Assembly: GCA_035606695.1 (NCBI GenBank)
Contig: DATNEW010000027.1
Coordinates: 62,001-126,000, forward strand
Direction: 5' to 3'
DNA from: Gemmatimonadaceae bacterium
GTDB lineage: Bacteria > Gemmatimonadota > Gemmatimonadetes > Gemmatimonadales > Gemmatimonadaceae
DNA length: 64,000 bases
A program made the translations under genes and the position numbers. Below are positions 1-64,000 of this stretch, piece by piece; position 1 is the stretch's first letter, and every line of letters starts with the position of its first letter. The notes under the pieces are model-generated. The model made no database searches. It worked only from the letters and a program-made list of their open reading frames with translations, and was not told where the DNA came from.

Positions 1-441
1 CGAGCGAGCTGGGTCTACGCGCCACGCGGCCGCAACTTCCTGCTCGCGATTCTGCGCCGCGCGCGCGAGACCGGCCAGCTTCGCGTCGTCGGCGATCAGA
101 CCGGCGCGCCGACCTCGGCGGCGGCGATCGCGGCTGCCGTGGTCACGATCCTCGAACGCACCGCCTCACCCAACGACATCTCGGCGCATTCCGGCGTGTA
201 TCACATGACGGCCCGGGGATCGACCACCTGGTTCGACTTTGCGCGCGCGATTCTCGACGGTGCCGGTGTCGGCGCCAACGTCGAATCCATCAGCACGCAC
301 GAATTCGGAGCGGCCGCGGCGCGCCCGCGGTACTCGTTGCTCGACAACACCAAGCTTCAAACGACATTCGGACTCGAGCTGCCTGACTGGCGTGTGCAGC
401 TCGCGGATGTGCTGCGCGAGCTTGGACTCGCCGCAACGTGA
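1..441 (+). CDS. rmlD: dTDP-4-dehydrorhamnose reductase, C-terminal part (cut by left edge)
   Basis: The open frame enters from the left edge and reads RASWVYAPRGRNF, then VVGDQTGAPTSAA, and later WFDFARAIL. These match the C-terminal half of RmlD, including the DQ-G-PT loop typical of this SDR-family enzyme. RmlD makes dTDP-L-rhamnose by NADPH-dependent reduction of dTDP-4-keto-L-rhamnose in the cytoplasm. About 146 codons are present, roughly half the usual 290-300 residues, so the NAD-binding N-terminus lies outside. Its stop overlaps the GTG start of the next gene (GTGA at 438-441). The other rml genes are presumably upstream. Confidence 0.85.
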   Translation, partial: RASWVYAPRGRNFLLAILRRARETGQLRVVGDQTGAPTSAAAIAAAVVTILERTASPNDISAHSGVYHMTARGSTTWFDFARAILDGAGVGANVESISTHEFGAAAARPRYSLLDNTKLQTTFGLELPDWRVQLADVLRELGLAAT

Positions 442-1277
442 CCGTGTCCGGCGCGCGCGACACGAATGCGCCGGCGCCGCTCGCGTTGCGCATTCTCGCC
501 GTCTATCTCGCCGCGACCGTCGTCCCGGCGATTCGTGGCGGCGTACGCGGCGAGGGTGCGTGGCCGTTCGCCGTGGCGCACGTCGTTTTGCTCGCGATCT
601 CGTTGATGCTCATCTCCAGGCGCGCGAACAGCTCCGCCGCGGCGTGGCTTCCGCTGCTGGCGGTGCCCGTGTTGTACGCGTCGCTTCCCACGCTGATCGC
701 CGGGCTCGACGGCCGGATGCACGATGGTGTCGTGCAGGGTTGGGAGGGGGGCGTCTTCGGGCAATCGCCCGCCGCGACACTCGCCGGCCGCTATCCGTAT
801 CGTGGTATTAGCGAGCTCTTACATCTCGCGTACCTGTCCTACTACCCCGTCATCTACCTGCCGCCGCTGCTGCTGTTTCTGCGCGGCCAGCGGCCGGCGT
901 TTGACCGAACCACAGCCGCGCTCGTCACTACCTATGCGGTGTGCTTCGCGGTATTCGTGGTCTTTCCGGTGGAAGGACCGCGCTTCGCGTGGGCGCCGCC
1001 CGCCGGCATTCCAGATGGTCCGGTGCGCCGATTCACCTTGCGTCTTCTCGCGGCAGGCTCGTCGCGCGGTGCTGCCTTTCCGTCGTCCCATGTCGCCGTC
1101 GCGGTGACGCAGGCCGTAGTGGCGCTTCGGTGCCAACGAGCCGTGGGCATCGTGGTGTCGGTCTGCGCCGCGCTCCTTTCGCTCGGCGCGGTGTACGGAG
1201 GGTTCCACTACGGCATCGACGTCCTGGCCGGCGCCGCTGTCGGCCTGCTGATAGGCTCTGGATTCCTATTGCGTTGA
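438..1277 (+). CDS. PAP2-family membrane phosphatase (Aur1/Ipt1-like)
   Basis: This is a 279-residue polytopic membrane protein starting at a GTG that overlaps the stop of rmlD. It carries VFPVEGPRFAW, then AAFPSSHVAVAV, then FHYGIDVLAG, in the order of the three PAP2 phosphatase motifs with both catalytic His residues. The wording of the motifs is closest to the PAP2_3 (inositolphosphotransferase/Aur1-like) branch. Known relatives dephosphorylate lipid pyrophosphates or transfer phosphoalcohol groups at the membrane. Recycling of undecaprenyl pyrophosphate or lipid remodelling would fit a glycan locus, but the substrate cannot be told from sequence. Confidence 0.75.
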   Translation: MTVSGARDTNAPAPLALRILAVYLAATVVPAIRGGVRGEGAWPFAVAHVVLLAISLMLISRRANSSAAAWLPLLAVPVLYASLPTLIAGLDGRMHDGVVQGWEGGVFGQSPAATLAGRYPYRGISELLHLAYLSYYPVIYLPPLLLFLRGQRPAFDRTTAALVTTYAVCFAVFVVFPVEGPRFAWAPPAGIPDGPVRRFTLRLLAAGSSRGAAFPSSHVAVAVTQAVVALRCQRAVGIVVSVCAALLSLGAVYGGFHYGIDVLAGAAVGLLIGSGFLLR

Positions 1278-1342
1278 TCGCTGTGCATTATTCCTAGCTC
1301 GGTCGGCGCACCTTGCTGTAACCTCCTTTGCTTGTTCCTGTT

Positions 1343-3910
1343 ATGACGTTTCGACGACTCGCCGCGCGGCTCGTGCTCGCGGCTCTCATTCTTTTCCATC
1401 CGCTGCATCGGCTGTCGGCCCAAACGCCGACGAAGCCGCCGTCTCCGGCCGACGCCCAGGCCATGCTTCAGAACCGGCCGGATCTCGTCGGAAAGCTTCA
1501 GGCGCAGCTTGCGGCGAGCGGACTCACTCCGGACCAAATCAAAGAGCGCCTGCGCGCCCAGGGTTATCCCGACAGTCTGCTCGACGCCTACATGCCGGGC
1601 GGCAAGGCCGACTCGACAGCCGTGCCGAGCGCTGACGTGTTCGCCGCGATGCGCCTGCTCGGGCTGAGCGATACGACCACGACGGATTCACTGAGTCGCG
1701 TCGCGACCCGACGCCGAAACTTCAAATCGAAGCTGGACTCCGCGTTCATGGACTCGCTGACCCTGGCGGCCCAGAACGACACGATTGCCGATGCGATGCG
1801 CCGCGTGCTGAGGTCGCGCGGGCGAGCGCAAATCGCCGACAGCGGATTTACGGTCTTTGGTCTGAACTTTTTCCATAACCAAACGACGCAGTTCGACGCC
1901 AACACCGCCGGTCCGGTCGATGATAATTACCGGTTTGGCTTGGGCGATCAGTTAGTGCTGATTCTCACCGGCGACGTCGAGACCTCGTATCCGCTCACGG
2001 TGACGCGCGAAGGATTCGTCGTCATTCCGAACGTCGGCCAGGTGCCCGTCGCGAATCTCACCAAGGCGCAGCTCGAGGACGAATTGTACACGCGGCTTGG
2101 TCGCGTGTACTCGGGAATCCGGCGCGGTCCGGACGCGCGGACTCATTTTTCGATCAACGTCAGCAAGGTCGGCACCAATCGCGTCATCGTGACGGGCGAA
2201 GTCACCGAGCCGAACGCGTACCAGGTTTCGCGCGCCGGCTCGGTCATGGATGCGCTATACAAAGCGGGCGGTCCCACCGAAACCGGCTCGCTGCGCAACG
2301 TCATCGTTCGCCGCGGGACGGCAACCGTCGGGACGCTCGACGTGTACGACTATCTCGTCCACGGCGACGCATCACACGACGTACGTCTCGAGAGCGGCGA
2401 CGTCGTGTTCGTGCCGCCGCACGGTCCGCGCGCGCGCGTCGTCGGTGCGGTGCTCCGTCCCGCCACGTATGAGCTCAAGGCGGGCGAGACCATTAGCGAT
2501 CTCGTACAGATGGCGGGTGGCTTCACCGCCACCGCCGATCCGGCGCGCGTTCAGATCGAACGTATACTTCCCCCGAACGAACGCCCGAGCCTGGGCTCGA
2601 GCCGCCGCGTGATCGAGGTGCCGCCGCAGGCGCTCGGACGAAATCCGGCGGCGGAAACGTGGATCGAGGATGGCGACGTCGTGCGCGTCGGTGAAATTCC
2701 CAAGCGTGTCGCCGCGCGGGTCAAGGTCGAAGGGAATGTCTGGAGTCCGGGCGACGTCGGCTTCGTGCCCGGTATGCGGTTGTCGGACGCGCTGCACCGC
2801 GCGGGCGGGCTCAAGCCCGACAGTTATCTCGGAACCGTGCAGATATCGCGGCTTCGCCCCGACTCGACCTACGAGATGCTGACGGCGCAGCTGCGCGATA
2901 CCACCGGTGCGGTCGTCAACGACATCACGCTGGCCGACGGCGATCAGATACGAACGTTCTCGACGCCGGAATTCCGCTCGAAGCGCTACATCAACATCAG
3001 CGGCGCCGTTCGCAAGCCGGGCCGATATCAGTATCGCGAAAACATGACGATGCGCGACGCCGTGCTGCTCGCGGGCGGGCTCGAGGAAGGCGCGTTGCTC
3101 ACGCAGGCCGAAGTCGCGCGAATGCCCGAGAATCGCGCCGGCGGCGTGACGGCGAAAACCACGCGCGTTCCGCTCGACTCGAGCTATCTGTTCGACCGCA
3201 CGGCCGACGGCCGCTACGTTGCTCCGCCCGGAATTCCGGCGCCGGTGGCGCGCGCGCCCGAGGTTCAACTGCAGCCGTATGACGACATCCTCATTCTTCG
3301 CCAGCCCGACTGGGCGCTGCAGCGCACCGTCAGCATCTCGGGCGAAGTGAAGTATCCCGGTCGCTACACACTGCAGAAGAAAACGGAAACGCTGCGCGAG
3401 CTGATCGAACGCGCCGGCGGTCTCACGAAGGACGCGTACGCGAATGGCGTGTCGTTCTATCGGCAACGCGACAGCGTGGGGCGGATCGGTCTGGATCTCG
3501 GTCTCGTGATGCGAGACGCGAATGCACCGGACAATCTGCAATTGGCCGACGGCGACTCGATCATCGTTCCGGTGTTCACCGGCGTGGTGCAGATGAGCGG
3601 CCAGGTCAACTCGCCTGTCGCGGTAGCCTATGTGCCGGGCGCCGATCTCGATTACTACATTCGCGCCGCTGGCGGCGGCACCGCGAAGTCCGACGTCGGT
3701 CGCGCCTACGTCCGCCAGCCGAATGGCAAGGTCGAAAGCCGTAACCGCCACTTTTTGATCTATCATTCGACGCCTCAACCGGAGCCGGGCAGCACTGTGG
3801 TGGTCCCGCTGTCGGCCGGCGATCACAGCTTCGACTATGCCGGCTTCTTCACCGGCCTCGCGTCCGTCCTCTCGGCCGGTATCGGTCTGGCCGCCATTCT
3901 CAGGAGATGA
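1343..3910 (+). CDS. Large Wza-type polysaccharide export protein with six SLBB repeats
   Basis: The protein has about 855 residues. The ATG at 1343 is preferred over an upstream TTG (1328) because it gives a clean signal peptide ending near HRLSAQ. A Poly_export domain (around RFGLGDQLVLILTGDVE) is followed by six SLBB units, each with a G-V-x-x-P start and an AGG core, for example TGEVTEPNAYQV, GAVLRPATYELK, EGNVWSPGDVGF, SGAVRKPGRYQY, SGEVKYPGRYTL and SGQVNSPVAVAY. It ends in a hydrophobic helix (FFTGLASVLSAGIGLAAI) plus RR. Wza has two SLBB units, so this is a much longer periplasmic stack. The predicted role is the outer-membrane or periplasmic conduit for polysaccharide secretion. Confidence 0.85.
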   Translation: MTFRRLAARLVLAALILFHPLHRLSAQTPTKPPSPADAQAMLQNRPDLVGKLQAQLAASGLTPDQIKERLRAQGYPDSLLDAYMPGGKADSTAVPSADVFAAMRLLGLSDTTTTDSLSRVATRRRNFKSKLDSAFMDSLTLAAQNDTIADAMRRVLRSRGRAQIADSGFTVFGLNFFHNQTTQFDANTAGPVDDNYRFGLGDQLVLILTGDVETSYPLTVTREGFVVIPNVGQVPVANLTKAQLEDELYTRLGRVYSGIRRGPDARTHFSINVSKVGTNRVIVTGEVTEPNAYQVSRAGSVMDALYKAGGPTETGSLRNVIVRRGTATVGTLDVYDYLVHGDASHDVRLESGDVVFVPPHGPRARVVGAVLRPATYELKAGETISDLVQMAGGFTATADPARVQIERILPPNERPSLGSSRRVIEVPPQALGRNPAAETWIEDGDVVRVGEIPKRVAARVKVEGNVWSPGDVGFVPGMRLSDALHRAGGLKPDSYLGTVQISRLRPDSTYEMLTAQLRDTTGAVVNDITLADGDQIRTFSTPEFRSKRYINISGAVRKPGRYQYRENMTMRDAVLLAGGLEEGALLTQAEVARMPENRAGGVTAKTTRVPLDSSYLFDRTADGRYVAPPGIPAPVARAPEVQLQPYDDILILRQPDWALQRTVSISGEVKYPGRYTLQKKTETLRELIERAGGLTKDAYANGVSFYRQRDSVGRIGLDLGLVMRDANAPDNLQLADGDSIIVPVFTGVVQMSGQVNSPVAVAYVPGADLDYYIRAAGGGTAKSDVGRAYVRQPNGKVESRNRHFLIYHSTPQPEPGSTVVVPLSAGDHSFDYAGFFTGLASVLSAGIGLAAILRR

Positions 3911-3922
3911 CCGACGCCTAAA

Positions 3923-4984
3923 GTGCCGCGGTATTTGATCGTCCGCATCGCCGGCATCGGCGATGTGGTCATGGCCAGCGCGCTGCTCGCCCGCATTCGC
4001 TCCGAGCAGCCCGCGGCCGAGGTCACGTGGGTCAGCGGTGAAACCGCGGCGCCGCTCGCCGAGATGCTCGAGGGGGTGACGCGCGTCGTCGCCGTGAATG
4101 AACACCGCCTCTTTCGCGGATCGGCGCTTCAGCGGTTCGCCGAATTGATCCGCGCCTGGCGATCGATCGGCTTTGCGCGCTTCACGCGCGTGTTCGTGGT
4201 GCACGTCGACGCGCGATATGCGGCGCTCACGCTGCCGCTCGTCACGTCGCCGCGTGTCATGCTCGATCGGCGCATTGGCCCCGCGATGAACCCCGTGCCC
4301 GGGCGATTCCTCGGCGACGAATACGCCCGTCTATTCGACGAGGCAGAGAACGTTGGACCGATCGCCGGTCACTGGCCGCTCGCGCGGGCGCGGGTCGGCG
4401 TGGCTGCGGGCGACCAAACCGACATCGCGATCGTACCTGGCGGCGCGAAGAACGTACTCCGCGAAAGCGCGCTCCGGCGCTGGCCGATTGAATCGTACGT
4501 CGCACTCACGCGCGAGCTCGTTGCGCGCGGCCGCACCGTGACGCTCGTCGGCAACGGTGACGACGCATGGGTTCGCCCGTATTTCGACGACCTTCCGGTG
4601 GACGATCGCATCGGGCAGCTGACATTGCCGCAAACGCTCTCGCTGCTCGCTGCGGCGCGCGCTGTCGTCTCGCACGACACGGGGCCGATGCATCTCGCGC
4701 GCCTCGTGCGCACGCCGCTCGTCGCACTGTTCGGACCGACACCGCCGTCGCATTTCATCGTGGCGGACGAGCAGACGATCGTGCTGTGGGGCGGTGAGCA
4801 TCTCGCCTGCCGCCCGTGTTACGACGGCCGCGAGTTCGCGCGCTGCAGCAACAACGCGTGCGTCGCGAGCATCACCGTGCCCGCGGTCGTCGACGCGGTT
4901 ATGACGCTCTTGTCGGCGAGCGACGCGTCAGCACGAACACCAGCGCCCACTGCACCCAGAGCAGCTCCATCACGAATGGCGTGA
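3923..4984 (+). CDS. Glycosyltransferase family 9 (heptosyltransferase-like)
   Basis: The protein has 353 residues from a GTG start, 12 nt after the export-protein stop. The N-terminus LIVRIAGIGDVVMASALL and the motif SHDTGPMHLA are hallmarks of GT9 (ADP-heptose:LPS heptosyltransferase family), a GT-B enzyme acting at the inner face of the inner membrane. A late cysteine-rich stretch (CRPCYDGREFARC) is also usual for GT9. Family similarity normally ends near residue 333. The last 20 or so residues are Ala/Pro/Arg-rich and are encoded opposite the end of the convergent ligase gene, so they are probably run-on sequence. The sugar donor is not predictable. Confidence 0.85.
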   Translation: MPRYLIVRIAGIGDVVMASALLARIRSEQPAAEVTWVSGETAAPLAEMLEGVTRVVAVNEHRLFRGSALQRFAELIRAWRSIGFARFTRVFVVHVDARYAALTLPLVTSPRVMLDRRIGPAMNPVPGRFLGDEYARLFDEAENVGPIAGHWPLARARVGVAAGDQTDIAIVPGGAKNVLRESALRRWPIESYVALTRELVARGRTVTLVGNGDDAWVRPYFDDLPVDDRIGQLTLPQTLSLLAAARAVVSHDTGPMHLARLVRTPLVALFGPTPPSHFIVADEQTIVLWGGEHLACRPCYDGREFARCSNNACVASITVPAVVDAVMTLLSASDASARTPAPTAPRAAPSRMA

Positions 4985-6257
4985 GGAGGCTGTTCACGAA
5001 CAGGCTGTGGACGCACACCGCGAAGATGGACGCGGCCACGCCCATCGCGAAGCCGCGCTCGTCGGCCGTCGTCTGCGGGTCGCGCCAGATGCTGCGGCAC
5101 CGCTTGATGATCTGCAGCAGCATCCAACAGTAGACCGCGAGGCCGACCAGGCCCGTCATTGCCGCGATGAACAACAGGCCGCCGTCGCTCGAGTATGACG
5201 CCGCGCCGAATCGTTCGACGCCGTAGGCCCGCTCGAGCACGTAACCAAAGGTGTTGAACCCGACGCCGATGATCGGATGATCGCGCAACGCCTCGAACGC
5301 ATGCAGCCAGCTCACCAGGCGTGCCGCCGCGGACGCGTCGAACTTCAGCTTTCCGTACTGCGCCGCGAATTTCAGCAGGAGCGGCGCGGCGGCAAGCACC
5401 AATACGCCGATCGCGACAACGAGCCGCAGCATGCGCTTCGACAAACCGCGCGCGATGAGCAGCACCGTACTCCCGACGATGAGTCCCAGCGCCGCACTGC
5501 GCGAGAGCGTGAGCACCAGCGCCGTGAACAGCACGAGCAACTTCCAGTGCGCGACCTTGGCGCCCGCGACGAGACGCCCGAGCGCGACGAGAAAGCCGAC
5601 CAGCAGCATGGCGCTCGCGATGTTCGGCTCGAGCACCGTCGACACCAACCGGCGACCTTGAATGTCCCAGTCGTAATACGCGCGCGAATCCGGATAGACC
5701 ATCTGCGCGAATCCCGGCAGAAACGCGGTTTGAAAGATTCCGAATACCGCGAAGAGCAGCAGCATGTGTTCGGCCGCATTCCACACGGCGGTGGCTTCCT
5801 CTCGGCGCACGGTGTTGATGATCGCGACGTACACCGCCGCGTAGAACATCCAGCGCGCGAGATACGCGAGACTCACCACGAGCTCGAACCCCGACAGCCC
5901 GAAGCGCGGAATGGCGAGCACCGCCGACGCGGCACCGACGCACGCGAAGAGCAGTGTCAAAAGCGCCACCGAATCCAGCCGCAGCGAACGCGCACGCAAA
6001 CTAGCGAGACCCGCGACGCCGATGATGCACGCCACGCACAAATCGTTGATCAGGATCGGTGCCTGCCGTTCGCCCGTCGACAACACCGGAATGCGGCCGA
6101 GGTTCGCGATGAACAACATCAGCAGCATGGCCTGAATGATCAGGCTGGGCCTGACCCCGCGAACGACGGTGGCCGGCCCGAAACTCGTCAGCGTTGCGGA
6201 CGCGCGTCGAGACGAGCTCGCAGGCGCCGTCGGAAGCTCAGTTCGCGAGAGCGCCAT
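4899..6257 (-). CDS. O-antigen ligase / polymerase family membrane protein (WaaL/Wzy-like)
   Basis: The protein has 452 residues with about ten hydrophobic segments. A large periplasmic loop carries DHPIIGVGFNTFGYVLE, the Wzy_C signature that contains the catalytic His region of O-antigen ligases. It either polymerises undecaprenyl-linked repeats or ligates glycan to an acceptor in the periplasm. It is the last gene of a three-gene minus-strand operon (export protein, Wzz-like, ligase) and its 5' end overlaps the Wzz-like gene by 20 bp. Its 3' end lies under the tail of the convergent GT9 gene for 86 bp. Choosing between polymerase and ligase is not possible from sequence. Confidence 0.8.
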   Translation of the reverse strand: MALSRTELPTAPASSSRRASATLTSFGPATVVRGVRPSLIIQAMLLMLFIANLGRIPVLSTGERQAPILINDLCVACIIGVAGLASLRARSLRLDSVALLTLLFACVGAASAVLAIPRFGLSGFELVVSLAYLARWMFYAAVYVAIINTVRREEATAVWNAAEHMLLLFAVFGIFQTAFLPGFAQMVYPDSRAYYDWDIQGRRLVSTVLEPNIASAMLLVGFLVALGRLVAGAKVAHWKLLVLFTALVLTLSRSAALGLIVGSTVLLIARGLSKRMLRLVVAIGVLVLAAAPLLLKFAAQYGKLKFDASAAARLVSWLHAFEALRDHPIIGVGFNTFGYVLERAYGVERFGAASYSSDGGLLFIAAMTGLVGLAVYCWMLLQIIKRCRSIWRDPQTTADERGFAMGVAASIFAVCVHSLFVNSLLTPFVMELLWVQWALVFVLTRRSPTRAS

Positions 6258-8280
6258 TGGCGTTTCCGCTCAGCACGATGCCGGCGCACGGCATGTCGAG
6301 ACGTTTGAGCGTTTGCACCGCACCCATGAGCTCCGCGCGATCGATGCGCCGTTCGGGCACCACGAGCACGACGGGCCGCGAGCGCCTGAGCGCCGCGATC
6401 GTCGCCGCCGATCCGAGACTCGGCAGCTGCACGACGACGAGCGAGTGCTCCTGCTCGAGGCGCTCGATCGATGCGTTCACGTCGATAGCGCCATTCCCGC
6501 CGTTGGTGTTGCCGTTCGAGGTGGCGCTCAAGCGCAGCGGCTGCGCCGCAACGTCGAGCGACGAGAGGTCGAGCACCGTCGCCGACATCGAGCGGGCGAG
6601 CGCCGTTTGTGCGATCTGCCGCGCCACCGGCTCCGCGCGCGCGCGCGGATCGATCGGCAATACGAGAATCGTCTGCGCCGTGTCGGTACCGATGAAGAGC
6701 GGAATCGCCGAATCGAACCGCAGCGCCGGAAAGCCCGTCGTCTGTTCGACCTGACGCGGATCCTGCATCCAGCGTCCGAGCAAGCCGAGAAGAAGTGCTG
6801 CCACGAGACCGGCGCCAAGACCGCCGCCGATCCCGAATCCCGCCGTCTTTACCGGGTCCGGGAACGCCGGCTTGCGCGGCACCGTCGCGACGTCGAGCGC
6901 ACGCACGTCGCCGCCTTCCTCGATCGCCGCGAGTCGCGCGCCGACGAGCTGCGCTTGAATGCCGGCGTAGATCGTTCCGAGACGCAACACGTCGCGCTGC
7001 AACCGCAGGCCCGACTGCGACACCGCGGGCAGTCCGGCGATCTTCTGCGTGAGTCCATCCAGCTCGGTCTGGTAGTCCGCTTCCTGCCGCTCGAGCGACG
7101 TGGCATACGTCTGCGCCATCGCCACCATCTGCCCTTCGAGACTCTTGCTGCTCTGCGTGAGCGCAATGACTTCGGGATCTTTTTCGGTGCGGCTCTCGAG
7201 CAGCTTGTAGCGGTCGGTCTCGACCTGCGTCAGTTGGCTGAGCAACTCGTTCACGCCGGCGCTTTTCAAGAACGCGGGATAGGCGCCGAGATCACGTGGG
7301 CGAATGGTGCCGCTCTTCACCTGCTGCATCAACTGCTTGATGGCGCCGTCCTCGACGCGGATCTCGGTGAGCGCGCCGCGAAGTTGCACGGCGCGTTCGA
7401 GCTCGAGCTTGCCGACGACCTGCGGGTCGATCACACCGCTCGCTTCCTGCTGCCGGCGCAGCGCCTGCTCTGCCGCCGCGAGCTCGCGCGACGCGCTATC
7501 CGCTTTCGCCTCGAGAAACTCGACGCGATGCTGATTGACTCCGCGATCCGTCGTCGTGCGGCGCGCGAGATAGATGGCGACGAGCGCGTTCGGAACCGCC
7601 GCGGCGCTGATCGAGTCGTCGCCCTGATAGCCGATCTTGGCGACTTCACCGCCCGCCTTGTCGATCGACAGATGCTTCGTGAGCCGCGCGATCGCATCCT
7701 CGTGATCGCGAAACTCGAGCTGGAGCGAGGGGGCGGTGACTCCCGGCATCAACGTCACCTGACCGATGGCGAGCTTGCCCGGCACCCCCGGCATGAGCTT
7801 CGCGCTGTCGCCTTTCGTCACGGCGAGATAGCTGCCATCGCCCGCGCGCGTGAACGTGTACTTCCGCGGCGCAAACGAGGGCGCGAGCGCGTAGGACGCA
7901 ACGAGCCGATTGGTCGGTGTGCCACGGGGCTCGACGACGCGCGCCTGAAGCAGCAGCGAATCGACCACGCGCCCCGCGACGGCGCGGCTGTCGAGAATCG
8001 CGATCTCCGTTTCGATCGGCGACTTGAGCGCCCCGGACAACATGCCGCCCGCGTCACTCAGGCCGCCGCTCAAGCGCGACAGCACGGATGCGCCCGCGTC
8101 GCCGCCGGTTTTCAGCACGAGACTCGCTTCGCCGCCGAACTTCGGCGGCGCGAAGACGATGACGGCGACGGCGGCCAGCGCGCCCAGCACCACGAAGAGC
8201 ACGATGGCCTGCCAGCCGCGTCGCAGCGCGCGACCGACGTCGGCAAGATCGATCGTGTCGGCGGCGGTCGTTGCGCTCAT
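6238..8280 (-). CDS. Wzz/GumC-type polysaccharide co-polymerase fused to a degenerate BY-kinase-like domain
   Basis: The protein has 680 residues. The first membrane helix is near residues 26-46 (AIVLFVVLGALAAVAVIVF). A long periplasmic coiled-coil region follows (for example EFLEAKADSASRELAAAEQ), then the second helix (FGIGGGLGAGLVAALLLGLL) preceded by the usual Pro-rich stretch. The cytoplasmic tail of about 190 residues has the overall layout of a CpsD/Wzc P-loop kinase (SLVVVQLPSL, then RPVVLVVPERRIDRAELMGA). I find no Walker A GxxxxGKS/T and no C-terminal tyrosine cluster. It therefore probably controls chain length without autokinase activity. The stop overlaps the next gene and the start overlaps the export-protein gene by four bases. 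Confidence 0.85.
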   Translation of the reverse strand: MSATTAADTIDLADVGRALRRGWQAIVLFVVLGALAAVAVIVFAPPKFGGEASLVLKTGGDAGASVLSRLSGGLSDAGGMLSGALKSPIETEIAILDSRAVAGRVVDSLLLQARVVEPRGTPTNRLVASYALAPSFAPRKYTFTRAGDGSYLAVTKGDSAKLMPGVPGKLAIGQVTLMPGVTAPSLQLEFRDHEDAIARLTKHLSIDKAGGEVAKIGYQGDDSISAAAVPNALVAIYLARRTTTDRGVNQHRVEFLEAKADSASRELAAAEQALRRQQEASGVIDPQVVGKLELERAVQLRGALTEIRVEDGAIKQLMQQVKSGTIRPRDLGAYPAFLKSAGVNELLSQLTQVETDRYKLLESRTEKDPEVIALTQSSKSLEGQMVAMAQTYATSLERQEADYQTELDGLTQKIAGLPAVSQSGLRLQRDVLRLGTIYAGIQAQLVGARLAAIEEGGDVRALDVATVPRKPAFPDPVKTAGFGIGGGLGAGLVAALLLGLLGRWMQDPRQVEQTTGFPALRFDSAIPLFIGTDTAQTILVLPIDPRARAEPVARQIAQTALARSMSATVLDLSSLDVAAQPLRLSATSNGNTNGGNGAIDVNASIERLEQEHSLVVVQLPSLGSAATIAALRRSRPVVLVVPERRIDRAELMGAVQTLKRLDMPCAGIVLSGNANGALAN

Positions 8281-8936
8281 CGGCGCGCCGCGATGACGAG
8301 TGACGAAACGACGGTGAGCAGGCTCAGTACCGAGATGAGATTTTGTTTGATCCAGCTCTTTCGGCCGACGACGACCTGGTCGCCCGAGTAGAGGTCGGAC
8401 TTCGTGGAGAAATCACTCTGCCAATCGACCACGCGTGTTGCCTTGCCGTCACGAATGACCGTGACCGCATTCTCGTCTCCATCCGAAGCGACTCCGCCGG
8501 CGCGCGCGATCACGTCGCGCAGCGTCGTCGTCACGTCGACGAAGTAGATGTTCGGGCGATTCACCGCGCCGTTCACGGCGATGCGCCGAAGTACGATCAG
8601 GTCGATCGGCGAATCGTGAAAAAACTCCGCGAAGCGGCCGCGCACAGTATCCCGAAACGCGGCGATGCTCATTGACGACGCGTTGACGACGCCAATCTTC
8701 GGCAAGAGCACCTGGCCGCGCTCATCAACCGTGACGGTGTCGCTGAGCTTGGGCTCGCGCCACACGTGGAGCCACACCCGGTCGCCCGGCTGCACGAGCG
8801 CGTTCGCCGCGCGGCGAACTGCCGCGGAAACGGAGTCGCCTTGTTGAGCCGGCTGCTGCGCACCCAGCGGTGCGGGATGGGCGGCACTGCCCATAGCCAG
8901 GGTGGCTATGACCAAGACAGTTAACACTTTATGCAT
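8277..8936 (-). CDS. Polysaccharide export protein (Wza/GumB-like)
   Basis: The protein has 219 residues with a signal peptide (MHKVLTVLVIATLAMGSAAH, cleavage near GAQ). The Poly_export domain begins at QPGDRVWLHVWREPKLSDTV and is followed by one SLBB unit (AVNGAVNRPNIYFVDV, ARAGGVASDG). A C-terminal hydrophobic helix ending in AARR follows. No lipobox Cys is visible, unlike E. coli Wza. It probably forms the outer-membrane or periplasmic export channel. It is the first gene of the minus-strand operon with the Wzz-like and ligase-like genes, the standard partner set of a Wzy-dependent exporter. Confidence 0.85.
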   Translation of the reverse strand: MHKVLTVLVIATLAMGSAAHPAPLGAQQPAQQGDSVSAAVRRAANALVQPGDRVWLHVWREPKLSDTVTVDERGQVLLPKIGVVNASSMSIAAFRDTVRGRFAEFFHDSPIDLIVLRRIAVNGAVNRPNIYFVDVTTTLRDVIARAGGVASDGDENAVTVIRDGKATRVVDWQSDFSTKSDLYSGDQVVVGRKSWIKQNLISVLSLLTVVSSLVIAARR

Positions 8937-8945
8937 TCGTGCCCG

Positions 8946-8975
8946 TTGTCTGCACGTTCATAGGTCAAGTAGAAT
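8946..8975 (+). promoter_or_regulatory. Candidate sigma70-type promoter for the 8982 glycosyltransferase
   Basis: In the 45-bp gap between two divergent genes, TTGTCT (8946-8951) and TAGAAT (8970-8975) are separated by 18 nt. A start about seven bases after the -10 box would fall on the GTG start codon at 8982, which predicts a leaderless or nearly leaderless transcript. Four of six -35 positions and five of six -10 positions match consensus. This is an inference from spacing and sequence only. Confidence 0.4.
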
Positions 8976-8981
8976 AGCTCT

Positions 8982-10166
8982 GTGACACCACGTATCGCCA
9001 TCGTTCAGGAGTGGCTGATCACCCTCGGCGGGTCCGAGTTGGTGCTCCGCGAGCTTCTCAAAACGTTTCCCGACGCCGATGTCTTCACCCTGGTCGACCG
9101 AATGCCGGCCGAAGATCGGCAGTTTCTGGGAGTGGGGAAGACCACCACGTCGTTCCTGAATCGGCTTCCGAACATCCAGAAGCGATACCGCTCGCTGCTG
9201 CCGCTGTTCCCGGCCGCGGTAAGGTCCCTCAATGTAAGCGATTACGACATCGTCATTTCCAATTCGCACGCGGTGGCCAAGGGTGTGCGCACCCACGACC
9301 GGCAGATCCACTTGTGTTACTGCCTGTCGCCCATGCGCTACGCGTGGGATCTGCGCGAGCAATATCTCCGCGAGTCAGGCTTGAGCCGCGGCCTCAAGGG
9401 CGCCCTCGCGCGAACGGTGCTCGAGGTCTTGAGGCGCTGGGACAAGGCGAACACGCGGTCGGTCAGGGCTTTCGCCACGCTCTCCCACTACATCGGCGAC
9501 CGCATTCGCCGCGCGTACGGGCGGCCCTCGGAGGTGATCTACCCGCCGGTCGCGACGGACTACTTCGGCAGTCCCGCCGAGCCTTCCGAGCCGGAGGAGT
9601 ATTACATCACGGCAGGTCGGTTCGTCCCATACAAGCGAACCGACCTCATCGCCAGCGCCTTCCGCCACATGCCCAACCGTCGTCTGATCATCGTAGGAGA
9701 CGGGCCGGATGCCGCGAAGGTGCGAGCAGCTGCCGGACCGAACGTGACGCTCGTCGGCCGGGTAGACCGCGCACGGCTCCGCTCGCTCGTGCAAGGGGCG
9801 AAAGCATTCATCTTCGCGGCCGAGGAGGATTTCGGCATTGCGCCCGTGGAAGCACAGGCGGCCGGTACGCCGGTGATCGCGTTCGCGCGCGGCGGCGCGA
9901 CGGAAACCGTTCGCGGTCTCGACGCCGCGGAGCCAACGGGGGTGTTCTTCGACACGCAGAGTGACGTAGCGATCGCCCAAGCGGTTCGGCTATTCGAGAA
10001 TTTGGATAGGCCGATCGACACGAACGCATGTCGTCGCAACGCGCAGCGGTTCGCGGAAGATCGTTTCCGTCGCGAATTCGAATCGTTCGTGGCGCGCGAA
10101 TGGGAGCGATTCGCGTCGGAAAAGCTCGCCCGCCGGTCCGCCGTCGAAGTCGCGGTGGAGGCCTGA
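8982..10166 (+). CDS. Glycosyltransferase family 4 (WbaZ-like)
   Basis: The protein has 394 residues from a GTG start. The N-terminus (RIAIVQEWLITLGGSELVLR) is the donor-independent GT4 opening. HLCYCLSPMRYAWD is typical of the WbaZ mannosyltransferase group. The C-terminal Rossmann half has the E-x7-E motif in AAEEDFGIAPVEAQAAGTP. It is predicted to be a retaining GT-B enzyme adding a sugar, perhaps mannose-like, to the lipid-linked repeat in the cytoplasm. It is transcribed divergently from the export operon. No Shine-Dalgarno sequence is visible, consistent with the leaderless start proposed above. Confidence 0.85.
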   Translation: MTPRIAIVQEWLITLGGSELVLRELLKTFPDADVFTLVDRMPAEDRQFLGVGKTTTSFLNRLPNIQKRYRSLLPLFPAAVRSLNVSDYDIVISNSHAVAKGVRTHDRQIHLCYCLSPMRYAWDLREQYLRESGLSRGLKGALARTVLEVLRRWDKANTRSVRAFATLSHYIGDRIRRAYGRPSEVIYPPVATDYFGSPAEPSEPEEYYITAGRFVPYKRTDLIASAFRHMPNRRLIIVGDGPDAAKVRAAAGPNVTLVGRVDRARLRSLVQGAKAFIFAAEEDFGIAPVEAQAAGTPVIAFARGGATETVRGLDAAEPTGVFFDTQSDVAIAQAVRLFENLDRPIDTNACRRNAQRFAEDRFRREFESFVAREWERFASEKLARRSAVEVAVEA

Positions 10167-10257
10167 CCCTTGCTGCTCCATTGCGCCTCGATGCCGGTGC
10201 CGTACCGCACACGTATCGCCGAGATCGGTCCCGACCGTTCAATTTCCCGTGGGTGCT

Positions 10258-10285
10258 GTTACACTCAACTCGATTCAACTAGAAT
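10258..10285 (+). promoter_or_regulatory. Candidate promoter for the initiating sugar transferase
   Basis: GTTACA (10258-10263) and TAGAAT (10280-10285) lie 16 nt apart in the 178-bp gap upstream of the ATG at 10345. The predicted transcript start near 10292 gives a leader of about 50 nt. The same TAGAAT hexamer occurs at the two other candidate promoters in this window (8970 and 23367). The box lies inside an imperfect inverted repeat (10252-10307). The rest of the gap shows a short palindrome (cggtc/gaccg at 10226-10237) and no gene. Confidence 0.3.
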
Positions 10286-10344
10286 TGTGCGAGTCAGTTG
10301 TAGCACCTTGAAGCAGATCATACCATCACATTTTGACCGCCCGG

Positions 10345-11430
<1,086 letters not shown>

Positions 11431-11514
11431 CCGTCGCCGGCCGGCGTATCGGCGACCTCCCCGGGCAGGACGATACACGTGGTACCCGCCTTCGGCTCGC
11501 CGCACGTCCTTCGC

Positions 11515-12924
11515 ATGGTTCGGCGCGGCATACTCGCCGCGCTGAGCTTCGGCGCGATGACCGCAATGGCCGCGTGCGATCCATGCAGCGGAACGGCGTC
11601 GTGTACGACCCGGCCACAACTGGCCCTGGAAGGCACGATCATCTCCCACCTGACAGGGAGCGTCCAATCCGGCGCGCGTGTCGATGTGGTGCGCACCGGA
11701 GGCGTCGGGCTCGAAGCCGACTCCGTCTCGACCGTCACCGACGGCAACGGGCATTGGGCGGTCACGATTCCCGCCCAATCAGCGGGCAGCGTCACCGTCG
11801 CCATTGCGGTCACCAGGAAGGAATCGGGCTCGTACCGCATCGACGGCCAGACCTTCTCGACCACCGAGCGCCGCGGCGAAGGCACCATCATCCCGACGTG
11901 GGTAGACGACCCGCACTTCCCGTACGCCGCGGAAGTCTACTTCCGCGGTCCCGGCCAACCTCGCGCGAGTGGAATTCGCCTGGATTTCGTGAGAACCACG
12001 GGCATCTCGTTCTACGACATCGACGGAGCTATCAATCCCGACTACGGCGTCATAACCGACGCGGCGGGCCGCGGCTCGCTGTTCGACGTCAACGAGCACG
12101 CCTTCACCGTCGGCGACGTCGTCGGCAATCTCATCGCGACACTCCCCGCGCCCTTCGCGCCGGACACGATCCACGGCGTTCGCCTCACGTCGACGCAGCT
12201 GCTCAGTCCCGAGGTGAACATCCTGCGGTTTGGTGTCGGACCGTCGTTGCTGTATGTCGGCGAGGTCCACGACCGCGCCACCGGCAAGCCCGCGACCGCG
12301 ATCGCCGTCTCGTTCCATCGCACGTCGGGCGCACACACCGATCCGGAATCGTTCAACGCCACGACTGATGGCGGCGGGCGATTCCTGTTTCCGCTCCGCG
12401 CACTCGGCGAAGGCGCCGTCGTGGGAGATCTCACGATCGTTCCGCGACTCGGGTCGGTGGAGACGATCAAGAACGTGACCCTTCGCCCGCACGATGACGA
12501 CGACGCGAGCTTCTTCGGCGTCTGGTCCGTGGGGCCGTATCTGCCGTGGGTCGGACTCGTGCAGATCGGTGGCCGTGGCGTCGCTGGTGTGCAGGCTGAC
12601 TTTCATCGCACGGGCGGCATTCAAGTCACGCCAGCCGATTTCACGATGACCAGCGACGCGAACGGTTTTCTGCACTTCAATCCGCTGCCGCAACAGGTCG
12701 GCGTCGTCGAAGCCGACGTCGTCATTCACTCGCCCGCACCGTTCGCTGACGTACACGCGCACGTGAGCCTGCCGACGGTCGAGGACGATGTCACGGGCGG
12801 CATCATCGCGGCCTGGGATCTCGATGCGAGCCGCGCCTCAACGGCTCGCACGGCGTCCGCCGCCGCTGCTTCGGCGATTACGGCACGATCCAGAATCGCA
12901 ACGAGTGATCCTGCGCGTCGTTAG
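11515..12924 (+). CDS. Putative lipoprotein with four tandem beta-sandwich repeats (unknown function)
   Basis: The protein has about 469 residues. The ATG at 11515 gives an N-terminus MVRRGILAALSFGAMTAMAAC, which looks like a lipoprotein signal with Cys21; a GTG at 11479 would add 12 residues. Four repeats of about 100 residues share a core of hydrophobic strand, R-T-G/S-G, then D-x-x-G: VDVVRTGGVG...VTDGNGHW, LDFVRTTGIS...ITDAAGRG, VSFHRTSGAH...TTDGGGRF and ADFHRTGGIQ...TSDANGFL. They resemble carboxypeptidase-regulatory-like (Ig-like) domains. The last 30 or so residues are Ala/Ser/Arg-rich and overlap the convergent gene, so they are likely run-on. Its place between an initiating transferase and a Wzi-like gene suggests a surface role, but no function is assignable. 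Confidence 0.65.
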   Translation: MVRRGILAALSFGAMTAMAACDPCSGTASCTTRPQLALEGTIISHLTGSVQSGARVDVVRTGGVGLEADSVSTVTDGNGHWAVTIPAQSAGSVTVAIAVTRKESGSYRIDGQTFSTTERRGEGTIIPTWVDDPHFPYAAEVYFRGPGQPRASGIRLDFVRTTGISFYDIDGAINPDYGVITDAAGRGSLFDVNEHAFTVGDVVGNLIATLPAPFAPDTIHGVRLTSTQLLSPEVNILRFGVGPSLLYVGEVHDRATGKPATAIAVSFHRTSGAHTDPESFNATTDGGGRFLFPLRALGEGAVVGDLTIVPRLGSVETIKNVTLRPHDDDDASFFGVWSVGPYLPWVGLVQIGGRGVAGVQADFHRTGGIQVTPADFTMTSDANGFLHFNPLPQQVGVVEADVVIHSPAPFADVHAHVSLPTVEDDVTGGIIAAWDLDASRASTARTASAAAASAITARSRIATSDPARR

Positions 12925-14455
12925 AGCGCTCGGGGCCGAACCCGCCTCGCAGCGCCTGAAACAGAAAGTTGAGCCGCTGCGATAGACTGAACTCGGCGTG
13001 CACCTCGCTCCTCCGCCAGCGAAACGTTCCGCGCAATCCGCCCATCACGCTCACGTCCTGCGCGAAGAACGAGAAACCGCTCGGCTGCAGATAATACACG
13101 TCGTTGTTCCACCGAATGCGCTCGGCGAACAGGCCGACGTCCCATCGCGCGGGCATGTAGTCGACGGCCACGAGCTGGCTCGATCCACCGGGCCCGATCG
13201 CCGCGCCGATCGCCTGGCCGCGCTGCGTGTAGCCCTGCGCCACCGCGCGGCTCGTGTAATACGTCAGCGTGTCGCCGGCGCGCGACGGCGGGGTTTGTTC
13301 GAGATCCGTGAATTCCGCTTGAAACCTGAGGACCGCGCCCGCGCGAATCGGTCGCGCCACCTGCATACCGATCGTGAAGCCCTGCGTGTACTGCGGCGCA
13401 ATGAGCCAGTCGCGCAACGACACCGGCGGTAGCATGCGCGCCCACTCCGCATAAACCTCCAACCCGCTCGCGGGAAAAATCCAGCGGCCGAAGAACGACA
13501 TCATGTCGTCGAAGGCGTCGGAGCCCGTCGCCGTCGAATCGACGCGCGTCGTGCTCCACCGCGTCAGCGCGCCGAGCGCATTGCCGGCGATGTTCGACGC
13601 ACGCGGCGCGTTCGCGTAGACGACACGCGAGACGCCGACGGTGACATTCGGCTCGACACTTGGCGAATACGTCGCGACGACGCCGCTCAACGCACGCACG
13701 TCGTTCGTCGACACCGTGTCGAAATACCGCGACTCGGTGAGTCCGCCGGCCACAGCCTTCGCCTCGAAACTGCCGATGCGCGTCTGCCACGGGCGATTCG
13801 TTCGCACGAACACCGACGGAATGCCCGCGGCATTGTTGCTCATGACGAGCGCATTCTGAATCGCGGGACCCCACCACTGATTCTCGGTGGAGGCGCCGAT
13901 GTCCGCGCCGCGCGCGCTCACCCACACCGCCGACTGGCCCGGCGTGATCGTGCTGAATGGCTCACGCCCGAAGCGCTCGGGCAGATCGATCGATCTGGGG
14001 CCCGCGTAGAAGGGCGACGCGAAGCTGCTTCGGCCCGGAATGTTCGACGGTAAATCGCTGAAGGCAAGATTGGCGCTGTGCATGAGCTCGGGCGCCGCGA
14101 GATAGCGCACCGGGCCCACCCGTCCGTCGATGCCGACGGTGAGCCGCGTGCTCGCGCCCCGGCCGGCCCACAGCGCGCCGTCATCGATCGAGAATGGCAG
14201 CTGCGCGTTGTACGTGCCGTCGATCACGGGCCTCACAAGTCCGACGACCGGCAGTCGCGATAGCGAGTCCGCTTCGATCGTCGACGACGGCGAGCGGATC
14301 ATTTCACCCGCCGCCGAACGCGTTCCGAGTATTTGCGCGATGCGTCGGCGGTCGTCCTCAGGACTGCCAATCAACACCTGCGCGCCCGCGCTCGAATGGC
14401 GATGCAGCGGCAGGATGGTCATCGCCACCGCCGCGAGTGCCCATTTCAATTGCAT
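12878..14455 (-). CDS. Wzi-like outer-membrane capsule assembly protein (paralogue 1)
   Basis: The protein has 525 residues. The chosen ATG (14455) starts a signal peptide (MQLKWALAAVAMTILPL, cleavage near AGAQ); the frame stays open further upstream but lies under the divergent glycosyltransferase. It has DGALWAGRGASTRLTVGIDG, then PERFGREPFSTITPGQSAVW, IGASTENQWWGPAIQ and MSNNAAGIPSVFVRTN, followed by alternating beta-strand sequence ending in an aromatic residue pattern (HSLRFWIVP). This matches the capsule assembly Wzi family barrel that holds polysaccharide at the outer membrane. The gene at 18269 shares the same landmarks. The 3' end overlaps the convergent lipoprotein gene by 47 bp. 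Confidence 0.75.
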   Translation of the reverse strand: MQLKWALAAVAMTILPLHRHSSAGAQVLIGSPEDDRRRIAQILGTRSAAGEMIRSPSSTIEADSLSRLPVVGLVRPVIDGTYNAQLPFSIDDGALWAGRGASTRLTVGIDGRVGPVRYLAAPELMHSANLAFSDLPSNIPGRSSFASPFYAGPRSIDLPERFGREPFSTITPGQSAVWVSARGADIGASTENQWWGPAIQNALVMSNNAAGIPSVFVRTNRPWQTRIGSFEAKAVAGGLTESRYFDTVSTNDVRALSGVVATYSPSVEPNVTVGVSRVVYANAPRASNIAGNALGALTRWSTTRVDSTATGSDAFDDMMSFFGRWIFPASGLEVYAEWARMLPPVSLRDWLIAPQYTQGFTIGMQVARPIRAGAVLRFQAEFTDLEQTPPSRAGDTLTYYTSRAVAQGYTQRGQAIGAAIGPGGSSQLVAVDYMPARWDVGLFAERIRWNNDVYYLQPSGFSFFAQDVSVMGGLRGTFRWRRSEVHAEFSLSQRLNFLFQALRGGFGPERSNDAQDHSLRFWIVP

Positions 14456-14530
14456 CGCGCAGGATAGGCTCTTCGCCGGAGGGTGTCTAGTACATTCCCT
14501 GTCACTCTCGTTGTCACCTTCGTTCCCACC

Positions 14531-15664
14531 GTGACGCGCATCGTCTTCCTCGACCACAGCCCAATCATCGGCGGCGCGCAGCTCGCGCTCGCCGAGCACA
14601 TTCGGCATTTGGACCGCGATCGTTTCGAGGCGCACGTGGTTTGCGGGCGAGATGAACCGGAGATGACACGCCGTTTTCGCGATGCCGGCGCGGCCGTCCA
14701 CGAGTTCGACTGGCCGCGGCTGCGTGCGCTGTCGCCGCTTCGCGTTCCGCACCTGATCGGCCGAGCGCGTGCGCTGCGCCGGCTCGTGCTCGGGCTCCGG
14801 CCCGACGTCGTCGTCGCCAACACGTCGCGCACCGCGTACATGTCGGCCCTCGCGCTCGCCGGGAGCGGCGCGCACGTCGTGTGGTGGGTGCGCGACTTCG
14901 AGTTCGGGCGGCGCGTCTTTCGACTGCTCGAGCGATCGGCGACGCGCATCGTGTGCGTGTCGCACGCCATCCGGGAGTTTTACGGCGGCACCGGCGATCC
15001 GCGCTTTGACGTCGTGTATGTTGGCAGCGGATTGCACGCCCGGCTCGCCGAAATCGGTGCGGGCGACATCGCCGCGGAGCGAGCGCGCTGGGGACTCGAC
15101 GCATCGGACCTCGTCGTCGGCTACATGGGCCGGCTCGTCGAGGGAAAGGGTCCGCAGGACCTCGTCGCCGCGGCCGAGCGACTGGCCGGTGAGTTTCCGC
15201 GTTTGCGGGTGCTGATCGTCGGGACAGGGCGCGGGCAGACCGGCGACAACGAACGGGCGCTGCACGATCTCGTGGCCGCGCGCGGACTCGAGCCGATCGT
15301 TCGATTCGCGGGCTTTCAGTCGAACGAAGCGCTCTACTACCGTCTGTTCGACGTCTTCGTGCTGACGTCGCGGTATCGCGAGGCGATGCCGACGTCGGCG
15401 ATTCAGGCCATGATGGCGGAGACGCCCGTGGTCGCGACGAACACGGGCGGTACGCCGGAGGTGGTCGTCGACGGCGAGACGGGGCTTCTGGTGCCGCCAG
15501 CGAATCCCGACGCGCTGGCGGCCGCGATCGGGCGCGTGCTCCGGGACCCCGGCCTGGCGCGGCGCCTGACCGAGGCGGGTGCCGCGCGCACCGCCGCGGC
15601 GCACCGCGAAGAACGCGTCTCGGCGCAACTCATGAGTATATATGAATTAATATGTGCTAATTAA
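14531..15664 (+). CDS. Glycosyltransferase family 4
   Basis: The protein has about 377 residues. The GTG at 14531 gives the expected GT-B N-terminus (TRIVFLDHSPIIGGAQLALA); a GTG at 14483 would add 16 residues. Characteristic stretches are VVGYMGRLVEGKGPQDLVAA and a C-terminal nucleotide-sugar site, YREAMPTSAIQAMMAETPVV, in place of a textbook E-x7-E. It is predicted to elongate the lipid-linked glycan. Its last codons (MSIYELICAN) are strikingly AT-rich compared with the rest of the gene and run straight into an AT-rich inverted repeat. Confidence 0.82.
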   Translation: MTRIVFLDHSPIIGGAQLALAEHIRHLDRDRFEAHVVCGRDEPEMTRRFRDAGAAVHEFDWPRLRALSPLRVPHLIGRARALRRLVLGLRPDVVVANTSRTAYMSALALAGSGAHVVWWVRDFEFGRRVFRLLERSATRIVCVSHAIREFYGGTGDPRFDVVYVGSGLHARLAEIGAGDIAAERARWGLDASDLVVGYMGRLVEGKGPQDLVAAAERLAGEFPRLRVLIVGTGRGQTGDNERALHDLVAARGLEPIVRFAGFQSNEALYYRLFDVFVLTSRYREAMPTSAIQAMMAETPVVATNTGGTPEVVVDGETGLLVPPANPDALAAAIGRVLRDPGLARRLTEAGAARTAAAHREERVSAQLMSIYELICAN

Positions 15665-15679
15665 CGAATATTAATTAGC
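15656..15679. terminator. AT-rich perfect inverted repeat between convergent genes
   Basis: The arms gctaattaa (15656-15664) and ttaattagc (15671-15679) are perfect 9-bp inverted repeats around cgaata. The element spans the stop codon of the plus-strand glycosyltransferase and sits six bases from the stop of the minus-strand GT2 gene. It could act as a bidirectional terminator, although the stem is AT-rich and T-runs are short. It may instead be a recombination scar. Confidence 0.35.
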
Positions 15680-15684
15680 AAACC

Positions 15685-16680
15685 CTAATCACCGCTCAAG
15701 TACGACGCGCGCGCCGCCAGCGCCTTGCCAAGCAAGTCGACGTGCGCCAGCGCCGAGACGAGGCCGAGCGCCGCCTTCGCGCGATCCGGCCACGTGCGCG
15801 CCCGCACCAGCGCCCGCGAAAAGCTCCGCCGCGCCGCGCCGTAGTCCGACGCCGCCAACGCACGCCGCGCCGCGGCCACCACGCCGGCCGCCTCCGTCTC
15901 CCGGCGCAGCGTATCCCACCCCAGCCGCGCCTGCGTGTCGCCGTCCAGCCGCGCCGCCACGTCGAGCACCACGCCCACATGCTCGGCGTCCATTTCACGG
16001 CCGAACCGCTGCGTCGTCTGGTGCTCGTGCACGCGATAGTGCGCCAGCGTGTGATTCACGAATCGCACGCGGCCGCGAGTGCGAGCCGTCAACGTCAGCC
16101 ACGTCGCCAGATCGACGAAGTAGGACGATCCGCCCTGTTGAAACCCGCCCACCGCGTCGAGCATGCTTCGCCGCATCATGACGGATGCCGCCGGGGCCAG
16201 AACGTTCGTCCGCGCGAGACGACGAAACACCTCGACCGCGTCGAAATCCCGCCACGGCGCGTCGGTCCGCACCGTCGACAACGGGCGCAGTGTGCGGCCC
16301 TTGTCATCCACCGCCAGCGCGCGGCCCCATGACAGGAACACGTCGCTGTCGTCGAAGGCCGCGACTTGCGTCGCCAGCTTGTCCGCCGGCCACAGATCGT
16401 CGCCTTCGAGCACCGCCACCAGGCTACCGCGCGATGCCGCGAGCGCCGCGTTGTAGGACTCGGCGAGATGGGTCAGGCCGCGATGCGGCAGACGCAGCAC
16501 GCGGATGCGCGGATCGCCGAAGCTCTCCGCGACATCGGCCGTGCCATCGGTCGAGCCGTCGTCCACCACCACCTGCTCCCAGTCGTCATACGACTGCGCG
16601 CGCACGCTCTCGATGCAGGCGCCGATGAAGCGGCGTTGGTTGTAGCTGGCGGTGACGATCGTGACCCGCGGTGTGGTCAT
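15685..16680 (-). CDS. Glycosyltransferase family 2
   Basis: The protein has 331 residues. The N-terminal GT-A domain has VTIVTASYNQRRFIGACIES, VVVDDGSTDGT and LVAVLEGDDLWPADKL, the last holding the D-x-D-like metal site. These are typical of inverting GT2 enzymes of O-antigen and capsule loci. The C-terminal region of about 100 residues is helical and Arg/Ala-rich. It is divergent from the flippase gene and convergent with the preceding glycosyltransferase. Donor and acceptor are unknown. Confidence 0.85.
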   Translation of the reverse strand: MTTPRVTIVTASYNQRRFIGACIESVRAQSYDDWEQVVVDDGSTDGTADVAESFGDPRIRVLRLPHRGLTHLAESYNAALAASRGSLVAVLEGDDLWPADKLATQVAAFDDSDVFLSWGRALAVDDKGRTLRPLSTVRTDAPWRDFDAVEVFRRLARTNVLAPAASVMMRRSMLDAVGGFQQGGSSYFVDLATWLTLTARTRGRVRFVNHTLAHYRVHEHQTTQRFGREMDAEHVGVVLDVAARLDGDTQARLGWDTLRRETEAAGVVAAARRALAASDYGAARRSFSRALVRARTWPDRAKAALGLVSALAHVDLLGKALAARASYLSGD

Positions 16681-16757
16681 TCACTTCCGTTGGCGAAGTT
16701 TGACGCGGTGTTTTTTTATGCCGGCGGCCGAACCGCACCTGTTAATCTTAAAGGCTG

Positions 16758-18272
16758 ATGTCCGACTCCAGACGACTCGCGCACAACACGGCGCTCAACT
16801 TCGCGGGCCAGGTCGCTCCCATGGCCGCCGCGCTGGTGTCGACGCCGCTGCTCATTCATGGGCTGGGCATCGATCGCTTCGGCGTGCTGACGCTCGCGTG
16901 GGTGATCGTCGGCTACTTCGGTTTCGTCGACCTGGGGTTGGGGCGCGCGCTCACGCACGCCGTCGCGAGCCGCCTCGGATCGCAGCAGGAGGAAGAGCTC
17001 GAGACGCTCGGCTGGACGGCGCTCATGCTCATGTTCGCGCTCGGCACCGTCGGGGCGCTCGTGCTCACCGTCGCGACGCCGGCACTCGTCGGACGCGTGA
17101 TGCACATTCCCGACGCGCTGCAACCGGAAACCACGCGCGCGTTCTACATCCTCGCGGCGTCGCTGCCCATCGTCGTCTCGACCGCCGGGTTCCGCGGCAT
17201 CATCGAGGCGCATCAGCACTTTGGTATTGCCACGGCGCTCCGCATTCCACTGGCGGTATTCTCGTACGTCGCCCCACTCGCGGTCCTGCCGTTCACGAAG
17301 CGCCTCGACGCGGTGATTCTGGTGCTCGTGCTCGGCCGTTTCATGGGCTGGGCGGCGCACTTTACCGTGTGCATCAAACGCTACTGGTTCCTGAGCCGCC
17401 GCATCATCGTGCGCCGTCACGTCGTGCTCCCGTTGTTGCGCGTCGGCGGGTGGATGACGGTGAGCAACGTGGTCAGTCCGTTGATGACGTACGTCGATCG
17501 CTTTTTCGTCAGCGCGCGGTTTCCCATGGCCGACGTCGCCTACTACGGAACGCCGTATGACGCGGTGAGCAAGCTGCTGACGTTTCCCACCGCCGTGGTG
17601 GGTGTGCTCTTTCCCGCGTTCGCCGAAAGCTTCGCGAAAAGCCGGGAGCGCACGATCGTGTTGTTCAACGCGGGCATTCGCACGATGCTCATCGTGCTGT
17701 TCCCCGCGGTGCTGATTCTCGTCACGCTGCCGCACGAGATCCTCCTGCTGTGGATCCGCCGCGCCGACGTTGCGCAGGCAGGCGCGCCGGTGCTGCAGTG
17801 GATCGCCGTCGGTGTGCTCATCAACGCCGTCGGCTACGTCGGCTTCGTGGCGCTGCAGGGCGTCGGCCGCGCCGATCTCACGGGAAAGCTCAACTTGCTC
17901 GAGCTGCCGTTGTACATCGCCGCCCTGTGGACACTCGGCAGCAGGTTTGGACTGCCCGGGGTCGCGATGGCGTGGACGCTCCGCGTCACCGTCGACACGA
18001 CGATGCTCTGCATTCTCTCGGCACGGTTCCTTGGCGCCGCCGCGCGGCCGTCGCTGCGCAGCGCGATCTGGGTCTTCCTGGCCGCGGCGCTGGGGGCCGG
18101 CGCCGCGCTCGACACCACTCGTGAGCGTTTACTATTTACAGTTGTCATATTGCTCGCCTACGTGCCCACGGCGTGGTTCCTGCTCATCTCGCGCGAGGAG
18201 CGTGGCGTGGTCCGCGCGCTCCTGGCGAACCCGTTCGACCGAAACGGCGACTCCGGACGGAGAGCGGCGTGA
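16758..18272 (+). CDS. wzx: Polysaccharide flippase (Wzx family, MATE/MOP superfamily)
   Basis: The protein has 504 residues with about twelve to fourteen hydrophobic segments. The N-terminus (LAHNTALNFAGQVAPMAAAL) and the conserved FGVLTLAWVIVGYFGFVDLG are standard for the polysaccharide transporter/Wzx family. It flips undecaprenyl-linked repeat units across the inner membrane for Wzy polymerisation. The ATG at 16758 follows a 77-bp divergent gap; a short AAGG lies just upstream. The stop overlaps the GTG of the downstream Wzi-like gene (GTGA, 18269-18272), so the two are translationally coupled. Confidence 0.88.
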   Translation: MSDSRRLAHNTALNFAGQVAPMAAALVSTPLLIHGLGIDRFGVLTLAWVIVGYFGFVDLGLGRALTHAVASRLGSQQEEELETLGWTALMLMFALGTVGALVLTVATPALVGRVMHIPDALQPETTRAFYILAASLPIVVSTAGFRGIIEAHQHFGIATALRIPLAVFSYVAPLAVLPFTKRLDAVILVLVLGRFMGWAAHFTVCIKRYWFLSRRIIVRRHVVLPLLRVGGWMTVSNVVSPLMTYVDRFFVSARFPMADVAYYGTPYDAVSKLLTFPTAVVGVLFPAFAESFAKSRERTIVLFNAGIRTMLIVLFPAVLILVTLPHEILLLWIRRADVAQAGAPVLQWIAVGVLINAVGYVGFVALQGVGRADLTGKLNLLELPLYIAALWTLGSRFGLPGVAMAWTLRVTVDTTMLCILSARFLGAAARPSLRSAIWVFLAAALGAGAALDTTRERLLFTVVILLAYVPTAWFLLISREERGVVRALLANPFDRNGDSGRRAA

Positions 18273-19855
18273 GCTCATTTGCCCGCCGCATGCTGCGCTG
18301 CCTCGCGGCGCCGGCCGCTGTGGCGACTCTACCGCTGTGCGCGAGCGCCCAGGTACCGATCGATCGCGCCACCGGCCAGCTCGTCGAGGTGAACAGCGAC
18401 GTCGAGAACTACCTGCGCGTGCTGCAGCTGCGCGGAATCGTCGCGCCGCATCCCTGGTCGGTGCGCGAGTTCGGCTTGCGTGAAGCGGATAATCTCGCGC
18501 CGAGCGATACGTCGCATCCATGGGCGGCGCGTGTTCGGAGAGCCGATCCCTCGTCGCGCCGGTTTCGCATTCTCGCGCCCGAGATTCGCACGATCGAGAA
18601 CACCACGTTTCCCTATGGCTTCAACGACGGACCGATCTGGGCGGGACGCGGCCTGACCGCGGCCGCGACCGGCGGCTTTACGGCGATGATCGGTCGCCTG
18701 AGCATCGTCGCCGAGCCGATGGTGTTCGTCGCGCAGAACCAGGGATTCACGCTCGCGAACAACGGACAAACCGGTCCGCTGCGATTCGGCAACGAGCTCG
18801 TGCCGATATTCATCGACCAGCCGCAACGTTTCGGCGACGGGTCGTACAAGCGTATCGATCCGGGACAGAGCTCCGTGCGGCTGGATCTGCCGTACGTCGC
18901 GCTCGGCGCCTCGACCGCCGACCAGCACTGGGGGCCGGCCGTCGAGCATCCGCTCATCCTCGGCAACAACGCCGCCGGGTTTCCGCACGCGTACCTCGGC
19001 ACGAACGGCGCGGTGGACCTCTGGCTGTTCAAGCTCGACGCGCGCACCGAAGCCGGACGGCTGGATCAGACCGCGTTTTCGCCGGCGGGTGATACGGCGG
19101 CGCATCGCTTGATGACGGGCGTCGTCGCGAGCATTGTCCCGCGCGGCTTGCCGAACGTGGAATTCGGCGCGAGCCGATTCTTTCATTCGCCTTGGCTCTC
19201 GAGCGGCATTGGGCCGGGCACGATCGTGCATGCGTTGCGCGGCACGGAGTCGGCAAGCGACAATCAGCTCGCGTCACTGTTCGCACGAGCCGTCTTTCCG
19301 GCGAGTGGCGTCGAGGTGTACGGCGAGTTCGGACGCGACGATCGGAATGCCGATCGGCGCGATCTCACGCTCGAACCCGACCACGTCAGCGGCTACATGC
19401 TCGGCATGCAAAAAGTCTGGGCGAGCGGCTCGCGATCGTTCACTGTATTGCGCGGCGAGCTGCTGAACACGCGTGTGACGCATCTTGCGTTGGCGCGGCC
19501 GCAAGCGCCGTTCTACGTCAACGTCGCGCTGCCGCAAGGGCATACAGAGCTGGGGCAGGTACTTGGATCGGCCGCCGGGTTTGGCGGTCTTGGAACGAAC
19601 CTCTCCGTCGACCGCTATGATCCCACGGGCAAATGGACGTTCGCCTGGGATCGTATCAACCGCGCGTCGAGCGACGGCAACCTCTCCGATCCGCGGGGGG
19701 CTGACGTCTACCAAAGTCTCGGCGCGCAGCGGACGATGTTCCGGCCGCGCGCCGACATCATCGCCGGCCTCACGCTCACGCGCGAGCTCAATCGCAATTT
19801 CGTGAAGGACGCCACCAACCTGCAGCTGCAGGTTGGAACGCGCGTCCACTGGTAA
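18269..19855 (+). CDS. Wzi-like outer-membrane capsule assembly protein (paralogue 2)
   Basis: The protein has 528 residues from a GTG overlapping the wzx stop. The signal peptide (LRCLAAPAAVATLPLCASAQ) is followed by an N-terminal segment (VNSDVENYLRVLQLRGIV). The Wzi-like landmarks shared with the gene at 12878 then appear: DGPIWAGRGLTAAATGG, PQRFGDGSYKRIDPGQSSVR, LGASTADQHWGPAVEH and LGNNAAGFPHAYLGTN. The C-terminus is beta-rich and ends TRVHW. It is predicted to be an outer-membrane barrel that retains or organises surface polysaccharide. Coupling to wzx ties it to the flippase-dependent glycan. Confidence 0.75.
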   Translation: MSSFARRMLRCLAAPAAVATLPLCASAQVPIDRATGQLVEVNSDVENYLRVLQLRGIVAPHPWSVREFGLREADNLAPSDTSHPWAARVRRADPSSRRFRILAPEIRTIENTTFPYGFNDGPIWAGRGLTAAATGGFTAMIGRLSIVAEPMVFVAQNQGFTLANNGQTGPLRFGNELVPIFIDQPQRFGDGSYKRIDPGQSSVRLDLPYVALGASTADQHWGPAVEHPLILGNNAAGFPHAYLGTNGAVDLWLFKLDARTEAGRLDQTAFSPAGDTAAHRLMTGVVASIVPRGLPNVEFGASRFFHSPWLSSGIGPGTIVHALRGTESASDNQLASLFARAVFPASGVEVYGEFGRDDRNADRRDLTLEPDHVSGYMLGMQKVWASGSRSFTVLRGELLNTRVTHLALARPQAPFYVNVALPQGHTELGQVLGSAAGFGGLGTNLSVDRYDPTGKWTFAWDRINRASSDGNLSDPRGADVYQSLGAQRTMFRPRADIIAGLTLTRELNRNFVKDATNLQLQVGTRVHW

Positions 19856-19884
19856 CTGGTCGCCGGCGCGCTTTCTTCGCTCGA

Positions 19885-21786
19885 CTACTTCGTCAACGAA
19901 GGCCGCGGAGCGGCTGGCGCCCGGAGCGGGGCGCGCTGCCGCGGATCGGTGCGCGCATCTTCGTGCGCGAACTCGGGCACGAGGACGCGGAGCGCGCCGC
20001 GTAGTTCGGTGTCGTCCGGCGAGTGCACCAGCGCGCGGCGAATCAATGCGTCGACCTGGTCGACGAACGCGCGATTCTCACCGTGCGTGACGACAGCGCG
20101 CAAGACTTTCGGGTGGCCGGTCGGCTGCACGTCTTCGCCGCCGAACAGCACTTCCTCGTAGAGCTTCTCACCGGGGCGTACGCCCGTAAAGACGATCTCG
20201 ATGTCGTTGCCTTCTTCCAGACCCGACAACCGAATGAGATCGCGCGCCAGGTCGACGATCTTGACCGGCTCGCCCATGTCGAGCACGAACAGCTCCGCCG
20301 CCTTGCCGAGCGCGCCCGCCTGAAGCACGAGCTGCACCGCCTCGGGGATCGTCATGAAGTAGCGGCGCATCTCCGGGTGCGTGACGAGCACCGGCCCGCC
20401 TTCCTGAATCTGCTTCAAGAAGGTGGGGATCACCGAGCCGCGTGAGCCGAGCACGTTGCCGAATCGCACCGAAACGAACTTGCGGTTTTCGCCGATCGCC
20501 GCGGTGAGGACGATCTGCTCGGCGACCCGCTTGGTGGCGCCCATGATCGACGTCGGCCGCACCGCCTTGTCGGTCGAGATGTTGACGAGATGCTCGGTCT
20601 CGTTGTCGAGCGCCGCCTCGACGACATTGCGCGTGCCGAGGATGTTGTTGGTGATCGCTTCGGCGATGTTGCCTTCCATCAGCGGCACGTGCTTGTGCGC
20701 CGCGGCGTGGAAGATCGCGTAGGGCCGATGCTTGTTGACGATCGCGTGAATGTGCGCGGTGTCGCGCACATCGGCGATGAGCGGCACGATCGTGAGCGAC
20801 GGGAAGCGCTTGCGCAGCTCGCCCTCGATCTCGAAGACCTGATTCTCACTGTGATCGAGCGCGATCAACTTGGCCGGCTCGAGCGCGGCGATCTGCCGGC
20901 ACAGCTCACTGCCGATCGAACCACCGGCGCCGGTGACGAGCACCGTGCGCGACGACGTCAGCGCGCGCACCGCCTCGAGATCGGTCACGATCGGCTCGCG
21001 GCGCAGCAAGTCCTGAATTTCGACGGGACGCAGCGCGCTCACCTTGATGCGCCCCGAGATCAGATCGTGCAGGCTCGGCATGATGCGCGCGTGAATGCCC
21101 GCGGTCGTCGCCGCCAGCAACACCTTGCGCACCACGGAGCCGCGCGCTTCCGGCATGGCGATGATCAACTCGTCCGCGCCCAGGCGCGAGATCACCGACG
21201 AGAGATTGTCGAGCGTGCCCGCGATCGGCACGTTGCCCAGCAGCTTGTCCTGCTTGTACGGATCGTCGTCGACGAACGCGATGACGTTGATGTGCAGCTT
21301 GGGATTGAGACGCGTTTCGCGAAGGATCAGCTGTCCGGCCGAGCCGGCGCCGACGACGATCGCGCGGCGACCGGTGCCCGGCCCGCGGCGACGGGCGCGC
21401 AGACGCGCGACCAGACGCGGTGCAGCCAGGGCGCTCAGCGTGAACAACGCATCGAGCACGAGCGCCGAGTAGGGAAGTCGTACGGGAGAGAGATCCAGCG
21501 CAGTGAGCAACACGCTTCCAACCAGCAGCCCAATCGAGCCGCCGATGGCGCCCGCATAGAGAATCCGTTCGAGCTCGCTGACGCTGGCGTGCCGCCAGAT
21601 GCAGCGGTACAACCCGCAGAGATACGCGGTGGCCAGACGAAGCGGCAGCGTGATGCCGACGTACAGCAGCGCCGCGCGGAGGATCTGCGCGCTCCAATCG
21701 ACGGTCTCGTAGCGCAGGCTCAGCGCCAACAGGGGCAGGCTGGCCAGCAGCAGGGCGTCGATCAGCAGGAAGTAGCGGTTGCGCAT
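19885..21786 (-). CDS. Membrane-bound nucleotide-sugar 4,6-dehydratase (WbpM/CapD/PglF family)
   Basis: The protein has 633 residues. Four N-terminal membrane helices (about residues 5-120) are followed by a CoA-binding-like Rossmann domain (VVGAGSAGQ, 144-152). The catalytic SDR domain comes next, with TGAGGSIGS (285-293) and STDKAVRPTSIMGATK (404-419). Met replaces the usual SDR Tyr, as in this family. Relatives convert UDP-GlcNAc to UDP-4-keto-6-deoxy-GlcNAc, the entry to QuiNAc, FucNAc and diamino sugars. It is convergent with the Wzi-like gene and lies 88 bp downstream of the second Wzz-like gene on the same strand. Confidence 0.9.
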   Translation of the reverse strand: MRNRYFLLIDALLLASLPLLALSLRYETVDWSAQILRAALLYVGITLPLRLATAYLCGLYRCIWRHASVSELERILYAGAIGGSIGLLVGSVLLTALDLSPVRLPYSALVLDALFTLSALAAPRLVARLRARRRGPGTGRRAIVVGAGSAGQLILRETRLNPKLHINVIAFVDDDPYKQDKLLGNVPIAGTLDNLSSVISRLGADELIIAMPEARGSVVRKVLLAATTAGIHARIMPSLHDLISGRIKVSALRPVEIQDLLRREPIVTDLEAVRALTSSRTVLVTGAGGSIGSELCRQIAALEPAKLIALDHSENQVFEIEGELRKRFPSLTIVPLIADVRDTAHIHAIVNKHRPYAIFHAAAHKHVPLMEGNIAEAITNNILGTRNVVEAALDNETEHLVNISTDKAVRPTSIMGATKRVAEQIVLTAAIGENRKFVSVRFGNVLGSRGSVIPTFLKQIQEGGPVLVTHPEMRRYFMTIPEAVQLVLQAGALGKAAELFVLDMGEPVKIVDLARDLIRLSGLEEGNDIEIVFTGVRPGEKLYEEVLFGGEDVQPTGHPKVLRAVVTHGENRAFVDQVDALIRRALVHSPDDTELRGALRVLVPEFAHEDARTDPRQRAPLRAPAAPRPSLTK

Positions 21787-21874
21787 AACCCCTGAAAAGG
21801 AAACTCACATCCCGTATTTGCAAGTGGGCGGAATGCCCCAGGCAGTGCGTAGGACGGAGCGAGGTGGGCTGTTG

Positions 21875-23011
21875 TTAGTGTTGTGAGTCCAGCGGCGCGC
21901 GGCTTCGTGTAACGCCGAGGACCCGGAGGACCCGTCCGCGGCGAAGGTCATCGCGGACACCGCGCGCGAGGCGCGCGAACTCCTGGGCTTCGGGTTGGCC
22001 GTGTGTCTCCGGGCCCTTGAGGTATTCACGGAGCAGTGCGAGCAGCGTCCCGAAAACGAAGCCGAGGATCAACGCCCGAATGAGCGCCATGAGGCGACCG
22101 CGCGGCTCGGGGTGCAGGGGGATTTCCGGCTGGCCGAGCACGCTGATCGTCGGCGTGTCGCGGACCTCTTCGAACTTCGCGCGCTCGTAGTTCTGGACCA
22201 GCGTCGCATAGATGGTCTGGTGGAGCTGATAGTCGCGGTCGAGCCGTTCGTGCTGAAACACCAACGTCGGCGAATTGCGGAAGTCGCGATTCTGCGCGAG
22301 GAACGCCTCGAGCCGATCCTGTGAGGCCTGCAGTTGCCGGGATTCGTCGGCGACGCGGCCTTCGAGGAACTGGCGCTCGGCCGTTGCACCGCTCTGGCGC
22401 ATACGGGCGTTGAACTCGCTGATCTGACGAAGGATCTCGTCCGCGATCGCCTTGGACAGGCGTGGATCGGTGGTCGAGACGCTGATGGTGACGATCCCGG
22501 TGCGGGGCGCGGGGACGACGTCGACCTCATCATTCAACGTGCGAATGGCGGCGTCGCGTGCGAGCTGTACGTCTTTCTCCTGGATTCCGTATAGCTGGAT
22601 CAGGGTGTGAGGCGTGCTGTCGCGCGCGCCTGGCAGAACATATGAGGCCTGCGCGACCTGGCCGAGGAAGGTGCGCGAGCGGATGAGCTCGGGGTAGAAC
22701 TGGGGCGAGGCGACGCCGGCGGACGCCTGGACGGGGACGCCGAGTTGTGCCGCGATGCCTGAAACGCTACTGGTCGTCGACGCTTGGCCTTGCGAGATGA
22801 ACATCGCCGTCGAGACATAGCTCTGGGGCTCGTTGAGGCGCGGTACGATGGCGATGGCGCCGGCGAGCAGGGTGACGGCGATTACGAGCGCGCGCTGGCG
22901 GAGGACCGCGTTCATGACGCGGAAGGCCGACAACTCCGAGGGCGCGGGGGCCGGGACGGCGATGATGTCCGCCGGACCGCTACCGTTGCCGTTGCTTTCA
23001 GCGACGCTCAT
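21875..23011 (-). CDS. Wzz-type chain length determinant (no kinase domain)
   Basis: The protein has 378 residues. A cytoplasmic N-terminus is followed by a membrane helix at about 42-58 (ALVIAVTLLAGAIAIVP). The Wzz domain includes TVVEPRL-type coiled coils such as EGRVADESRQLQASQDRLE. A Pro-rich stretch (PEIPLHPEPRGRL) precedes a second helix (ALILGFVFGTLLALL). A basic cytoplasmic tail of about 50 residues follows, too short for a kinase. It regulates polymer length with Wzy. This is the second co-polymerase in the window. The 5' side faces the 437-bp divergent region leading to the NusG-like gene. Confidence 0.85.
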   Translation of the reverse strand: MSVAESNGNGSGPADIIAVPAPAPSELSAFRVMNAVLRQRALVIAVTLLAGAIAIVPRLNEPQSYVSTAMFISQGQASTTSSVSGIAAQLGVPVQASAGVASPQFYPELIRSRTFLGQVAQASYVLPGARDSTPHTLIQLYGIQEKDVQLARDAAIRTLNDEVDVVPAPRTGIVTISVSTTDPRLSKAIADEILRQISEFNARMRQSGATAERQFLEGRVADESRQLQASQDRLEAFLAQNRDFRNSPTLVFQHERLDRDYQLHQTIYATLVQNYERAKFEEVRDTPTISVLGQPEIPLHPEPRGRLMALIRALILGFVFGTLLALLREYLKGPETHGQPEAQEFARLARGVRDDLRRGRVLRVLGVTRSRAPLDSQH

Positions 23012-23363
23012 TCAAGAAAACACGTGGTGGCAGGGGCTTGAGTCGTCTGCTGCGTGTGTTGCGGCAACCTCCGCTGAGGCAAAGCCAGGAGGGCGACTGG
23101 TGGAAATTAGAAGACTCACACATGGCGCGAAAGTGCCGTCCGAGCGTCGATGTCGAGAATCCGCTTCGACTTGCGCCACCCGGGCGCGCAGGGGTTGCAG
23201 TCTCTCCAGCGCGGTGTAGCTTCCGCAGGATTGCAAAATTGCCCGGGGCCGCGGCGCTCACGCATCGTCAGCTTTTTCGAGCTTTTCGAGCTTTTCGCTG
23301 CGCGTGATATGCGGCACGCGGCTCGATACCCGCCCAGTGGCTGGCGTCAATTCCCGGCATAAG

Positions 23364-23372
23364 TGGTAGAAT
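23364..23372 (+). promoter_or_regulatory. Extended -10 promoter candidate for the long operon
   Basis: TGGTAGAAT matches an extended -10 element (TGn followed by TAGAAT at 23367-23372), and TATAAG follows immediately. No good -35 box is present at 16-18 nt, as expected for extended -10 promoters. Transcription would begin near 23379, giving a leader of about 70 nt before the ATG at 23449. This is the only clear promoter-like site ahead of roughly 33 kb of co-oriented genes. Confidence 0.4.
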
Positions 23373-23378
23373 ATAAGG

Positions 23379-23405
23379 ACTTGCGCCGTTGTTGGCCGCG
23401 TAAGT
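23379..23405 (+). promoter_or_regulatory. Leader hairpin at the predicted transcript start of the long operon
   Basis: acttgcgc (23379-23386) pairs with gcgtaagt (23398-23405) over eight bases including one G-U, with an 11-base loop cgttgttggcc. It coincides with the predicted first transcribed bases and precedes the NusG-like gene by 43 nt. It may be a loading or pause site for the encoded factor, by analogy with ops-type elements, or a 5' stabilising hairpin. The pairing is seen in the sequence; the function is inferred. Confidence 0.35.
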
Positions 23406-23448
23406 CTGGCGGTAGCTTTGATCATATCTTTCTTTGGGAACGTGTGGG

Positions 23449-23874
23449 ATGTCGCAGTCGTCGGATGCGGACCAGGGCCTCACCTGGCAACTCATTTACA
23501 CCAAGCCGAGGTGCGAAGCCTGGGCTGAGGTAAACCTCCGCAACCAGGGCTTCGTCGTGCTCGGTCCACGCACTCGCGGCCGTACCTCGCTCGTCCCGCT
23601 CTTTCCACGATATCTGTTCGTCGGCGGCCAGCCGGCCCACCCGTTCGAGCGTCTTCGCAACACCCGCGGCGTAGCCAAGGTCGTTTACTGCGGCGATTAC
23701 CCGGCACGCGTCGAGCCCGACGTCATTCGCCAACTGCGTGCGCGAATGAACGCCAACGGCGTGGTCACGCCGGACGCGCCGACGCGCACGGGCTTGTTCT
23801 CGGGCCGCGAACGAGAGCGCGTTCGCGCCCTGCTCAAGCTGGCCGCCGCAGGGTATCGCGTACGATCGGCATGA
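23449..23874 (+). CDS. Specialised NusG/RfaH-like transcription factor (NGN domain, truncated C-terminus)
   Basis: The protein has 141 residues from the ATG at 23449. The NGN domain (WQLIYTKPRCEAWAEVNL; PLFPRYLFV at 50-58; FERLRNTRGVAKVV) is clear. NusG and RfaH have 160-180 or more residues with a C-terminal KOW domain. Here only about 30 residues remain (LFSGRERERVRALLKLAAAG), which look like the last part of an RfaH-type KOW. Such paralogues bind RNA polymerase and suppress pausing and termination over long polysaccharide operons. As first gene of a long one-strand gene run it is probably the operon's own antiterminator. A strong hairpin and T-run near 56403-56445 would be a natural target. 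Confidence 0.8.
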   Translation: MSQSSDADQGLTWQLIYTKPRCEAWAEVNLRNQGFVVLGPRTRGRTSLVPLFPRYLFVGGQPAHPFERLRNTRGVAKVVYCGDYPARVEPDVIRQLRARMNANGVVTPDAPTRTGLFSGRERERVRALLKLAAAGYRVRSA

Positions 23875-23902
23875 TCCTTCGAACGACTCACGCACTTTAG
23901 TC

Positions 23903-24655
23903 TTGCCATCCGCCGCCGTTTTCATCGTCGCGCGCACCGGTTCGTCGCGGTTGCCGCGGAAGGTCCTGACACCGATTCACGAACGGCCTATCCTCGCGCG
24001 CCTCGTCGAGCGCGCGCGCCGGGCCGTCGAACCCGACGCATGGGTGCTGTGCACGACGACGGCATCATCCGACGACGAGCTCGCCGCCCTCGGCCTCGCC
24101 CTCGGGTTGCGGGTGTTTCGCGGCAGCGAGCGCGACGTCCCGGTACGGCTACGCGACGCCGCGCGCGCGACGGAGGCGGAGTTCTTCGTGCTCCTCGAGT
24201 CGGACGAGATCTTCGCCGATCCGGAATTCATCGATGCCGTCATTCGGCGGCGTCTCGAAACGGGTGCCGATTACATCGTCACACGAGGTTTGCCGATCGG
24301 CGCGTGGGTGTGCGGCATCAGCCGGCGAGCCATCGAACAGCTCTGCGCGGACCGAGCGACGGAGGCGGTCGACGGTTGGGGGGTATTTCTCGAGCGCGAC
24401 GCCCGACTGCGCACCGAATCCGTTCACACCGATTCTGCGCTCGCCGCGGCGTCCGAAGGGTTGCGTTTGACGCTCGACTACCCCGAGGATCTCGAAGTCA
24501 TTTCGGCGGTGTTCGACCGGTTGCGCGACCGAGGCGACGACTTTTCAGTGCGCGACGTCGTGGCGTTGCTGACCGCGGAGCCTGAGCTGGCGGCGCCCAA
24601 TCGCAAATTGAACGAGCAGTACTGGCAGCGAATTGAAAAAACGAGGCAATCGTGA
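23903..24655 (+). CDS. SpsF-like cytidylyltransferase-family protein
   Basis: The protein has 250 residues from a TTG start, 28 nt after the NusG-like gene. The N-terminus AVFIVARTGSSRLPRKVL is the NTP-binding loop of the CTP_transf_3 family (SpsF, CMP-KDO synthetase relatives). FFVLLESDEIFADPEFIDAV corresponds to the metal-binding region, with Glu and Asp where a D-x-D is usual. It is the only CMP-sugar-synthetase-like gene in the window, so it probably activates the nonulosonic acid made by the NeuB-like enzyme downstream. Bacillus SpsF itself is poorly characterised, so donor and product are inference. Its stop overlaps the next gene (GTGA). Confidence 0.75.
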   Translation: MPSAAVFIVARTGSSRLPRKVLTPIHERPILARLVERARRAVEPDAWVLCTTTASSDDELAALGLALGLRVFRGSERDVPVRLRDAARATEAEFFVLLESDEIFADPEFIDAVIRRRLETGADYIVTRGLPIGAWVCGISRRAIEQLCADRATEAVDGWGVFLERDARLRTESVHTDSALAAASEGLRLTLDYPEDLEVISAVFDRLRDRGDDFSVRDVVALLTAEPELAAPNRKLNEQYWQRIEKTRQS

Positions 24656-25677
24656 CTGATAAATTCCTGATCGTCGGCCTTGGCTCCATGGGCAAGCGGC
24701 GCATTCGCAACCTGCAGCATCTCGGCGCGGGTGAGCTGCTCGGGTTCGATCCGCGCGCCGATCGCCGCGCCGAGGTCGAAGCCAAGTACGGCGTGCGCTG
24801 CGTGGAGAGCTTCGAGAAAGGACTGGAATGGGGGCCTGGGGCGCTCGTCATCTCGACACCGCCCGACATGCACGTGCGCTACGCACGCGCCGCTGCCGAG
24901 AGCGGACGGCATTTCTTCACTGAAGCGAGCGTCGTCGACGACGGGCTCGCCGAGCTCGACGAGCTGGTGACGCGCGCCGGTGTGGTTGCGGCGCCCTCGT
25001 GCACGATGCGGTTTCATCCGTCGATTCGCGCCATCAAGTCGGCGATCGACGACGGGTCGATCGGTCGAGTGGTGGGACTGACGTATCACTCCGGACAGTA
25101 TTTGCCGGACTGGCATCCGTGGGAGGACATCGCGGACTACTACGTCAGCAAGCGCGAGACGGGCGGCTGCCGCGAGATCGTGCCGTTCGAGCTCACGTGG
25201 CTGACGTGGGCGCTCGGTGATGTGCGCAAGATTTCGTGCTTCCGCGGCAAGGTGTCGGATGTGCCGGCGGACATCGATGACTGGTATCAGATGCTGCTCG
25301 AGTTCGAGAGCGGCGTGCTGGGACACCTGACGGTCGACGTGGTGTCGCGCGTGGCGGTGCGCGTGTGTCGCGTCGTCGGCACCGAGGGCGTCGTGGAGTG
25401 GAGCTGGGAGGACAAGCGCGTGCGCGTGTTCCGCACGGCCGACAACGCCTGGGCCAACGTCGCCGAGCCCGAAGGGATTCGCGTCGAGGGGTATTTGCTC
25501 GCCGACGACATGTACATCGCCGAGATGGACGCGTTCGTGCGCGCGACGCGCGGACAAGCGCCGTATCCGTATACGATCGCCGAAGACCGGCGAATGCTGG
25601 AACTGTTATACGCTGCCGAGCGGAGCTCCGACGACGGCGTGCATGAAGTCACGGCACCAGCGGGAGTGAAAGCATGA
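24652..25677 (+). CDS. Gfo/Idh/MocA-family oxidoreductase with altered catalytic motif
   Basis: The protein has 341 residues from a GTG overlapping the previous stop. The N-terminal NAD(P)-binding fold (LIVGLGSMGKRRIRNL) and LVISTPPDMHVRYA are typical of the family. The conserved E-K-P motif that supplies the catalytic Lys reads E-A-S here (Glu91-Ala92-Ser93), so the usual Lys is missing. The C-terminal substrate domain has GGCREIVPFELTWLTWA. The next gene, a PLP aminotransferase, overlaps by ATGA, suggesting oxidation followed by transamination of one sugar intermediate. The substrate is unknown. The other two members in this window (32599, 46240) keep E-K-P. Confidence 0.8.
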   Translation: MTDKFLIVGLGSMGKRRIRNLQHLGAGELLGFDPRADRRAEVEAKYGVRCVESFEKGLEWGPGALVISTPPDMHVRYARAAAESGRHFFTEASVVDDGLAELDELVTRAGVVAAPSCTMRFHPSIRAIKSAIDDGSIGRVVGLTYHSGQYLPDWHPWEDIADYYVSKRETGGCREIVPFELTWLTWALGDVRKISCFRGKVSDVPADIDDWYQMLLEFESGVLGHLTVDVVSRVAVRVCRVVGTEGVVEWSWEDKRVRVFRTADNAWANVAEPEGIRVEGYLLADDMYIAEMDAFVRATRGQAPYPYTIAEDRRMLELLYAAERSSDDGVHEVTAPAGVKA

Positions 25678-27005
25678 CACACACGGATACCGCCGCGCCC
25701 GCGGCCGGGACCAAGAGCTACGAGAAGCGACTGCTGCGGGCGATTCCCGGCGGCGCGCACACCTATTCCCGCGGCTTCGATCAGTTTCCGGCAAACGCGC
25801 CCGAGATTCTGGAGCGCGGCGAAGGCGCGTACGTGTTCGATCCCGATGGCCGTCGGTATCTCGACTATGGGATGGCGTTGCGCGCCGTGATTCTCGGCTA
25901 CAGCGAGCCGCGCGTGAATCAGGCCGCGTGGCGTGCGATCGAGCAGGGGAACAATCTGACACGTCCGTCGGTGGTGGAGCTCGAAGCGGCGGAAACGCTG
26001 ATCGATCTCATCGACTCCGTCGACATGGTGAAGTTCACGAAGAACGGCTCGACCGCAACGAGCGCCGCGGTGAAGCTGGCGCGCGCGTACACGGGCCGGA
26101 CGCTCGTGGCTCGCTGTCTCGACCATCCATTTTTTTCGTATGACGACTGGTTCATCGGCTCGACGGTGATGAATCGCGGCGTGCCCGACGAGATCTCGTC
26201 GCAGACGAAGCTCTTTCGCTTCAACGATGTGGACAGCTTCGAGCGGTTGATCAAGGAATTCCCGGGGCAGATTGCGTGCGCCATGCTCGAGCCGGCGACT
26301 TCCGTGGCGCCGGAGCCGGGATACCTCGAGCGCATGCGCGAGCTGTGCTCGGCGAACGGCATCGTCCTCGTGTTCGACGAGATGATCACGGGATTCCGCT
26401 GGCACGTCAAAGGCGCGCAGCATTTCTACGGCGTGCAGCCGGATCTCTGCACGTTCGGAAAAGCGATGGCGAACGGGTTTTCGGTTGCCGCCGTGGCGGG
26501 CAAGCGCGAGATCATGGAATTGGGGTCGATCGAGCTCGAGGGACGCGAGCGCGTATTCCTTCTGTCGACGACGCACGGCGCGGAGATGTGCGGGTTGGCG
26601 GCCTTCATGGAGACCGTGCGGCTCATCGAGAGCGAAGGCGTCGTCGACCACGTGTGGCAGTACGGTCGCGATCTGCTTGCCGGCCTCAACGCGCTCGCCA
26701 AGCGACATGGTGTCGAGCAGAGCTTCGTCGCGGGCGGTGTGGAGTGCTCGCCGTACTATCTCACGCTCGATGAGCGCGGCGCCGCGTCGATGCCGCTGCG
26801 CACGCTCTTCGCGCAAGAGATGGTGAAGGGCGGAGTGCTGATGCCGTGGATCGCGCTATCCAGCGCGCACGGAGCGGCTGAGCTCACGGCGACGCTCGAC
26901 GCGGCGGACCGTGCGCTGGCGGTGTATGCCGCGGCCGTACGCGACGGCGTCGACGAATATCTCGAAGGCGAAGCGATTCGTCCGGTGTTCCGGCGATTCA
27001 ATTGA
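25674..27005 (+). CDS. Class III PLP aminotransferase (glutamate-1-semialdehyde aminomutase-like)
   Basis: The protein has 443 residues with ATGA overlap upstream. AIPGGAHTYSRGFDQFP is the N-terminal signature of the GSA aminomutase-like group. FTKNGSTATSAAVKLARAYT binds PLP phosphate, Asp235 lies in VLVFDEMITGF, and the Schiff-base Lys263 lies in TFGKAMANG. Heme-type GSA aminomutase is unlikely in this context. In glycan loci such proteins are thought to aminate keto- or aldo-sugars. Coupled to the preceding oxidoreductase and the following SDR, it may put an extra amino group on a nonulosonic acid or its precursor. That role is inferred, not known. Confidence 0.8.
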   Translation: MTHTDTAAPAAGTKSYEKRLLRAIPGGAHTYSRGFDQFPANAPEILERGEGAYVFDPDGRRYLDYGMALRAVILGYSEPRVNQAAWRAIEQGNNLTRPSVVELEAAETLIDLIDSVDMVKFTKNGSTATSAAVKLARAYTGRTLVARCLDHPFFSYDDWFIGSTVMNRGVPDEISSQTKLFRFNDVDSFERLIKEFPGQIACAMLEPATSVAPEPGYLERMRELCSANGIVLVFDEMITGFRWHVKGAQHFYGVQPDLCTFGKAMANGFSVAAVAGKREIMELGSIELEGRERVFLLSTTHGAEMCGLAAFMETVRLIESEGVVDHVWQYGRDLLAGLNALAKRHGVEQSFVAGGVECSPYYLTLDERGAASMPLRTLFAQEMVKGGVLMPWIALSSAHGAAELTATLDAADRALAVYAAAVRDGVDEYLEGEAIRPVFRRFN

Positions 27006-27784
27006 GCGCGATGCTGCTCGACGGAAAAGTCGTGGTGGTTGCCGGGGGCGCGGGGCTGCTGGGCAAAGCCTTCACGTCCGGCATCGTGCGGCACGGCGCC
27101 ACCGCGATCGTCGCGGACGCGTCGGAAGAGCGCGGCGTTGCGGTGTGCAATGAATTGCGCGCGGCCACGCCTGCCGCGCGCGTGGAGTACGTGCGTCTCG
27201 ACATCACCAACGCGGACTCGATCGTGGCCGCGATTGAGCGCATCGCGTCCAGACACGGACGAATCGATGCGCTGGTGAATACGGCGTATCCGCGCAACGC
27301 GCGATACGGGCGCCACGTCGAGGACGTGACGTACGAAGACTTCTCCGAGAACGTCTCGGTGCATCTCGGCGGATACTTTCACACGACGAAGCATTTCGGC
27401 AAATACTTTCGCGAGCGGGGAGCGGGCAACATCGTGAGTCTTGGCTCGATCTACGGGGTCGTCGCGCCGAGATTCGAGATCTATGAAGGCACGCCGATGA
27501 CGACGCCGGTCGAATACGCGGCGATCAAATCGGGCGTCATTCATCTCACGCGGTATTTCGCGCGCTACTATCGCTCGGCGGGCGTGCGCGTGAACTGCAT
27601 CAGCCCCGGCGGCATCAAGGATCGGCAACCCGAATCGTTCGTCGCGCGGTACTCGCAACACGCCGCGAACGGTGACTTGCTGCAGCCGAACGACGTGGTG
27701 GGAACGCTCGTGTTTTTGCTCTCCGATCTGTCGGCGGCGATCACCGGACAGAATCTCGTGGTCGACGCGGGGTGGACGCTATGA
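27002..27784 (+). CDS. Short-chain dehydrogenase/reductase
   Basis: The protein has 260 residues if the TTG at 27002 (overlapping the previous stop) is used, or 257 from the ATG at 27011. It has a glycine-rich cofactor loop VVVAGGAGLLGKAF, the NTAYPRNARYG region, SLGSIYGVVAP with the catalytic Ser, and VEYAAIKSG with the Y-x-x-x-K pair. It is a complete SDR fold ending GQNLVVDAGWTL. SDR genes sit beside neuB/neuC-type genes in Campylobacter ptm-type legionaminic acid loci, where their exact role is not settled. The stop overlaps the neuB-like start. Confidence 0.85.
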   Translation: MSAMLLDGKVVVVAGGAGLLGKAFTSGIVRHGATAIVADASEERGVAVCNELRAATPAARVEYVRLDITNADSIVAAIERIASRHGRIDALVNTAYPRNARYGRHVEDVTYEDFSENVSVHLGGYFHTTKHFGKYFRERGAGNIVSLGSIYGVVAPRFEIYEGTPMTTPVEYAAIKSGVIHLTRYFARYYRSAGVRVNCISPGGIKDRQPESFVARYSQHAANGDLLQPNDVVGTLVFLLSDLSAAITGQNLVVDAGWTL

Positions 27785-28827
27785 GCGTTGCCGTCGGAAC
27801 CCGGCGTATCGGTGATGGTGCGCCCTGTTACGTGATCGCCGAGGCCGGCGTGAACCACAACGGGGATGCCGAGCTCGCGCATCGGCTGGTGGACATCGCG
27901 GCCGACGCGGGCGCGGACGCGGTGAAGTTTCAGACGTTCGATCCCGATCTGCTCGCGAGTCCCGGCGCCGTGAAGGCGGATTATCAGATCGAGAATACCG
28001 GAACGGGCGGCTCGCAGCACGAAATGCTGATGGCGCTCACGCTACCGCGTTCGGTCTTCGCGGACCTGGCGCGCCATGCGACCGAGCGACGGATCGAGTT
28101 TCTCTCGACGCCGTTCGATCTGAACAGCGCGGACCTCCTGGCCGACATCGGCGTGAGCGCGTTCAAGATCGGATCGGGTGAGGTGACGAACCATCCTTTT
28201 CTCGCGCGGTTGGCGGGTTTCGGTCGTCCGCTGTTGCTCTCGACGGGCATGAGCACGCTCGACGAGGTCGTCGCCGCGGTCGGCGTGATTCAGCGCTCGG
28301 GCAATCCGCCGCTCGCGCTCTTTCACTGCGTCACGAGCTATCCCGTCGATGCCGCGGCGTGCAACCTGCGCGCGATGCAGACGCTGCGCGACCGATTCCG
28401 CGTGCCGGTGGGGTGGAGCGATCACACCGTCGGCGGAGTCGTGAGTATCGCGGCGGTGGCGTTGGGGGCGGAGTTGATCGAGAAGCATTTCACCGTCGAT
28501 CGCACGTTGCCGGGGCCGGATCACGCGGCGTCGCTCGAGCCGGACGAGCTGCGCACGCTCGTCGCCGACATTCGCTCGACGGAATCCGCGCTGGGCGACG
28601 GCCGCAAGGTGCCGGCGGCGTGTGAATTAGGAATCTCTAAAGTCGCGCGGCGCAGCCTGCACTTCAGCGGCAATCTGCCGGCGGGGCACGCGGTGCGGCC
28701 GAATGATCTCGTGGCGCTGCGGCCGGCAACGGGTTTGTCGCCCGCGCTGCACGACCAGCTCGTGGGTCGAGTGTTGCGCGTCGACGTCGCGCGCGGCGAC
28801 ATCGTTCGCGAGGACCAGCTTGTCTGA
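27781..28827 (+). CDS. neuB: N-acylneuraminate / nonulosonic acid synthase (NeuB/LegI family)
   Basis: The protein has 348 residues; the ATG overlaps the SDR stop. The TIM barrel has EAGVNHNGDAELAHRLVD, DAVKFQTFDPD, FKIGSGEVTNHPFL and FHCVTSYPVD. These are followed by VGWSDHTVGG and EKHFTVDRTLPGPDH, the PEP- and metal-binding landmarks. A C-terminal SAF (antifreeze-like) domain begins around GISKVARRSLHFSGNL. The enzyme condenses PEP with a ManNAc-type six-carbon sugar to make a nine-carbon 2-keto acid. The LegB- and LegC-like genes at 34522 and 35531 point to a legionaminic rather than sialic acid substrate. Confidence 0.92.
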   Translation: MSVAVGTRRIGDGAPCYVIAEAGVNHNGDAELAHRLVDIAADAGADAVKFQTFDPDLLASPGAVKADYQIENTGTGGSQHEMLMALTLPRSVFADLARHATERRIEFLSTPFDLNSADLLADIGVSAFKIGSGEVTNHPFLARLAGFGRPLLLSTGMSTLDEVVAAVGVIQRSGNPPLALFHCVTSYPVDAAACNLRAMQTLRDRFRVPVGWSDHTVGGVVSIAAVALGAELIEKHFTVDRTLPGPDHAASLEPDELRTLVADIRSTESALGDGRKVPAACELGISKVARRSLHFSGNLPAGHAVRPNDLVALRPATGLSPALHDQLVGRVLRVDVARGDIVREDQLV

Positions 28828-29974
28828 GCTGCGACGACTTGCGGTGCTCACCACGGGCCGGCAGGACTACGGCATCCTGCGCAGCACGCTCGAGCTGCTC
28901 GGCGAAACTGGTCAACCGGACGTCGCGCTGTGGGCGGGCGGCATGCTGCTGAGCGAGCGATTCGGTCGCGCGATCGATCTCGTGCGCGCGGATGGACTGA
29001 CGGTGAGCCGGGAACTGCCGTTCGTCTCGGATCCGCCGGACCAGACGCGCGACACGGCGCGTGCGCTCGCCGCCGTTGGCGACGCGTTGGCTGAAGACCG
29101 GCCGGACGCGCTGATGTTGGTGGGCGACCGCTATGAAACCGCCGCGGCTGCGATCGCCGCGACGCTCGCCCGCGTACCGATCGTGCATTTGCACGGCGGC
29201 GAAGAAACCGAAGGCGCGATCGACAACGCGTTTCGGCATGCGATCACGAAGCTCAGCCACCTACATCTCGTGAGTCATCCGGCGTACGCGGCGCGCGTGC
29301 GGCAGATGGGCGAGCCGGATGCGAGCGTGATCATCGTTGGATCGCCGGGAACGGACAACCTCTATCGCGACGATCTGCCGTCGATCGCGGATCTCGAGAA
29401 GCGGCTGGGCCGCGCGCTGACGCCACCCATCGTGCTGGTAACGATGCATCCCACCACGCTCGGCGGCGATCCGCGGGCCGAGACGAACGCGGTTGCGGAA
29501 GCGATGGCGCGGGTAAACGCGACGTACGTGATCACGGCACCGAATACCGATACGGGCGGAACAGCGATCGACGACGTGTGGCGCGCATGGACGGCGCCTC
29601 GCGCGAACGCGCTCTATGTCGATGCGCTCGGCGCGACGAATTATTGGGCGCTGCTGCGCGCGACCGCGGCGGTGCTGGGGAATTCGTCGAGCGGCATTCT
29701 CGAGGCGCCGTCGGCGGGCGTGCCGGTCGTGAACGTCGGCGATCGTCAACAGGGGCGAATTCGCATGGGGTGGGTGCGCGACGTTCCGGCGGAGACGGAC
29801 CGAATCGAAGCGGCGTTGCGCGAAGCGTTGGCCGCGGGCGCGCCCGAACGCGCGAGCGGGCGCGGCGGCGCGGACGTTCCGCGCGGACCGGTCGCGCCGC
29901 GCATCGTTGATGCGCTCCGCGCGTGGGACCTGCCATGTCCGCCGCGAAAGCGTTTTGTGGAGCGCGTGCCATGA
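28820..29974 (+). CDS. neuC: NDP-GlcNAc 2-epimerase, hydrolysing (NeuC/LegG family)
   Basis: The protein has 384 residues from a TTG at 28820 that overlaps the neuB-like stop by eight bases; no better start is visible before LAVLTTGRQDYGILR. Family motifs include LMLVGDRYETAAAA, HLHGGEETEGAIDNAFRHAI, VGSPGTDNL and GNSSSGILEAPSAGVPVVN. These enzymes epimerise and hydrolyse UDP- or GDP-linked GlcNAc derivatives to ManNAc-type sugars that feed NeuB. Its place between the NeuB-like gene and a CBS-nucleotidyltransferase mirrors the Campylobacter legionaminic acid order, where GDP-linked intermediates are used. Confidence 0.9.
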   Translation: MSELRRLAVLTTGRQDYGILRSTLELLGETGQPDVALWAGGMLLSERFGRAIDLVRADGLTVSRELPFVSDPPDQTRDTARALAAVGDALAEDRPDALMLVGDRYETAAAAIAATLARVPIVHLHGGEETEGAIDNAFRHAITKLSHLHLVSHPAYAARVRQMGEPDASVIIVGSPGTDNLYRDDLPSIADLEKRLGRALTPPIVLVTMHPTTLGGDPRAETNAVAEAMARVNATYVITAPNTDTGGTAIDDVWRAWTAPRANALYVDALGATNYWALLRATAAVLGNSSSGILEAPSAGVPVVNVGDRQQGRIRMGWVRDVPAETDRIEAALREALAAGAPERASGRGGADVPRGPVAPRIVDALRAWDLPCPPRKRFVERVP

Positions 29975-31029
29975 GGTGGAGCAAGGAGCTGGATACCGGA
30001 TTGTCGAACCTATGTGTCCGAAACACCGCCACGCTGTTCGAGGCGCTGCAGGCCATCGACAGCGGCGCCGAGTCGATCGTGTTCGTGTGCGATGAGAGTG
30101 GAAAGATCATTGGATCGCTCTCGGACGGCGATGTTCGCCGCGCGCTGCTTTCGGGTGCGGCGCTCTCGGACTCCTGCCTCGAACGCGTGATGAATCGCCA
30201 GTTCGCGTGGGTGACGCCGTCCGCGGGTCGTGCGGAGGTGTTGGACATCATGCGCGCGCGCGACGTCGGACAGTTGCCGGTGCTCGACGAACACGGGCGG
30301 TTGTGCGGGCTTCACACCGTCGGTCAGATCATGTCGGCGGCGCACCGCACGAATGCCGCGGTGATTCTCGCCGGCGGTCGCGGCACGCGGCTGCATCCGC
30401 TTACGGAGACTGTGCCGAAGCCGATGGTGACCGTCGCGGGCCGGCCGATCCTCGAGCGGTTGGTGTTGCATCTCATGAGTTGCGGGATTCGCACGATCTA
30501 CATCTCGGTGAATTATCTGGCGCACGTCATCGAGGAGCATTTCGGCGACGGATCGCGCTTCGGCTGCCGCATCGAATATCTGCGCGAAGACCAACCGCTT
30601 GGCACCGGCGGGCCGTTGGCGCTCGTGAAGGATCGCGTCAGCGAGCCCGTCGTCGTGATGAACGGCGATCTCGTGACGCAGTGCGACGTGGGGGCGATGC
30701 TCGACTTTCACACGCAGGGCGGCTACACGGTGAGCATGGGATTGCGGCGGTACTGCTTCACGGTGCCGTTCGGCGTCGCGCGCGTGCAGGGTGAGCGGTT
30801 GCGGGAATTGATCGAGAAGCCGACGGAGCGAGAGTTGATCAACGCCGGCGTGTACGTGCTGTCGCCGGAGGTGTTGCAGCACATTCCGCGTGGCCGTGAG
30901 TATCCGATCACGGAGTTGTTCAACTATTGCCTGCGCGAAGCACTGCCCGCGGGCGCGTTCCTGATCGAAGAAGAGTGGGTGGACGTGGGCCAGCATCATG
31001 AACTGCAGCGCGCGCGCGGCGAGCAGTGA
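29971..31029 (+). CDS. CBS-domain sugar nucleotidyltransferase (PtmE-like)
   Basis: The protein has 352 residues with ATGA overlap. Two CBS motifs fill residues 1-120 (SIVFVCDESGKIIGSLSDGD and RDVGQLPVLDEHGRLCG). They are followed by a nucleotidyltransferase with ILAGGRGTRLHP (132-143), VPKPMV around Lys150, VMNGDLVTQCDV and LGTGGPLAL. This architecture is that of Campylobacter PtmE, a glucosamine-1-phosphate guanylyltransferase that opens the GDP-linked legionaminic acid route. Guanylyl specificity here is inferred from architecture and neighbours. The stop codon is the first base triplet of an 8-bp tandem repeat. Confidence 0.85.
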   Translation: MRWSKELDTGLSNLCVRNTATLFEALQAIDSGAESIVFVCDESGKIIGSLSDGDVRRALLSGAALSDSCLERVMNRQFAWVTPSAGRAEVLDIMRARDVGQLPVLDEHGRLCGLHTVGQIMSAAHRTNAAVILAGGRGTRLHPLTETVPKPMVTVAGRPILERLVLHLMSCGIRTIYISVNYLAHVIEEHFGDGSRFGCRIEYLREDQPLGTGGPLALVKDRVSEPVVVMNGDLVTQCDVGAMLDFHTQGGYTVSMGLRRYCFTVPFGVARVQGERLRELIEKPTERELINAGVYVLSPEVLQHIPRGREYPITELFNYCLREALPAGAFLIEEEWVDVGQHHELQRARGEQ

Positions 31030-31066
31030 CCTCGTGACCTCGTGACCTCGTGACCTCGTGACGTCG
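31027..31066 (+). repeat. 8-bp tandem repeat across a gene junction
   Basis: Four exact copies of tgacctcg and one variant (tgacgtcg) run back to back for 40 bases. The first copy contains the TGA stop of the nucleotidyltransferase gene, and the array ends directly before the ATG at 31067. Because 8 is not a multiple of 3, copy-number change would move the alternative GTG starts in the array in and out of frame and change the spacing for translational coupling. Confidence 0.9.
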
Positions 31067-32602
31067 ATGGCGCCGCGACGCGTGCTGCTCATGATCAATT
31101 GGTCCGCGCACTACACGGAGCTGGTGCGCGCGGCGCGATTGCTCGTCGAGTCGTCGCGATACGAGCCCGTGGTGATGTTCGCGCGGTCGTACCCGGGATT
31201 CGAGCGCGACATGGCGGCGAGCATTGCCGAAGGTTTCGTGACGCTCGGCTTCGACGGAGCGGTAGTGCGCTCGGCGCCGGCGGTGTCGACGGCGCCGCCA
31301 GCCGCGGAAGCGCCGAATGACTTCGACGCGGGCCCGTCACGCGGGCTGACCGCGCGCGCCAAAGGACTGCTGCTGACGATCGCCGGCTACCGGCGCGATG
31401 ACACGCTGCTGGCGGCGCCGGCGAGGACGCTCGCGATTCGGCGGCGGTTGCGCCACGCGCGACAGGTGCTCGCGCGCGAAAACATCTCGGCGTTGCTCCT
31501 GGCGAGCGACGACGTCGGCGCCGACACGGCGGAGTGGATTCGCGCGGCACATGGGCGCGGCGCTCCGGCCATCATTCTGCCGTTCACGATCGTGAAGCCG
31601 GGCGGGATCGCCGACGAATTGTACGTGCAGCGCGCGCACCAGCTCGAGACTCGAAGCAATCGGTTGGTGGCGAGATTCTTTCCGCGCTGGGCTCACGACC
31701 ATCATGGTCGCCGGCTGCTGCGGTTGCCGAGCGCGCGTGTCCTGGCGAAGGAAGTGACGCGGACGGCGCCGCCCGATCCCTGGCAGTGGAACAGCGGAGC
31801 GGCGGACGCGATCGCGCTCGAGAGCGAGTATGCCCGAGCGCATTACCGCTCCGCGGGATTTCCCGAACAGCAACTCGTTGTGACCGGCGCGCTGTTTTCC
31901 GATACGCTGGCGGGGGCGATCGCGAGCGCGTCCCAGCGGCGTGCCGCGTTAGGAGAGCAGTTCAACGTCGATCCGGCGCGTCCGCTCGCCGTGTTCGCGC
32001 TGCCGGGCGATCTATTCGGCGCGCTGCGACATCAGCCGGATTTTCGCGACTATCGCGAGATGATCGAGTTCGTCGTCGCGACGCTGCGCGCACTCGGCGC
32101 CGAAGTGCTGATTCGCCCGCATCCGTGCGACGACCTCGCCGCGCTCGACGGCATCGAAGCGACCGGCGCGCGCATCACCGACGTCGATACCGCCTTGCTC
32201 GTTCCGCTTTGCGATGTCTTTGTCACCAGTGCGTCGGCCACGCTGCGCTGGGCCGTGGCGTGCGGCAAGCCCGCGCTCAACTTCGATCTCTTCCGCAGCC
32301 GGTTCGACTATCTGGCGGCGCCGGGAACCGTCGCGGTTGAAACGAAGGAAGAATTCATCGATGCTGCATCGCGCTGGCTGGGCGATCGGTCGGCGCTCGC
32401 GGCCGCGGCAACCGCGCAGAAAGACGTGAGTGATCGCTGGGGTGCGTTGGACGGGCAGTGCGGCGCACGCGTCCTCGCGCTCTTCGATCGCCTCGTGCGC
32501 GAGCCGATGGCGCGCGAACCGATGGCGCGCGAGCGCGCGGCGGCCGTATCGAACCACACCTCCGCGGTGCTGCGGAGCGAACCACATACGAGGCACTCAT
32601 GA
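31067..32602 (+). CDS. GT-B-fold surface carbohydrate biosynthesis protein (unknown activity)
   Basis: The protein has about 511 residues from the ATG at 31067; a GTG at 31058 inside the tandem repeat is possible. The protein looks like a two-domain GT-B or epimerase-like fold: an N-terminal Rossmann start (RRVLLMINWSAHYTELVRAA), then a second half with LAVFALPGDLFGALRH, EVLIRPHPCDDLAALD and CDVFVTSASATLRWAVACGK. The last is a nucleotide-sugar or polyprenol-binding-like Ser/Thr-rich loop common in capsule transferases. No catalytic family can be named. The C-terminus contains REPMAREPMARER, from a 15-bp DNA repeat (about 32499-32534). Position next to NeuB/NeuC genes makes it a candidate nonulosonic-acid transferase. 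Confidence 0.6.
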   Translation: MAPRRVLLMINWSAHYTELVRAARLLVESSRYEPVVMFARSYPGFERDMAASIAEGFVTLGFDGAVVRSAPAVSTAPPAAEAPNDFDAGPSRGLTARAKGLLLTIAGYRRDDTLLAAPARTLAIRRRLRHARQVLARENISALLLASDDVGADTAEWIRAAHGRGAPAIILPFTIVKPGGIADELYVQRAHQLETRSNRLVARFFPRWAHDHHGRRLLRLPSARVLAKEVTRTAPPDPWQWNSGAADAIALESEYARAHYRSAGFPEQQLVVTGALFSDTLAGAIASASQRRAALGEQFNVDPARPLAVFALPGDLFGALRHQPDFRDYREMIEFVVATLRALGAEVLIRPHPCDDLAALDGIEATGARITDVDTALLVPLCDVFVTSASATLRWAVACGKPALNFDLFRSRFDYLAAPGTVAVETKEEFIDAASRWLGDRSALAAAATAQKDVSDRWGALDGQCGARVLALFDRLVREPMAREPMARERAAAVSNHTSAVLRSEPHTRHS

Positions 32603-33612
32603 AGGCGGCAGTGATCGGCGTTGGACGCATGGGACGACGACATGCCGCGGTGCTCCGCGGCATGGGCTTCGACATTGCCGGCGTCAGCGATCCGAGTGAG
32701 GCGGCTTTGGAAGCGGCGCGCACCGAGCTTGGGCTCGAGTCAGAGAACTTGTATCGCGATCCCGCGCAGCTGCTCACGTCGACGTCTCCGGAGGCCGTGG
32801 TGATTGCCACGACCGCCGACTGCCACGCACCGCTCACGTTGCGGGCGGTGCTGGCCGGCGCGCGTTACGTGCTGTGCGAGAAGCCGATGGCGGTCTCGCT
32901 CGCTGAATGCGACGCGATGATCGCGGCGTGCAAGGAGCGTGACGTGCGCCTGGCGATCAACCATCAGCGTCGCTACATGCCCCAGTTCGAGGTAGCGCGC
33001 GACATCGTCGAATCGCCCGAGTTCGGTGGTTTGCGCGGCATGACGGTCGTCGCCGGGAACATGGGACTCGCGATGAACGGCAGCCACTTCCTCGAGATCT
33101 TCATGCATTGGACGGGTGAGACGCCGCGCACGATCGCGGCGTCGTTCTCCGACGTGGAAGTTCCGAATCCGCGCGGCGCACAATTCCGCGACGCGTCCGG
33201 ATTCCTGCGCGTGACGACCGCCTCGGGACGGCGGTTGACGATCGATGCCGAAGCGGACGCCGGTCACGGGCTGTTGAGTGTCTACATGGGACACAACGGC
33301 CAACTCGTCGTGGACGAGCTCACGGGCGTTGCCACGACGGAAATCCGAACATCGGAACAGCGCGGGCGTCCGACAACGTTGTACGGCCTTCCCGCCGAAG
33401 GGTCGCGCCAGCAATTCACCGCGGATCTCAATGTTGCGATCCGCGCGCTGTGGGAGCGACTGCTTGCCGGCGAGAGCGTGCCGAGCGGCGAGGATTCCCG
33501 CCGCGTGATCGAATGTCTGGTCACGGCGTATGTGTCACATGAGCGCGGCGGCGTGCCGGTCGCGTTCGATCCATCGTCGTTGCCGCGCGAGCGTCGATTT
33601 GCCTGGGCCTGA
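32599..33612 (+). CDS. Gfo/Idh/MocA-family oxidoreductase
   Basis: The protein has 337 residues; the ATG overlaps the previous stop. The NAD(P) loop AAVIGVGRMGRRHAAVL and the intact YVLCEKPMAVSLAECDAMI, with the catalytic Lys of E-K-P, are present, followed by AINHQRRYMPQFEVARDIVE. It is a canonical member, unlike the one at 24652. It may oxidise or reduce an NDP-sugar or a nonulosonic acid precursor. It is followed by a 65-base gap holding five 14-bp tandem repeats before the formyltransferase gene. Confidence 0.82.
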   Translation: MKAAVIGVGRMGRRHAAVLRGMGFDIAGVSDPSEAALEAARTELGLESENLYRDPAQLLTSTSPEAVVIATTADCHAPLTLRAVLAGARYVLCEKPMAVSLAECDAMIAACKERDVRLAINHQRRYMPQFEVARDIVESPEFGGLRGMTVVAGNMGLAMNGSHFLEIFMHWTGETPRTIAASFSDVEVPNPRGAQFRDASGFLRVTTASGRRLTIDAEADAGHGLLSVYMGHNGQLVVDELTGVATTEIRTSEQRGRPTTLYGLPAEGSRQQFTADLNVAIRALWERLLAGESVPSGEDSRRVIECLVTAYVSHERGGVPVAFDPSSLPRERRFAWA

Positions 33613-33620
33613 CCGCCGCC

Positions 33621-33690
33621 GATGCCGGCGATCCGATGCCGGCGATCCGATGCCGGTGATCCGATGCGGGTGATCCGATGCGGGTGATCT
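33621..33690 (+). repeat. 14-bp tandem repeat overlapping the formyltransferase start codon
   Basis: Five head-to-tail 14-bp units read gatgccggcgatcc twice, gatgccggtgatcc, gatgcgggtgatcc and gatgcgggtgatct. Each contains an ATG. The ATG of the fifth unit (33678) is the real start of the formyltransferase; the four upstream ATGs lead to short out-of-frame or stopped frames. The gradient of substitutions suggests duplication outward from the gene start. Confidence 0.9.
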
Positions 33691-34499
33691 TCATGGGTCG
33701 CAAGCCGGCGGCGTCCGCGGCGTTGCGCAAGCTCGTGGCGTCGGGCGCTGACGTTGTCGCCGTCGTGGCGCCGATGCCTCCCGACGAGCCGTTGAGTGCG
33801 ACATTCTGGCGTCCGCTCCTGCACGACACCGCGAGCGAGCTGGGTTTGACGACGGTGCGAGACACGGCGCTCTACGAGAGCATCGACGCACTACAGGCCG
33901 GCCGCGATCCCGCGATCGACCTGCGCGACATCGACCTCGTCATTTCGTTTCTGTTCTGGAAGAAGATCCGCCGGCCGCTGATCGAGCTGCCGCGTATCGG
34001 CTGCTTCAACTTTCATCCGGGACCACTGCCGGAGTTTCGCGGCCGTCGCGGATACAATCACGCGATTCTCGAGGACTACGCCGAATACGGCGCGAGCCTG
34101 CACTGGGTATCCGAAGGTGTCGACCTCGGTGACGTGGTGAGCGTGAAGCATTTCCCGATTCGCCCGGACGATACGGCACTGTCCCTCGAGCGGCGCACGA
34201 TGGGCTGTCTCCTGGACATGTTCGACGAGTTCATCACACAGCTCCGGGCTGATGTGCCGCTGCCGCGTATTCCGCAGGGACCGGGGAAGTCGGCGACGAA
34301 GAAAGAGTTGCTCGCGGCGATGCGTGTGTCGCCGGACGACGACGCGGAAACGCTTGCGCGGAAGGTGCGGGCATTCTGGTACCCGCCTCATACGGGCGCG
34401 ACGATCGAGATTGGCGGCACGGAATTCACCCTCGTCGACGCGAACACACTCGACAAACTTGGCCGCTTCCTGCACGGCAGTGAGCCGGACGCGTGGTGA
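33678..34499 (+). CDS. Sugar N-formyltransferase (Fmt/ArnA-N family)
   Basis: The protein has 273 residues. The ATG lies in the last unit of the tandem repeat. The N10-formyl-THF-dependent formyltransferase core shows FNFHPGPLPEFRGRRGYN with Asn111 and His113, and SEGVDLGDVV with Asp149, the complete catalytic triad. The family includes Met-tRNA formyltransferase, but the length and context favour sugar enzymes such as VioF or ArnA, which formylate a 4-amino-4,6-dideoxy sugar. It lies directly before LegB- and LegC-like genes, at the place where an N-acetyltransferase (LegH) would be expected. N-formylation of the LegC product is therefore the best guess. Confidence 0.85.
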   Translation: MRVIFMGRKPAASAALRKLVASGADVVAVVAPMPPDEPLSATFWRPLLHDTASELGLTTVRDTALYESIDALQAGRDPAIDLRDIDLVISFLFWKKIRRPLIELPRIGCFNFHPGPLPEFRGRRGYNHAILEDYAEYGASLHWVSEGVDLGDVVSVKHFPIRPDDTALSLERRTMGCLLDMFDEFITQLRADVPLPRIPQGPGKSATKKELLAAMRVSPDDDAETLARKVRAFWYPPHTGATIEIGGTEFTLVDANTLDKLGRFLHGSEPDAW

Positions 34500-34521
34500 A
34501 GCGTGGTAAGTTCCTATCCGC

Positions 34522-35541
34522 ATGCTCATGAGTAGAACCTCTTCGAACGCGCCATTGCGCGGCGTCAAAGTCCTCGTCACCGGTGCGGATGGCTTCATCG
34601 GAAGCCACCTCACCGAAGCGCTCGTGCGCGAGGGCGCGGACGTGCGCGCGATGTGTTTCTACAACTCGAATGGCTCCGCGGGTTGGCTCGATCAGAGCGG
34701 GGACGACATTCGCGCGGCGATCGACGTTCGGCTGGGCGACGTCCGCGACGCGCGCTGGGTGGAAGCGGTCTGCGAGGACGTCGAGATCGTGTTTCATCTC
34801 GCGGCGCTGATCGCGATTCCCTACAGCTACACCGCACCGGAGTCGTTCGTCGACACGAACGTCCGCGGTACGCTCAACATGCTGGAAGCGGTGCGCCGCG
34901 CCGGGTGCGCGCGGCTGATTCAGACCTCGACCAGCGAAGTCTACGGCACGCCGGATTCACTGCCGATCCGCGAGTCGCATCCCCTCAAGGGACAATCGCC
35001 CTATAGCGCCACGAAAATCGCCGCGGACAAGTTGTGTGAGGCGTACTTCAGTTCATTCGGCACTCCGGTGGTGACGCTGCGACCGTTCAACACGTACGGC
35101 CCGCGTCAATCGGCACGCGCCGTGATTCCCACCATCCTCTCTCAGCTCCTTGCAGGCCAGCGCGTCATTCGACTCGGCAACCTGAAACCGCGGCGCGATC
35201 TCACGTTCGTCAGCGACACGGTGGCCGGCTTCGTCGCGGCAGCGCGCGCGACGGACGTCAACGGCGAGACGATCCAACTCGGTACCGGACGCGCCGAGTC
35301 GGTCGGCGACGTCTTCGCGGCGGCGTGCAAAGTGTGTGGCGTGGATGCCACCGTGGAGCAGGACACCGCGCGGCTTCGCCCCGATCGCAGCGAGGTCATG
35401 GTCCTGCAATCCGATCCGTCGTTCGCGAGCGAGCGTCTCGGTTGGCAAGCGGCGGTGGGATTGGAGGACGGCCTGGCGCAGACCGCCGAATGGATTGAGC
35501 GGAATCTCGCGTCGTACTCGCCCGAGTGTTATGCGGTCTGA
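34522..35541 (+). CDS. legB: NDP-GlcNAc 4,6-dehydratase, LegB-like
   Basis: The protein has 339 residues. It is an extended SDR with VLVTGADGFIGSHL (Gly-rich loop 21-27), CFYNSNGSAGWLD (45-57, a LegB-type fingerprint), TSTSEVYG (135-142) and YSATK with Tyr161 and Lys165. It also has LRPFNTYGPRQSARAVIPTI. LegB removes water from UDP- or GDP-GlcNAc to give the 4-keto-6-deoxy intermediate of legionaminic acid synthesis. It is followed by the LegC-like aminotransferase with an 11-base overlap. GDP specificity is inferred from the PtmE-like gene. Confidence 0.85.
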   Translation: MLMSRTSSNAPLRGVKVLVTGADGFIGSHLTEALVREGADVRAMCFYNSNGSAGWLDQSGDDIRAAIDVRLGDVRDARWVEAVCEDVEIVFHLAALIAIPYSYTAPESFVDTNVRGTLNMLEAVRRAGCARLIQTSTSEVYGTPDSLPIRESHPLKGQSPYSATKIAADKLCEAYFSSFGTPVVTLRPFNTYGPRQSARAVIPTILSQLLAGQRVIRLGNLKPRRDLTFVSDTVAGFVAAARATDVNGETIQLGTGRAESVGDVFAAACKVCGVDATVEQDTARLRPDRSEVMVLQSDPSFASERLGWQAAVGLEDGLAQTAEWIERNLASYSPECYAV

Positions 35542-36760
35542 GAGTCGCGAGCCCGGCGCGCCGGTCGCGGCGGGCGGTATTCCGCTGTGCGTGCCTCATC
35601 TGGCGGGGAACGAGTGGACGTACGTGCGAGAGTGTCTCGACACGAATTTCGTTTCTTCGGTCGGACCATTCGTTCGGCGATTCGAGACCGAGCTCGCACA
35701 GCGCGTGGGTGCACGCTTCGGCATCGCGACGTCGACGGGAACCGCGGCGCTGCATGTCGCGCTGCTCGTGGCGGGCGTCGAGCGCGATGATGAAGTGCTC
35801 GTGTCGTCGCTGACGTTCATCGCGCCGGTGAACTCGATTCGATACGCGGGTGCGTGGCCCGTGTTCATCGACGCGGAGCCGAAGCATTGGCAGATGGATC
35901 CGGCACAGGTCGCGCGGTTCCTCGAGCAGGAGTGCGTGGAGCGCGACGGCGTCGTGCGCAACCGCGTGACGGGCCGGCGGGTGCGGGCGATTCTGCCGGT
36001 GCACATTCTGGGACATCCGGTCGACATGGATCCGATTCTGGCGCTCGCGAAGCGGTACGGGCTCGCCGTGATCGAGGACGCAACCGAGAGTCTCGGCGCG
36101 ACGTACAAGGGAATTCCGACGGGGCACATCGCCGACGCGGGGTGCTTCAGCTTCAACGGCAACAAGCTGATCACGAGCGGCGGCGGCGGGATGGTGGTGA
36201 CCGACAACGCGGCCATGGCCGAGCGCGCGAAGTATTTGACGACGCAAGCGAAGGACGACGCCGTGGAGTTCATCCACGGCGAGGTCGGCTACAACTATCG
36301 GCTGACGAACGTGCAGGCGGCGCTCGGTGTGGCGCAGCTGGAGCAGGTGGACGCGTATCTCGCGGCCAAGCGACGTATCGCGACGCGATATGTAGACGGA
36401 CTACATGATGTAGCCGGCATCACGACGCCGACCGAAGCGCCGTGGGCGCGCAGCGCGTGGTGGTTGTTCTCGGTGATCGTGGCCGATGAGGAATTTGGAA
36501 TGAGCAGTCGTGATCTCATGCGCGCGCTCGACGAGCGCGGCATTCAGACGCGGCCGCTGTGGCAGCCCGTGCATCTGTCGCCGGCGCATCGTGATGCACA
36601 GCGCCGGAGCTGTCCGGTGGCGGAGGAGCTCAACCGAACGGTTCTCAGCCTGCCGTGCTCCGTTGGACTCACGGATGCGGAGCAGGAGCGCGTCATCGAC
36701 GCCATCACGACGCTCGCGTCGGGCGCCCACCGCACGCGGGCCGCTGCCGCGGCGCGGTGA
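35531..36760 (+). CDS. legC: PLP aminotransferase, LegC-like (DegT/DnrJ/EryC1 family)
   Basis: The protein has 409 residues; the ATG at 35531 lies inside the end of legB. VPHLAGNEWTYVRECLDTNF VSSVG opens the LegC group. TGTAALHVALLV binds PLP, ILPVHILGHPVDMDPI is present, and the Schiff-base Lys212 is in FSFNGNKLITSGGGG. It transfers an amino group from Glu to C4 of the NDP-4-keto-6-deoxy-GlcNAc, the nitrogen that ends up at C7 of the nonulosonic acid. With the upstream formyltransferase it predicts an N-formyl group at that position. Confidence 0.85.
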   Translation: MRSESREPGAPVAAGGIPLCVPHLAGNEWTYVRECLDTNFVSSVGPFVRRFETELAQRVGARFGIATSTGTAALHVALLVAGVERDDEVLVSSLTFIAPVNSIRYAGAWPVFIDAEPKHWQMDPAQVARFLEQECVERDGVVRNRVTGRRVRAILPVHILGHPVDMDPILALAKRYGLAVIEDATESLGATYKGIPTGHIADAGCFSFNGNKLITSGGGGMVVTDNAAMAERAKYLTTQAKDDAVEFIHGEVGYNYRLTNVQAALGVAQLEQVDAYLAAKRRIATRYVDGLHDVAGITTPTEAPWARSAWWLFSVIVADEEFGMSSRDLMRALDERGIQTRPLWQPVHLSPAHRDAQRRSCPVAEELNRTVLSLPCSVGLTDAEQERVIDAITTLASGAHRTRAAAAAR

Positions 36761-36773
36761 GCGGGATCTGTTC

Positions 36774-37643
36774 ATGACGACGGATTTGCATTTCCCAACG
36801 CCGCCGGCCGACGTGCCGATGACCGGACCAACGCTCGTGATCGGCCCAGGCAATCGACGCGGGCTGATCGACGCGGCGGAGCTCTGGAGCTATCGCGACC
36901 TCGCGCTCTTTCTCATCTGGCGCGACGTCAAGGCGCGCTACGCGCAGAGCATCCTGGGCATTGGCTGGGCGATCATCCAGCCGCTCTTCACCATGCTGGT
37001 GTTCACGGTGGTGTTCGGGCGGGTCGCGCGGGTGCCGTCCGACGGGTTGCCCTATTCGCTGTTCAGTTTCGCGGCGCTGGTGCCGTGGACGTTTTTCTCA
37101 ACCTCGTTGACGGCGGCCACGGATAGTCTCGTGACCGCGTCGGCGATGATCTCGAAAGTATACTTCCCGCGCATCATTCTTCCGATCACCGCGGTGCTCG
37201 GCAAGGGAGTGGATCTCGCGATCGCGCTCGCGATGCTCGCGGCGATGATGGGGTACTACCGAATCGCGCCGACGCGTTGGGCGGTGATCGTGCCGTTGCT
37301 TCTCGTGCTCGCGGCGTTGGCGGCGACGGGACTGGGACTGTGGCTGACGGCGCTGGCCGCGCAGTACCGCGACGTGAAGTACGCGGTTGGTCTGGTCGTG
37401 CAGCTCATGATGTACGCGGCGCCGGTGGTGTATCCGGTGAGCCTCATCCCCGCGCGGTACCGGCTCGCGTATGCGATCAATCCCATGGTCGGCGTGATCG
37501 AAGGCATGCGGACAACGTTGTTGCGCACGGGCAACGTGCCGTGGGACTTGATCGTCGTCGGCACGGTGTCGGCGCTCGTCTTCGTGGTGACGGGCGCGGC
37601 GTATTTCCGCCGCAAGGAGCCCACACTGACGGACGTGCTTTGA
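36774..37643 (+). CDS. wzm: Polysaccharide ABC exporter permease (Wzm/TagG family)
   Basis: The protein has 289 residues from the ATG at 36774. YRDLALFLIWRDVKARYAQS and LGIGWAIIQPLFTMLVFTVVFG are the N-terminal signature of ABC-2 polysaccharide permeases, followed by six membrane helices. It exports complete polymer or lipid-linked glycan across the inner membrane together with the ATPase encoded next. Stop and start interlock (TGATG at 37641-37645). Its presence means that an ABC-transporter-dependent glycan is encoded beside the Wzx/Wzy machinery. Confidence 0.92.
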   Translation: MTTDLHFPTPPADVPMTGPTLVIGPGNRRGLIDAAELWSYRDLALFLIWRDVKARYAQSILGIGWAIIQPLFTMLVFTVVFGRVARVPSDGLPYSLFSFAALVPWTFFSTSLTAATDSLVTASAMISKVYFPRIILPITAVLGKGVDLAIALAMLAAMMGYYRIAPTRWAVIVPLLLVLAALAATGLGLWLTALAAQYRDVKYAVGLVVQLMMYAAPVVYPVSLIPARYRLAYAINPMVGVIEGMRTTLLRTGNVPWDLIVVGTVSALVFVVTGAAYFRRKEPTLTDVL

Positions 37644-38965
37644 TGTCGCACGTCGTGATCAGGGCGGAAGGCCTTTCCAAGTCGTATCGCATCGGGCTCG
37701 AGGAAAAGCGGCCGGACACGCTAGTCGGTCGCATGACGAGCCTCGCCCGCAAACCGATCGACAATCTGCGCTCGCTGCGCCGGCTCACGCGCACCGGCGA
37801 CGAGGCGCCTGACATCGTGTGGGCGCTGCGCGATGCAAGCTTCGACGTTCGCCAGGGCGAAGTCGTGGGGCTCATCGGCCGCAATGGCGCGGGAAAGAGC
37901 ACGCTGCTCAAGATCCTCTCGCGCATCACCGCGCCGACGACCGGATCCGCCACCGTGCACGGTCGCGTGGGCTCGCTGCTCGAGGTGGGAACGGGGTTTC
38001 ACCCTGAACTGACCGGCCGCGACAACGTGTTTCTCAACGGCGCGATTCTCGGCATGAGCCGCGCCGAGATCGCGCGGCAGTTCGACGAGATCGTGAGCTT
38101 TGCGGGAGTCGAGCGGTTCATCGACACGCCGGTGAAGCGCTACTCCAGCGGCATGTATCTGCGCCTCGCGTTCGCGGTGGCGGCGCATCTCAATCCCGAA
38201 ATTCTGATCGTGGACGAAGTGCTCGCGGTCGGCGACCTCGAGTTTCAGAAGAAGTGCTTGGGGAAGATGAGCGACGTCGCGCGCGGCGGACGCACGGTGC
38301 TCTTCGTATCGCACAACATGGCGGCGGTCCAGCGATTGTGCAGCCGGACGATCCTGCTGCACAACGGAACGATTCACCGCGACGGGGATACGCAGTCGGT
38401 CGTCGGTGAGTATCTCGGACTCGGGATGGATCGCCACGGCGAGCGCCGATGGGACGATCCGCGCACCGCGCCGCACGACGACGTCGTGGCGCTCCGCGCC
38501 GTCCGCGCGTTCGACTCCGGCGGCCGAGTGACGTCGAGCTTTCGCTTGCAGGAAGAGATTCTGCTCGAAGTGGAGTTCGCGATCGCGCGCCCGCAGCCGC
38601 TCAACGTCAACCTGTTCGTGTACGACGCGTCGGGGAATCTGCTGTTCGTCATCGGCGACTTTCAGACCGACGAATGGCAGGGTCGTCCGCGACCGGCAGG
38701 TATCCATCGCAGCCGCTGCCGCATTCCGGCGAACCTGCTCAACGAGGGCATGATTCGCATTCTCGTTGGGCTGGTAACGCCGCCGGCAACGCTGCGCGCG
38801 ATGGAAGAAGACGCGCTCACGCTCGCGTTGCTCGATGACGGCCGAGCCGAGGGCGCGCGTGGTTTTTATCCAGCCTCCTGGCCTGGGGGCGCCATCCGGC
38901 CGCTCGTCAGTTGGGAGTTCGAGTATGTTCAAGACGATCAACCGGCACACTCAGGAATTGTTTGA
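37643..38965 (+). CDS. wzt: Polysaccharide ABC exporter ATPase with C-terminal Wzt-like domain
   Basis: The protein has 440 residues. Walker A GRNGAGKST lies at 79-87, Walker B ILIVDE at 187-192 with LAVGDLEFQKKC, and a YSSGMYLRLAFA signature in place of LSGGQ, as usual for Wzt/TagH. Residues after about 250 form an extra beta-sandwich domain (LLEVEFAIARPQPLNVNLFV, HRSRCRIPANLLNEG) like the carbohydrate-binding domain of E. coli O8/O9a Wzt. That domain recognises the terminal modification of finished O-antigen. A chain-end modification, perhaps methyl or carbamoyl, is therefore expected. The stop overlaps the next methyltransferase gene. Confidence 0.92.
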   Translation: MSHVVIRAEGLSKSYRIGLEEKRPDTLVGRMTSLARKPIDNLRSLRRLTRTGDEAPDIVWALRDASFDVRQGEVVGLIGRNGAGKSTLLKILSRITAPTTGSATVHGRVGSLLEVGTGFHPELTGRDNVFLNGAILGMSRAEIARQFDEIVSFAGVERFIDTPVKRYSSGMYLRLAFAVAAHLNPEILIVDEVLAVGDLEFQKKCLGKMSDVARGGRTVLFVSHNMAAVQRLCSRTILLHNGTIHRDGDTQSVVGEYLGLGMDRHGERRWDDPRTAPHDDVVALRAVRAFDSGGRVTSSFRLQEEILLEVEFAIARPQPLNVNLFVYDASGNLLFVIGDFQTDEWQGRPRPAGIHRSRCRIPANLLNEGMIRILVGLVTPPATLRAMEEDALTLALLDDGRAEGARGFYPASWPGGAIRPLVSWEFEYVQDDQPAHSGIV

Positions 38966-40302
38966 TGTCTTCACCATCATTCGCGGAGCGTACGATTACA
39001 GACTCGAACGCCAGCAGCCCTTCGTCGGCTGACGCGATATGCGTCGCCCGCTCGAACTGTCGCATTTGCGGTTCGAGTGTCCTCACGCCGGTGATCGATC
39101 TCGGCGCGCAGCACATCGCGAGCATTTTCGTGTCCGGCGACGTGCCGGACTACCTCGACCGGCCGTATCCGCTCGAGGTGGTGCGCTGCGCCGCGCCCGA
39201 CGGCTGCGGCCTCGTGCAGCTTCGGCACAGTATCGCGCCGCGCGTGCTCTACTCGAACTACGGCTATCGCTCGGGCACGAATGAGCTCATGCGCGCGAAC
39301 CTGCACGACATCGCGCGCCAGGTGGAGAATCTCGTGCAGCTTCAGCCCGGCGACACCGTGCTGGACATCGGCTGCAACGACGGTACGCTGTTGACGTCAT
39401 ACGAAACGACGGGTCTGGACAAAGTCGGCATCGATCCCGCGCCGAACGTGGCCGAGGTGGCGCGCACCAAGGGACTCGACGTCGTCAACGATTTCTTCTC
39501 CGCGCGAGCGTTCCGCGGCGCGCGGCCCGACCGCCAGGCGCGCGTCGTCACGAGCATCGCGATGTTTTACGATCTCGAGGCGCCCATGCGCTTCGTCGCG
39601 GACGTGGCGTCGGTGCTCGCCGACGACGGCGTGTGGGTGATCGAGCTGTCGTATCTGCCCACGATGCTCGAGCGCAACTCGTTCGACACCGTGTGTCACG
39701 AGCATCTCGAGTACTATGCGCTGCGGCAGATCGAGTGGATGCTCGAAAAACACGGGCTGCGCGTGCACCGGCTGCAGATGAACGACGTGAACGGCGGCAG
39801 CTTCCGCTTGTTCATTCGAAAGGCCGCCGCTGGTGATCCAACGCGCGCCGATGCGGCGGTGATTGCGGCGGTGCGCGAGCAGGAGCGCGAGTTGGCGCTC
39901 GACAGCGAGCGCCCGTACGCGGTGTTCCGCGAGCATGTCGACGGCGTGCGCGACGAGCTGGTGACGCTGCTGCGCAATCTCAAGCGCGACGGCAAGCGCG
40001 TGTACGTGTACGGCGCATCGACGAAGGGCAACACCATTCTGCAATTCTGCGGCATCGATCACACGCTCGTCGAGAAGGCGGCGGACCGGAATCCGGACAA
40101 ATGGGGACGCCGCACACTCGGCACCGACATTCCGATCGTGTCCGAGGAGCAGGCGCGCGGCGAAGCCCCGGAATATTTCCTGGTGCTGCCGTGGCATTTC
40201 GTGGACGGCTTCTTCGCTCGGGAGGCGGACTTTCTGGCGCGCGGCGGCAAGTTCATCCTGCCGCTCCCGCACGCACGCGTGGTGGGTGCCAACGCGTCGT
40301 GA
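38965..40302 (+). CDS. Sugar C-methyltransferase-type SAM enzyme with zinc motif
   Basis: The protein has 445 residues with TGATG overlap with wzt. An N-terminal Zn-binding motif (CRICGSSVLTPVIDLG and RCAAPDGCGLVQL) is followed by a class I SAM fold (VLDIGCNDGTLLTSYETTG). VCHEHLEYYALRQIE carries the His-Glu-His of C-3 methyltransferases such as TylC3 and NovU, and the C-terminal Methyltransf_14-like domain has VYGASTKGNTILQF. Relatives add a methyl branch to a keto-sugar nucleotide. Coupling to wzt might instead hint at chain-end methylation, but the architecture favours a branched deoxysugar. Confidence 0.82.
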   Translation: MSSPSFAERTITDSNASSPSSADAICVARSNCRICGSSVLTPVIDLGAQHIASIFVSGDVPDYLDRPYPLEVVRCAAPDGCGLVQLRHSIAPRVLYSNYGYRSGTNELMRANLHDIARQVENLVQLQPGDTVLDIGCNDGTLLTSYETTGLDKVGIDPAPNVAEVARTKGLDVVNDFFSARAFRGARPDRQARVVTSIAMFYDLEAPMRFVADVASVLADDGVWVIELSYLPTMLERNSFDTVCHEHLEYYALRQIEWMLEKHGLRVHRLQMNDVNGGSFRLFIRKAAAGDPTRADAAVIAAVREQERELALDSERPYAVFREHVDGVRDELVTLLRNLKRDGKRVYVYGASTKGNTILQFCGIDHTLVEKAADRNPDKWGRRTLGTDIPIVSEEQARGEAPEYFLVLPWHFVDGFFAREADFLARGGKFILPLPHARVVGANAS

Positions 40303-40766
40303 TCATTCCGGACGACCTGTATCGGCAGATCGTGTCGACGATGCCGATCGCCTGCGTGGATCTGGTGGTGCGCGACCGTGCAGGTGCCGTGCTGTTGGTG
40401 CGACGCCGGAACGAGCCGGCCGCCGACGAGTGGTGGTTTCCCGGCGGCCGAATTCATTTCGGCGAGCGCCGGCGCGACGCCGCTGCTCGTAAACTCGCTG
40501 AAGAAGTCGGTCTTGCCGCGAGCGACGTTCGCGAGCTGGGGACGTACGACGTGTTGCTGCCGCTCGCCGGCGATCCGCCGTTGAGCCACGGCGTGTCGAC
40601 GCTGTTCGAAGTGCGCGTCGACGACGCGCCCGCCGTGCGGCTCGATCCGCAGAGCGATGATGCGCGTTGGGCCGCACCGGAAGCGTGGTTGCGCGAACCG
40701 CTCGCGCCATTCGTCGCCGAGGGTATTCGCGCCGCGTGTGGCTTGGAGGCGCAGACGTGGCGTTGA
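40299..40766 (+). CDS. NUDIX hydrolase (GDP-mannose mannosyl hydrolase-like)
   Basis: The protein has 155 residues with GTGA overlap. LYRQIVSTMPIACVDLVVRD is the N-terminus of Gmm-type Nudix enzymes. The Nudix box runs GGRIHFGERRRDAAARKLAEEVGL, with Lys where REUxEE has its first Glu; Gmm enzymes also deviate here. Gmm hydrolyses GDP-mannose or GDP-glucose and is common in O-antigen clusters. It could also clear a GDP-linked intermediate of this locus. The DNA substrate cannot be predicted further. Confidence 0.8.
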   Translation: MIIPDDLYRQIVSTMPIACVDLVVRDRAGAVLLVRRRNEPAADEWWFPGGRIHFGERRRDAAARKLAEEVGLAASDVRELGTYDVLLPLAGDPPLSHGVSTLFEVRVDDAPAVRLDPQSDDARWAAPEAWLREPLAPFVAEGIRAACGLEAQTWR

Positions 40767-41518
40767 CGCGCATTCGCCGCATGGTGTTGGTCGGCCACGA
40801 AAATGAAGGATCGGCGCGGTTGTTCGATCGCGTCGTCGAGGCCTATCCGGACGTCGAGTTCTTGCTCGTCGTCGGAGAGGGCCTCTACTACAAGAAGTCG
40901 TTTCTCGGGTCGGTGATCAAACTGCTGCGCGAGGCGAGTTGGAGCTTTGCGTTTCATCGGTTCATCGAGCTCACGCATTTTCGGCTCACGCAGAAAACGC
41001 TGACGCAGCGCGCGAAAGCGCGCGGTGTGCGCATCATCCGCACCATGGACATCAACGGCGACAAGACCGTCGCGGAGATGAAAGCGTTCGCGCCGGACTT
41101 GCTGGTTTCGTTGTACACCATGCAGCTCTACCGCAAGCCGGCGCTGAGTGTCGCCAAGTTGGGCGGCATCACCAGCCATCCGTCGATTCTTCCCAACTAT
41201 CGCGGTCTCGAGGTGTTTTTCTGGGCGCTCGCCAACGAGGAGAGCGAGACGGGCGTGAGCGTCTTCTTCCTCGAGGAGAAGATCGACGCCGGGCGGGTGT
41301 TCCGGCAGCGGCGGATTCCAATCCGTCCGGATACGACGGTGGCGTCGCTGTATCGCGAAGTCACCGACGTCGCGGGCGAGCTGCTCGTGCAGGCAATCGC
41401 CGACGTCGATCGCGATTCGATCACGGTCATTCCACAAACGGGCAAGGGATCGTACTACCGCATGCCTGATCGAGAATGCATGCGCCGCTTTCGCGCCACG
41501 GGACGCAAGTTCTCATGA
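40757..41518 (+). CDS. Formyltransferase-fold protein with altered active site
   Basis: The protein has 253 residues from the GTG at 40757; a TTG at 40763 overlapping the Nudix stop is nearly as good. The formyltransferase core is recognisable: GGITSHPSILPNYRGLEVFF with His141, and EEKIDAGRVFRQRRI with Asp177. The usual catalytic Asn two residues before His is Thr139. It is followed directly by a DegT-type aminotransferase gene (ATGA overlap), the normal partner of a sugar N-formyltransferase. It may transfer formyl, or another group if the Asn change is decisive. Confidence 0.75.
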   Translation: MALTRIRRMVLVGHENEGSARLFDRVVEAYPDVEFLLVVGEGLYYKKSFLGSVIKLLREASWSFAFHRFIELTHFRLTQKTLTQRAKARGVRIIRTMDINGDKTVAEMKAFAPDLLVSLYTMQLYRKPALSVAKLGGITSHPSILPNYRGLEVFFWALANEESETGVSVFFLEEKIDAGRVFRQRRIPIRPDTTVASLYREVTDVAGELLVQAIADVDRDSITVIPQTGKGSYYRMPDRECMRRFRATGRKFS

Positions 41519-42669
41519 GCCAGCAGACGACTGAAGCGCTGATCGCCGCGGTGAATCACGCCGCGGCCGGTGACGACAAGATTCCGTGGGCGAAACCCGA
41601 CTTCTGGGGCAAGGAGCAGGAGTACCTCGTTCAGGCGCTCAGCTCCACGTGGATTTCGGGCGGCGCGTTCGTCGAGCGATTCGAGCGTGACTTCGCCGCC
41701 TACGTCGGCGCACGCTACGCCCTGACGTCGTCGAACGGTACGACGGCGCTGCACATGGCCTATCTCGGGTTGGGCGTGGGCCCGGGCGATGAAGTCGTGA
41801 TTCCCGGCTTCTGTTTTCTCGCGGGCGCCAACGTCGCGATTCACATGGGCGCGAAGCCGGTGTTCTGCGAGGTCGATCCACGCACGTGGTGCGCGACCGC
41901 CGAGGCGATCGAACGCGTGCTGACCCCGCGCACGAAAGTCATCGTGCCGGTGCACACGTACGGCAACGTGTGCCGCATGGATGAGATCAATGCGCTCGCG
42001 AAATCGCGGGGCGTCGCGGTGATCGAAGATGCCGCCGAGTCGTTCGCGTCGACGTATCGCGGCACGCAAGCCGGGATGATGTCGGACATCGGCTCGTTCA
42101 GCTTTCAGGCGACGAAGACGATCACGACCGGCGAAGGCGGGATGGTCGTGACCGAGCGCGAAGATCTGCAGAAGACGATGGCGCTTTACCGTAGCCACGG
42201 CATGCTGCGCAAGCGCTTCTACTGGCATGAAGTGCCGGGGCACAATTTCCGGCTGACGAATCTGCACGCGGCCATCGGCTGCGCGCAGCTCGAGCGGCTG
42301 GATCGCATCATCGTCGAGCGCCGGCGTGTACACGAACACTATCGCGCGCGACTCGAGGGTCTTGGCGGGGTGACCCTTCAATACTTCGAGCCGGAAGTCG
42401 AGCCGGTGCTATGGGCGATTGCGCTCGAAGTGGACGAGGCCGCCTTTCCCCAGGGACGCGACGCCATCATGGGCGAGATGATGGCCGCGGGCATCGAGAC
42501 GCGAAATGGGTTTTACGCCGCGAGCATGCTGACGCACTTGTACGAGACCGGCCCCCTTCGGACCAGCGAGCAGTTGGCCCGCACGGTGCTCAGCCTTCCC
42601 ACCTATCCGACGTTGACTAACGATCAGATCGATCGCATTTGCGATCGCCTTGCCAGCCTGCGACGCTGA
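41515..42669 (+). CDS. Sugar aminotransferase (DegT/DnrJ/EryC1, perosamine synthase-like)
   Basis: The protein has 384 residues; the ATG overlaps the previous stop. PWAKPDFWGKEQEYLVQAL, TSSNGTTALHMAYLGLGVGP, VIPVHTYGNVCRMDEI-like sequence and Lys201 in SFQATKTITTGEGG identify it. It makes a 4-amino-4,6-dideoxyhexose from an NDP-4-keto-6-deoxy sugar, as perosamine synthase and its relatives do. With the formyltransferase-like neighbour it predicts an N-acylated (possibly N-formyl) 4-amino sugar in addition to the nonulosonic acid. The keto-sugar donor could come from the rml pathway or the CapD/WbpM-type enzyme. Confidence 0.85.
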   Translation: MSQQTTEALIAAVNHAAAGDDKIPWAKPDFWGKEQEYLVQALSSTWISGGAFVERFERDFAAYVGARYALTSSNGTTALHMAYLGLGVGPGDEVVIPGFCFLAGANVAIHMGAKPVFCEVDPRTWCATAEAIERVLTPRTKVIVPVHTYGNVCRMDEINALAKSRGVAVIEDAAESFASTYRGTQAGMMSDIGSFSFQATKTITTGEGGMVVTEREDLQKTMALYRSHGMLRKRFYWHEVPGHNFRLTNLHAAIGCAQLERLDRIIVERRRVHEHYRARLEGLGGVTLQYFEPEVEPVLWAIALEVDEAAFPQGRDAIMGEMMAAGIETRNGFYAASMLTHLYETGPLRTSEQLARTVLSLPTYPTLTNDQIDRICDRLASLRR

Positions 42670-42675
42670 CCGCAC

Positions 42676-43479
42676 GTGCGTTTCCACGACAACTTTCTTC
42701 CGCGCTACGTTCGCGAAGCGCCGCTGCCGCTCGCCATCGAGCGGAGCATCGAGTGTGAGCTGTACACGCAGCTCTCGTTCGAGCGCCCGATCCTCGACGT
42801 CGGCTGCGGCGAAGGCCTCTTCGCGAAGATCCTGTTCGCGGAACCGATCGACACGGGCATCGACCCGAACGCGCGCGAGCTCGAGCGGGCGCGGGAGCTG
42901 GGCGCGTACAATGAATTGATCGAATGCTACGGCAACGCGATTCCGAAAGCGGATGCGACGTACCGCACCGTGTTTTCGAACAGCGTGTTGGAGCACATTC
43001 CGGATCTCGAACCGGTGCTGCGCGAAGTGTATCGCGTGCTGGCGCCGGGCGGACGGTTCTACTTCACGGTGCCCTCGCACCGATTCGACCAGTACACGGT
43101 CGGCAACCAGGTGCTGAGTGGCGTCGGGCTGCGCGGATTGGCGGCGCGCTTTCGCGCGTTCTATGACCGCTTCTGGGCGCACTATCACTACTACACCCTG
43201 GACGGGTGGCAGGCGCTCGCCCGCAAGTGCGGATTCGAGGTCGTCGAGTCGTTCACGTATGATCCGAAACGCGTGTGCCTGATGAACGACGCGCTCGTGC
43301 CGTTCAGCCTCCCGGCGATGATCGCGAAGAAGCTCACCAACCGGTGGGTGCTGGTGCCGTGGCTGCATCGGCTGCTGGTCGCGCCGATGACGAGCGTCGC
43401 CCAGCGCGCGATGAGTGACGCCGCGCGGACGGATGACGGCGGGCTCGTGTTCATGTCGCTCGTGAAGAAGTCCGGATGA
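42676..43479 (+). CDS. SAM-dependent methyltransferase (class I)
   Basis: The protein has 267 residues from a GTG. ILDVGCGEGLFAKILF is motif I of the class I SAM fold, with TVFSNSVLEHIPDLEPVLRE and VLAPGGRFYFTVPSHRFDQ as motifs II-III of Methyltransf_11. The C-terminal part is hydrophobic and basic (LPAMIAKKLTNRWVLVPWLH), so it may touch the membrane. It probably methylates a sugar hydroxyl or a lipid-linked glycan. The next gene, a dolichol-phosphate mannose synthase-like GT2, overlaps by ATGA. Confidence 0.8.
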   Translation: MRFHDNFLPRYVREAPLPLAIERSIECELYTQLSFERPILDVGCGEGLFAKILFAEPIDTGIDPNARELERARELGAYNELIECYGNAIPKADATYRTVFSNSVLEHIPDLEPVLREVYRVLAPGGRFYFTVPSHRFDQYTVGNQVLSGVGLRGLAARFRAFYDRFWAHYHYYTLDGWQALARKCGFEVVESFTYDPKRVCLMNDALVPFSLPAMIAKKLTNRWVLVPWLHRLLVAPMTSVAQRAMSDAARTDDGGLVFMSLVKKSG

Positions 43480-44216
43480 AGAAAGTCTCCGTAATTCTTC
43501 CGACGTACAACGAGAGCGGAAACATCGTACGCCTGATCGGCCGGATCATCGAGAACGTTCCGGCGGCTTTGAGCTACGAGATCGTCGTGGCCGACGACAA
43601 CAGTCCCGACGGCACCTACGATCTCGTGCGCGAGACGTTCGGCGATGATTCGGCGGTGATCGCCATCAAACGCACGAAGGACCGCGGACTCGCGGCCTCG
43701 ATTCGCACCGGCATCGAGGCGTCGTCGGGCGATCAGGTGATCGTGATGGACACCGACTTCACGCACGATCCCGACGAGATCCCGCGCTTGCTGCACGTCG
43801 CGGAGGTGTACGACGTTGTGAGCGGCTCACGGTTCTGTCCCGGTGGCAACATGCAGGACGTGGGACACTATCTCGCGAGCATGGCGTACAACGTCTATCT
43901 GCGCCTGCTGCTGCGCACGCAGATTCAGGATAACATGGGCGGCTACTTCACCATGAGCCGCGAGAAGCTCAACCAGCTGCCGTTCGACTCCATCTTCTTC
44001 GGTTACGGCGACTACTTCTTTCGGCTGCTGCACTTCGCGCAGAAAGCGGGAATGAGTGTCGTCGAGATTCCCGCGATCTACCGCGCGCGGACCGCGGGCA
44101 CGAGCAAGTCGAGCTTCCTGCGGATGTTGTTCACGTACACCCGCTCGGCGCTGCAGCTTCGGCGCATGAGCAAGCGCGCCGACGCCGTCGGGCTGATCAA
44201 AGCACGCCAGGGCTGA
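43476..44216 (+). CDS. Glycosyltransferase family 2, polyprenol-phosphate sugar synthase-like
   Basis: The protein has 246 residues. KKVSVILPTYNESGNIVRLI, VVADDNSPDGTYDLV and VIVMDTDFTHDPDEIPRLL define a Dpm1-type GT2, with a soluble form lacking C-terminal membrane helices. Such enzymes load a sugar on polyprenyl phosphate for later use by a membrane GT-C enzyme. The next gene encodes a large polytopic membrane protein that could be that GT-C partner. The pairing is inferred from adjacency. Confidence 0.85.
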   Translation: MKKVSVILPTYNESGNIVRLIGRIIENVPAALSYEIVVADDNSPDGTYDLVRETFGDDSAVIAIKRTKDRGLAASIRTGIEASSGDQVIVMDTDFTHDPDEIPRLLHVAEVYDVVSGSRFCPGGNMQDVGHYLASMAYNVYLRLLLRTQIQDNMGGYFTMSREKLNQLPFDSIFFGYGDYFFRLLHFAQKAGMSVVEIPAIYRARTAGTSKSSFLRMLFTYTRSALQLRRMSKRADAVGLIKARQG

Positions 44217-44224
44217 GCGTACCG

Positions 44225-46243
44225 GTGCGCGCCGTACTCCTGCTCGATCCCGGCGTTCCGCTCGACTGGGTGCCGGCGGCGGCCAAGACGGCGGTGCCCG
44301 ACGCCAGTGCAACCACGCTTCCGATTCACGAGCTCCGCGCGCTGCGGCGGTCGTCGGACGGGAGCGGTGAGTTGGCCCTCGACCGCTACGATCTGATACT
44401 CCTGCCGTTCCGCTTGCGGCTGCTCACGCATCCGCGGTATTGGCGAGGACTGCTGTTCGTCGGCGGCAAAGGTCGAGCGGATCGCCGCCTGCTGGATCCC
44501 GCGGGCAATCTGCTCACGGCGCGCGCGCTCGCGGCGAACATTTTCTGGCCGCTGATTCAGCCGCTCCTCGCCCTCGGCAACCTCGTGCTCCTGCCTTGGT
44601 ACACGGTCACGCAGGTCGTTGGCCGATTCGCGCTGGCTCGCGAAGACCGCGACGACGAGTTCGTCGGTTTTGGCGCGGGCAAGGGCTCGGGTGGCCTCGT
44701 CTACTGGAATGCCTTGGCGCGTCAGGCGCGCCGCGCGGGGCCGTTCGGCATCGCGCATGAGAGCCACTATGGCGCGCCGCTCTCCGTACACAGCTGGCCG
44801 CTCGCGCTGATTGCGCTCGAACGCCTTGGGTTTCGACGGCTCGTCGGACTATCGGCGCTGCTCGTCGTCGCCGCACTCGTATGGTTGAGCCGAGCGAGCG
44901 GACATCCGGCGACGGCGTGGCTTGCGCCGATCGTGCTGCTATCACCCTATGCGTTGTTCAATGTGTCGGTCGCGACGTGGGAAGTGCTCGCCTGGGGGTT
45001 CGTGGGGTTGGCGCAAACCGCGTTCATAGTGGGACATCCGATCGCCGCCGGCGTGTTGATCGGCGCCGCGGTCACCGCGCATCCAGGCACGGCGGCACTT
45101 GGTGCCGTTGCTGTTGCGGCACTCGTCACGGGCGGATTCGGCTCACTGCCTGCGCTCATCGCGTTCGGCCTCGCGGTGGCGGTCGCGTCGTCGTGGTTTG
45201 TCGTTCCGTATTGGCGATCGCGCGATCGTCTCGGACGTGGACCGATGATCAACGCCGTGTGGGAGTACTCGTACCGGTGGACACGGCCGCGCGCGTACCA
45301 GGGAGTGTTGTACTTTCTGTTCGCCGTGGCGACGATCGTATTTGGCGGATGGACGTTCGCGCCGTTCGTGATGCTGCCCCTCGCCGCGCTCTGGTACAAC
45401 GTCAAGCGCAACTGGGTGTTCTCGGCATATACCGTGAACAACTTCATGCTGCTGACGGGCGCGCTCGCGCTGGTGCTGCATCCGGCGATTCTACCGATCG
45501 TGCTGTATCTGCTGGTCGTGTTCTCGAGTGGCGACATCATCTGGCCCAACGCGAATGCGCGATGGGGTTTCGATCTCACCCCCGTGAAACTCGGCGACGC
45601 CAGGACGCGCATACGCTCGGCATTCGCCACGCTGTCCTCCGGACGCACGGCGTTCGAACTGGGGCGGCGCGATCACAAGTGGAACGACCTCGCGGCGATC
45701 TCCTACGTGCTTGCCGACACGGGCCGCGAGCTGCTGAACACCGCATACGTCGAGATCGGCGACCACGCGCTGTATGAGAAGTACGCCCGACACTTTCACG
45801 CTGAAGCCACCGCGGAGGAGGTGCGTGCGGCCTGCGTTGGAACGGGCACTCGATACGTCGTGGCATTCACCGACGAGTTCGCGGCGCTGCTGCAGCAGTG
45901 TGGCGCCACAATGCGCGCGCACGTCGATGACCTTTCCCTTTCTCCCGAGCCAGCAATGCCGCCAACGCGGTTTAGCATATTCGAAATGCCGTGGGCGACG
46001 AGTCTGGTCGAACCGCCCGCATCGCTCGAGCAGAGCAGGAATCGCATGCGGTTCGCCGCTCGGGCGGGCGAGAGCTACCTGCTCAAATACACCGCGTTCC
46101 GCGGATGGCGCGCGACGCAAGGCGGAAAACCGCTTCCAATCGGGGACGCGAAGCCGGGCATGCTCATTCGCGCGCCCGAGAACGGCGACGTCGAGTTGCG
46201 ATACTCGTATCGCAACTACTTCCGGCCCGAGGTGCGCGCATGA
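44225..46243 (+). CDS. Large polytopic membrane protein, possible GT-C transferase (YfhO-like C-terminus)
   Basis: The protein has 672 residues from a GTG. About ten membrane helices follow an N-terminal soluble stretch, for example LVGLSALLVVAALVWLS, GVLIGAAVTAHPGTAALGAV and FMLLTGALALVLHPAI. The last 200 residues are soluble, with a closing beta-sandwich containing YLLKYTAFRGWRATQGGK and ELRYSYRNYF that resembles the C-terminal domain of YfhO-type proteins. Polyprenol-dependent GT-C glycosyltransferases have this layout. No catalytic Asp/Glu motif can be assigned with certainty. Function is unproven. Confidence 0.6.
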   Translation: MRAVLLLDPGVPLDWVPAAAKTAVPDASATTLPIHELRALRRSSDGSGELALDRYDLILLPFRLRLLTHPRYWRGLLFVGGKGRADRRLLDPAGNLLTARALAANIFWPLIQPLLALGNLVLLPWYTVTQVVGRFALAREDRDDEFVGFGAGKGSGGLVYWNALARQARRAGPFGIAHESHYGAPLSVHSWPLALIALERLGFRRLVGLSALLVVAALVWLSRASGHPATAWLAPIVLLSPYALFNVSVATWEVLAWGFVGLAQTAFIVGHPIAAGVLIGAAVTAHPGTAALGAVAVAALVTGGFGSLPALIAFGLAVAVASSWFVVPYWRSRDRLGRGPMINAVWEYSYRWTRPRAYQGVLYFLFAVATIVFGGWTFAPFVMLPLAALWYNVKRNWVFSAYTVNNFMLLTGALALVLHPAILPIVLYLLVVFSSGDIIWPNANARWGFDLTPVKLGDARTRIRSAFATLSSGRTAFELGRRDHKWNDLAAISYVLADTGRELLNTAYVEIGDHALYEKYARHFHAEATAEEVRAACVGTGTRYVVAFTDEFAALLQQCGATMRAHVDDLSLSPEPAMPPTRFSIFEMPWATSLVEPPASLEQSRNRMRFAARAGESYLLKYTAFRGWRATQGGKPLPIGDAKPGMLIRAPENGDVELRYSYRNYFRPEVRA

Positions 46244-47232
46244 GCGCGTCGTCACGCAATCCGGACGACGTCACCCGCGTCGCGATCATCGGCGCCGGAG
46301 GAATGGCGCGCGAGCACGCACGCGCATTCCGGGCAGTTCCGGGCGTCCAAGTCGCGGGCATCTTCGGCCGCACGCACGCTCGCGCCGAATCGCTCGCGGC
46401 GGAATTCGGCATTCCGTCGATCTGTGATTCCGTCGCCGAGTTATATGAGAAGACTCACGCGCGCCTCGTCGTGGTCGCGGTGTCGGAGCTTTCGACGCGC
46501 GGCATCGTCGATGAGGCGCGACAGTTTCCCTGGACGTTGCTGCTGGAGAAGCCGCCCGGCTACGACCTCGCGGATGCCGAGGCAATCCGCGCCGCGCTTG
46601 CCGCGAGCGGGCGGCGCGCGTTCGTGGGGATGAATCGCCGTTTCTACGGCAGTACGCGCGCGGTTACCGACGACCTGAATCACATCGACGGACCGCGGCT
46701 GATCGCGGTGCGCGATCAGGAAGATCCGGAAGAAGCGCGCGCGGCCGGCCGTCCCGAACAGGTCGTGGCCAATTGGATGTACGCGAACTCCATTCATCTC
46801 ATCGACTTCTTCCGGTTTCTCGGCCGCGGAACGATAGAGCGAGTGGAACCCGTCGTTCCATACGATCCGGCCGCGCCACGCTTCGTCATTTCGACGATCA
46901 CCTACAGCTCGGGCGACGTCGGACTTTACGAGGGCATTTGGAACGCGCCATCGCCGTGGGTCGTGTCGGTGACGACCGCGCAGAAGCGCTGGGAGTTGCG
47001 GCCGATTGAAACGGCACAATTCCAATTGCGCGGCGAGCGAAGACTCACCCCGGTCGCGGCGACGGCGTGGGACACGGACTTCAAGGCGGGGTTTCGCATG
47101 CAAGCGGAACAGGCCGTGCGCGCCGCGCGCGGCGAGCCGTCTGAATCCATCACGCTCGACGATGCGCTGCTGACCATGCGGCTCATCGCGCGCATCTTCG
47201 CCCAGACGCCGAGCGACGCACGGCTCGAGTGA
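46240..47232 (+). CDS. Gfo/Idh/MocA-family oxidoreductase
   Basis: The protein has 330 residues; ATGA overlap. VAIIGAGGMAREHARAFRAV is the nucleotide loop, and TLLLEKPPGYDLADAEAIRA has the intact E-K-P. GMNRRFYGSTRAVTDDL and NSIHLIDFFRFLGRG follow the family pattern, the latter with the usual catalytic His. It is the third member of this family in the operon and is coupled to a GT-B-like gene downstream (GTGA). Possible roles include UDP-sugar 3-dehydrogenase as in ManNAc3NAc-acid pathways, but no partner 6-dehydrogenase is seen here. Confidence 0.8.
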   Translation: MSASSRNPDDVTRVAIIGAGGMAREHARAFRAVPGVQVAGIFGRTHARAESLAAEFGIPSICDSVAELYEKTHARLVVVAVSELSTRGIVDEARQFPWTLLLEKPPGYDLADAEAIRAALAASGRRAFVGMNRRFYGSTRAVTDDLNHIDGPRLIAVRDQEDPEEARAAGRPEQVVANWMYANSIHLIDFFRFLGRGTIERVEPVVPYDPAAPRFVISTITYSSGDVGLYEGIWNAPSPWVVSVTTAQKRWELRPIETAQFQLRGERRLTPVAATAWDTDFKAGFRMQAEQAVRAARGEPSESITLDDALLTMRLIARIFAQTPSDARLE

Positions 47233-48695
47233 GCGCGAAGCAGGGCGCCAGGTCGCTCACGACCGAGATCTACGAGCGCGTCTGCGACGTCGAGCGACGG
47301 CACGACCTGCTGCAGTACGAGGTCGATGGCTGGTGTGTCTGGCCGCTGTTCCGGCTCGGCGCGTGTTACGCGCTGAATCCTGCCATCCCGGGTAACGGAT
47401 CACGGGCGAGCACGAGGAGCGCGCGTGTCGTCGGCGCGGCGCTTCGCCAACTGCCGGCGCTCGCGACGATCCCGCGCGCCGAGCATCTCATCAAGACGTA
47501 CGCGTCCGGACTTCGCGAGCAAGTCGGTGCACGCTTCAAAGATGTCTGGTTCGACGAGCTGATCGCGTCGCTCGACGCGTGTTACAAGATGCAGATGGAC
47601 GACAATCCGGCCTTCGCGCCGCGCGTGCGATCCGCGCTCGTTCCGCCCAACTTGCGCACGAACTGGATTTCGGTGGTCGCCAACCAGCTCGCGCGGCGCT
47701 GGGTCGCGAACGCCCCGCGCATTGCGCGTGACTCGGCCGCGCTCAGTCGTGTGATGATCTCCGAACTGGGACTCGCATCGCACGCGCCGGCCATGATGGA
47801 ACGCGTCTTTCGCGTGTTCTATTGGGAACGACGCATCAACGGCTGGCTGCTCGACCGGCTGCGGCCGCGCGATGTGATCACGGCGGATTTCGGCGAGTAT
47901 GCGCTCGTCTCCGCAGCGCGCGATCGCTCGATCCCCACGCTCGAGCTGCAGCACGGCATGGTCACGCCCGAACACGGCGCCTATTCATGGACCGACTACG
48001 CGCTGCCCTATCGCGACCGCATTCCGCTGGCCGACAAATTTCTGGCGTGGGGCGACTACTGGCGCGAGTTGATCGACCGTTCCGGATTCTGGGGCGAACG
48101 CGCCGTCTCGGTTGGCAGTCCGCGCATCGATGAGTACCGAACGCGGCCGGCCGCGAAGGGTAACACGCCCGGAGTGAGCATTCTCGTCACGACGGAAGGC
48201 ATCGAGCGCGACGCGCTGGCGGCATTCCTCGCGCGCTTCATGGCGATCGCCCGCGGTACTTGCGATTGCAGTCTGATGGTGAAGCTCCACCCGCTCGGCG
48301 ACCTCGACAAAGCGCCGTATCTCGAGGTGCTCGGGCAGTTCCCCAACGTCGCCGTCGAGCTCGGGAGCGAGGGTTCGTCCACCTTCGAGCTGCTGGCGCG
48401 CGCCGACCTGCACGCGAGCATCTCGTCCGCCGTGCATTTCGAGTCGCTTGGGCTCGGGGTGCCGACCGTCATCCTCGGCATGGATCGGCACGAGATCATG
48501 CTGCCGCTCTACGAGGCCGGCCATGCGGCGCTCGTGACCGAGCCCTCGGAATTGCTGGAGGTGGCGCGGCACATCGACGAGCATCCGGTGCCGGACACGA
48601 TCGCCGATTTTTACTTCAGGCCGGACGCCGTCGCCAACATCCGGCGAGAGCTGCCGCATTACCTTCCGCAGATGCGGCGGAGCGCGAGAACATGA
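47229..48695 (+). CDS. GT-B-like surface carbohydrate protein (unknown activity)
   Basis: The protein has 488 residues from a GTG overlapping the previous stop. The second half has the layout of capsule or sialyltransferase-like GT-B proteins: TLELQHGMVTPEHGAYSWTD, FLAWGDYWRELIDRS, SLMVKLHPLGDLDKAPYLEV and STFELLARADLHASISSAVH. The HP motif and the Ser/Thr-rich end are shared in general form with the gene at 31067. The N-terminal half has no recognisable signature. It may be a nonulosonic-acid transferase or kinase-like modifier; this is inference from context. Confidence 0.6.
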   Translation: MSAKQGARSLTTEIYERVCDVERRHDLLQYEVDGWCVWPLFRLGACYALNPAIPGNGSRASTRSARVVGAALRQLPALATIPRAEHLIKTYASGLREQVGARFKDVWFDELIASLDACYKMQMDDNPAFAPRVRSALVPPNLRTNWISVVANQLARRWVANAPRIARDSAALSRVMISELGLASHAPAMMERVFRVFYWERRINGWLLDRLRPRDVITADFGEYALVSAARDRSIPTLELQHGMVTPEHGAYSWTDYALPYRDRIPLADKFLAWGDYWRELIDRSGFWGERAVSVGSPRIDEYRTRPAAKGNTPGVSILVTTEGIERDALAAFLARFMAIARGTCDCSLMVKLHPLGDLDKAPYLEVLGQFPNVAVELGSEGSSTFELLARADLHASISSAVHFESLGLGVPTVILGMDRHEIMLPLYEAGHAALVTEPSELLEVARHIDEHPVPDTIADFYFRPDAVANIRRELPHYLPQMRRSART

Positions 48696-49324
48696 TCGTC
48701 ATCGTCGACTATGGCGTCGGGAATTTGCGCTCGATCGCGAACATGTTTCGCAAGATCGGACACGCGGCCGAAATCTCCTCGGATCCCGAGACGATCGAGC
48801 GGGCGACCAAGCTCGTCTTGCCGGGCGTCGGCGCGTTCGACCACGGCATGATCGAGCTGACGAAGCGCGGCCTGCTGCCTGTGCTCAATCGAAAGGTCCT
48901 CGACGAAGGGACGCCGGTCATCGGCCTGTGCTTGGGCATGCAGCTTCTGGCGCGATCCAGCGAAGAAGGCTCGGTGCCCGGACTCGGCTGGATCGATGCG
49001 GAGGTCGTGCGCCTTGCGCTCCCGCCCGGTTCGCCGCTCAAAGTCCCTCATATGGGCTGGAATCAGGTCCGGGCCGTTCGGCCGCATCCGCTGCTTCAGG
49101 ATTCGACGGACGAGACACGCTTTTACTTCGTCCATTCCTATCACCTGCGATGCGCCGACGACTCGGCCGTCATCGGGACGACCGAATACGGGTACGAGTT
49201 CCCGTCGGTGGTGGGGCAGGGGAACGTCATGGGCGTTCAATTCCATCCCGAAAAAAGCCATCGATTCGGTATGCGGCTGCTGACGAGCTTTGCCGCCGGA
49301 GCGCCGCTGCCAGCCGGTCGATAG
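48692..49324 (+). CDS. hisH: HisH-type glutaminase subunit for sugar amidination
   Basis: The protein has 210 residues with ATGA overlap. It is a class I glutamine amidotransferase with IVIVDYGVGNLRSIANMF, nucleophile Cys80 in VIGLCLGMQLL, and His185/Glu187 in GVQFHPEKS. In O-antigen loci such as Pseudomonas wbp, HisH and HisF paralogues supply ammonia to the WbpG amidotransferase, turning an N-acetyl into an N-acetimidoyl group. The order here, HisH then WbpG-like then HisF, supports that use. No other histidine genes are near. Confidence 0.88.
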   Translation: MIVIVDYGVGNLRSIANMFRKIGHAAEISSDPETIERATKLVLPGVGAFDHGMIELTKRGLLPVLNRKVLDEGTPVIGLCLGMQLLARSSEEGSVPGLGWIDAEVVRLALPPGSPLKVPHMGWNQVRAVRPHPLLQDSTDETRFYFVHSYHLRCADDSAVIGTTEYGYEFPSVVGQGNVMGVQFHPEKSHRFGMRLLTSFAAGAPLPAGR

Positions 49325-49418
49325 GCTGGGCGGAACGGCCCTCGCCCCTACGGGGTTCAGCCGCTAAGTTGTTTATTTTAGGGCACCTGAGGGTGCCGCG
49401 CCCCGTATTAATCCATTG
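49325..49418 (+). other. 94-bp gap with a short hairpin inside the tightly packed operon
   Basis: Most genes in this operon overlap, but here 94 bases separate hisH from the amidotransferase gene. The gap has an AT-rich tract (ttgtttatttta, about 49370-49381) and a 6-bp hairpin ggcacc-tgag-ggtgcc (49382-49397). It could be an internal promoter plus leader hairpin, or a pause site. No T-run follows, so it is not a standard terminator. Confidence 0.3.
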
Positions 49419-50612
49419 ATGTCCGAGCACTCCTTCCAGCCCCCGGCGAGCGCGGCCGACGCCGCTGAAACGCGTCCATATCGGCAGTGCAGCGTGTCCG
49501 TTCTGGACACGCTCGACGACCCAAACATGCTCTTCGACGAGCAGGGTCGCTGCCATTACTACCACGACTACATGCGGGCCGAGCGCGCGTATGTGCGCAC
49601 GGGAGAGGCGGGCCGTCGCGAGCTCGAGCAGATGGTCGACCGCGTCAAGCAGGACGGGCGCAAGCTCCCGTACGACTGCATCATCGGAGTGAGCGGCGGC
49701 GTCGACAGCACGTACCTGGCCTATCTCGTCAAGCAGCTCGGGCTGCGACCGCTGGCCGTGCATTTCGACAACGGTTGGAACTCCGAGCTCGCGGTCACGA
49801 ACGTCGAGAATATCGTCAACCGCTTGGGAATCGACCTGTTCACCTACGTGGTGAACTGGGAGGAATTCCGCGACCTTCAGCTCGCCTATCTGCGAGCCTC
49901 GGTGGTGGACATCGAGGTCGTGAGCGACCACGCGATCATGGCGACCATGTGGCGCACAGCGGCGAAACACGGCGTGCGACACATTCTGAGCGGCACCAAC
50001 ATCGTGACGGAGCACGTGCTTCCGCCGCATTGGATTTACAACAAGTCTGACCATGTGAATCTGCGCGCCATTCACAAGGCGTTCGGCCGCGTGCCGCTCG
50101 ACACGTATCCCCTGGTCGATTGGCGGGTGAAGCGGTACATGCACGGTGTGCGCGGCATCCGCACGCGCGAGCCGCTGAATCTCGTTCCGTACGACAAGGC
50201 GGAGATCAAGCGCGTCATCACCAGCGAGCTTGGGTGGCGCGACTACGGCGGCAAGCATTACGAGTCGATCTGGACGCGCTTCTACCAGGGGTACATTCTG
50301 CCGACGAAGTTCGGCATCGACAAGCGAAAGGCGCATCTGTCGAACCTCATCTTCTCGCGACAGATCACGAAGGAGCATGCGCTGGCGGAACTGGCAGAGC
50401 CCATGTACGAGCCGGCGCTGCTCCGGCAGGACATGGATTTCGTGCTGAAGAAGCTGGAACTGACGGCGGCGGAATTCGAGCGTATCATGCGCCTGCCGCC
50501 GCGCGCGCATCGCGAGTTCGATTACGAGCGTCCGATCTACGACGACTTTCCGGTGCTGCGTCCGTTCCGCGGCGCGATCGCCGGATTTCGCCGCCTGGTC
50601 AGCGCGTCGTAG
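49419..50612 (+). CDS. N-acetyl sugar amidotransferase (WbpG/PseA family)
   Basis: The protein has 397 residues from the ATG at 49419; a TTG sits three bases before. It is a PP-loop ATP pyrophosphatase with IIGVSGGVDSTYLAYLVK (SGGVDS at 92-97), then FDNGWNSELAVTNVENIV and HILSGTNIVTEHVLPPHW. The N-terminus normally carries two CxxC pairs; here only Cys24 (RQCSVS) and Cys45 (GRCHYY) remain. The enzyme adenylates an N-acetyl group and replaces oxygen with ammonia to give an acetamidino group. HisH and HisF homologues flank it. The acceptor may be the nonulosonic acid (as with PseA) or a hexosaminuronate (as with WbpG). Confidence 0.85.
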   Translation: MSEHSFQPPASAADAAETRPYRQCSVSVLDTLDDPNMLFDEQGRCHYYHDYMRAERAYVRTGEAGRRELEQMVDRVKQDGRKLPYDCIIGVSGGVDSTYLAYLVKQLGLRPLAVHFDNGWNSELAVTNVENIVNRLGIDLFTYVVNWEEFRDLQLAYLRASVVDIEVVSDHAIMATMWRTAAKHGVRHILSGTNIVTEHVLPPHWIYNKSDHVNLRAIHKAFGRVPLDTYPLVDWRVKRYMHGVRGIRTREPLNLVPYDKAEIKRVITSELGWRDYGGKHYESIWTRFYQGYILPTKFGIDKRKAHLSNLIFSRQITKEHALAELAEPMYEPALLRQDMDFVLKKLELTAAEFERIMRLPPRAHREFDYERPIYDDFPVLRPFRGAIAGFRRLVSAS

Positions 50613-50640
50613 TCGCGGCCGACGCGGTTCGAGTCGCGCG

Positions 50641-51402
50641 ATGTGGCGTACGCGAGTGATCCCCACGCTGCTGCTGCATCGCGGCGGTCTGGTGAAGACG
50701 GAGCGATTTCGCAAGCCGAAGTACGTGGGCGATCCGATCAACGCCGCGCGCATCTTCAACGAGAAGGAAGTCGATGAGCTGGTCGTGCTCGATATCGGCG
50801 CCACGGTCGAAGGGCGCGAACCGGACATGCGGCGCATCGAGGAGCTCGCGGGCGAGTGTTTCATGCCGCTGGCCTACGGCGGCGGCATTCGCACGCTCGA
50901 GCAAGTGGGGCGCATTCTCACCGTCGGGATCGAGAAAGTGGTGTTGAACAGCGTGCTCGCGTCCAATCCCGCCGTGGTGAGCGAAGCCTCGCGCATGGCC
51001 GGGAGCCAGAGCGTCGTCGTCTCGATCGATGCCCGCCGGCGCTGGTGGGGCGCATATCGCACCTACACGCGCGGTGGACGAACGTCGACGGGGCTGCACC
51101 CGGTCGAAGCCGCGAAGCGCGCGGAGGATTTGGGCGCCGGCGAAATTCTATTGACGTCAATAGATCGCGAAGGCACCTATCGCGGCTACGATCTCGAGCT
51201 CATCGCGGCGGTTTCGTCCGCGGTGACGATTCCCGTCGTGGCGTGCGGCGGCGCGCGACAGATCGACGATCTCGCCGCCGCCATCGGCGCCGGTGCCTCG
51301 GCCTCGGCGGCGGGAAGTCTCTTCGTGTTCAACGGGCCGCACCGCGCGGTGTTGATCAGCTTTCCCGATCCCGCGGTGCTCAAAGAGAAGCTCGCCTCGT
51401 GA
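50641..51402 (+). CDS. hisF: HisF-type ammonia-channel subunit for sugar amidination
   Basis: The protein has 253 residues and is a TIM barrel. VIPTLLLHRGGLVKT places Leu11 at the position of catalytic Asp11 of true HisF, whereas Asp130 (VVVSIDARR) is kept. GGGIRTLEQV, LLTSIDREGTYRGYD and VVACGGARQI phosphate loops are present. Loss of Asp11 is expected for HisF paralogues that only channel ammonia to a WbpG-type enzyme and do not make imidazole glycerol phosphate. Its stop overlaps the next glycosyltransferase start (GTGA). Confidence 0.88.
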   Translation: MWRTRVIPTLLLHRGGLVKTERFRKPKYVGDPINAARIFNEKEVDELVVLDIGATVEGREPDMRRIEELAGECFMPLAYGGGIRTLEQVGRILTVGIEKVVLNSVLASNPAVVSEASRMAGSQSVVVSIDARRRWWGAYRTYTRGGRTSTGLHPVEAAKRAEDLGAGEILLTSIDREGTYRGYDLELIAAVSSAVTIPVVACGGARQIDDLAAAIGAGASASAAGSLFVFNGPHRAVLISFPDPAVLKEKLAS

Positions 51403-52547
51403 TCCCGCGCGATCCGCTCAGTGGCCGGCGCATTCTCGTGCTGTCGCCCGACCGCTGGGGCGCGATGCATCTGTCCAAGCATCATTATGCGCTGGCGCTC
51501 GCGGAGCGCGGCAACGAGGTGTTGTTCCTCCAGCCGGCCGAGCCGACGCCGACGGCGCCGCGCGTCGAGCGGGTCGAGGGTGGAGTGCGCGTCGTGACGT
51601 GGAGCGGCAGCAGCTCGCTGCGTTTGCGCTACCACGCGCGATTCGTCCACGACGCGTTGTATCGCCGCTCCGTAGGAAACGTGCTGAGCGCGATCGGTGG
51701 CCCGCCCGACGTGGTGTGGTGCTTCGAGACGAACGTCTTCTCCGATCTGCGCGTGTTTCGCGCGCCCGTGCGGATCTATCATCCCGTCGACGCGGTCTTC
51801 GGTCCGCAGCAGCGAACGCTCGCACGCTCGGCGCAACTCGTGCTTTCGGTCGCGCCAGAAATTCTGAACGCGATTCCGCTCGGCGGCGCGCGCGGACACA
51901 TTCTGAATCACGGCCTGAGCGAAGAGTTCGCGCGATTCGCGCGCGATCGCGATCCTGAGCCGCGCCGCGCCGGCCCGGTGCGTGTGGGCTTCATCGGAAG
52001 CTTGTTCAAGGAGAAGCTGGCGCACACGGCGATGCGGCGGATCATCGAAGAGCATCCGGATGTCGAGTTTCACATCTGGTCGCCGCTCGCGCTATCGGCG
52101 AGCAACGTCGCGGGGCTCGAATCGGCGCCGCGCACTCAATTCGTGCGACACCTGGGCACGCTCGCCAACGTGAGGTTGCACGGACTGCAACGTCCCGCCG
52201 ACGTGGCGCGGGCCGTTCAGTCGCTCGACCTGTTTCTGTTCTGCGATCGCGGCAACGCGTGGAACTCACACAAGCTCCTCGAGTACCTGAGCACGGGAAA
52301 GCCGGTGGTCTCGATGCCGGTCTCGCGCTACCGCGGCAGTGCGCTGATCGAGATGACGGCGAGCGACGATGACGACGAGTTCCGCGCGCTGTTCGCGCGC
52401 TCCCTGGAGAATCTGGATAGTCTCAGCGCGCCCGCCGCGCAGCGTGCGCGAATGACGTTTGCTCTCGAACAGACCTACGCGCGCCAGATCGACCGCATCT
52501 CGGCGCTGCTCGCCGAGTCGTTGGTGAAGTCGACGGCGAGTGCATAG
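51399..52547 (+). CDS. Glycosyltransferase (GT4-like, TuaH-type)
   Basis: The protein has 382 residues from a GTG. RRILVLSPDRWGAMHLSKHH opens an N-terminal GT-B half. IYHPVDAVFGPQQRTLARSA and VLSVAPEILNAI resemble TuaH-like teichuronic acid transferases. The C-terminal half has VRVGFIGSLFKEKLAHTAM and NSHKLLEYLSTGKPVVSMPV, the E-containing donor site. It is predicted to add a residue of the repeat unit. The specificity is unknown. Confidence 0.8.
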   Translation: MIPRDPLSGRRILVLSPDRWGAMHLSKHHYALALAERGNEVLFLQPAEPTPTAPRVERVEGGVRVVTWSGSSSLRLRYHARFVHDALYRRSVGNVLSAIGGPPDVVWCFETNVFSDLRVFRAPVRIYHPVDAVFGPQQRTLARSAQLVLSVAPEILNAIPLGGARGHILNHGLSEEFARFARDRDPEPRRAGPVRVGFIGSLFKEKLAHTAMRRIIEEHPDVEFHIWSPLALSASNVAGLESAPRTQFVRHLGTLANVRLHGLQRPADVARAVQSLDLFLFCDRGNAWNSHKLLEYLSTGKPVVSMPVSRYRGSALIEMTASDDDDEFRALFARSLENLDSLSAPAAQRARMTFALEQTYARQIDRISALLAESLVKSTASA

Positions 52548-52559
52548 GATCGAGCGCGC

Positions 52560-54095
52560 ATGAGCCAGGTCAACGCGATCGCCACAGGCGAGAGGAGCGC
52601 CGCGCACCACACCGCCGGAAAATCCACCGGCCTGCGTGTCATCGTCCTGGTGTTGATGGCCGCGCCGTTCATCACGGCGATGTTCGCGCCGCCGTCGCGA
52701 CTTCCCGCGTTGCCGCGCGCCCTGGCGTTCACGCTGTGGGTCGCGTCGCTCGCGCCGGCGTGGACGTATCTCGGCAAGCCGTTACACCGTCGCCCGCCGC
52801 TGCCATTCATGCCGCTGATCGGCTTGTTGTACGGGCTGAACTTCGCGCTGCAGCTGGCGTTGGGGCAGGTGAACGTGTTTTACCGCATTGGGCTCGACCA
52901 GATGTCGCCGCTCGATCCGCGGCACGACTACACCGCGCCGATCACGTTGGCCCTCGTCGGGTGGTTGATCCTGCTCGGAGTGTACACGCTCATCGCGCGG
53001 CGCAACGTGTCGCCGACCGCGTTCGTGAACCCGCCACGGTCGGCACCGGCGTTGCGCCGACGACTGGTGCGCAGCGCGTTGATGTTGCTCTACTGCACCG
53101 TCGTGCTCGAGCCGCTGCGAGTGTTGGGTGTTCCGCTCGTCCTGCATGGCATACTGGTGTTCATGCAAATGTTGGGACTCTTCGCGCTCGGCCTGCTGAT
53201 CGTCATGCAGCTGCAGGGCGTGCTCCCGAAGCGCGCGAAGTTGATGCTCTACGCCGGCCTTGCCGCGATGGTCGTGGGACGTTTGGCGACCGGTCAGATT
53301 TCGGGGCTCGCGCTGCTTGCCGTCACGGTGCTCGAGGCCTACTGGCTGGCCAAGGGCAGCGTCGGCTGGCGCGCAATCGTCGGAGTGCTCGTGGTCGGCG
53401 TCGCGATCGTCACGTTGCGCGGTCTCGCCGTGCAATTCCGCGCGGTCGTCTGGTTTGGCGGAACCAATTACACACTCGGCCAGCGGTTGACCGTGTTGCA
53501 CGACGTCGCGCAGGACCGCGTCGCGTCCGACGGTGTCTGGGGGACTATCACCGACGGCGCAACACTCGTTGCGGGCCGTTCGGCGTACGCGGACATCTTT
53601 GCGGACGTGTATCGCTTGACGCCGCGATACATCAAGTACTGGAACGGTGGGACGTACGTCGCGCTCATTGGCGTCGCGATACCGCGCGCGCTGTGGCCGT
53701 CCAAGCCGGTGTCGTCCGTCGGCCAAATGTTCGGCCATCGATACAACTACATCGGCGATTTCGACTTCGGCACGTCCGTCAATCTGCCGTACTTGCTGGA
53801 ATTCTTCGTCAATTTCGGCCCGATGGGTGTGCTGTTCGGCATGGCGGCCATTGGCTCGATCTACGCGTTTCTCGAGCGCGTCGTGAATCGCCCTGGACAG
53901 CCGCCGGAGCTTTCGATGGCGGGTGCCGCGCTGCTGTTGCCGTTGTTGAACATCGAGTCGGACTTCGCGGTGACGTTCGGTGGATTGCTCATGAACGGTG
54001 TCGCGCTGTGGTTGGTCTATCGGCAGCTGGTTCGCGTGCCGCGCCCGAAGGCGGTCGTCGCCGTGCACAACACAGTTCTCGGGGCAGCCACCTGA
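52560..54095 (+). CDS. wzy: O-antigen polymerase-like membrane protein (Wzy/EpsG-type)
   Basis: The protein has 511 residues with about eleven membrane segments. A large loop has AGRSAYADIFADVYRLTPRY, then GGTYVALIGVAIPRALWPSK, GHRYNYIGDFDFGTS and VNLPYLLEFFVNFGPMGVLF. The P-R-x-x-W-P-x-K-P pattern is common in oligosaccharide repeat unit polymerases. It would polymerise undecaprenyl-linked repeats in the periplasm. With the ligase/polymerase at 4899 this is the second candidate, which implies either two glycans or one polymerase plus one ligase. The start is an ATG 13 bases after the previous gene. Confidence 0.78.
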   Translation: MSQVNAIATGERSAAHHTAGKSTGLRVIVLVLMAAPFITAMFAPPSRLPALPRALAFTLWVASLAPAWTYLGKPLHRRPPLPFMPLIGLLYGLNFALQLALGQVNVFYRIGLDQMSPLDPRHDYTAPITLALVGWLILLGVYTLIARRNVSPTAFVNPPRSAPALRRRLVRSALMLLYCTVVLEPLRVLGVPLVLHGILVFMQMLGLFALGLLIVMQLQGVLPKRAKLMLYAGLAAMVVGRLATGQISGLALLAVTVLEAYWLAKGSVGWRAIVGVLVVGVAIVTLRGLAVQFRAVVWFGGTNYTLGQRLTVLHDVAQDRVASDGVWGTITDGATLVAGRSAYADIFADVYRLTPRYIKYWNGGTYVALIGVAIPRALWPSKPVSSVGQMFGHRYNYIGDFDFGTSVNLPYLLEFFVNFGPMGVLFGMAAIGSIYAFLERVVNRPGQPPELSMAGAALLLPLLNIESDFAVTFGGLLMNGVALWLVYRQLVRVPRPKAVVAVHNTVLGAAT

Positions 54096-54100
54096 GCGCG

Positions 54101-55240
54101 GTGACGGCAATCGAGAACGCGCGCGCCCGGTCGCATCGCGCGAGTGCCGCGCTTGGTGTGCCGGGGTTTGCCGTTGTGGCGCTCGGTGGCAGCGGCGATG
54201 GTATCGCGTACTCCGCGCGCCTGGCGGATGCGGTGCTGCGGGAGCTGAGCGGTGACGCGCGTCGGGTGATCGAGCTCGCACCGCGTGCGGCGACCGGGGT
54301 GTCGATTGGCGAGCGTTTCCGATTCACCGCGAAACTCATCGCCGCGGACACGCGCCGCCGGGTCGATTGGTGGCTGTTCAATCATCTGTCGGTGGCGCGA
54401 GCCTATCGGCTCGTGCCTACCCCGCTGCGTCGTCCGTACGGGATAATCCTGCATGGCATCGAGGTGTGGGATTCGGCACTGTCGAGCGACCGCCGCGCGG
54501 CGTTGCGCGGCGCGCGCGTGCGGATCGCAGTCTCCGCGCACACGGCGAGCAAGGTCCGCGCGACGCATCCCGACGTCGGCGACGTCGTTGCATGCCCGCT
54601 CGCCTTGCTGAACACGCCGGCTTCTCCGCGACGCGAGGCCGACACCGCGCTCCTCGCGCGACTTCGTCCCCGCAGCGTCGCCATCGTGGGCCGCATGAGC
54701 GCTGCCGAGCGGTACAAGGGGCACGATCAATTGCTCGAGGCGTGGCCGATCGTTCGTGAGCGCGTTCCGGGCGCACAGCTCGTGATCGTCGGTCAAGGGG
54801 ACGATCGCGCGCGTCTCATCGAGAAAGCACGCGCGCTCGAGCTTGGCGACGACGTCTTGTTCACTGGATTCGTGTCCGACGCCACGCTGCAGCATGTGCT
54901 CGAGAACGTCGCCGTGTTCGCGATGCCGAGTCAGGGCGAAGGATTCGGCCTTGTATATCTGCAGGCGATGGCGGCGGGTCGTGCATGCATCGGTTCCGAC
55001 CGCGATGCGGCTGGGGGTATCATCGTGCCGGGGGAGACCGGCTTGCTGGTCAATCCCGACGACATCGGCGGCGTGGCCGACGCCGTGGCGACGCTGCTGG
55101 ATAACGAAGAACTGTGCCGGCGGATGGGCGCGGCCGGTCGCCGCCGCTACGAGGCGGAGTTCACCTATCCGCGATACCGCGATCGGCTCGGCGCTCTGTT
55201 GGCGAGTGCGTTCGGCGAACAGACGCCGCGCCGCGGATGA
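54101..55240 (+). CDS. Glycosyltransferase family 4
   Basis: The protein has 379 residues. The GTG at 54101 is chosen because it follows the wzy stop by six bases. AVVALGGSGDGIAYSARLA, then VAIVGRMSAAERYKGHDQLL, and the donor site PSQGEGFGLVYLQAMAAGRA with its E-x7-type spacing identify a retaining GT4 enzyme. The N-terminal half has RRPYGIILHGIEVWDSAL. It is predicted to elongate the repeat unit. Its stop overlaps the next GT4 gene (ATGA). Confidence 0.85.
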   Translation: MTAIENARARSHRASAALGVPGFAVVALGGSGDGIAYSARLADAVLRELSGDARRVIELAPRAATGVSIGERFRFTAKLIAADTRRRVDWWLFNHLSVARAYRLVPTPLRRPYGIILHGIEVWDSALSSDRRAALRGARVRIAVSAHTASKVRATHPDVGDVVACPLALLNTPASPRREADTALLARLRPRSVAIVGRMSAAERYKGHDQLLEAWPIVRERVPGAQLVIVGQGDDRARLIEKARALELGDDVLFTGFVSDATLQHVLENVAVFAMPSQGEGFGLVYLQAMAAGRACIGSDRDAAGGIIVPGETGLLVNPDDIGGVADAVATLLDNEELCRRMGAAGRRRYEAEFTYPRYRDRLGALLASAFGEQTPRRG

Positions 55241-56391
55241 CTCGGCAAATGCGGCCAAACCGGCTGCGCGTGCTGCATACGCTGCCGAGTGCCGCGGTGA
55301 GCTACGGGGGTCCGACGTATTCGGCGAAGGCGTTCGCCGACGCCGGCGCGGCGGCGGGGGAGGACGTCACGATCGCGGCGCCCGTGTTCGCGCACGAGGG
55401 CCCGCTCGGCCTGCACGAGCGCGACGATTCGTTCACGCTGCGGCTCTTTCCGGGCCAGGGACGCGGTGCGTTCGTGGCCTCGCGCGCGATGTGGATGTGG
55501 CTGAGGCGCGAGGTCCGGACCTTCGACGTCGTGCACATTCATACTTTGCTCAATCCGGTCAGTGCGGTCACGGCGTGGATCTGCCGCCGGGCCGGAGTAC
55601 CGTACGTGGTGCGCCCGTGCGGGATGCTCTCGCGTTACAGTTACGAGCATCGCCGCCGGCTGCTCAAGCGAGCGTACTTCACGCTCGTGGATCGCGGTGT
55701 GGTGACCGGCGCGGCGGCTGTCCAGTTCACCACGGATGTGGAAGCGAACGAAGCTCGCGAACGCGTGGCGCTCGATCCGTCGCGTGTGGTCGTCGTGCCG
55801 CCGCCGTACGTTCCCAATGCGCTCCGCTTGCCGCGTGCTCCCGGCACCGACGCGCCCGTCGTATTTCTGGCGCGTCTCAACCCGGTGAAGGGGCTGGAGA
55901 CGTTGCTGGCGGCATGGCGCGAGGTGGTGGCGCGCCGTCCGGCGGCGCGGCTGGTGATCGCGGGGGACGGCGAGGCTGCATATGTCGAGAGCCTTCGCGT
56001 GCTCGCGGAACAACTTGGCATTGCGTCGCGCGTGGAGTTCGCGGGCTTCGTCTCAGGTGCGCGCAAGGCTGAACTCCTCGCGGGTGCCGCGCTCGTGGTG
56101 TTGCCGTCGAAGCACGAGAATTTCGGTGTCGCGGTGCTCGAAGCGATCGGCGCCGGGGTCCCGGTGATCGTGTCGCCCGAAGTGCAGCTGTCGTCGTTCG
56201 TACGGCGGCATGCGCTGGGCGTGGTCGTCGAGCGCGAGCCGGCGAAGCTCGCGGCCGCGATCGTTCAGGTGATCGGTGACGACGCGTTGCAGGCGCGTTG
56301 TGCCGTCGCCGGTCCGGCGGCGGTGGAGTCGAGCTTTTCCGTCGACCGCATCGGCCGGGCGCTCGAGGAGATGTATCTTTCGTTCGGCTGA
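55237..56391 (+). CDS. Glycosyltransferase family 4
   Basis: The protein has 384 residues from an ATG overlapping the previous stop. It has RVLHTLPSAAVSYGGPTYSA and VVRPCGMLSRYSYEHRRRL. PVVFLARLNPVKGLETLLAA and SKHENFGVAVLEAIGAGVPV with the E-x7-E donor site complete a GT4 enzyme. It is the last gene before the strong terminator-like element, so it is likely the end of the long operon unless the transcript reads through. Confidence 0.87.
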   Translation: MTRQMRPNRLRVLHTLPSAAVSYGGPTYSAKAFADAGAAAGEDVTIAAPVFAHEGPLGLHERDDSFTLRLFPGQGRGAFVASRAMWMWLRREVRTFDVVHIHTLLNPVSAVTAWICRRAGVPYVVRPCGMLSRYSYEHRRRLLKRAYFTLVDRGVVTGAAAVQFTTDVEANEARERVALDPSRVVVVPPPYVPNALRLPRAPGTDAPVVFLARLNPVKGLETLLAAWREVVARRPAARLVIAGDGEAAYVESLRVLAEQLGIASRVEFAGFVSGARKAELLAGAALVVLPSKHENFGVAVLEAIGAGVPVIVSPEVQLSSFVRRHALGVVVEREPAKLAAAIVQVIGDDALQARCAVAGPAAVESSFSVDRIGRALEEMYLSFG

Positions 56392-56402
56392 ATGCCGTCG
56401 GC

Positions 56403-56445
56403 GACGCCGAGCGCGTCGTGACGCTCCGGTCGTCTTTTTTTTTTT
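56403..56445 (+). terminator. Strong intrinsic terminator-like element
   Basis: Twelve bases after the stop codon a stem forms between 56403-56413 and 56422-56434. gacg pairs with cgtc, cc with gg, and gagcg with cgctc, with two single-base bulges and an eight-base loop. It is followed at once by eleven consecutive T residues (56435-56445). This is the clearest terminator in the window. It separates the 33-kb operon from the carbamoyltransferase gene, whose ATG is only 23 bases beyond the T-run. Confidence 0.75.
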
Positions 56446-56468
56446 CGTCGATTTCAATTGTTGCATTC

Positions 56469-58274
56469 ATGAATTCTCGTCGTTCGCGCCAATCCACGTA
56501 CGTGTTGGGAATCAACGCCTATCACGGCGACGTGGCCGCGGTGCTCCTGCGCGACGGCGTGGTCGTTGCCGCGCTGGAAGAGGAACGGTTTCGCCGCGTA
56601 AAGCATTACGCGGGCTTTCCGACGATGGCGATTGCCAGGTGCCTGGACATCGGCGGCATCACGGGCGCGGAGGTTCAGCATGTCGCGATCAGCCGCAATC
56701 CGCGCGCGAATCTGCTGCAGAAGGCGGCGTTCGCCTTGTCACGGCGACCCGGCCTGGCGCTGATTCGCGACCGGATGCGCAACGCGGCGAAGGTGCGTGA
56801 CATCCACGCGCCCCTGGCCGCGGCGTTGGGGCGTCCCGCGGACGATCTGCCGAAGCTTCATTTCGTCGAGCATCACCCGGCGCACCTCGCCAGCACGTTC
56901 TTCGTCTCGCCGTTCGACGACGCGTCCGTGTGCGCGATCGACGGCTTCGGCGACTTCGTCAGCACCTCCATGGCGGTTGGCCGCGGGAATTCGCTCGAGG
57001 TGCTGGAGCGAGTCTTCTTCCCGCATTCGTTGGGAATGTTCTACACCGCCGTCACCCAGTATCTGGGTTTTCACGGGTACGGCGATGAATTCAAGGTGAT
57101 GGGCCTGGCGCCGTACGGCAGTCCGCGGCACGTCGAGCCGCTCCGCGAGCTCGTGAAATTGAAGGACGGGGGTACCTTCGAGCTGGCGCTGGAATATTTC
57201 CGTCACTGGAGCGACGGCGTCGAGATGGAATGGGATTCAGGGTATCCGACGCTCGGTCTCGTGTACGCGCCCGCGCTCGAGCAGTTGCTCGGCCCAGCGC
57301 GCCGGCCGGACGAGCCGCTCACGCCGCATCACGAAGATCTCGCGCGTTCGCTGCAAGCCGTCTATGAAGAGTGCGCGTTCCACGTGCTCAACGGTTTGTG
57401 GGAGCGAACGAAGAATCCTCGCCTCTGTCTCGCCGGCGGCTGTGCCATGAACAGCGTCGCCAACGGCAAAGTACGATCGCACACCCCGTTCACCGATGTG
57501 TACGTGCAGCCGGCGTCGAGCGACAATGGAACAGCACTCGGCGCTGCCTACTACGCGTGGAACCAGGTGCTGCGTCAGCCGCGGTCGTTTGTGATGACCC
57601 ATGGCTACTGGGGTACGGAGTATCCAGGCGCCGACATCACGGAAGCCATCGCGCGGCGCGACGATCCGGAGTGGCAGTACGAATGGACGAAGTACGGGGA
57701 CGAGGACGAGTTGTGTCGTGAAACGGCGCAGTTGATCGTCGGCGGGAATGTCGTCGGCTGGTTCCAGGGCCGCATGGAGTGGGGGGCGCGCGCGCTTGGC
57801 AATCGCAGCATCCTCGCCGATCCGCGCCGCTCCGACGTGCGGGAGCTGATCAACACGCGCATCAAGTTTCGCGAGAAGTTTCGTCCGTTCGCGCCGTCGA
57901 TCGCCGAAGAGGCGCTGCATGACTATTTCGTCGACGCGGCCCCCGATCCGTTCATGCAGCAGGTCTATCCCGTTCAGCCCGACAAGCGTGCGGTGCTTCC
58001 GGCGATCACGCACGTGGACGGGACGGGGCGATTGCAGACCGTGAGCGCCGAAACGAACCCGCGCTACTACAAGTTGATCCGCGCGGTGGAGCAATTGAGC
58101 GGCGTGCCGGTCGTGCTCAACACCAGCTTCAACGAGAACGAACCGATCGTGGATACGCCGGAGCAGGCGCTCGACTGTTTTCTCCGCACGCGTATGGACG
58201 CCATCGTCGTTGGCAATATGATCGTGCGCCGTCAGCCGGTGCATCGCGCCGCGGTTGTGACGAGCCCGAGTTGA
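56469..58274 (+). CDS. Carbamoyltransferase (NodU/CmcH family)
   Basis: The protein has 601 residues from the ATG at 56469. YVLGINAYHGDVAAVLLRDG opens the Kae1-like N-terminal domain, HFVEHHPAHLASTFFVSPF supplies the metal-binding His residues, and CLAGGCAMNSVANGK and SSDNGTALGAAYYAW follow. The C-terminal YrdC-like domain has WFQGRMEWGARALGNRSILA. It transfers a carbamoyl group from carbamoyl phosphate, via carbamoyl-AMP, to a sugar hydroxyl. It is predicted to decorate the glycan. No obvious separate promoter fits in the short gap after the terminator. Confidence 0.9.
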   Translation: MNSRRSRQSTYVLGINAYHGDVAAVLLRDGVVVAALEEERFRRVKHYAGFPTMAIARCLDIGGITGAEVQHVAISRNPRANLLQKAAFALSRRPGLALIRDRMRNAAKVRDIHAPLAAALGRPADDLPKLHFVEHHPAHLASTFFVSPFDDASVCAIDGFGDFVSTSMAVGRGNSLEVLERVFFPHSLGMFYTAVTQYLGFHGYGDEFKVMGLAPYGSPRHVEPLRELVKLKDGGTFELALEYFRHWSDGVEMEWDSGYPTLGLVYAPALEQLLGPARRPDEPLTPHHEDLARSLQAVYEECAFHVLNGLWERTKNPRLCLAGGCAMNSVANGKVRSHTPFTDVYVQPASSDNGTALGAAYYAWNQVLRQPRSFVMTHGYWGTEYPGADITEAIARRDDPEWQYEWTKYGDEDELCRETAQLIVGGNVVGWFQGRMEWGARALGNRSILADPRRSDVRELINTRIKFREKFRPFAPSIAEEALHDYFVDAAPDPFMQQVYPVQPDKRAVLPAITHVDGTGRLQTVSAETNPRYYKLIRAVEQLSGVPVVLNTSFNENEPIVDTPEQALDCFLRTRMDAIVVGNMIVRRQPVHRAAVVTSPS

Positions 58275-58281
58275 TCGCGGA

Positions 58282-59400
58282 ATGTCCTCGAGCGCGCGGC
58301 CACTGCTCTTCGAGGAACGATCGGCGGAGACGCCGCTGTTCTCGGTGTGCATTCCGCAGTACAGTCGCTTTCCCTTTCTGATCGCCGCGCTCGAGACGCT
58401 GCGAGACCAAACAGAACGCTCGTTCGAAGTGTGCATCTCCGACGACGTGTCACCGGAGGGGCGCCACGAAGACGTCGTTGCCTTTCTGCGTGCGGCGCGG
58501 ATTCCGTTCGGTTACGTGGTGCAGCAACACAATCTTCGCTACGACGGCAACCTGCGCGCGGCGATGGCCCTGGCCCGCGGCCGGTTCTGCCTGTTGATGG
58601 GCAATGACGACGCCCTCGCGGATGCGCGCACCCTCGAACGATACGCGGAGCTCATTCGCGCCAACGCGCCGCTCGGCGTCGTCATCACCGACTTTGCGGA
58701 CTATGTCACCGGCGAACGCGCCGGACGCATTCAGCGGACCGCCCGATACGACGGCGACGCCCAAGTGGCGCTCCAACACTTTCGCAATTTCAGTTTCGTC
58801 AGCGGGATTTTGCTCGACCGCGCGGCGGCGCATCGCGAAGCCACGACGCGCTGGGACGGGAGCGAGATGTATCAGATGTACATAGGCTGCCGGCTCATCG
58901 CGACCGGCCACGCGCTGCTCGAGATCGCGGAGCCGATGGTGCGGAAGGACATTCGCATTCCCAACGAGAGCGTCGACAGCTACGCGCGCCGCCCGCGTGA
59001 ATCGTCGTTCAAGCGTCGCGAATTGCCATTCAATCGACTGGGTGCGTTGCTGTACGACGCGATCGAGCCCGCATTGGCCAAGGACGGCCTGCAGCGCGCC
59101 ATTCGCAGCATCTTTGGTCAAATCCTGGCGATCACGTACCCGTATTGGCTGCTGGAGTATCGCCGTGTGCAGCCGTGGGGGTACGCCGTCGGCGTGGCGC
59201 GCGGGATGGCCCCGGCGCGCATCCTGAAGGAGGTGCCGGCGTCGGGCGCGACGCGCCTGTTCGTTCGCACACTCTACACGGCGGCGACGATCGCGGCGCT
59301 GGCCATGCCACAAGTGCTGTTCGCGCGCGCGCGGGCGACCCTGTATCGGTTCGTCAAACGTCCCGGACGAGCCGGCGAAGCGACCGCGCGCGCTGTATGA
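58282..59400 (+). CDS. Glycosyltransferase family 2
   Basis: The protein has 372 residues from an ATG seven bases after the carbamoyltransferase. LFSVCIPQYSRFPFLIAALE, FEVCISDDVSPEGR and FCLLMGNDDALADARTLERY identify the GT-A domain; the metal site reads NDD. This is like O-antigen abequosyl- or rhamnosyl-type GT2 enzymes. The C-terminal 130 residues include amphipathic or hydrophobic stretches (TAATIAALAMPQVLFARA), suggesting membrane contact. It is coupled to the next gene by ATGA. Confidence 0.83.
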   Translation: MSSSARPLLFEERSAETPLFSVCIPQYSRFPFLIAALETLRDQTERSFEVCISDDVSPEGRHEDVVAFLRAARIPFGYVVQQHNLRYDGNLRAAMALARGRFCLLMGNDDALADARTLERYAELIRANAPLGVVITDFADYVTGERAGRIQRTARYDGDAQVALQHFRNFSFVSGILLDRAAAHREATTRWDGSEMYQMYIGCRLIATGHALLEIAEPMVRKDIRIPNESVDSYARRPRESSFKRRELPFNRLGALLYDAIEPALAKDGLQRAIRSIFGQILAITYPYWLLEYRRVQPWGYAVGVARGMAPARILKEVPASGATRLFVRTLYTAATIAALAMPQVLFARARATLYRFVKRPGRAGEATARAV

Positions 59401-60425
59401 GAATTCTCATCGTCGGCAACGAGGGCGGCACCAACGTCGGGTGGTCGCTCTTCAGAGCCGCGAAACTGGCGGGCCACGAGGCCGCCTTCGCGAACGCGCT
59501 CGAGGCGGCGCGCGGACCGCGGTGGCTCAAGCGAGTGGCGTGGCACTTCTTCGACCATCGCCCGCCGCGACTGGGATCGTTCAGCCGGGCGGTGCGCGAG
59601 CGAGCGCTCCGCGACCGACCGGAGCTCCTCATCGCCACCGGCGCCGTGCCGATCACGGCCGGCGATCTTGGACGCATTCGCGCGGCAGACATCCGTACCG
59701 CGAACTTCACCACGGATGACCCGTGGAGCCCGATCAGCCGCGCAAATTGGTTTCTTCGCGCGCTGCCCGCGTATGACGTCGTCTTCACGCCACGCCGCGC
59801 GAACATCGCGGACCTACAGCGCGCGGGCTGCCGGCATGTCGAGTTTCTTCCGTTCGGCTATGATCCGGAGCTGTGCTTTCCCGAGGAACTCTCCCCGGCG
59901 GACACGGCCGCTTTGGCGAGCGACGTGATTTTCGTCGGAGGTGCGGATGACGGACGTGCCGCGCTGATCGCTGACCTGGCGCGGGATATCCCGAACGTGT
60001 CGCTGTACGGAAGCTTCTGGGAGCGATATCCGGCCACGCGTGCGCTCACGCGCGGACAGGCCGGTCCCGAGACCATTCGGCGCGCCACGCGCGCGGCCCG
60101 CGTCAGCCTCTGCCTGGTGCGTCACTCGAACCGCGACGGTCACGTCATGCGCTCGTTCGAAATGGCGGCGATGGGCGCATGTATGCTCGTCGAAGACACG
60201 GCCGAGCATCGCGAGCTGTTCGGCGAGGACGGCGAGCGGGTCCTGTTCTTTGTCACGCCGCGCGACATGACGTTGAAGGCACAAATTCTCATCGCCGACG
60301 AGGCGCTGCGCCGCCGGTTGTCCACGGCGGTCATGCGGCACGTCACGGCCGGATGCAACACCTATGCGGACCGCCTGAGCCGGATGATGACGGCCTCGCT
60401 TCAGGGGGCGCGCGTCGGTTTGTAG
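59397..60425 (+). CDS. CgeB-like glycosyltransferase
   Basis: The protein has 342 residues with ATGA overlap. RILIVGNEGGTNVGWSLFRA starts the GT-B fold. ANFTTDDPWSPISRANWFLR, YDVVFTPRRANIADLQRAG and VEFLPFGYDPELCFP are typical of the CgeB/DUF3880-type family, and SLCLVRHSNRDGHVMRSFEM AAMG matches the donor-binding half. Such enzymes are found in spore-coat and maturation glycan loci. The acceptor is unknown. A gap of 109 bp without visible features follows. Confidence 0.82.
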   Translation: MRILIVGNEGGTNVGWSLFRAAKLAGHEAAFANALEAARGPRWLKRVAWHFFDHRPPRLGSFSRAVRERALRDRPELLIATGAVPITAGDLGRIRAADIRTANFTTDDPWSPISRANWFLRALPAYDVVFTPRRANIADLQRAGCRHVEFLPFGYDPELCFPEELSPADTAALASDVIFVGGADDGRAALIADLARDIPNVSLYGSFWERYPATRALTRGQAGPETIRRATRAARVSLCLVRHSNRDGHVMRSFEMAAMGACMLVEDTAEHRELFGEDGERVLFFVTPRDMTLKAQILIADEALRRRLSTAVMRHVTAGCNTYADRLSRMMTASLQGARVGL

Positions 60426-60534
60426 ATTGCCTCCCACTCGCGGCGCATCGGGCCGCGTTTCACGCCACTCCCGCGCCCCGCATGTTCGCACCGTTCAAAT
60501 TCGTGTCGGCGAAGACGATCGATCGGTCGACTCG

Positions 60535-61749
60535 GTGAGCCGACCGCTCGCGATCGTTGCCATCTCGCAGGTCTACACGCCCGATCCCGCGAGCGTCGGG
60601 AGGTATCTCGCCGACGCGACCTCCGAGCTCGTGCGCCGCGGCCACCGCGTCACGGTCTACACGGCAGCGCGCGGCTACGACGACCCGTCCCTTCGGTACC
60701 CGGCGCGCGAAGTGATCGATGGTGTCGAGGTCCGACGCCTGCCGTTTTCATGGTTTGGCAAGACCTCGATCCTGTTGCGATTGATCGGCGGCTTGTCGTT
60801 CATCGCGCAGGCGAGCTTCCGCGCGTTGTTCATGCGACGGCTCGATGTCCTCCTGATCAGCACGACGCCGCCGGTCGTGCCACTCGCGGCACTCGTTCTC
60901 CGCGCGCTTCGGCGCCCGCGCCTCGTGTACTGGATCATGGATCTCAATCCGGACCAACTCGTCGCGCTCGGCGGCGCCAGGCCGGGGAGCATATCGGTTC
61001 GGTTATTCAATTGGTTGAATAGAAAGACCTTGGCGGCGGCCGCGTCGATCATCGTGCTGGACCGCTTCATGCTCGAGCGCGTGAATCGCAAGGTCGACGT
61101 GAGCGACAAGGCGGTGGTGATTCCACCGTGGATGCACGACGACAAGCTCGTCGCGATTCCGCGCGAGGCGAATTCATTCCGCACCGAGCATGTGCCGAAC
61201 GAACGGCTCGCGATCATGTACAGCGGCAATCATAGTCCGGCCAATCCGCTCGACACGATTCTCGAGGCCGCCGCCGCGCTCCGCGACGATCCGCGCTTCA
61301 CGTTCCTGTTCGTGGGTGGCGGCTCGCGAAAGCGCGACGTGGAGCGGCTGCAGCTCCCGAATGTCGTGTCGCTGCCCTATCAACCCGAGGAGCGGCTGCC
61401 CGAGTCGCTCAGCGCCGGCGACGTGCACGTCATCACGATGGGTGACGAAGTCGTCGGCATCGTTCATCCATCCAAGATCTATGCGGCGTTGGCGATCGGC
61501 CGTCCATCGCTGTACATCGGGCCGCGAGAATCGCCGCTCGCCGATTTGATCCGCGAGTTCCGTGTCGGGTGGGTGCTCGAGCACGGTGATGTGGACGGCG
61601 TCGTCCGCGCGCTCGACGAAGCGGCGGCGAATCCCGGTTCGCTCGAATTGATCGGCGAACGCGCTCGCGGAATGGCGCGCGCGCGTCTCAGCCAGGCGCT
61701 GCTCTGTTCAGCGCTGTGCGACGTCATCGACGGCAGCGGCGTTCAGTGA
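60535..61749 (+). CDS. Glycosyltransferase family 4 (WcaI/WbuB-like)
   Basis: The protein has 404 residues. The GTG at 60535 gives the expected N-terminus PLAIVAISQVYTPDPASVGR. LVYWIMDLNPDQLVALG, LAIMYSGNHSPANPLDTILE and VGIVHPSKIYAALAIGRPSL are features of the WcaI/WbuB group, which often transfers fucose or FucNAc. It ends tail to tail with the minus-strand WecA-like gene (seven-base overlap). It is probably an early-acting transferase for the glycan started by that WecA-like enzyme, by analogy with wbu/wbp clusters. Confidence 0.85.
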   Translation: MSRPLAIVAISQVYTPDPASVGRYLADATSELVRRGHRVTVYTAARGYDDPSLRYPAREVIDGVEVRRLPFSWFGKTSILLRLIGGLSFIAQASFRALFMRRLDVLLISTTPPVVPLAALVLRALRRPRLVYWIMDLNPDQLVALGGARPGSISVRLFNWLNRKTLAAAASIIVLDRFMLERVNRKVDVSDKAVVIPPWMHDDKLVAIPREANSFRTEHVPNERLAIMYSGNHSPANPLDTILEAAAALRDDPRFTFLFVGGGSRKRDVERLQLPNVVSLPYQPEERLPESLSAGDVHVITMGDEVVGIVHPSKIYAALAIGRPSLYIGPRESPLADLIREFRVGWVLEHGDVDGVVRALDEAAANPGSLELIGERARGMARARLSQALLCSALCDVIDGSGVQ

Positions 61750-62771
61750 TTGCCGCGGAACGGCGCGCGCCGTTCCACGAGCACGTACAACACGCACAAG
61801 ATCACCGAGCCGGCGACCAGTGCAGCCGGCAGTCGTCGGGGCGCCTGCTGCGCGTACCAGGCGAGCCCGGCGAGTACGAGCGTCGTGAGGAGCGCCGCGC
61901 TCGTCGTCCGCGCGTGCGACCAGCCGCTCTGCGTCATGCGTTGATAGGCGTGACTGCGATGCGCTTCATACCATCGCTCACCGTGTCGCACACGTCGCAC
62001 CAGCGTCACGGTCGCGTCGAAGGTGAAGACGCCGAGCATCATCACCCACGACACGATCGGGACGGCATGAGCATTCTCTGAACCCACGGCGAGTGCGCCG
62101 AACAGAAAGCCGAGCAGGCCGGAGCTCGTGTCGCCCATGAATATCTTCGCGGGCTGCCAATTCCACACGAGGAAGCCGAGGCACGCGGCGCTCGTCAGCG
62201 CGGCGATCGCCGCGAGTCCCGCGGCACCGGCGGAAGCTAGCACGAGGCTCGCGGCCCCGCCGACCACGGCCGCTTCTCCCGCCGCAATGCCGTCGATGCC
62301 GTCCATGAAGTTGTACAGGTTCGTCATCCACACGATGAACAGGACGGCGAGCACCGGACCGAGCGGCCCGAGCGGAATCGAGATCAACCCAAGGTCGATC
62401 GACGAGAAACCGCCAAGCAGCCGGACCGCGAAGATTGCCGCGACGACATGGACCGCGCTTCGACTGCGCACGGACACGTCGCCACGATCGTCCATCCAGC
62501 CGACGAACGCGACCAGTGCGCCGCCGCCCGCCATGGCGGCCGTCTGCGCCGCCGTGAGGATGCCGAGGACGTCCATCACGACGAGCGCGAGCAACACGAC
62601 GGACGCGATCGCGACCCCGCCGCCGCGCGGAGTCGGCACGGTGTGCGAGCTGCGATGCGACGGAATATCGAGAATCTGACGCCGGCGCGCGTATCCGATG
62701 TACACGCGGGTCGCCGCGAGCGTCACGACACAAACGAAGAACAGTGCGATCGCGGTCGTTGCCAATGTCAT
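61743..62771 (-). CDS. Polyprenyl-phosphate N-acetylhexosamine-1-phosphate transferase (WecA/WbpL family)
   Basis: The protein has 342 residues with ten or eleven membrane helices. SHTVPTPRGGGVAIA, VGWMDDRGDVSVRSR, NLYNFMDGIDGIAAGE and KIFMGDTSSGLLGFLFGAL contain the conserved Asp residues of the MraY/WecA family. HRSHAYQRM is the cytoplasmic loop typical of WbpL-type enzymes. It starts a repeat unit by placing a HexNAc-1-P on undecaprenyl phosphate. It is coupled by ATGA to the epimerase gene upstream, the standard wbpK-wbpL-type pair. It is the second initiating transferase in the window. Confidence 0.9.
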   Translation of the reverse strand: MTLATTAIALFFVCVVTLAATRVYIGYARRRQILDIPSHRSSHTVPTPRGGGVAIASVVLLALVVMDVLGILTAAQTAAMAGGGALVAFVGWMDDRGDVSVRSRSAVHVVAAIFAVRLLGGFSSIDLGLISIPLGPLGPVLAVLFIVWMTNLYNFMDGIDGIAAGEAAVVGGAASLVLASAGAAGLAAIAALTSAACLGFLVWNWQPAKIFMGDTSSGLLGFLFGALAVGSENAHAVPIVSWVMMLGVFTFDATVTLVRRVRHGERWYEAHRSHAYQRMTQSGWSHARTTSAALLTTLVLAGLAWYAQQAPRRLPAALVAGSVILCVLYVLVERRAPFRGNH

Positions 62772-63760
62772 CGCGGCCGCGCCAGCGCGCCTTCATACCA
62801 CATCGCCGTTTCTTGGAGCGCGTCACGCATGGGGATCGGCGTATAGTGTGTCGTCTTGCGCAGTCGCGTGATGTCCACTTGAAGCGATTCCGTCAGGCGC
62901 GCGATAGCCGGTCGCATGGCCGGCAGGCCAAACAGGCCATGCATTGGATCAACGATTCGCGCTCCGGCGCGCAGCATCCAAAGCGGCACGGGAACGAGTC
63001 GCGCCGGCCGGCCCATCGCCGCGGCGATTCGCCGGACGAGCTCCGCCGCGGATACATCGTCGTCATCGCTCACGAAAAACACCGACCCCGCCGCCGCATC
63101 GCTCGCGAGCACCGCGTCGACGGCTCGCACTGCGTTGCCGCTGTAGAGGAAACTGCGCCGATTGTGAACGGCGCCGAGCGGAACGGGAATGCCTCGCTTC
63201 ACGAGGGCGAAGAGCTGCGGAATGTTTCCTTTCATCTGCGGGCCGTACACCGCCGGTAGCCGCAACACGGACACGGCCATGTCATGTGCACACGACAGCG
63301 CGAGACGTTCTGCCTCGAGTTTGCTTCGGCCGTAGGCGTCGAGCGGCTCTGGTGGCGTGAGCTCGGTCCACGGACGCTCACTGCGTTCGCCGACCGCCTT
63401 GACGGAACTCGTAATTACGACTTTCTCGACGCCGGCATGCGTCGCGGCAGATAACACGGCCCGCGTACCCTCGACGTTCACGGCCCGATACTGCGCCTCG
63501 GCGTCGGCTGACGTTTCGCGCATCTGGTGAACGCGAGCCGCCAGATGCACGACGACGCCTGCCCCATGCATCCCACGGCGCAGGCTGTCTTCATCGCGAA
63601 GATCGTCGCCGAACACCGGCTCGACGCCGGAGGGAATCTTGGATCCGCGACGAATGAACCCGCGAACATGGAGTCCGCGCTCAACCCATTCCTTGCACAA
63701 CGCGTGGCCGAGGAAGCCGCTCGCTCCCGTCACGAACATGAATGACACGAGGTCAAACAT
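62768..63760 (-). CDS. NAD-dependent sugar epimerase/reductase (WbpK-like)
   Basis: The protein has 330 residues from the ATG at 63760; an alternative ATG at 63739 directly precedes FVTGASGFLGHALC. It is an extended SDR with VVHLAARVHQMRE, ITSSVKAVG, DAYGRSKLEAE (Tyr and Lys of Y-x-x-x-K) and LRLPAVYGPQMKGN. The WbpK-type members reduce or epimerise UDP-4-keto-6-deoxy-HexNAc to a FucNAc- or QuiNAc-type sugar. The keto precursor would come from the CapD/WbpM-like enzyme at 19885, and the product would be used by the coupled WecA/WbpL-like gene. Confidence 0.82.
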   Translation of the reverse strand: MFDLVSFMFVTGASGFLGHALCKEWVERGLHVRGFIRRGSKIPSGVEPVFGDDLRDEDSLRRGMHGAGVVVHLAARVHQMRETSADAEAQYRAVNVEGTRAVLSAATHAGVEKVVITSSVKAVGERSERPWTELTPPEPLDAYGRSKLEAERLALSCAHDMAVSVLRLPAVYGPQMKGNIPQLFALVKRGIPVPLGAVHNRRSFLYSGNAVRAVDAVLASDAAAGSVFFVSDDDDVSAAELVRRIAAAMGRPARLVPVPLWMLRAGARIVDPMHGLFGLPAMRPAIARLTESLQVDITRLRKTTHYTPIPMRDALQETAMWYEGALARPR

Positions 63761-63848
63761 AACCGGCGGAACGGCTCGCTTGCCTATATTTCCCGCGCGG
63801 CACGTGAAGGAAAGAAGCGCACGCCGCGCGGCCGGTAGCCAAGGGCAA
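63761..63848. promoter_or_regulatory. Divergent promoter region with a GC-rich inverted repeat
   Basis: The 88-bp gap between the epimerase (minus) and the last glycosyltransferase (plus) has a TATATT box (63785-63790). It is followed by a perfect 9-bp inverted repeat, ccgcgcggc (63793-63801) and gccgcgcgg (63823-63831), with a 21-base spacer. The repeat could be an operator or a 5' leader hairpin. AAGGG at 63841-63845 may be the ribosome binding site of the plus-strand gene. No convincing -35 box is visible. Confidence 0.35.
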
Positions 63849-64000
63849 ATGACCAAGACCGTTCTCTTCGTTCAGCACGCGAACACGGACTATTACCCGA
63901 CGACTTACAACGCGTCGCGTCTGCTGGCCGGTGAAGGGTTTCATGTAATCGTGTGCTGCCGGGGTGACCGTCAGGTAGTCATTCCGGAATACGGGCGAGG
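63849..64000 (+). CDS. Glycosyltransferase, GT-B type, N-terminal fragment (cut by right edge)
   Basis: An open frame from the ATG at 63849 to the window end (50 codons) begins MTKTVLFVQHANTDYYPT and continues YNASRLLAGEGFHVIVCCRG. A Rossmann-like first strand, polar turn and second strand are the usual opening of GT4-type enzymes. AAGGG lies just upstream. Too little is present to name a family. The identification rests on the N-terminal pattern and its neighbours. Confidence 0.5.
   Translation, partial: MTKTVLFVQHANTDYYPTTYNASRLLAGEGFHVIVCCRGDRQVVIPEYGR

Follow-up and report, generated by a model that had tools for sequence, protein, structure and literature searches.

The window analysed here, a stretch of 64,000 nucleotides from a Gemmatimonadaceae bacterium, contains a legionaminic-type operon spanning positions 23903-36760, with all genes on the + strand in the order CTP transferase, Gfo/Idh, class III aminotransferase, SDR, NeuB, NeuC, PtmE-like, the 514-aa protein, Gfo/Idh, FT1, LegB and LegC (Table 1). 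The initial annotation had described NeuB-, NeuC-, PtmE-, LegB- and LegC-like genes in a single operon at 27781-36760. These genes are indeed present, all on the + strand and with matches to the corresponding families; their positions were right, but the start of the operon lies further upstream, at 23903.

Table 1. Features of the legionaminic-type operon and its surroundings (window coordinates).
Feature	Coordinates	Strand	Evidence
Cytidylyltransferase, CMP-nonulosonate synthetase-like, putative LegF/PtmB role	23903..24655	+	PF02348 61.9 bits, cut-off 22.6
Gfo/Idh/MocA oxidoreductase	24652..25677	+	PF22725/PF01408; gene kind common to related leg operons
Class III aminotransferase, putative pathway member	25674..27005	+	NF004856 674 bits, cut-off 486
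SDR, PtmA-like	27002..27784	+	NF050062 PtmA 230 bits, below cut-off 350; NF006619 320, above cut-off 255
NeuB/LegI nonulosonate synthase	27781..28827	+	TIGR03569 402.7 bits, cut-off 399.65
NeuC/LegG hydrolysing 2-epimerase	~28844..29974	+	TIGR03568 324, cut-off 236; PF02350
PtmE-like CBS + sugar-1-P nucleotidyltransferase (GDP-GlcNAc route)	29935..31029	+	CBS and NTP_transferase domains
514-aa protein, candidate glycosyltransferase	31058..32602	+	35% identical homologue in AZO_p6 NulO cluster
Second Gfo/Idh/MocA oxidoreductase	32599..33612	+	PF01408; 50% identical homologue adjoins FT in AZO_p6
FT1, predicted sugar N-formyltransferase	33678..34499	+	PF00551; N111, H113, D149; AF2 model
LegB NDP-GlcNAc 4,6-dehydratase	34522..35541	+	TIGR04180 416 bits, best family by far, yet below cut-off 475
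LegC 4-aminotransferase	35531..36760	+	TIGR04181 462.5, cut-off 420
ABC-2 permease + ATPase, polysaccharide export	36774..38965	+	PF01061, PF00005
HisH + WbuX amidotransferase + AglZ/HisF2, acetamidino module	48692..51402	+	TIGR03573 and NF038364 over cut-off

The operon holds core genes of a legionaminic acid operon, namely LegB and LegC, a NeuC-type epimerase, a NeuB-type synthase and a CMP transferase. LegB is 48-56% identical to the LegB proteins of related leg operons, and the PDB match of LegC is the perosamine synthetase 3bn1 (1.7e-83). The legB and legC genes overlap. The first Gfo/Idh/MocA oxidoreductase may have a PtmF-like role, and a PtmE-like gene was found in all genomes with both a formyltransferase (FT) and NeuB that were tested for PtmE. 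Searches of Pfam and NCBIfam with the 514-aa protein gave zero matches. The ABC-2 permease/ATPase pair also adjoins legB-legC in the leg operon of an Omnitrophota genome (G592), where the ATPase is 55% identical, while the acetamidino module possibly acts on the same sugar as the leg operon. It should be noted that the window also encodes many glycosyltransferases, and a second formyltransferase-like ORF (40736-41518) that overlaps a DegT aminotransferase (41515-42669); this ORF and the acetamidino module had been passed over in the initial annotation.

The formyltransferase had been described as lying directly before legB-legC with its Asn111/His113/Asp149 intact. Indeed, FT1 ends 22 nt ahead of the called legB start and the three residues are invariant across all aligned relatives. 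FT1 scores 62.4 bits against PF00551 (Pfam cut-off 26.1); since only four loci in the genome match this family and two of them are inside this cluster, the match is not a chance one. Its AF2 model (pLDDT 87.4), compared with sugar formyltransferase structures as the initial annotation had proposed, gave as top match the complex of WbkC and GDP-perosamine, at Z 24.4 and an rmsd of 2.2 over 231 residues, ArnA following about 1 Z behind (Z 23.4); rmsd values ranged from 2.2 to 4.0 across these matches. With Fmt at Z 22.4, close to the sugar enzymes, the fold by itself does not single out a substrate. WbkC was also the top PDB match of the FT1 profile (4.5e-33), and WbkC, Fmt and 4nv1 were all closer to it than 6ci2/6ci4/6edk (1e-24), structures of PseJ, the formyltransferase of pseudaminic acid synthesis. 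Domain, active site and model together place FT1 in the sugar N-formyltransferase family.

No candidate for the corresponding acetyltransferase was seen nearby. The window contains no hexapeptide acyltransferase in any frame, no GNAT or hexapeptide domain among its genes scanned with Pfam, and no match to the PseH model; a NeuD, LegH or PseH-type acyltransferase was thus not found within it, in agreement with the earlier reading that the LegH/PseH type is missing. As the operon has FT1 where an N-acetyltransferase for the 4-amine (LegH or NeuD/PglD type) would be found, we class it as a variant and not as a standard legionaminic pathway. The picture for the whole genome, where the GNAT search consisted of the PseH model, is less simple: a NeuD-like gene lies on the same contig at C27:142424-143026, 45 kb downstream of legC in a different operon. 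This gene scores below the curated NeuD cut-off and has an AMP-ligase and a methyltransferase as neighbours.

In about 15 related operons, a NeuD/PglD-type hexapeptide acyltransferase lies beside neuB/neuC (L092-L097, L100, L152-L154, L156 and L158-L162; the tally excludes L090 and L091, cut by contig ends, and L098, L099, L101 and L102, which have a different layout). FT and hexapeptide genes were anticorrelated (one-sided Fisher p ~0.03-0.04) in a set of few, partly related clusters. On plasmid AZO_p6 of Azospirillum lipoferum, an FT1 relative adjoins neuB and LegC (NeuB, LegC and Gfo 54%, 44% and 50% identical, respectively, to those of the window), a homologue of the 31058 protein is also in the NulO (nonulosonic acid) cluster, and no full-length NeuD was found on the plasmid. 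The replacement of NeuD by a predicted FT in such clusters is therefore supported as a recurrent event, as in AZO_p6. The Omnitrophota genome G394 encodes an FT 56% identical to FT1, together with LegB, LegC, NeuB and PtmE, and full-length NeuD or PseH was not found there; FT and neuB sit in separate regions of this genome.

Other relatives show that FT is not always a substitute for NeuD. In G592, an FT1-like domain is fused to a complete NeuD within a full leg operon, between neuC and neuB, the usual position of the acyltransferase, suggesting that one pathway can hold both formyl and acetyl transfer. An FT1 relative and NeuD likewise share one polysaccharide cluster in G339. A more distant FT (31% identical to FT1) is found beside neuB in the haloarchaeon Halorussus caseinilyticus, where FT, a PIG-L deacetylase, NeuB and NeuC are in one place. 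FT homologues of L006 and of the viral contig L107 adjoin 4-aminotransferases, without NeuB, which points to the aminotransferase product as the substrate.

Several further matches were set aside. Those in Caulobacterales (L007-L022) are mostly ~190 aa long, outside NulO clusters and probably PurN; the G024 protein is a true Fmt, encoded next to a deformylase-like gene, and the G056 match has no NulO neighbours. The LegC and NeuD cluster of G399 (L010/L051) is unrelated to its distant FT, the separate NeuD of G517 has flagellin genes and not FT as neighbours, and no leg operon surrounds the Fusobacterium match. In the viral-contig and phage searches, FT homologues adjoined aminotransferases on phage-like contigs lacking a leg operon.

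The best explanation, which we consider likely, is that FT1 formylates the 4-amine of the LegC product, giving 7-N-formyl legionaminic acid: an enzyme that would add formyl is found where relatives carry one that adds acetyl, which makes a formyl variant of the sugar probable. The earlier proposal of formyl in place of acetyl at N7 is partly backed, by the family of FT1, its match to WbkC, which acts on a GDP-4-amino sugar, the empty NeuD slot and the recurrence in AZO_p6. What the sequences themselves show is the gene set, the intact active site of FT1, the lack of a local acetyltransferase and the repeated occurrence of FT in NulO clusters, while the N7 position is one that we infer, as are the substrate, the order of the steps and the amidination. 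The operon would make a legionaminic-type nonulosonic acid via nucleotide-linked, probably GDP, intermediates. LegB would produce the 4-keto sugar, LegC would aminate it at C4, and FT1 would transfer formyl from N10-formyl-tetrahydrofolate to the resulting 4-amine, the step for which most related operons have an acetyltransferase of the NeuD/PglD type (or LegH). NeuC would then release 2-acetamido-4-formamido-2,4,6-trideoxymannose, which NeuB would condense with phosphoenolpyruvate before activation by the cytidylyltransferase. The predicted product is 5-acetamido-7-formamido legionaminic acid (Leg5Ac7Fo or an epimer), its N5 group possibly converted to acetamidino by the downstream HisH/WbuX/HisF2.

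The G592 fusion, the Halorussus deacetylase and the sugar of Halorubrum sp. PV6 make N5 an alternative to N7. FT1 might formylate the C2 amine (the future N5) of a glucosamine intermediate, with N7 acetylated by an unlinked NeuD-like acyltransferase, for which the gene at C27:142424 is a candidate, leading to 5-N-formyl legionaminic acid. Such a sugar was assigned in Halorubrum PV6 (Zaretsky et al. 2018, PMC6137143), whose gene order, NeuC(1049)-FT(1050)-NeuD(1051)-NeuB(1053), matches the neuC-[FT-NeuD]-neuB order of G592, and whose published mass increment of ~302.1 Da (PMC6137143) equals, by our computation, one acetyl plus one formyl; the grouping of FT with a PIG-L deacetylase, NeuB and NeuC in Halorussus is also consistent with this route. 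However, the window operon has no NeuD, a full-length NeuD is missing altogether from G394 and AZO_p6, a PIG-L deacetylase motif was not found in the window or the flanks examined, and FT1 immediately precedes legB-legC. We consider N5 formylation improbable here.

Still less probable is a pathway to the usual 5,7-di-N-acetyl legionaminic acid, with FT1 inactive or a minor modifier. The acetyltransferase would be unlinked, either the NeuD-like gene on the same contig or a GNAT, the GNATs of the genome having been covered with the PseH model only; the catalytic triad and predicted fold of FT1 are intact, however, and the NeuD-like gene is remote, below its family cut-off and in other company. 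The least probable explanation is that the place of FT1 before legB-legC is functionally meaningless, its substrate being some other amino sugar in the polysaccharide that carries the nonulosonic acid, such as the product of the DegT aminotransferase. This 4-aminotransferase-like gene, the many glycosyltransferases and the FT1 relatives of G339, G395 and viral contigs, whose clusters have a LegC-like gene and lack NeuB, fit such a role, but the DegT gene overlaps a formyltransferase-like partner of its own, and FT1 relatives recur beside neuB and LegC in AZO_p6 and G592.

Earlier work already describes N-formyl NulOs, PseJ and a leg cluster with a candidate FT, and the novelty is consequently less than first implied. 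The literature found on 7-formamido NulOs consists of structure papers, and that describing formyl-legionaminic acid along with genes, of work on a haloarchaeon; the arrangement of FT within a leg operon nevertheless recurs in a number of distantly related lineages and has received very little study. A broader and more tentative proposal, which we hold as possible but doubtful, is that of a cross-phylum and cross-domain class of leg operons with a dedicated N-formyltransferase replacing NeuD or fused to it. The product here, with the amidination genes, would be 5-acetamidino-7-formamido legionaminic acid, of which we found no description in the literature, and the FT-NeuD fusion would act as both formyl- and acetyltransferase and determine which N-acyl groups a single sugar carries. 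Cells display nonulosonic acids on their surface, and the N-acyl groups of these sugars alter what recognises them; an FT1-type gene in a leg operon would be a marker allowing the formyl variant to be predicted from genomes, and bacterial operons of this type would offer model systems for formyl-legionaminic acid. The G592 fusion makes the choice of formylated amine directly testable with a single purified protein.

Among known systems, PseJ resembles FT1 as a PF00551 formyltransferase of a nonulosonic acid pathway, in the acetyltransferase's stead. It is shorter, however (192-217 aa), and serves the Pse (L-altro) pathway, whereas FT1 sits with LegB/LegC; PseB/PseC/PseG/PseI company is lacking, the neighbours scoring as LegB, LegC, NeuC and NeuB over PseB, PseC and PseI. 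WbkC (PDB 5vyr-5vyu) shares a nearly full-length fold, the catalytic Asn-His-Asp and, probably, the GDP-4-amino-4,6-dideoxyhexose substrate class, but is only ~22% identical and makes N-formylperosamine for O-antigen rather than a precursor of nonulosonic acid. The slot that FT1 would occupy here is taken in related operons and plasmid clusters by NeuD/PglD (TIGR03570), which has a hexapeptide fold, uses an acyl donor such as acetyl-CoA and shares no homology with FT1, even if one natural fusion joins the two. Halorubrum PV6 likewise clusters LegB, LegC, NeuC, NeuB and cytidylyltransferase with a candidate formyltransferase (HrrPV6_1050). Its cluster is archaeal, with NeuD beside FT, and the formyl group is placed at N5; no such NeuD is present in the window operon, though G592 has one as a fusion, and the window operon carries PtmE/PtmA/Gfo genes and a class III aminotransferase. 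Lastly, the Geobacillus flagellin island, with fmt3 in the place of fdtC (PMC5109656), is a published precedent for deducing that formyl takes the place of acetyl when a formyltransferase gene occupies an acetyltransferase's locus, although its pathway leads to a 3-amino-deoxyhexose and not to a nonulosonic acid.

The legionaminic-type operon consists of co-directional genes with short or overlapping junctions, followed 3′ of LegC by ABC exporter genes. Gene calls and alignment bore out the gene coordinates and formyltransferase catalytic residues given in the initial annotation. NeuB, NeuC and LegC exceeded their NCBIfam cut-offs, and LegB was the best NCBIfam family for its gene, with a score under cut-off. 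The 514-aa protein matched nothing in Pfam or NCBIfam; a homologue (35% identity over 490 aa) is encoded in the nonulosonic acid (NulO) cluster of the Azospirillum lipoferum plasmid AZO_p6, and we consider it a candidate nonulosonic acid glycosyltransferase.

Features of the window (C27:62001-126000 of a 5.9 Mb genome) and of the loci compared
Feature	Location	Content
Operon	23903-36760	CTP transferase, Gfo/Idh oxidoreductase, class III aminotransferase, PtmA-like SDR, NeuB, NeuC, PtmE-like CBS-nucleotidyltransferase, 514-aa protein, second Gfo/Idh, FT1, LegB, LegC
514-aa protein	31058-32602	
FT1	33678-34499	formyltransferase
Second PF00551 protein	40736-41518	
DegT aminotransferase	41515-42669	
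Amidination genes	48692-51402	HisH, WbuX amidotransferase, AglZ/HisF2 acetamidino modification protein
NeuD-like protein	C27:142424-143026, or 142430-143095 as L074 16430-17095	
Omnitrophota G592 fusion	L120 17426-18904	493 aa
Halorussus caseinilyticus plasmid	L155 7110-12018	NulO cluster
Labrenzia plasmid	L114 8866-11680	formyltransferase, PIG-L deacetylase, DegT aminotransferase
Viral contig (58 kb)	L107 3722-6554	aminotransferase, FT1-like formyltransferase, epimerase/dehydratase

FT1, directly before legB-legC, is a PF00551 match (Pfam) in which N111, H113 and D149 are kept; these residues are invariant across all aligned relatives. NCBIfam gave it no specific name, every match being far under cut-off. 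When its AlphaFold model (pLDDT 87.4, pTM 0.83) was compared with sugar formyltransferase structures, as the initial annotation had proposed, the top match was the GDP-perosamine 4-N-formyltransferase WbkC (Z 24.4, rmsd 2.2 over 231 residues); ArnA scored about 1 Z lower, and Fmt about 22. WbkC was also the top solved relative of a profile of FT1 and its relatives (4.5e-33), followed by Fmt, 4nv1, PseJ and ArnA. Because WbkC is the best match by both model and profile, FT1 is most likely a sugar 4-N-formyltransferase, a prediction from sequence and model; other amine acceptors would be compatible with the fold alone.

Other formyltransferase genes were also seen. The second PF00551 protein, whose gene overlaps that of the DegT aminotransferase, has Thr in place of the catalytic Asn (GGITSHPSILP) and may be inactive or perform different chemistry. 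The three consecutive Labrenzia genes are a possible deacetylate-then-formylate cassette, and the gene content of the viral contig suggests a phage-encoded formylated sugar.

A hexapeptide HMM derived from the NeuD/PglD proteins that related operons encode gave only weak Rossmann matches, and no hexapeptide acyltransferase, when run on the six-frame translation of the window. Nor did Pfam show a GNAT or hexapeptide domain in the window genes scanned, a span that starts at the operon and reaches 61.7 kb. The initial annotation had recognized no acetyltransferase of the LegH/PseH type in the window; a PseH model matched nothing there, and no hit elsewhere in the genome exceeded its cut-off. Among unlinked genes, the leading candidate for a LegH role encodes a NeuD-like hexapeptide protein (137 bits, under the cut-off of 160.8) in which PglD_N was not recognized; this gene lies 45 kb 3′ of legC and adjoins AMP-ligase and methyltransferase genes.

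We compared clusters selected by NeuB, one set of the same class and one from plasmids. L092, L094–L097 and L100 each have a NeuD/PglD hexapeptide gene adjacent or close to neuB or neuC; L093 has it as a broken frame, and plasmid clusters L152–L154, L156 and L158–L162 follow the same pattern. L103 has neither enzyme type, with a FemAB/GNAT-like protein there, and L151 has a GNAT plus a weak hexapeptide match only. An FT1-type gene was absent from all of these clusters. Two NeuB-selected plasmid clusters, those of AZO_p6 and Halorussus caseinilyticus, have a formyltransferase and no hexapeptide. This mutual avoidance (one-sided Fisher p 0.038 and 0.029; small samples) backs substitution in a supportive way only, because the clusters are not independent. 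AZO_p6 is the strongest parallel to the window operon (identities of 54% for neuB, 40% over 143 aa for the formyltransferase, 44% for LegC, and 50% for the Gfo/Idh preceding FT1); its cluster also has neuC, PtmE is located elsewhere on the plasmid, and the plasmid has no NeuD. Omnitrophota genome G394 encodes a formyltransferase (56%), NeuB, LegB, LegC and PtmE, dispersed across contigs, and neither full-length NeuD nor PseH was found in this genome.

The initial annotation placed formyl instead of acetyl at the future N7. In the G592 operon (LegB-LegC-NeuC-[X]-NeuB-PtmE-CTP transferase-SDR), however, protein X joins an FT1-like domain to a complete PglD_N plus hexapeptide domain, in the place often held by NeuD alone. 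As read from its sequence, this natural fusion strongly indicates that a single pathway uses both formyl and acetyl transfer. In Halorubrum PV6, too, the cluster runs NeuC-FT-NeuD-NeuB (FT, formyltransferase), and the sugar is named 5-N-formyl-legionaminic acid (PMC6137143); by our computation, the increment of 302.1 Da reported there corresponds to one acetyl plus one formyl. The Halorussus cluster has a PIG-L deacetylase gene between neuB and neuC, along with two formyltransferase-family genes, a content that suggests deacetylation followed by formylation. These observations are compatible with a system in which, given both a formyltransferase and NeuD, N5 may receive the formyl group and N7 the acetyl group. 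Where the formyltransferase is the sole acyltransferase, as in the window, N7 formylation is the simpler reading.

On the N7 reading, LegB and then LegC would produce the acceptor of FT1, which would act next with N10-formyl-THF as donor, and NeuC, NeuB and CMP activation would complete the route to a predicted 7-formamido-5-acetamido legionaminic-type acid. The downstream HisH/WbuX/HisF2 proteins, whose profile scores are over cut-off, could turn the N5 acetamido group into acetamidino. We infer the FT1 substrate, the formyl position and the amidination alike. An amidinated sugar may also sit on the same polymer.

N-formyl groups at C5/C7 of pseudaminic and legionaminic acids are known chemically (PMC6388019), a Pse5Ac7Fo-type sugar is on record (PMC3210612) and PseJ has solved structures. 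A candidate formyltransferase inside a leg cluster has been published for Halorubrum (PMC6137143), and formyl-for-acetyl was inferred from gene position in Geobacillus (PMC5109656). What appears to be new is a bacterial leg operon with a formyltransferase in NeuD's stead, recurring in distant lineages, together with the formyltransferase-NeuD fusion.
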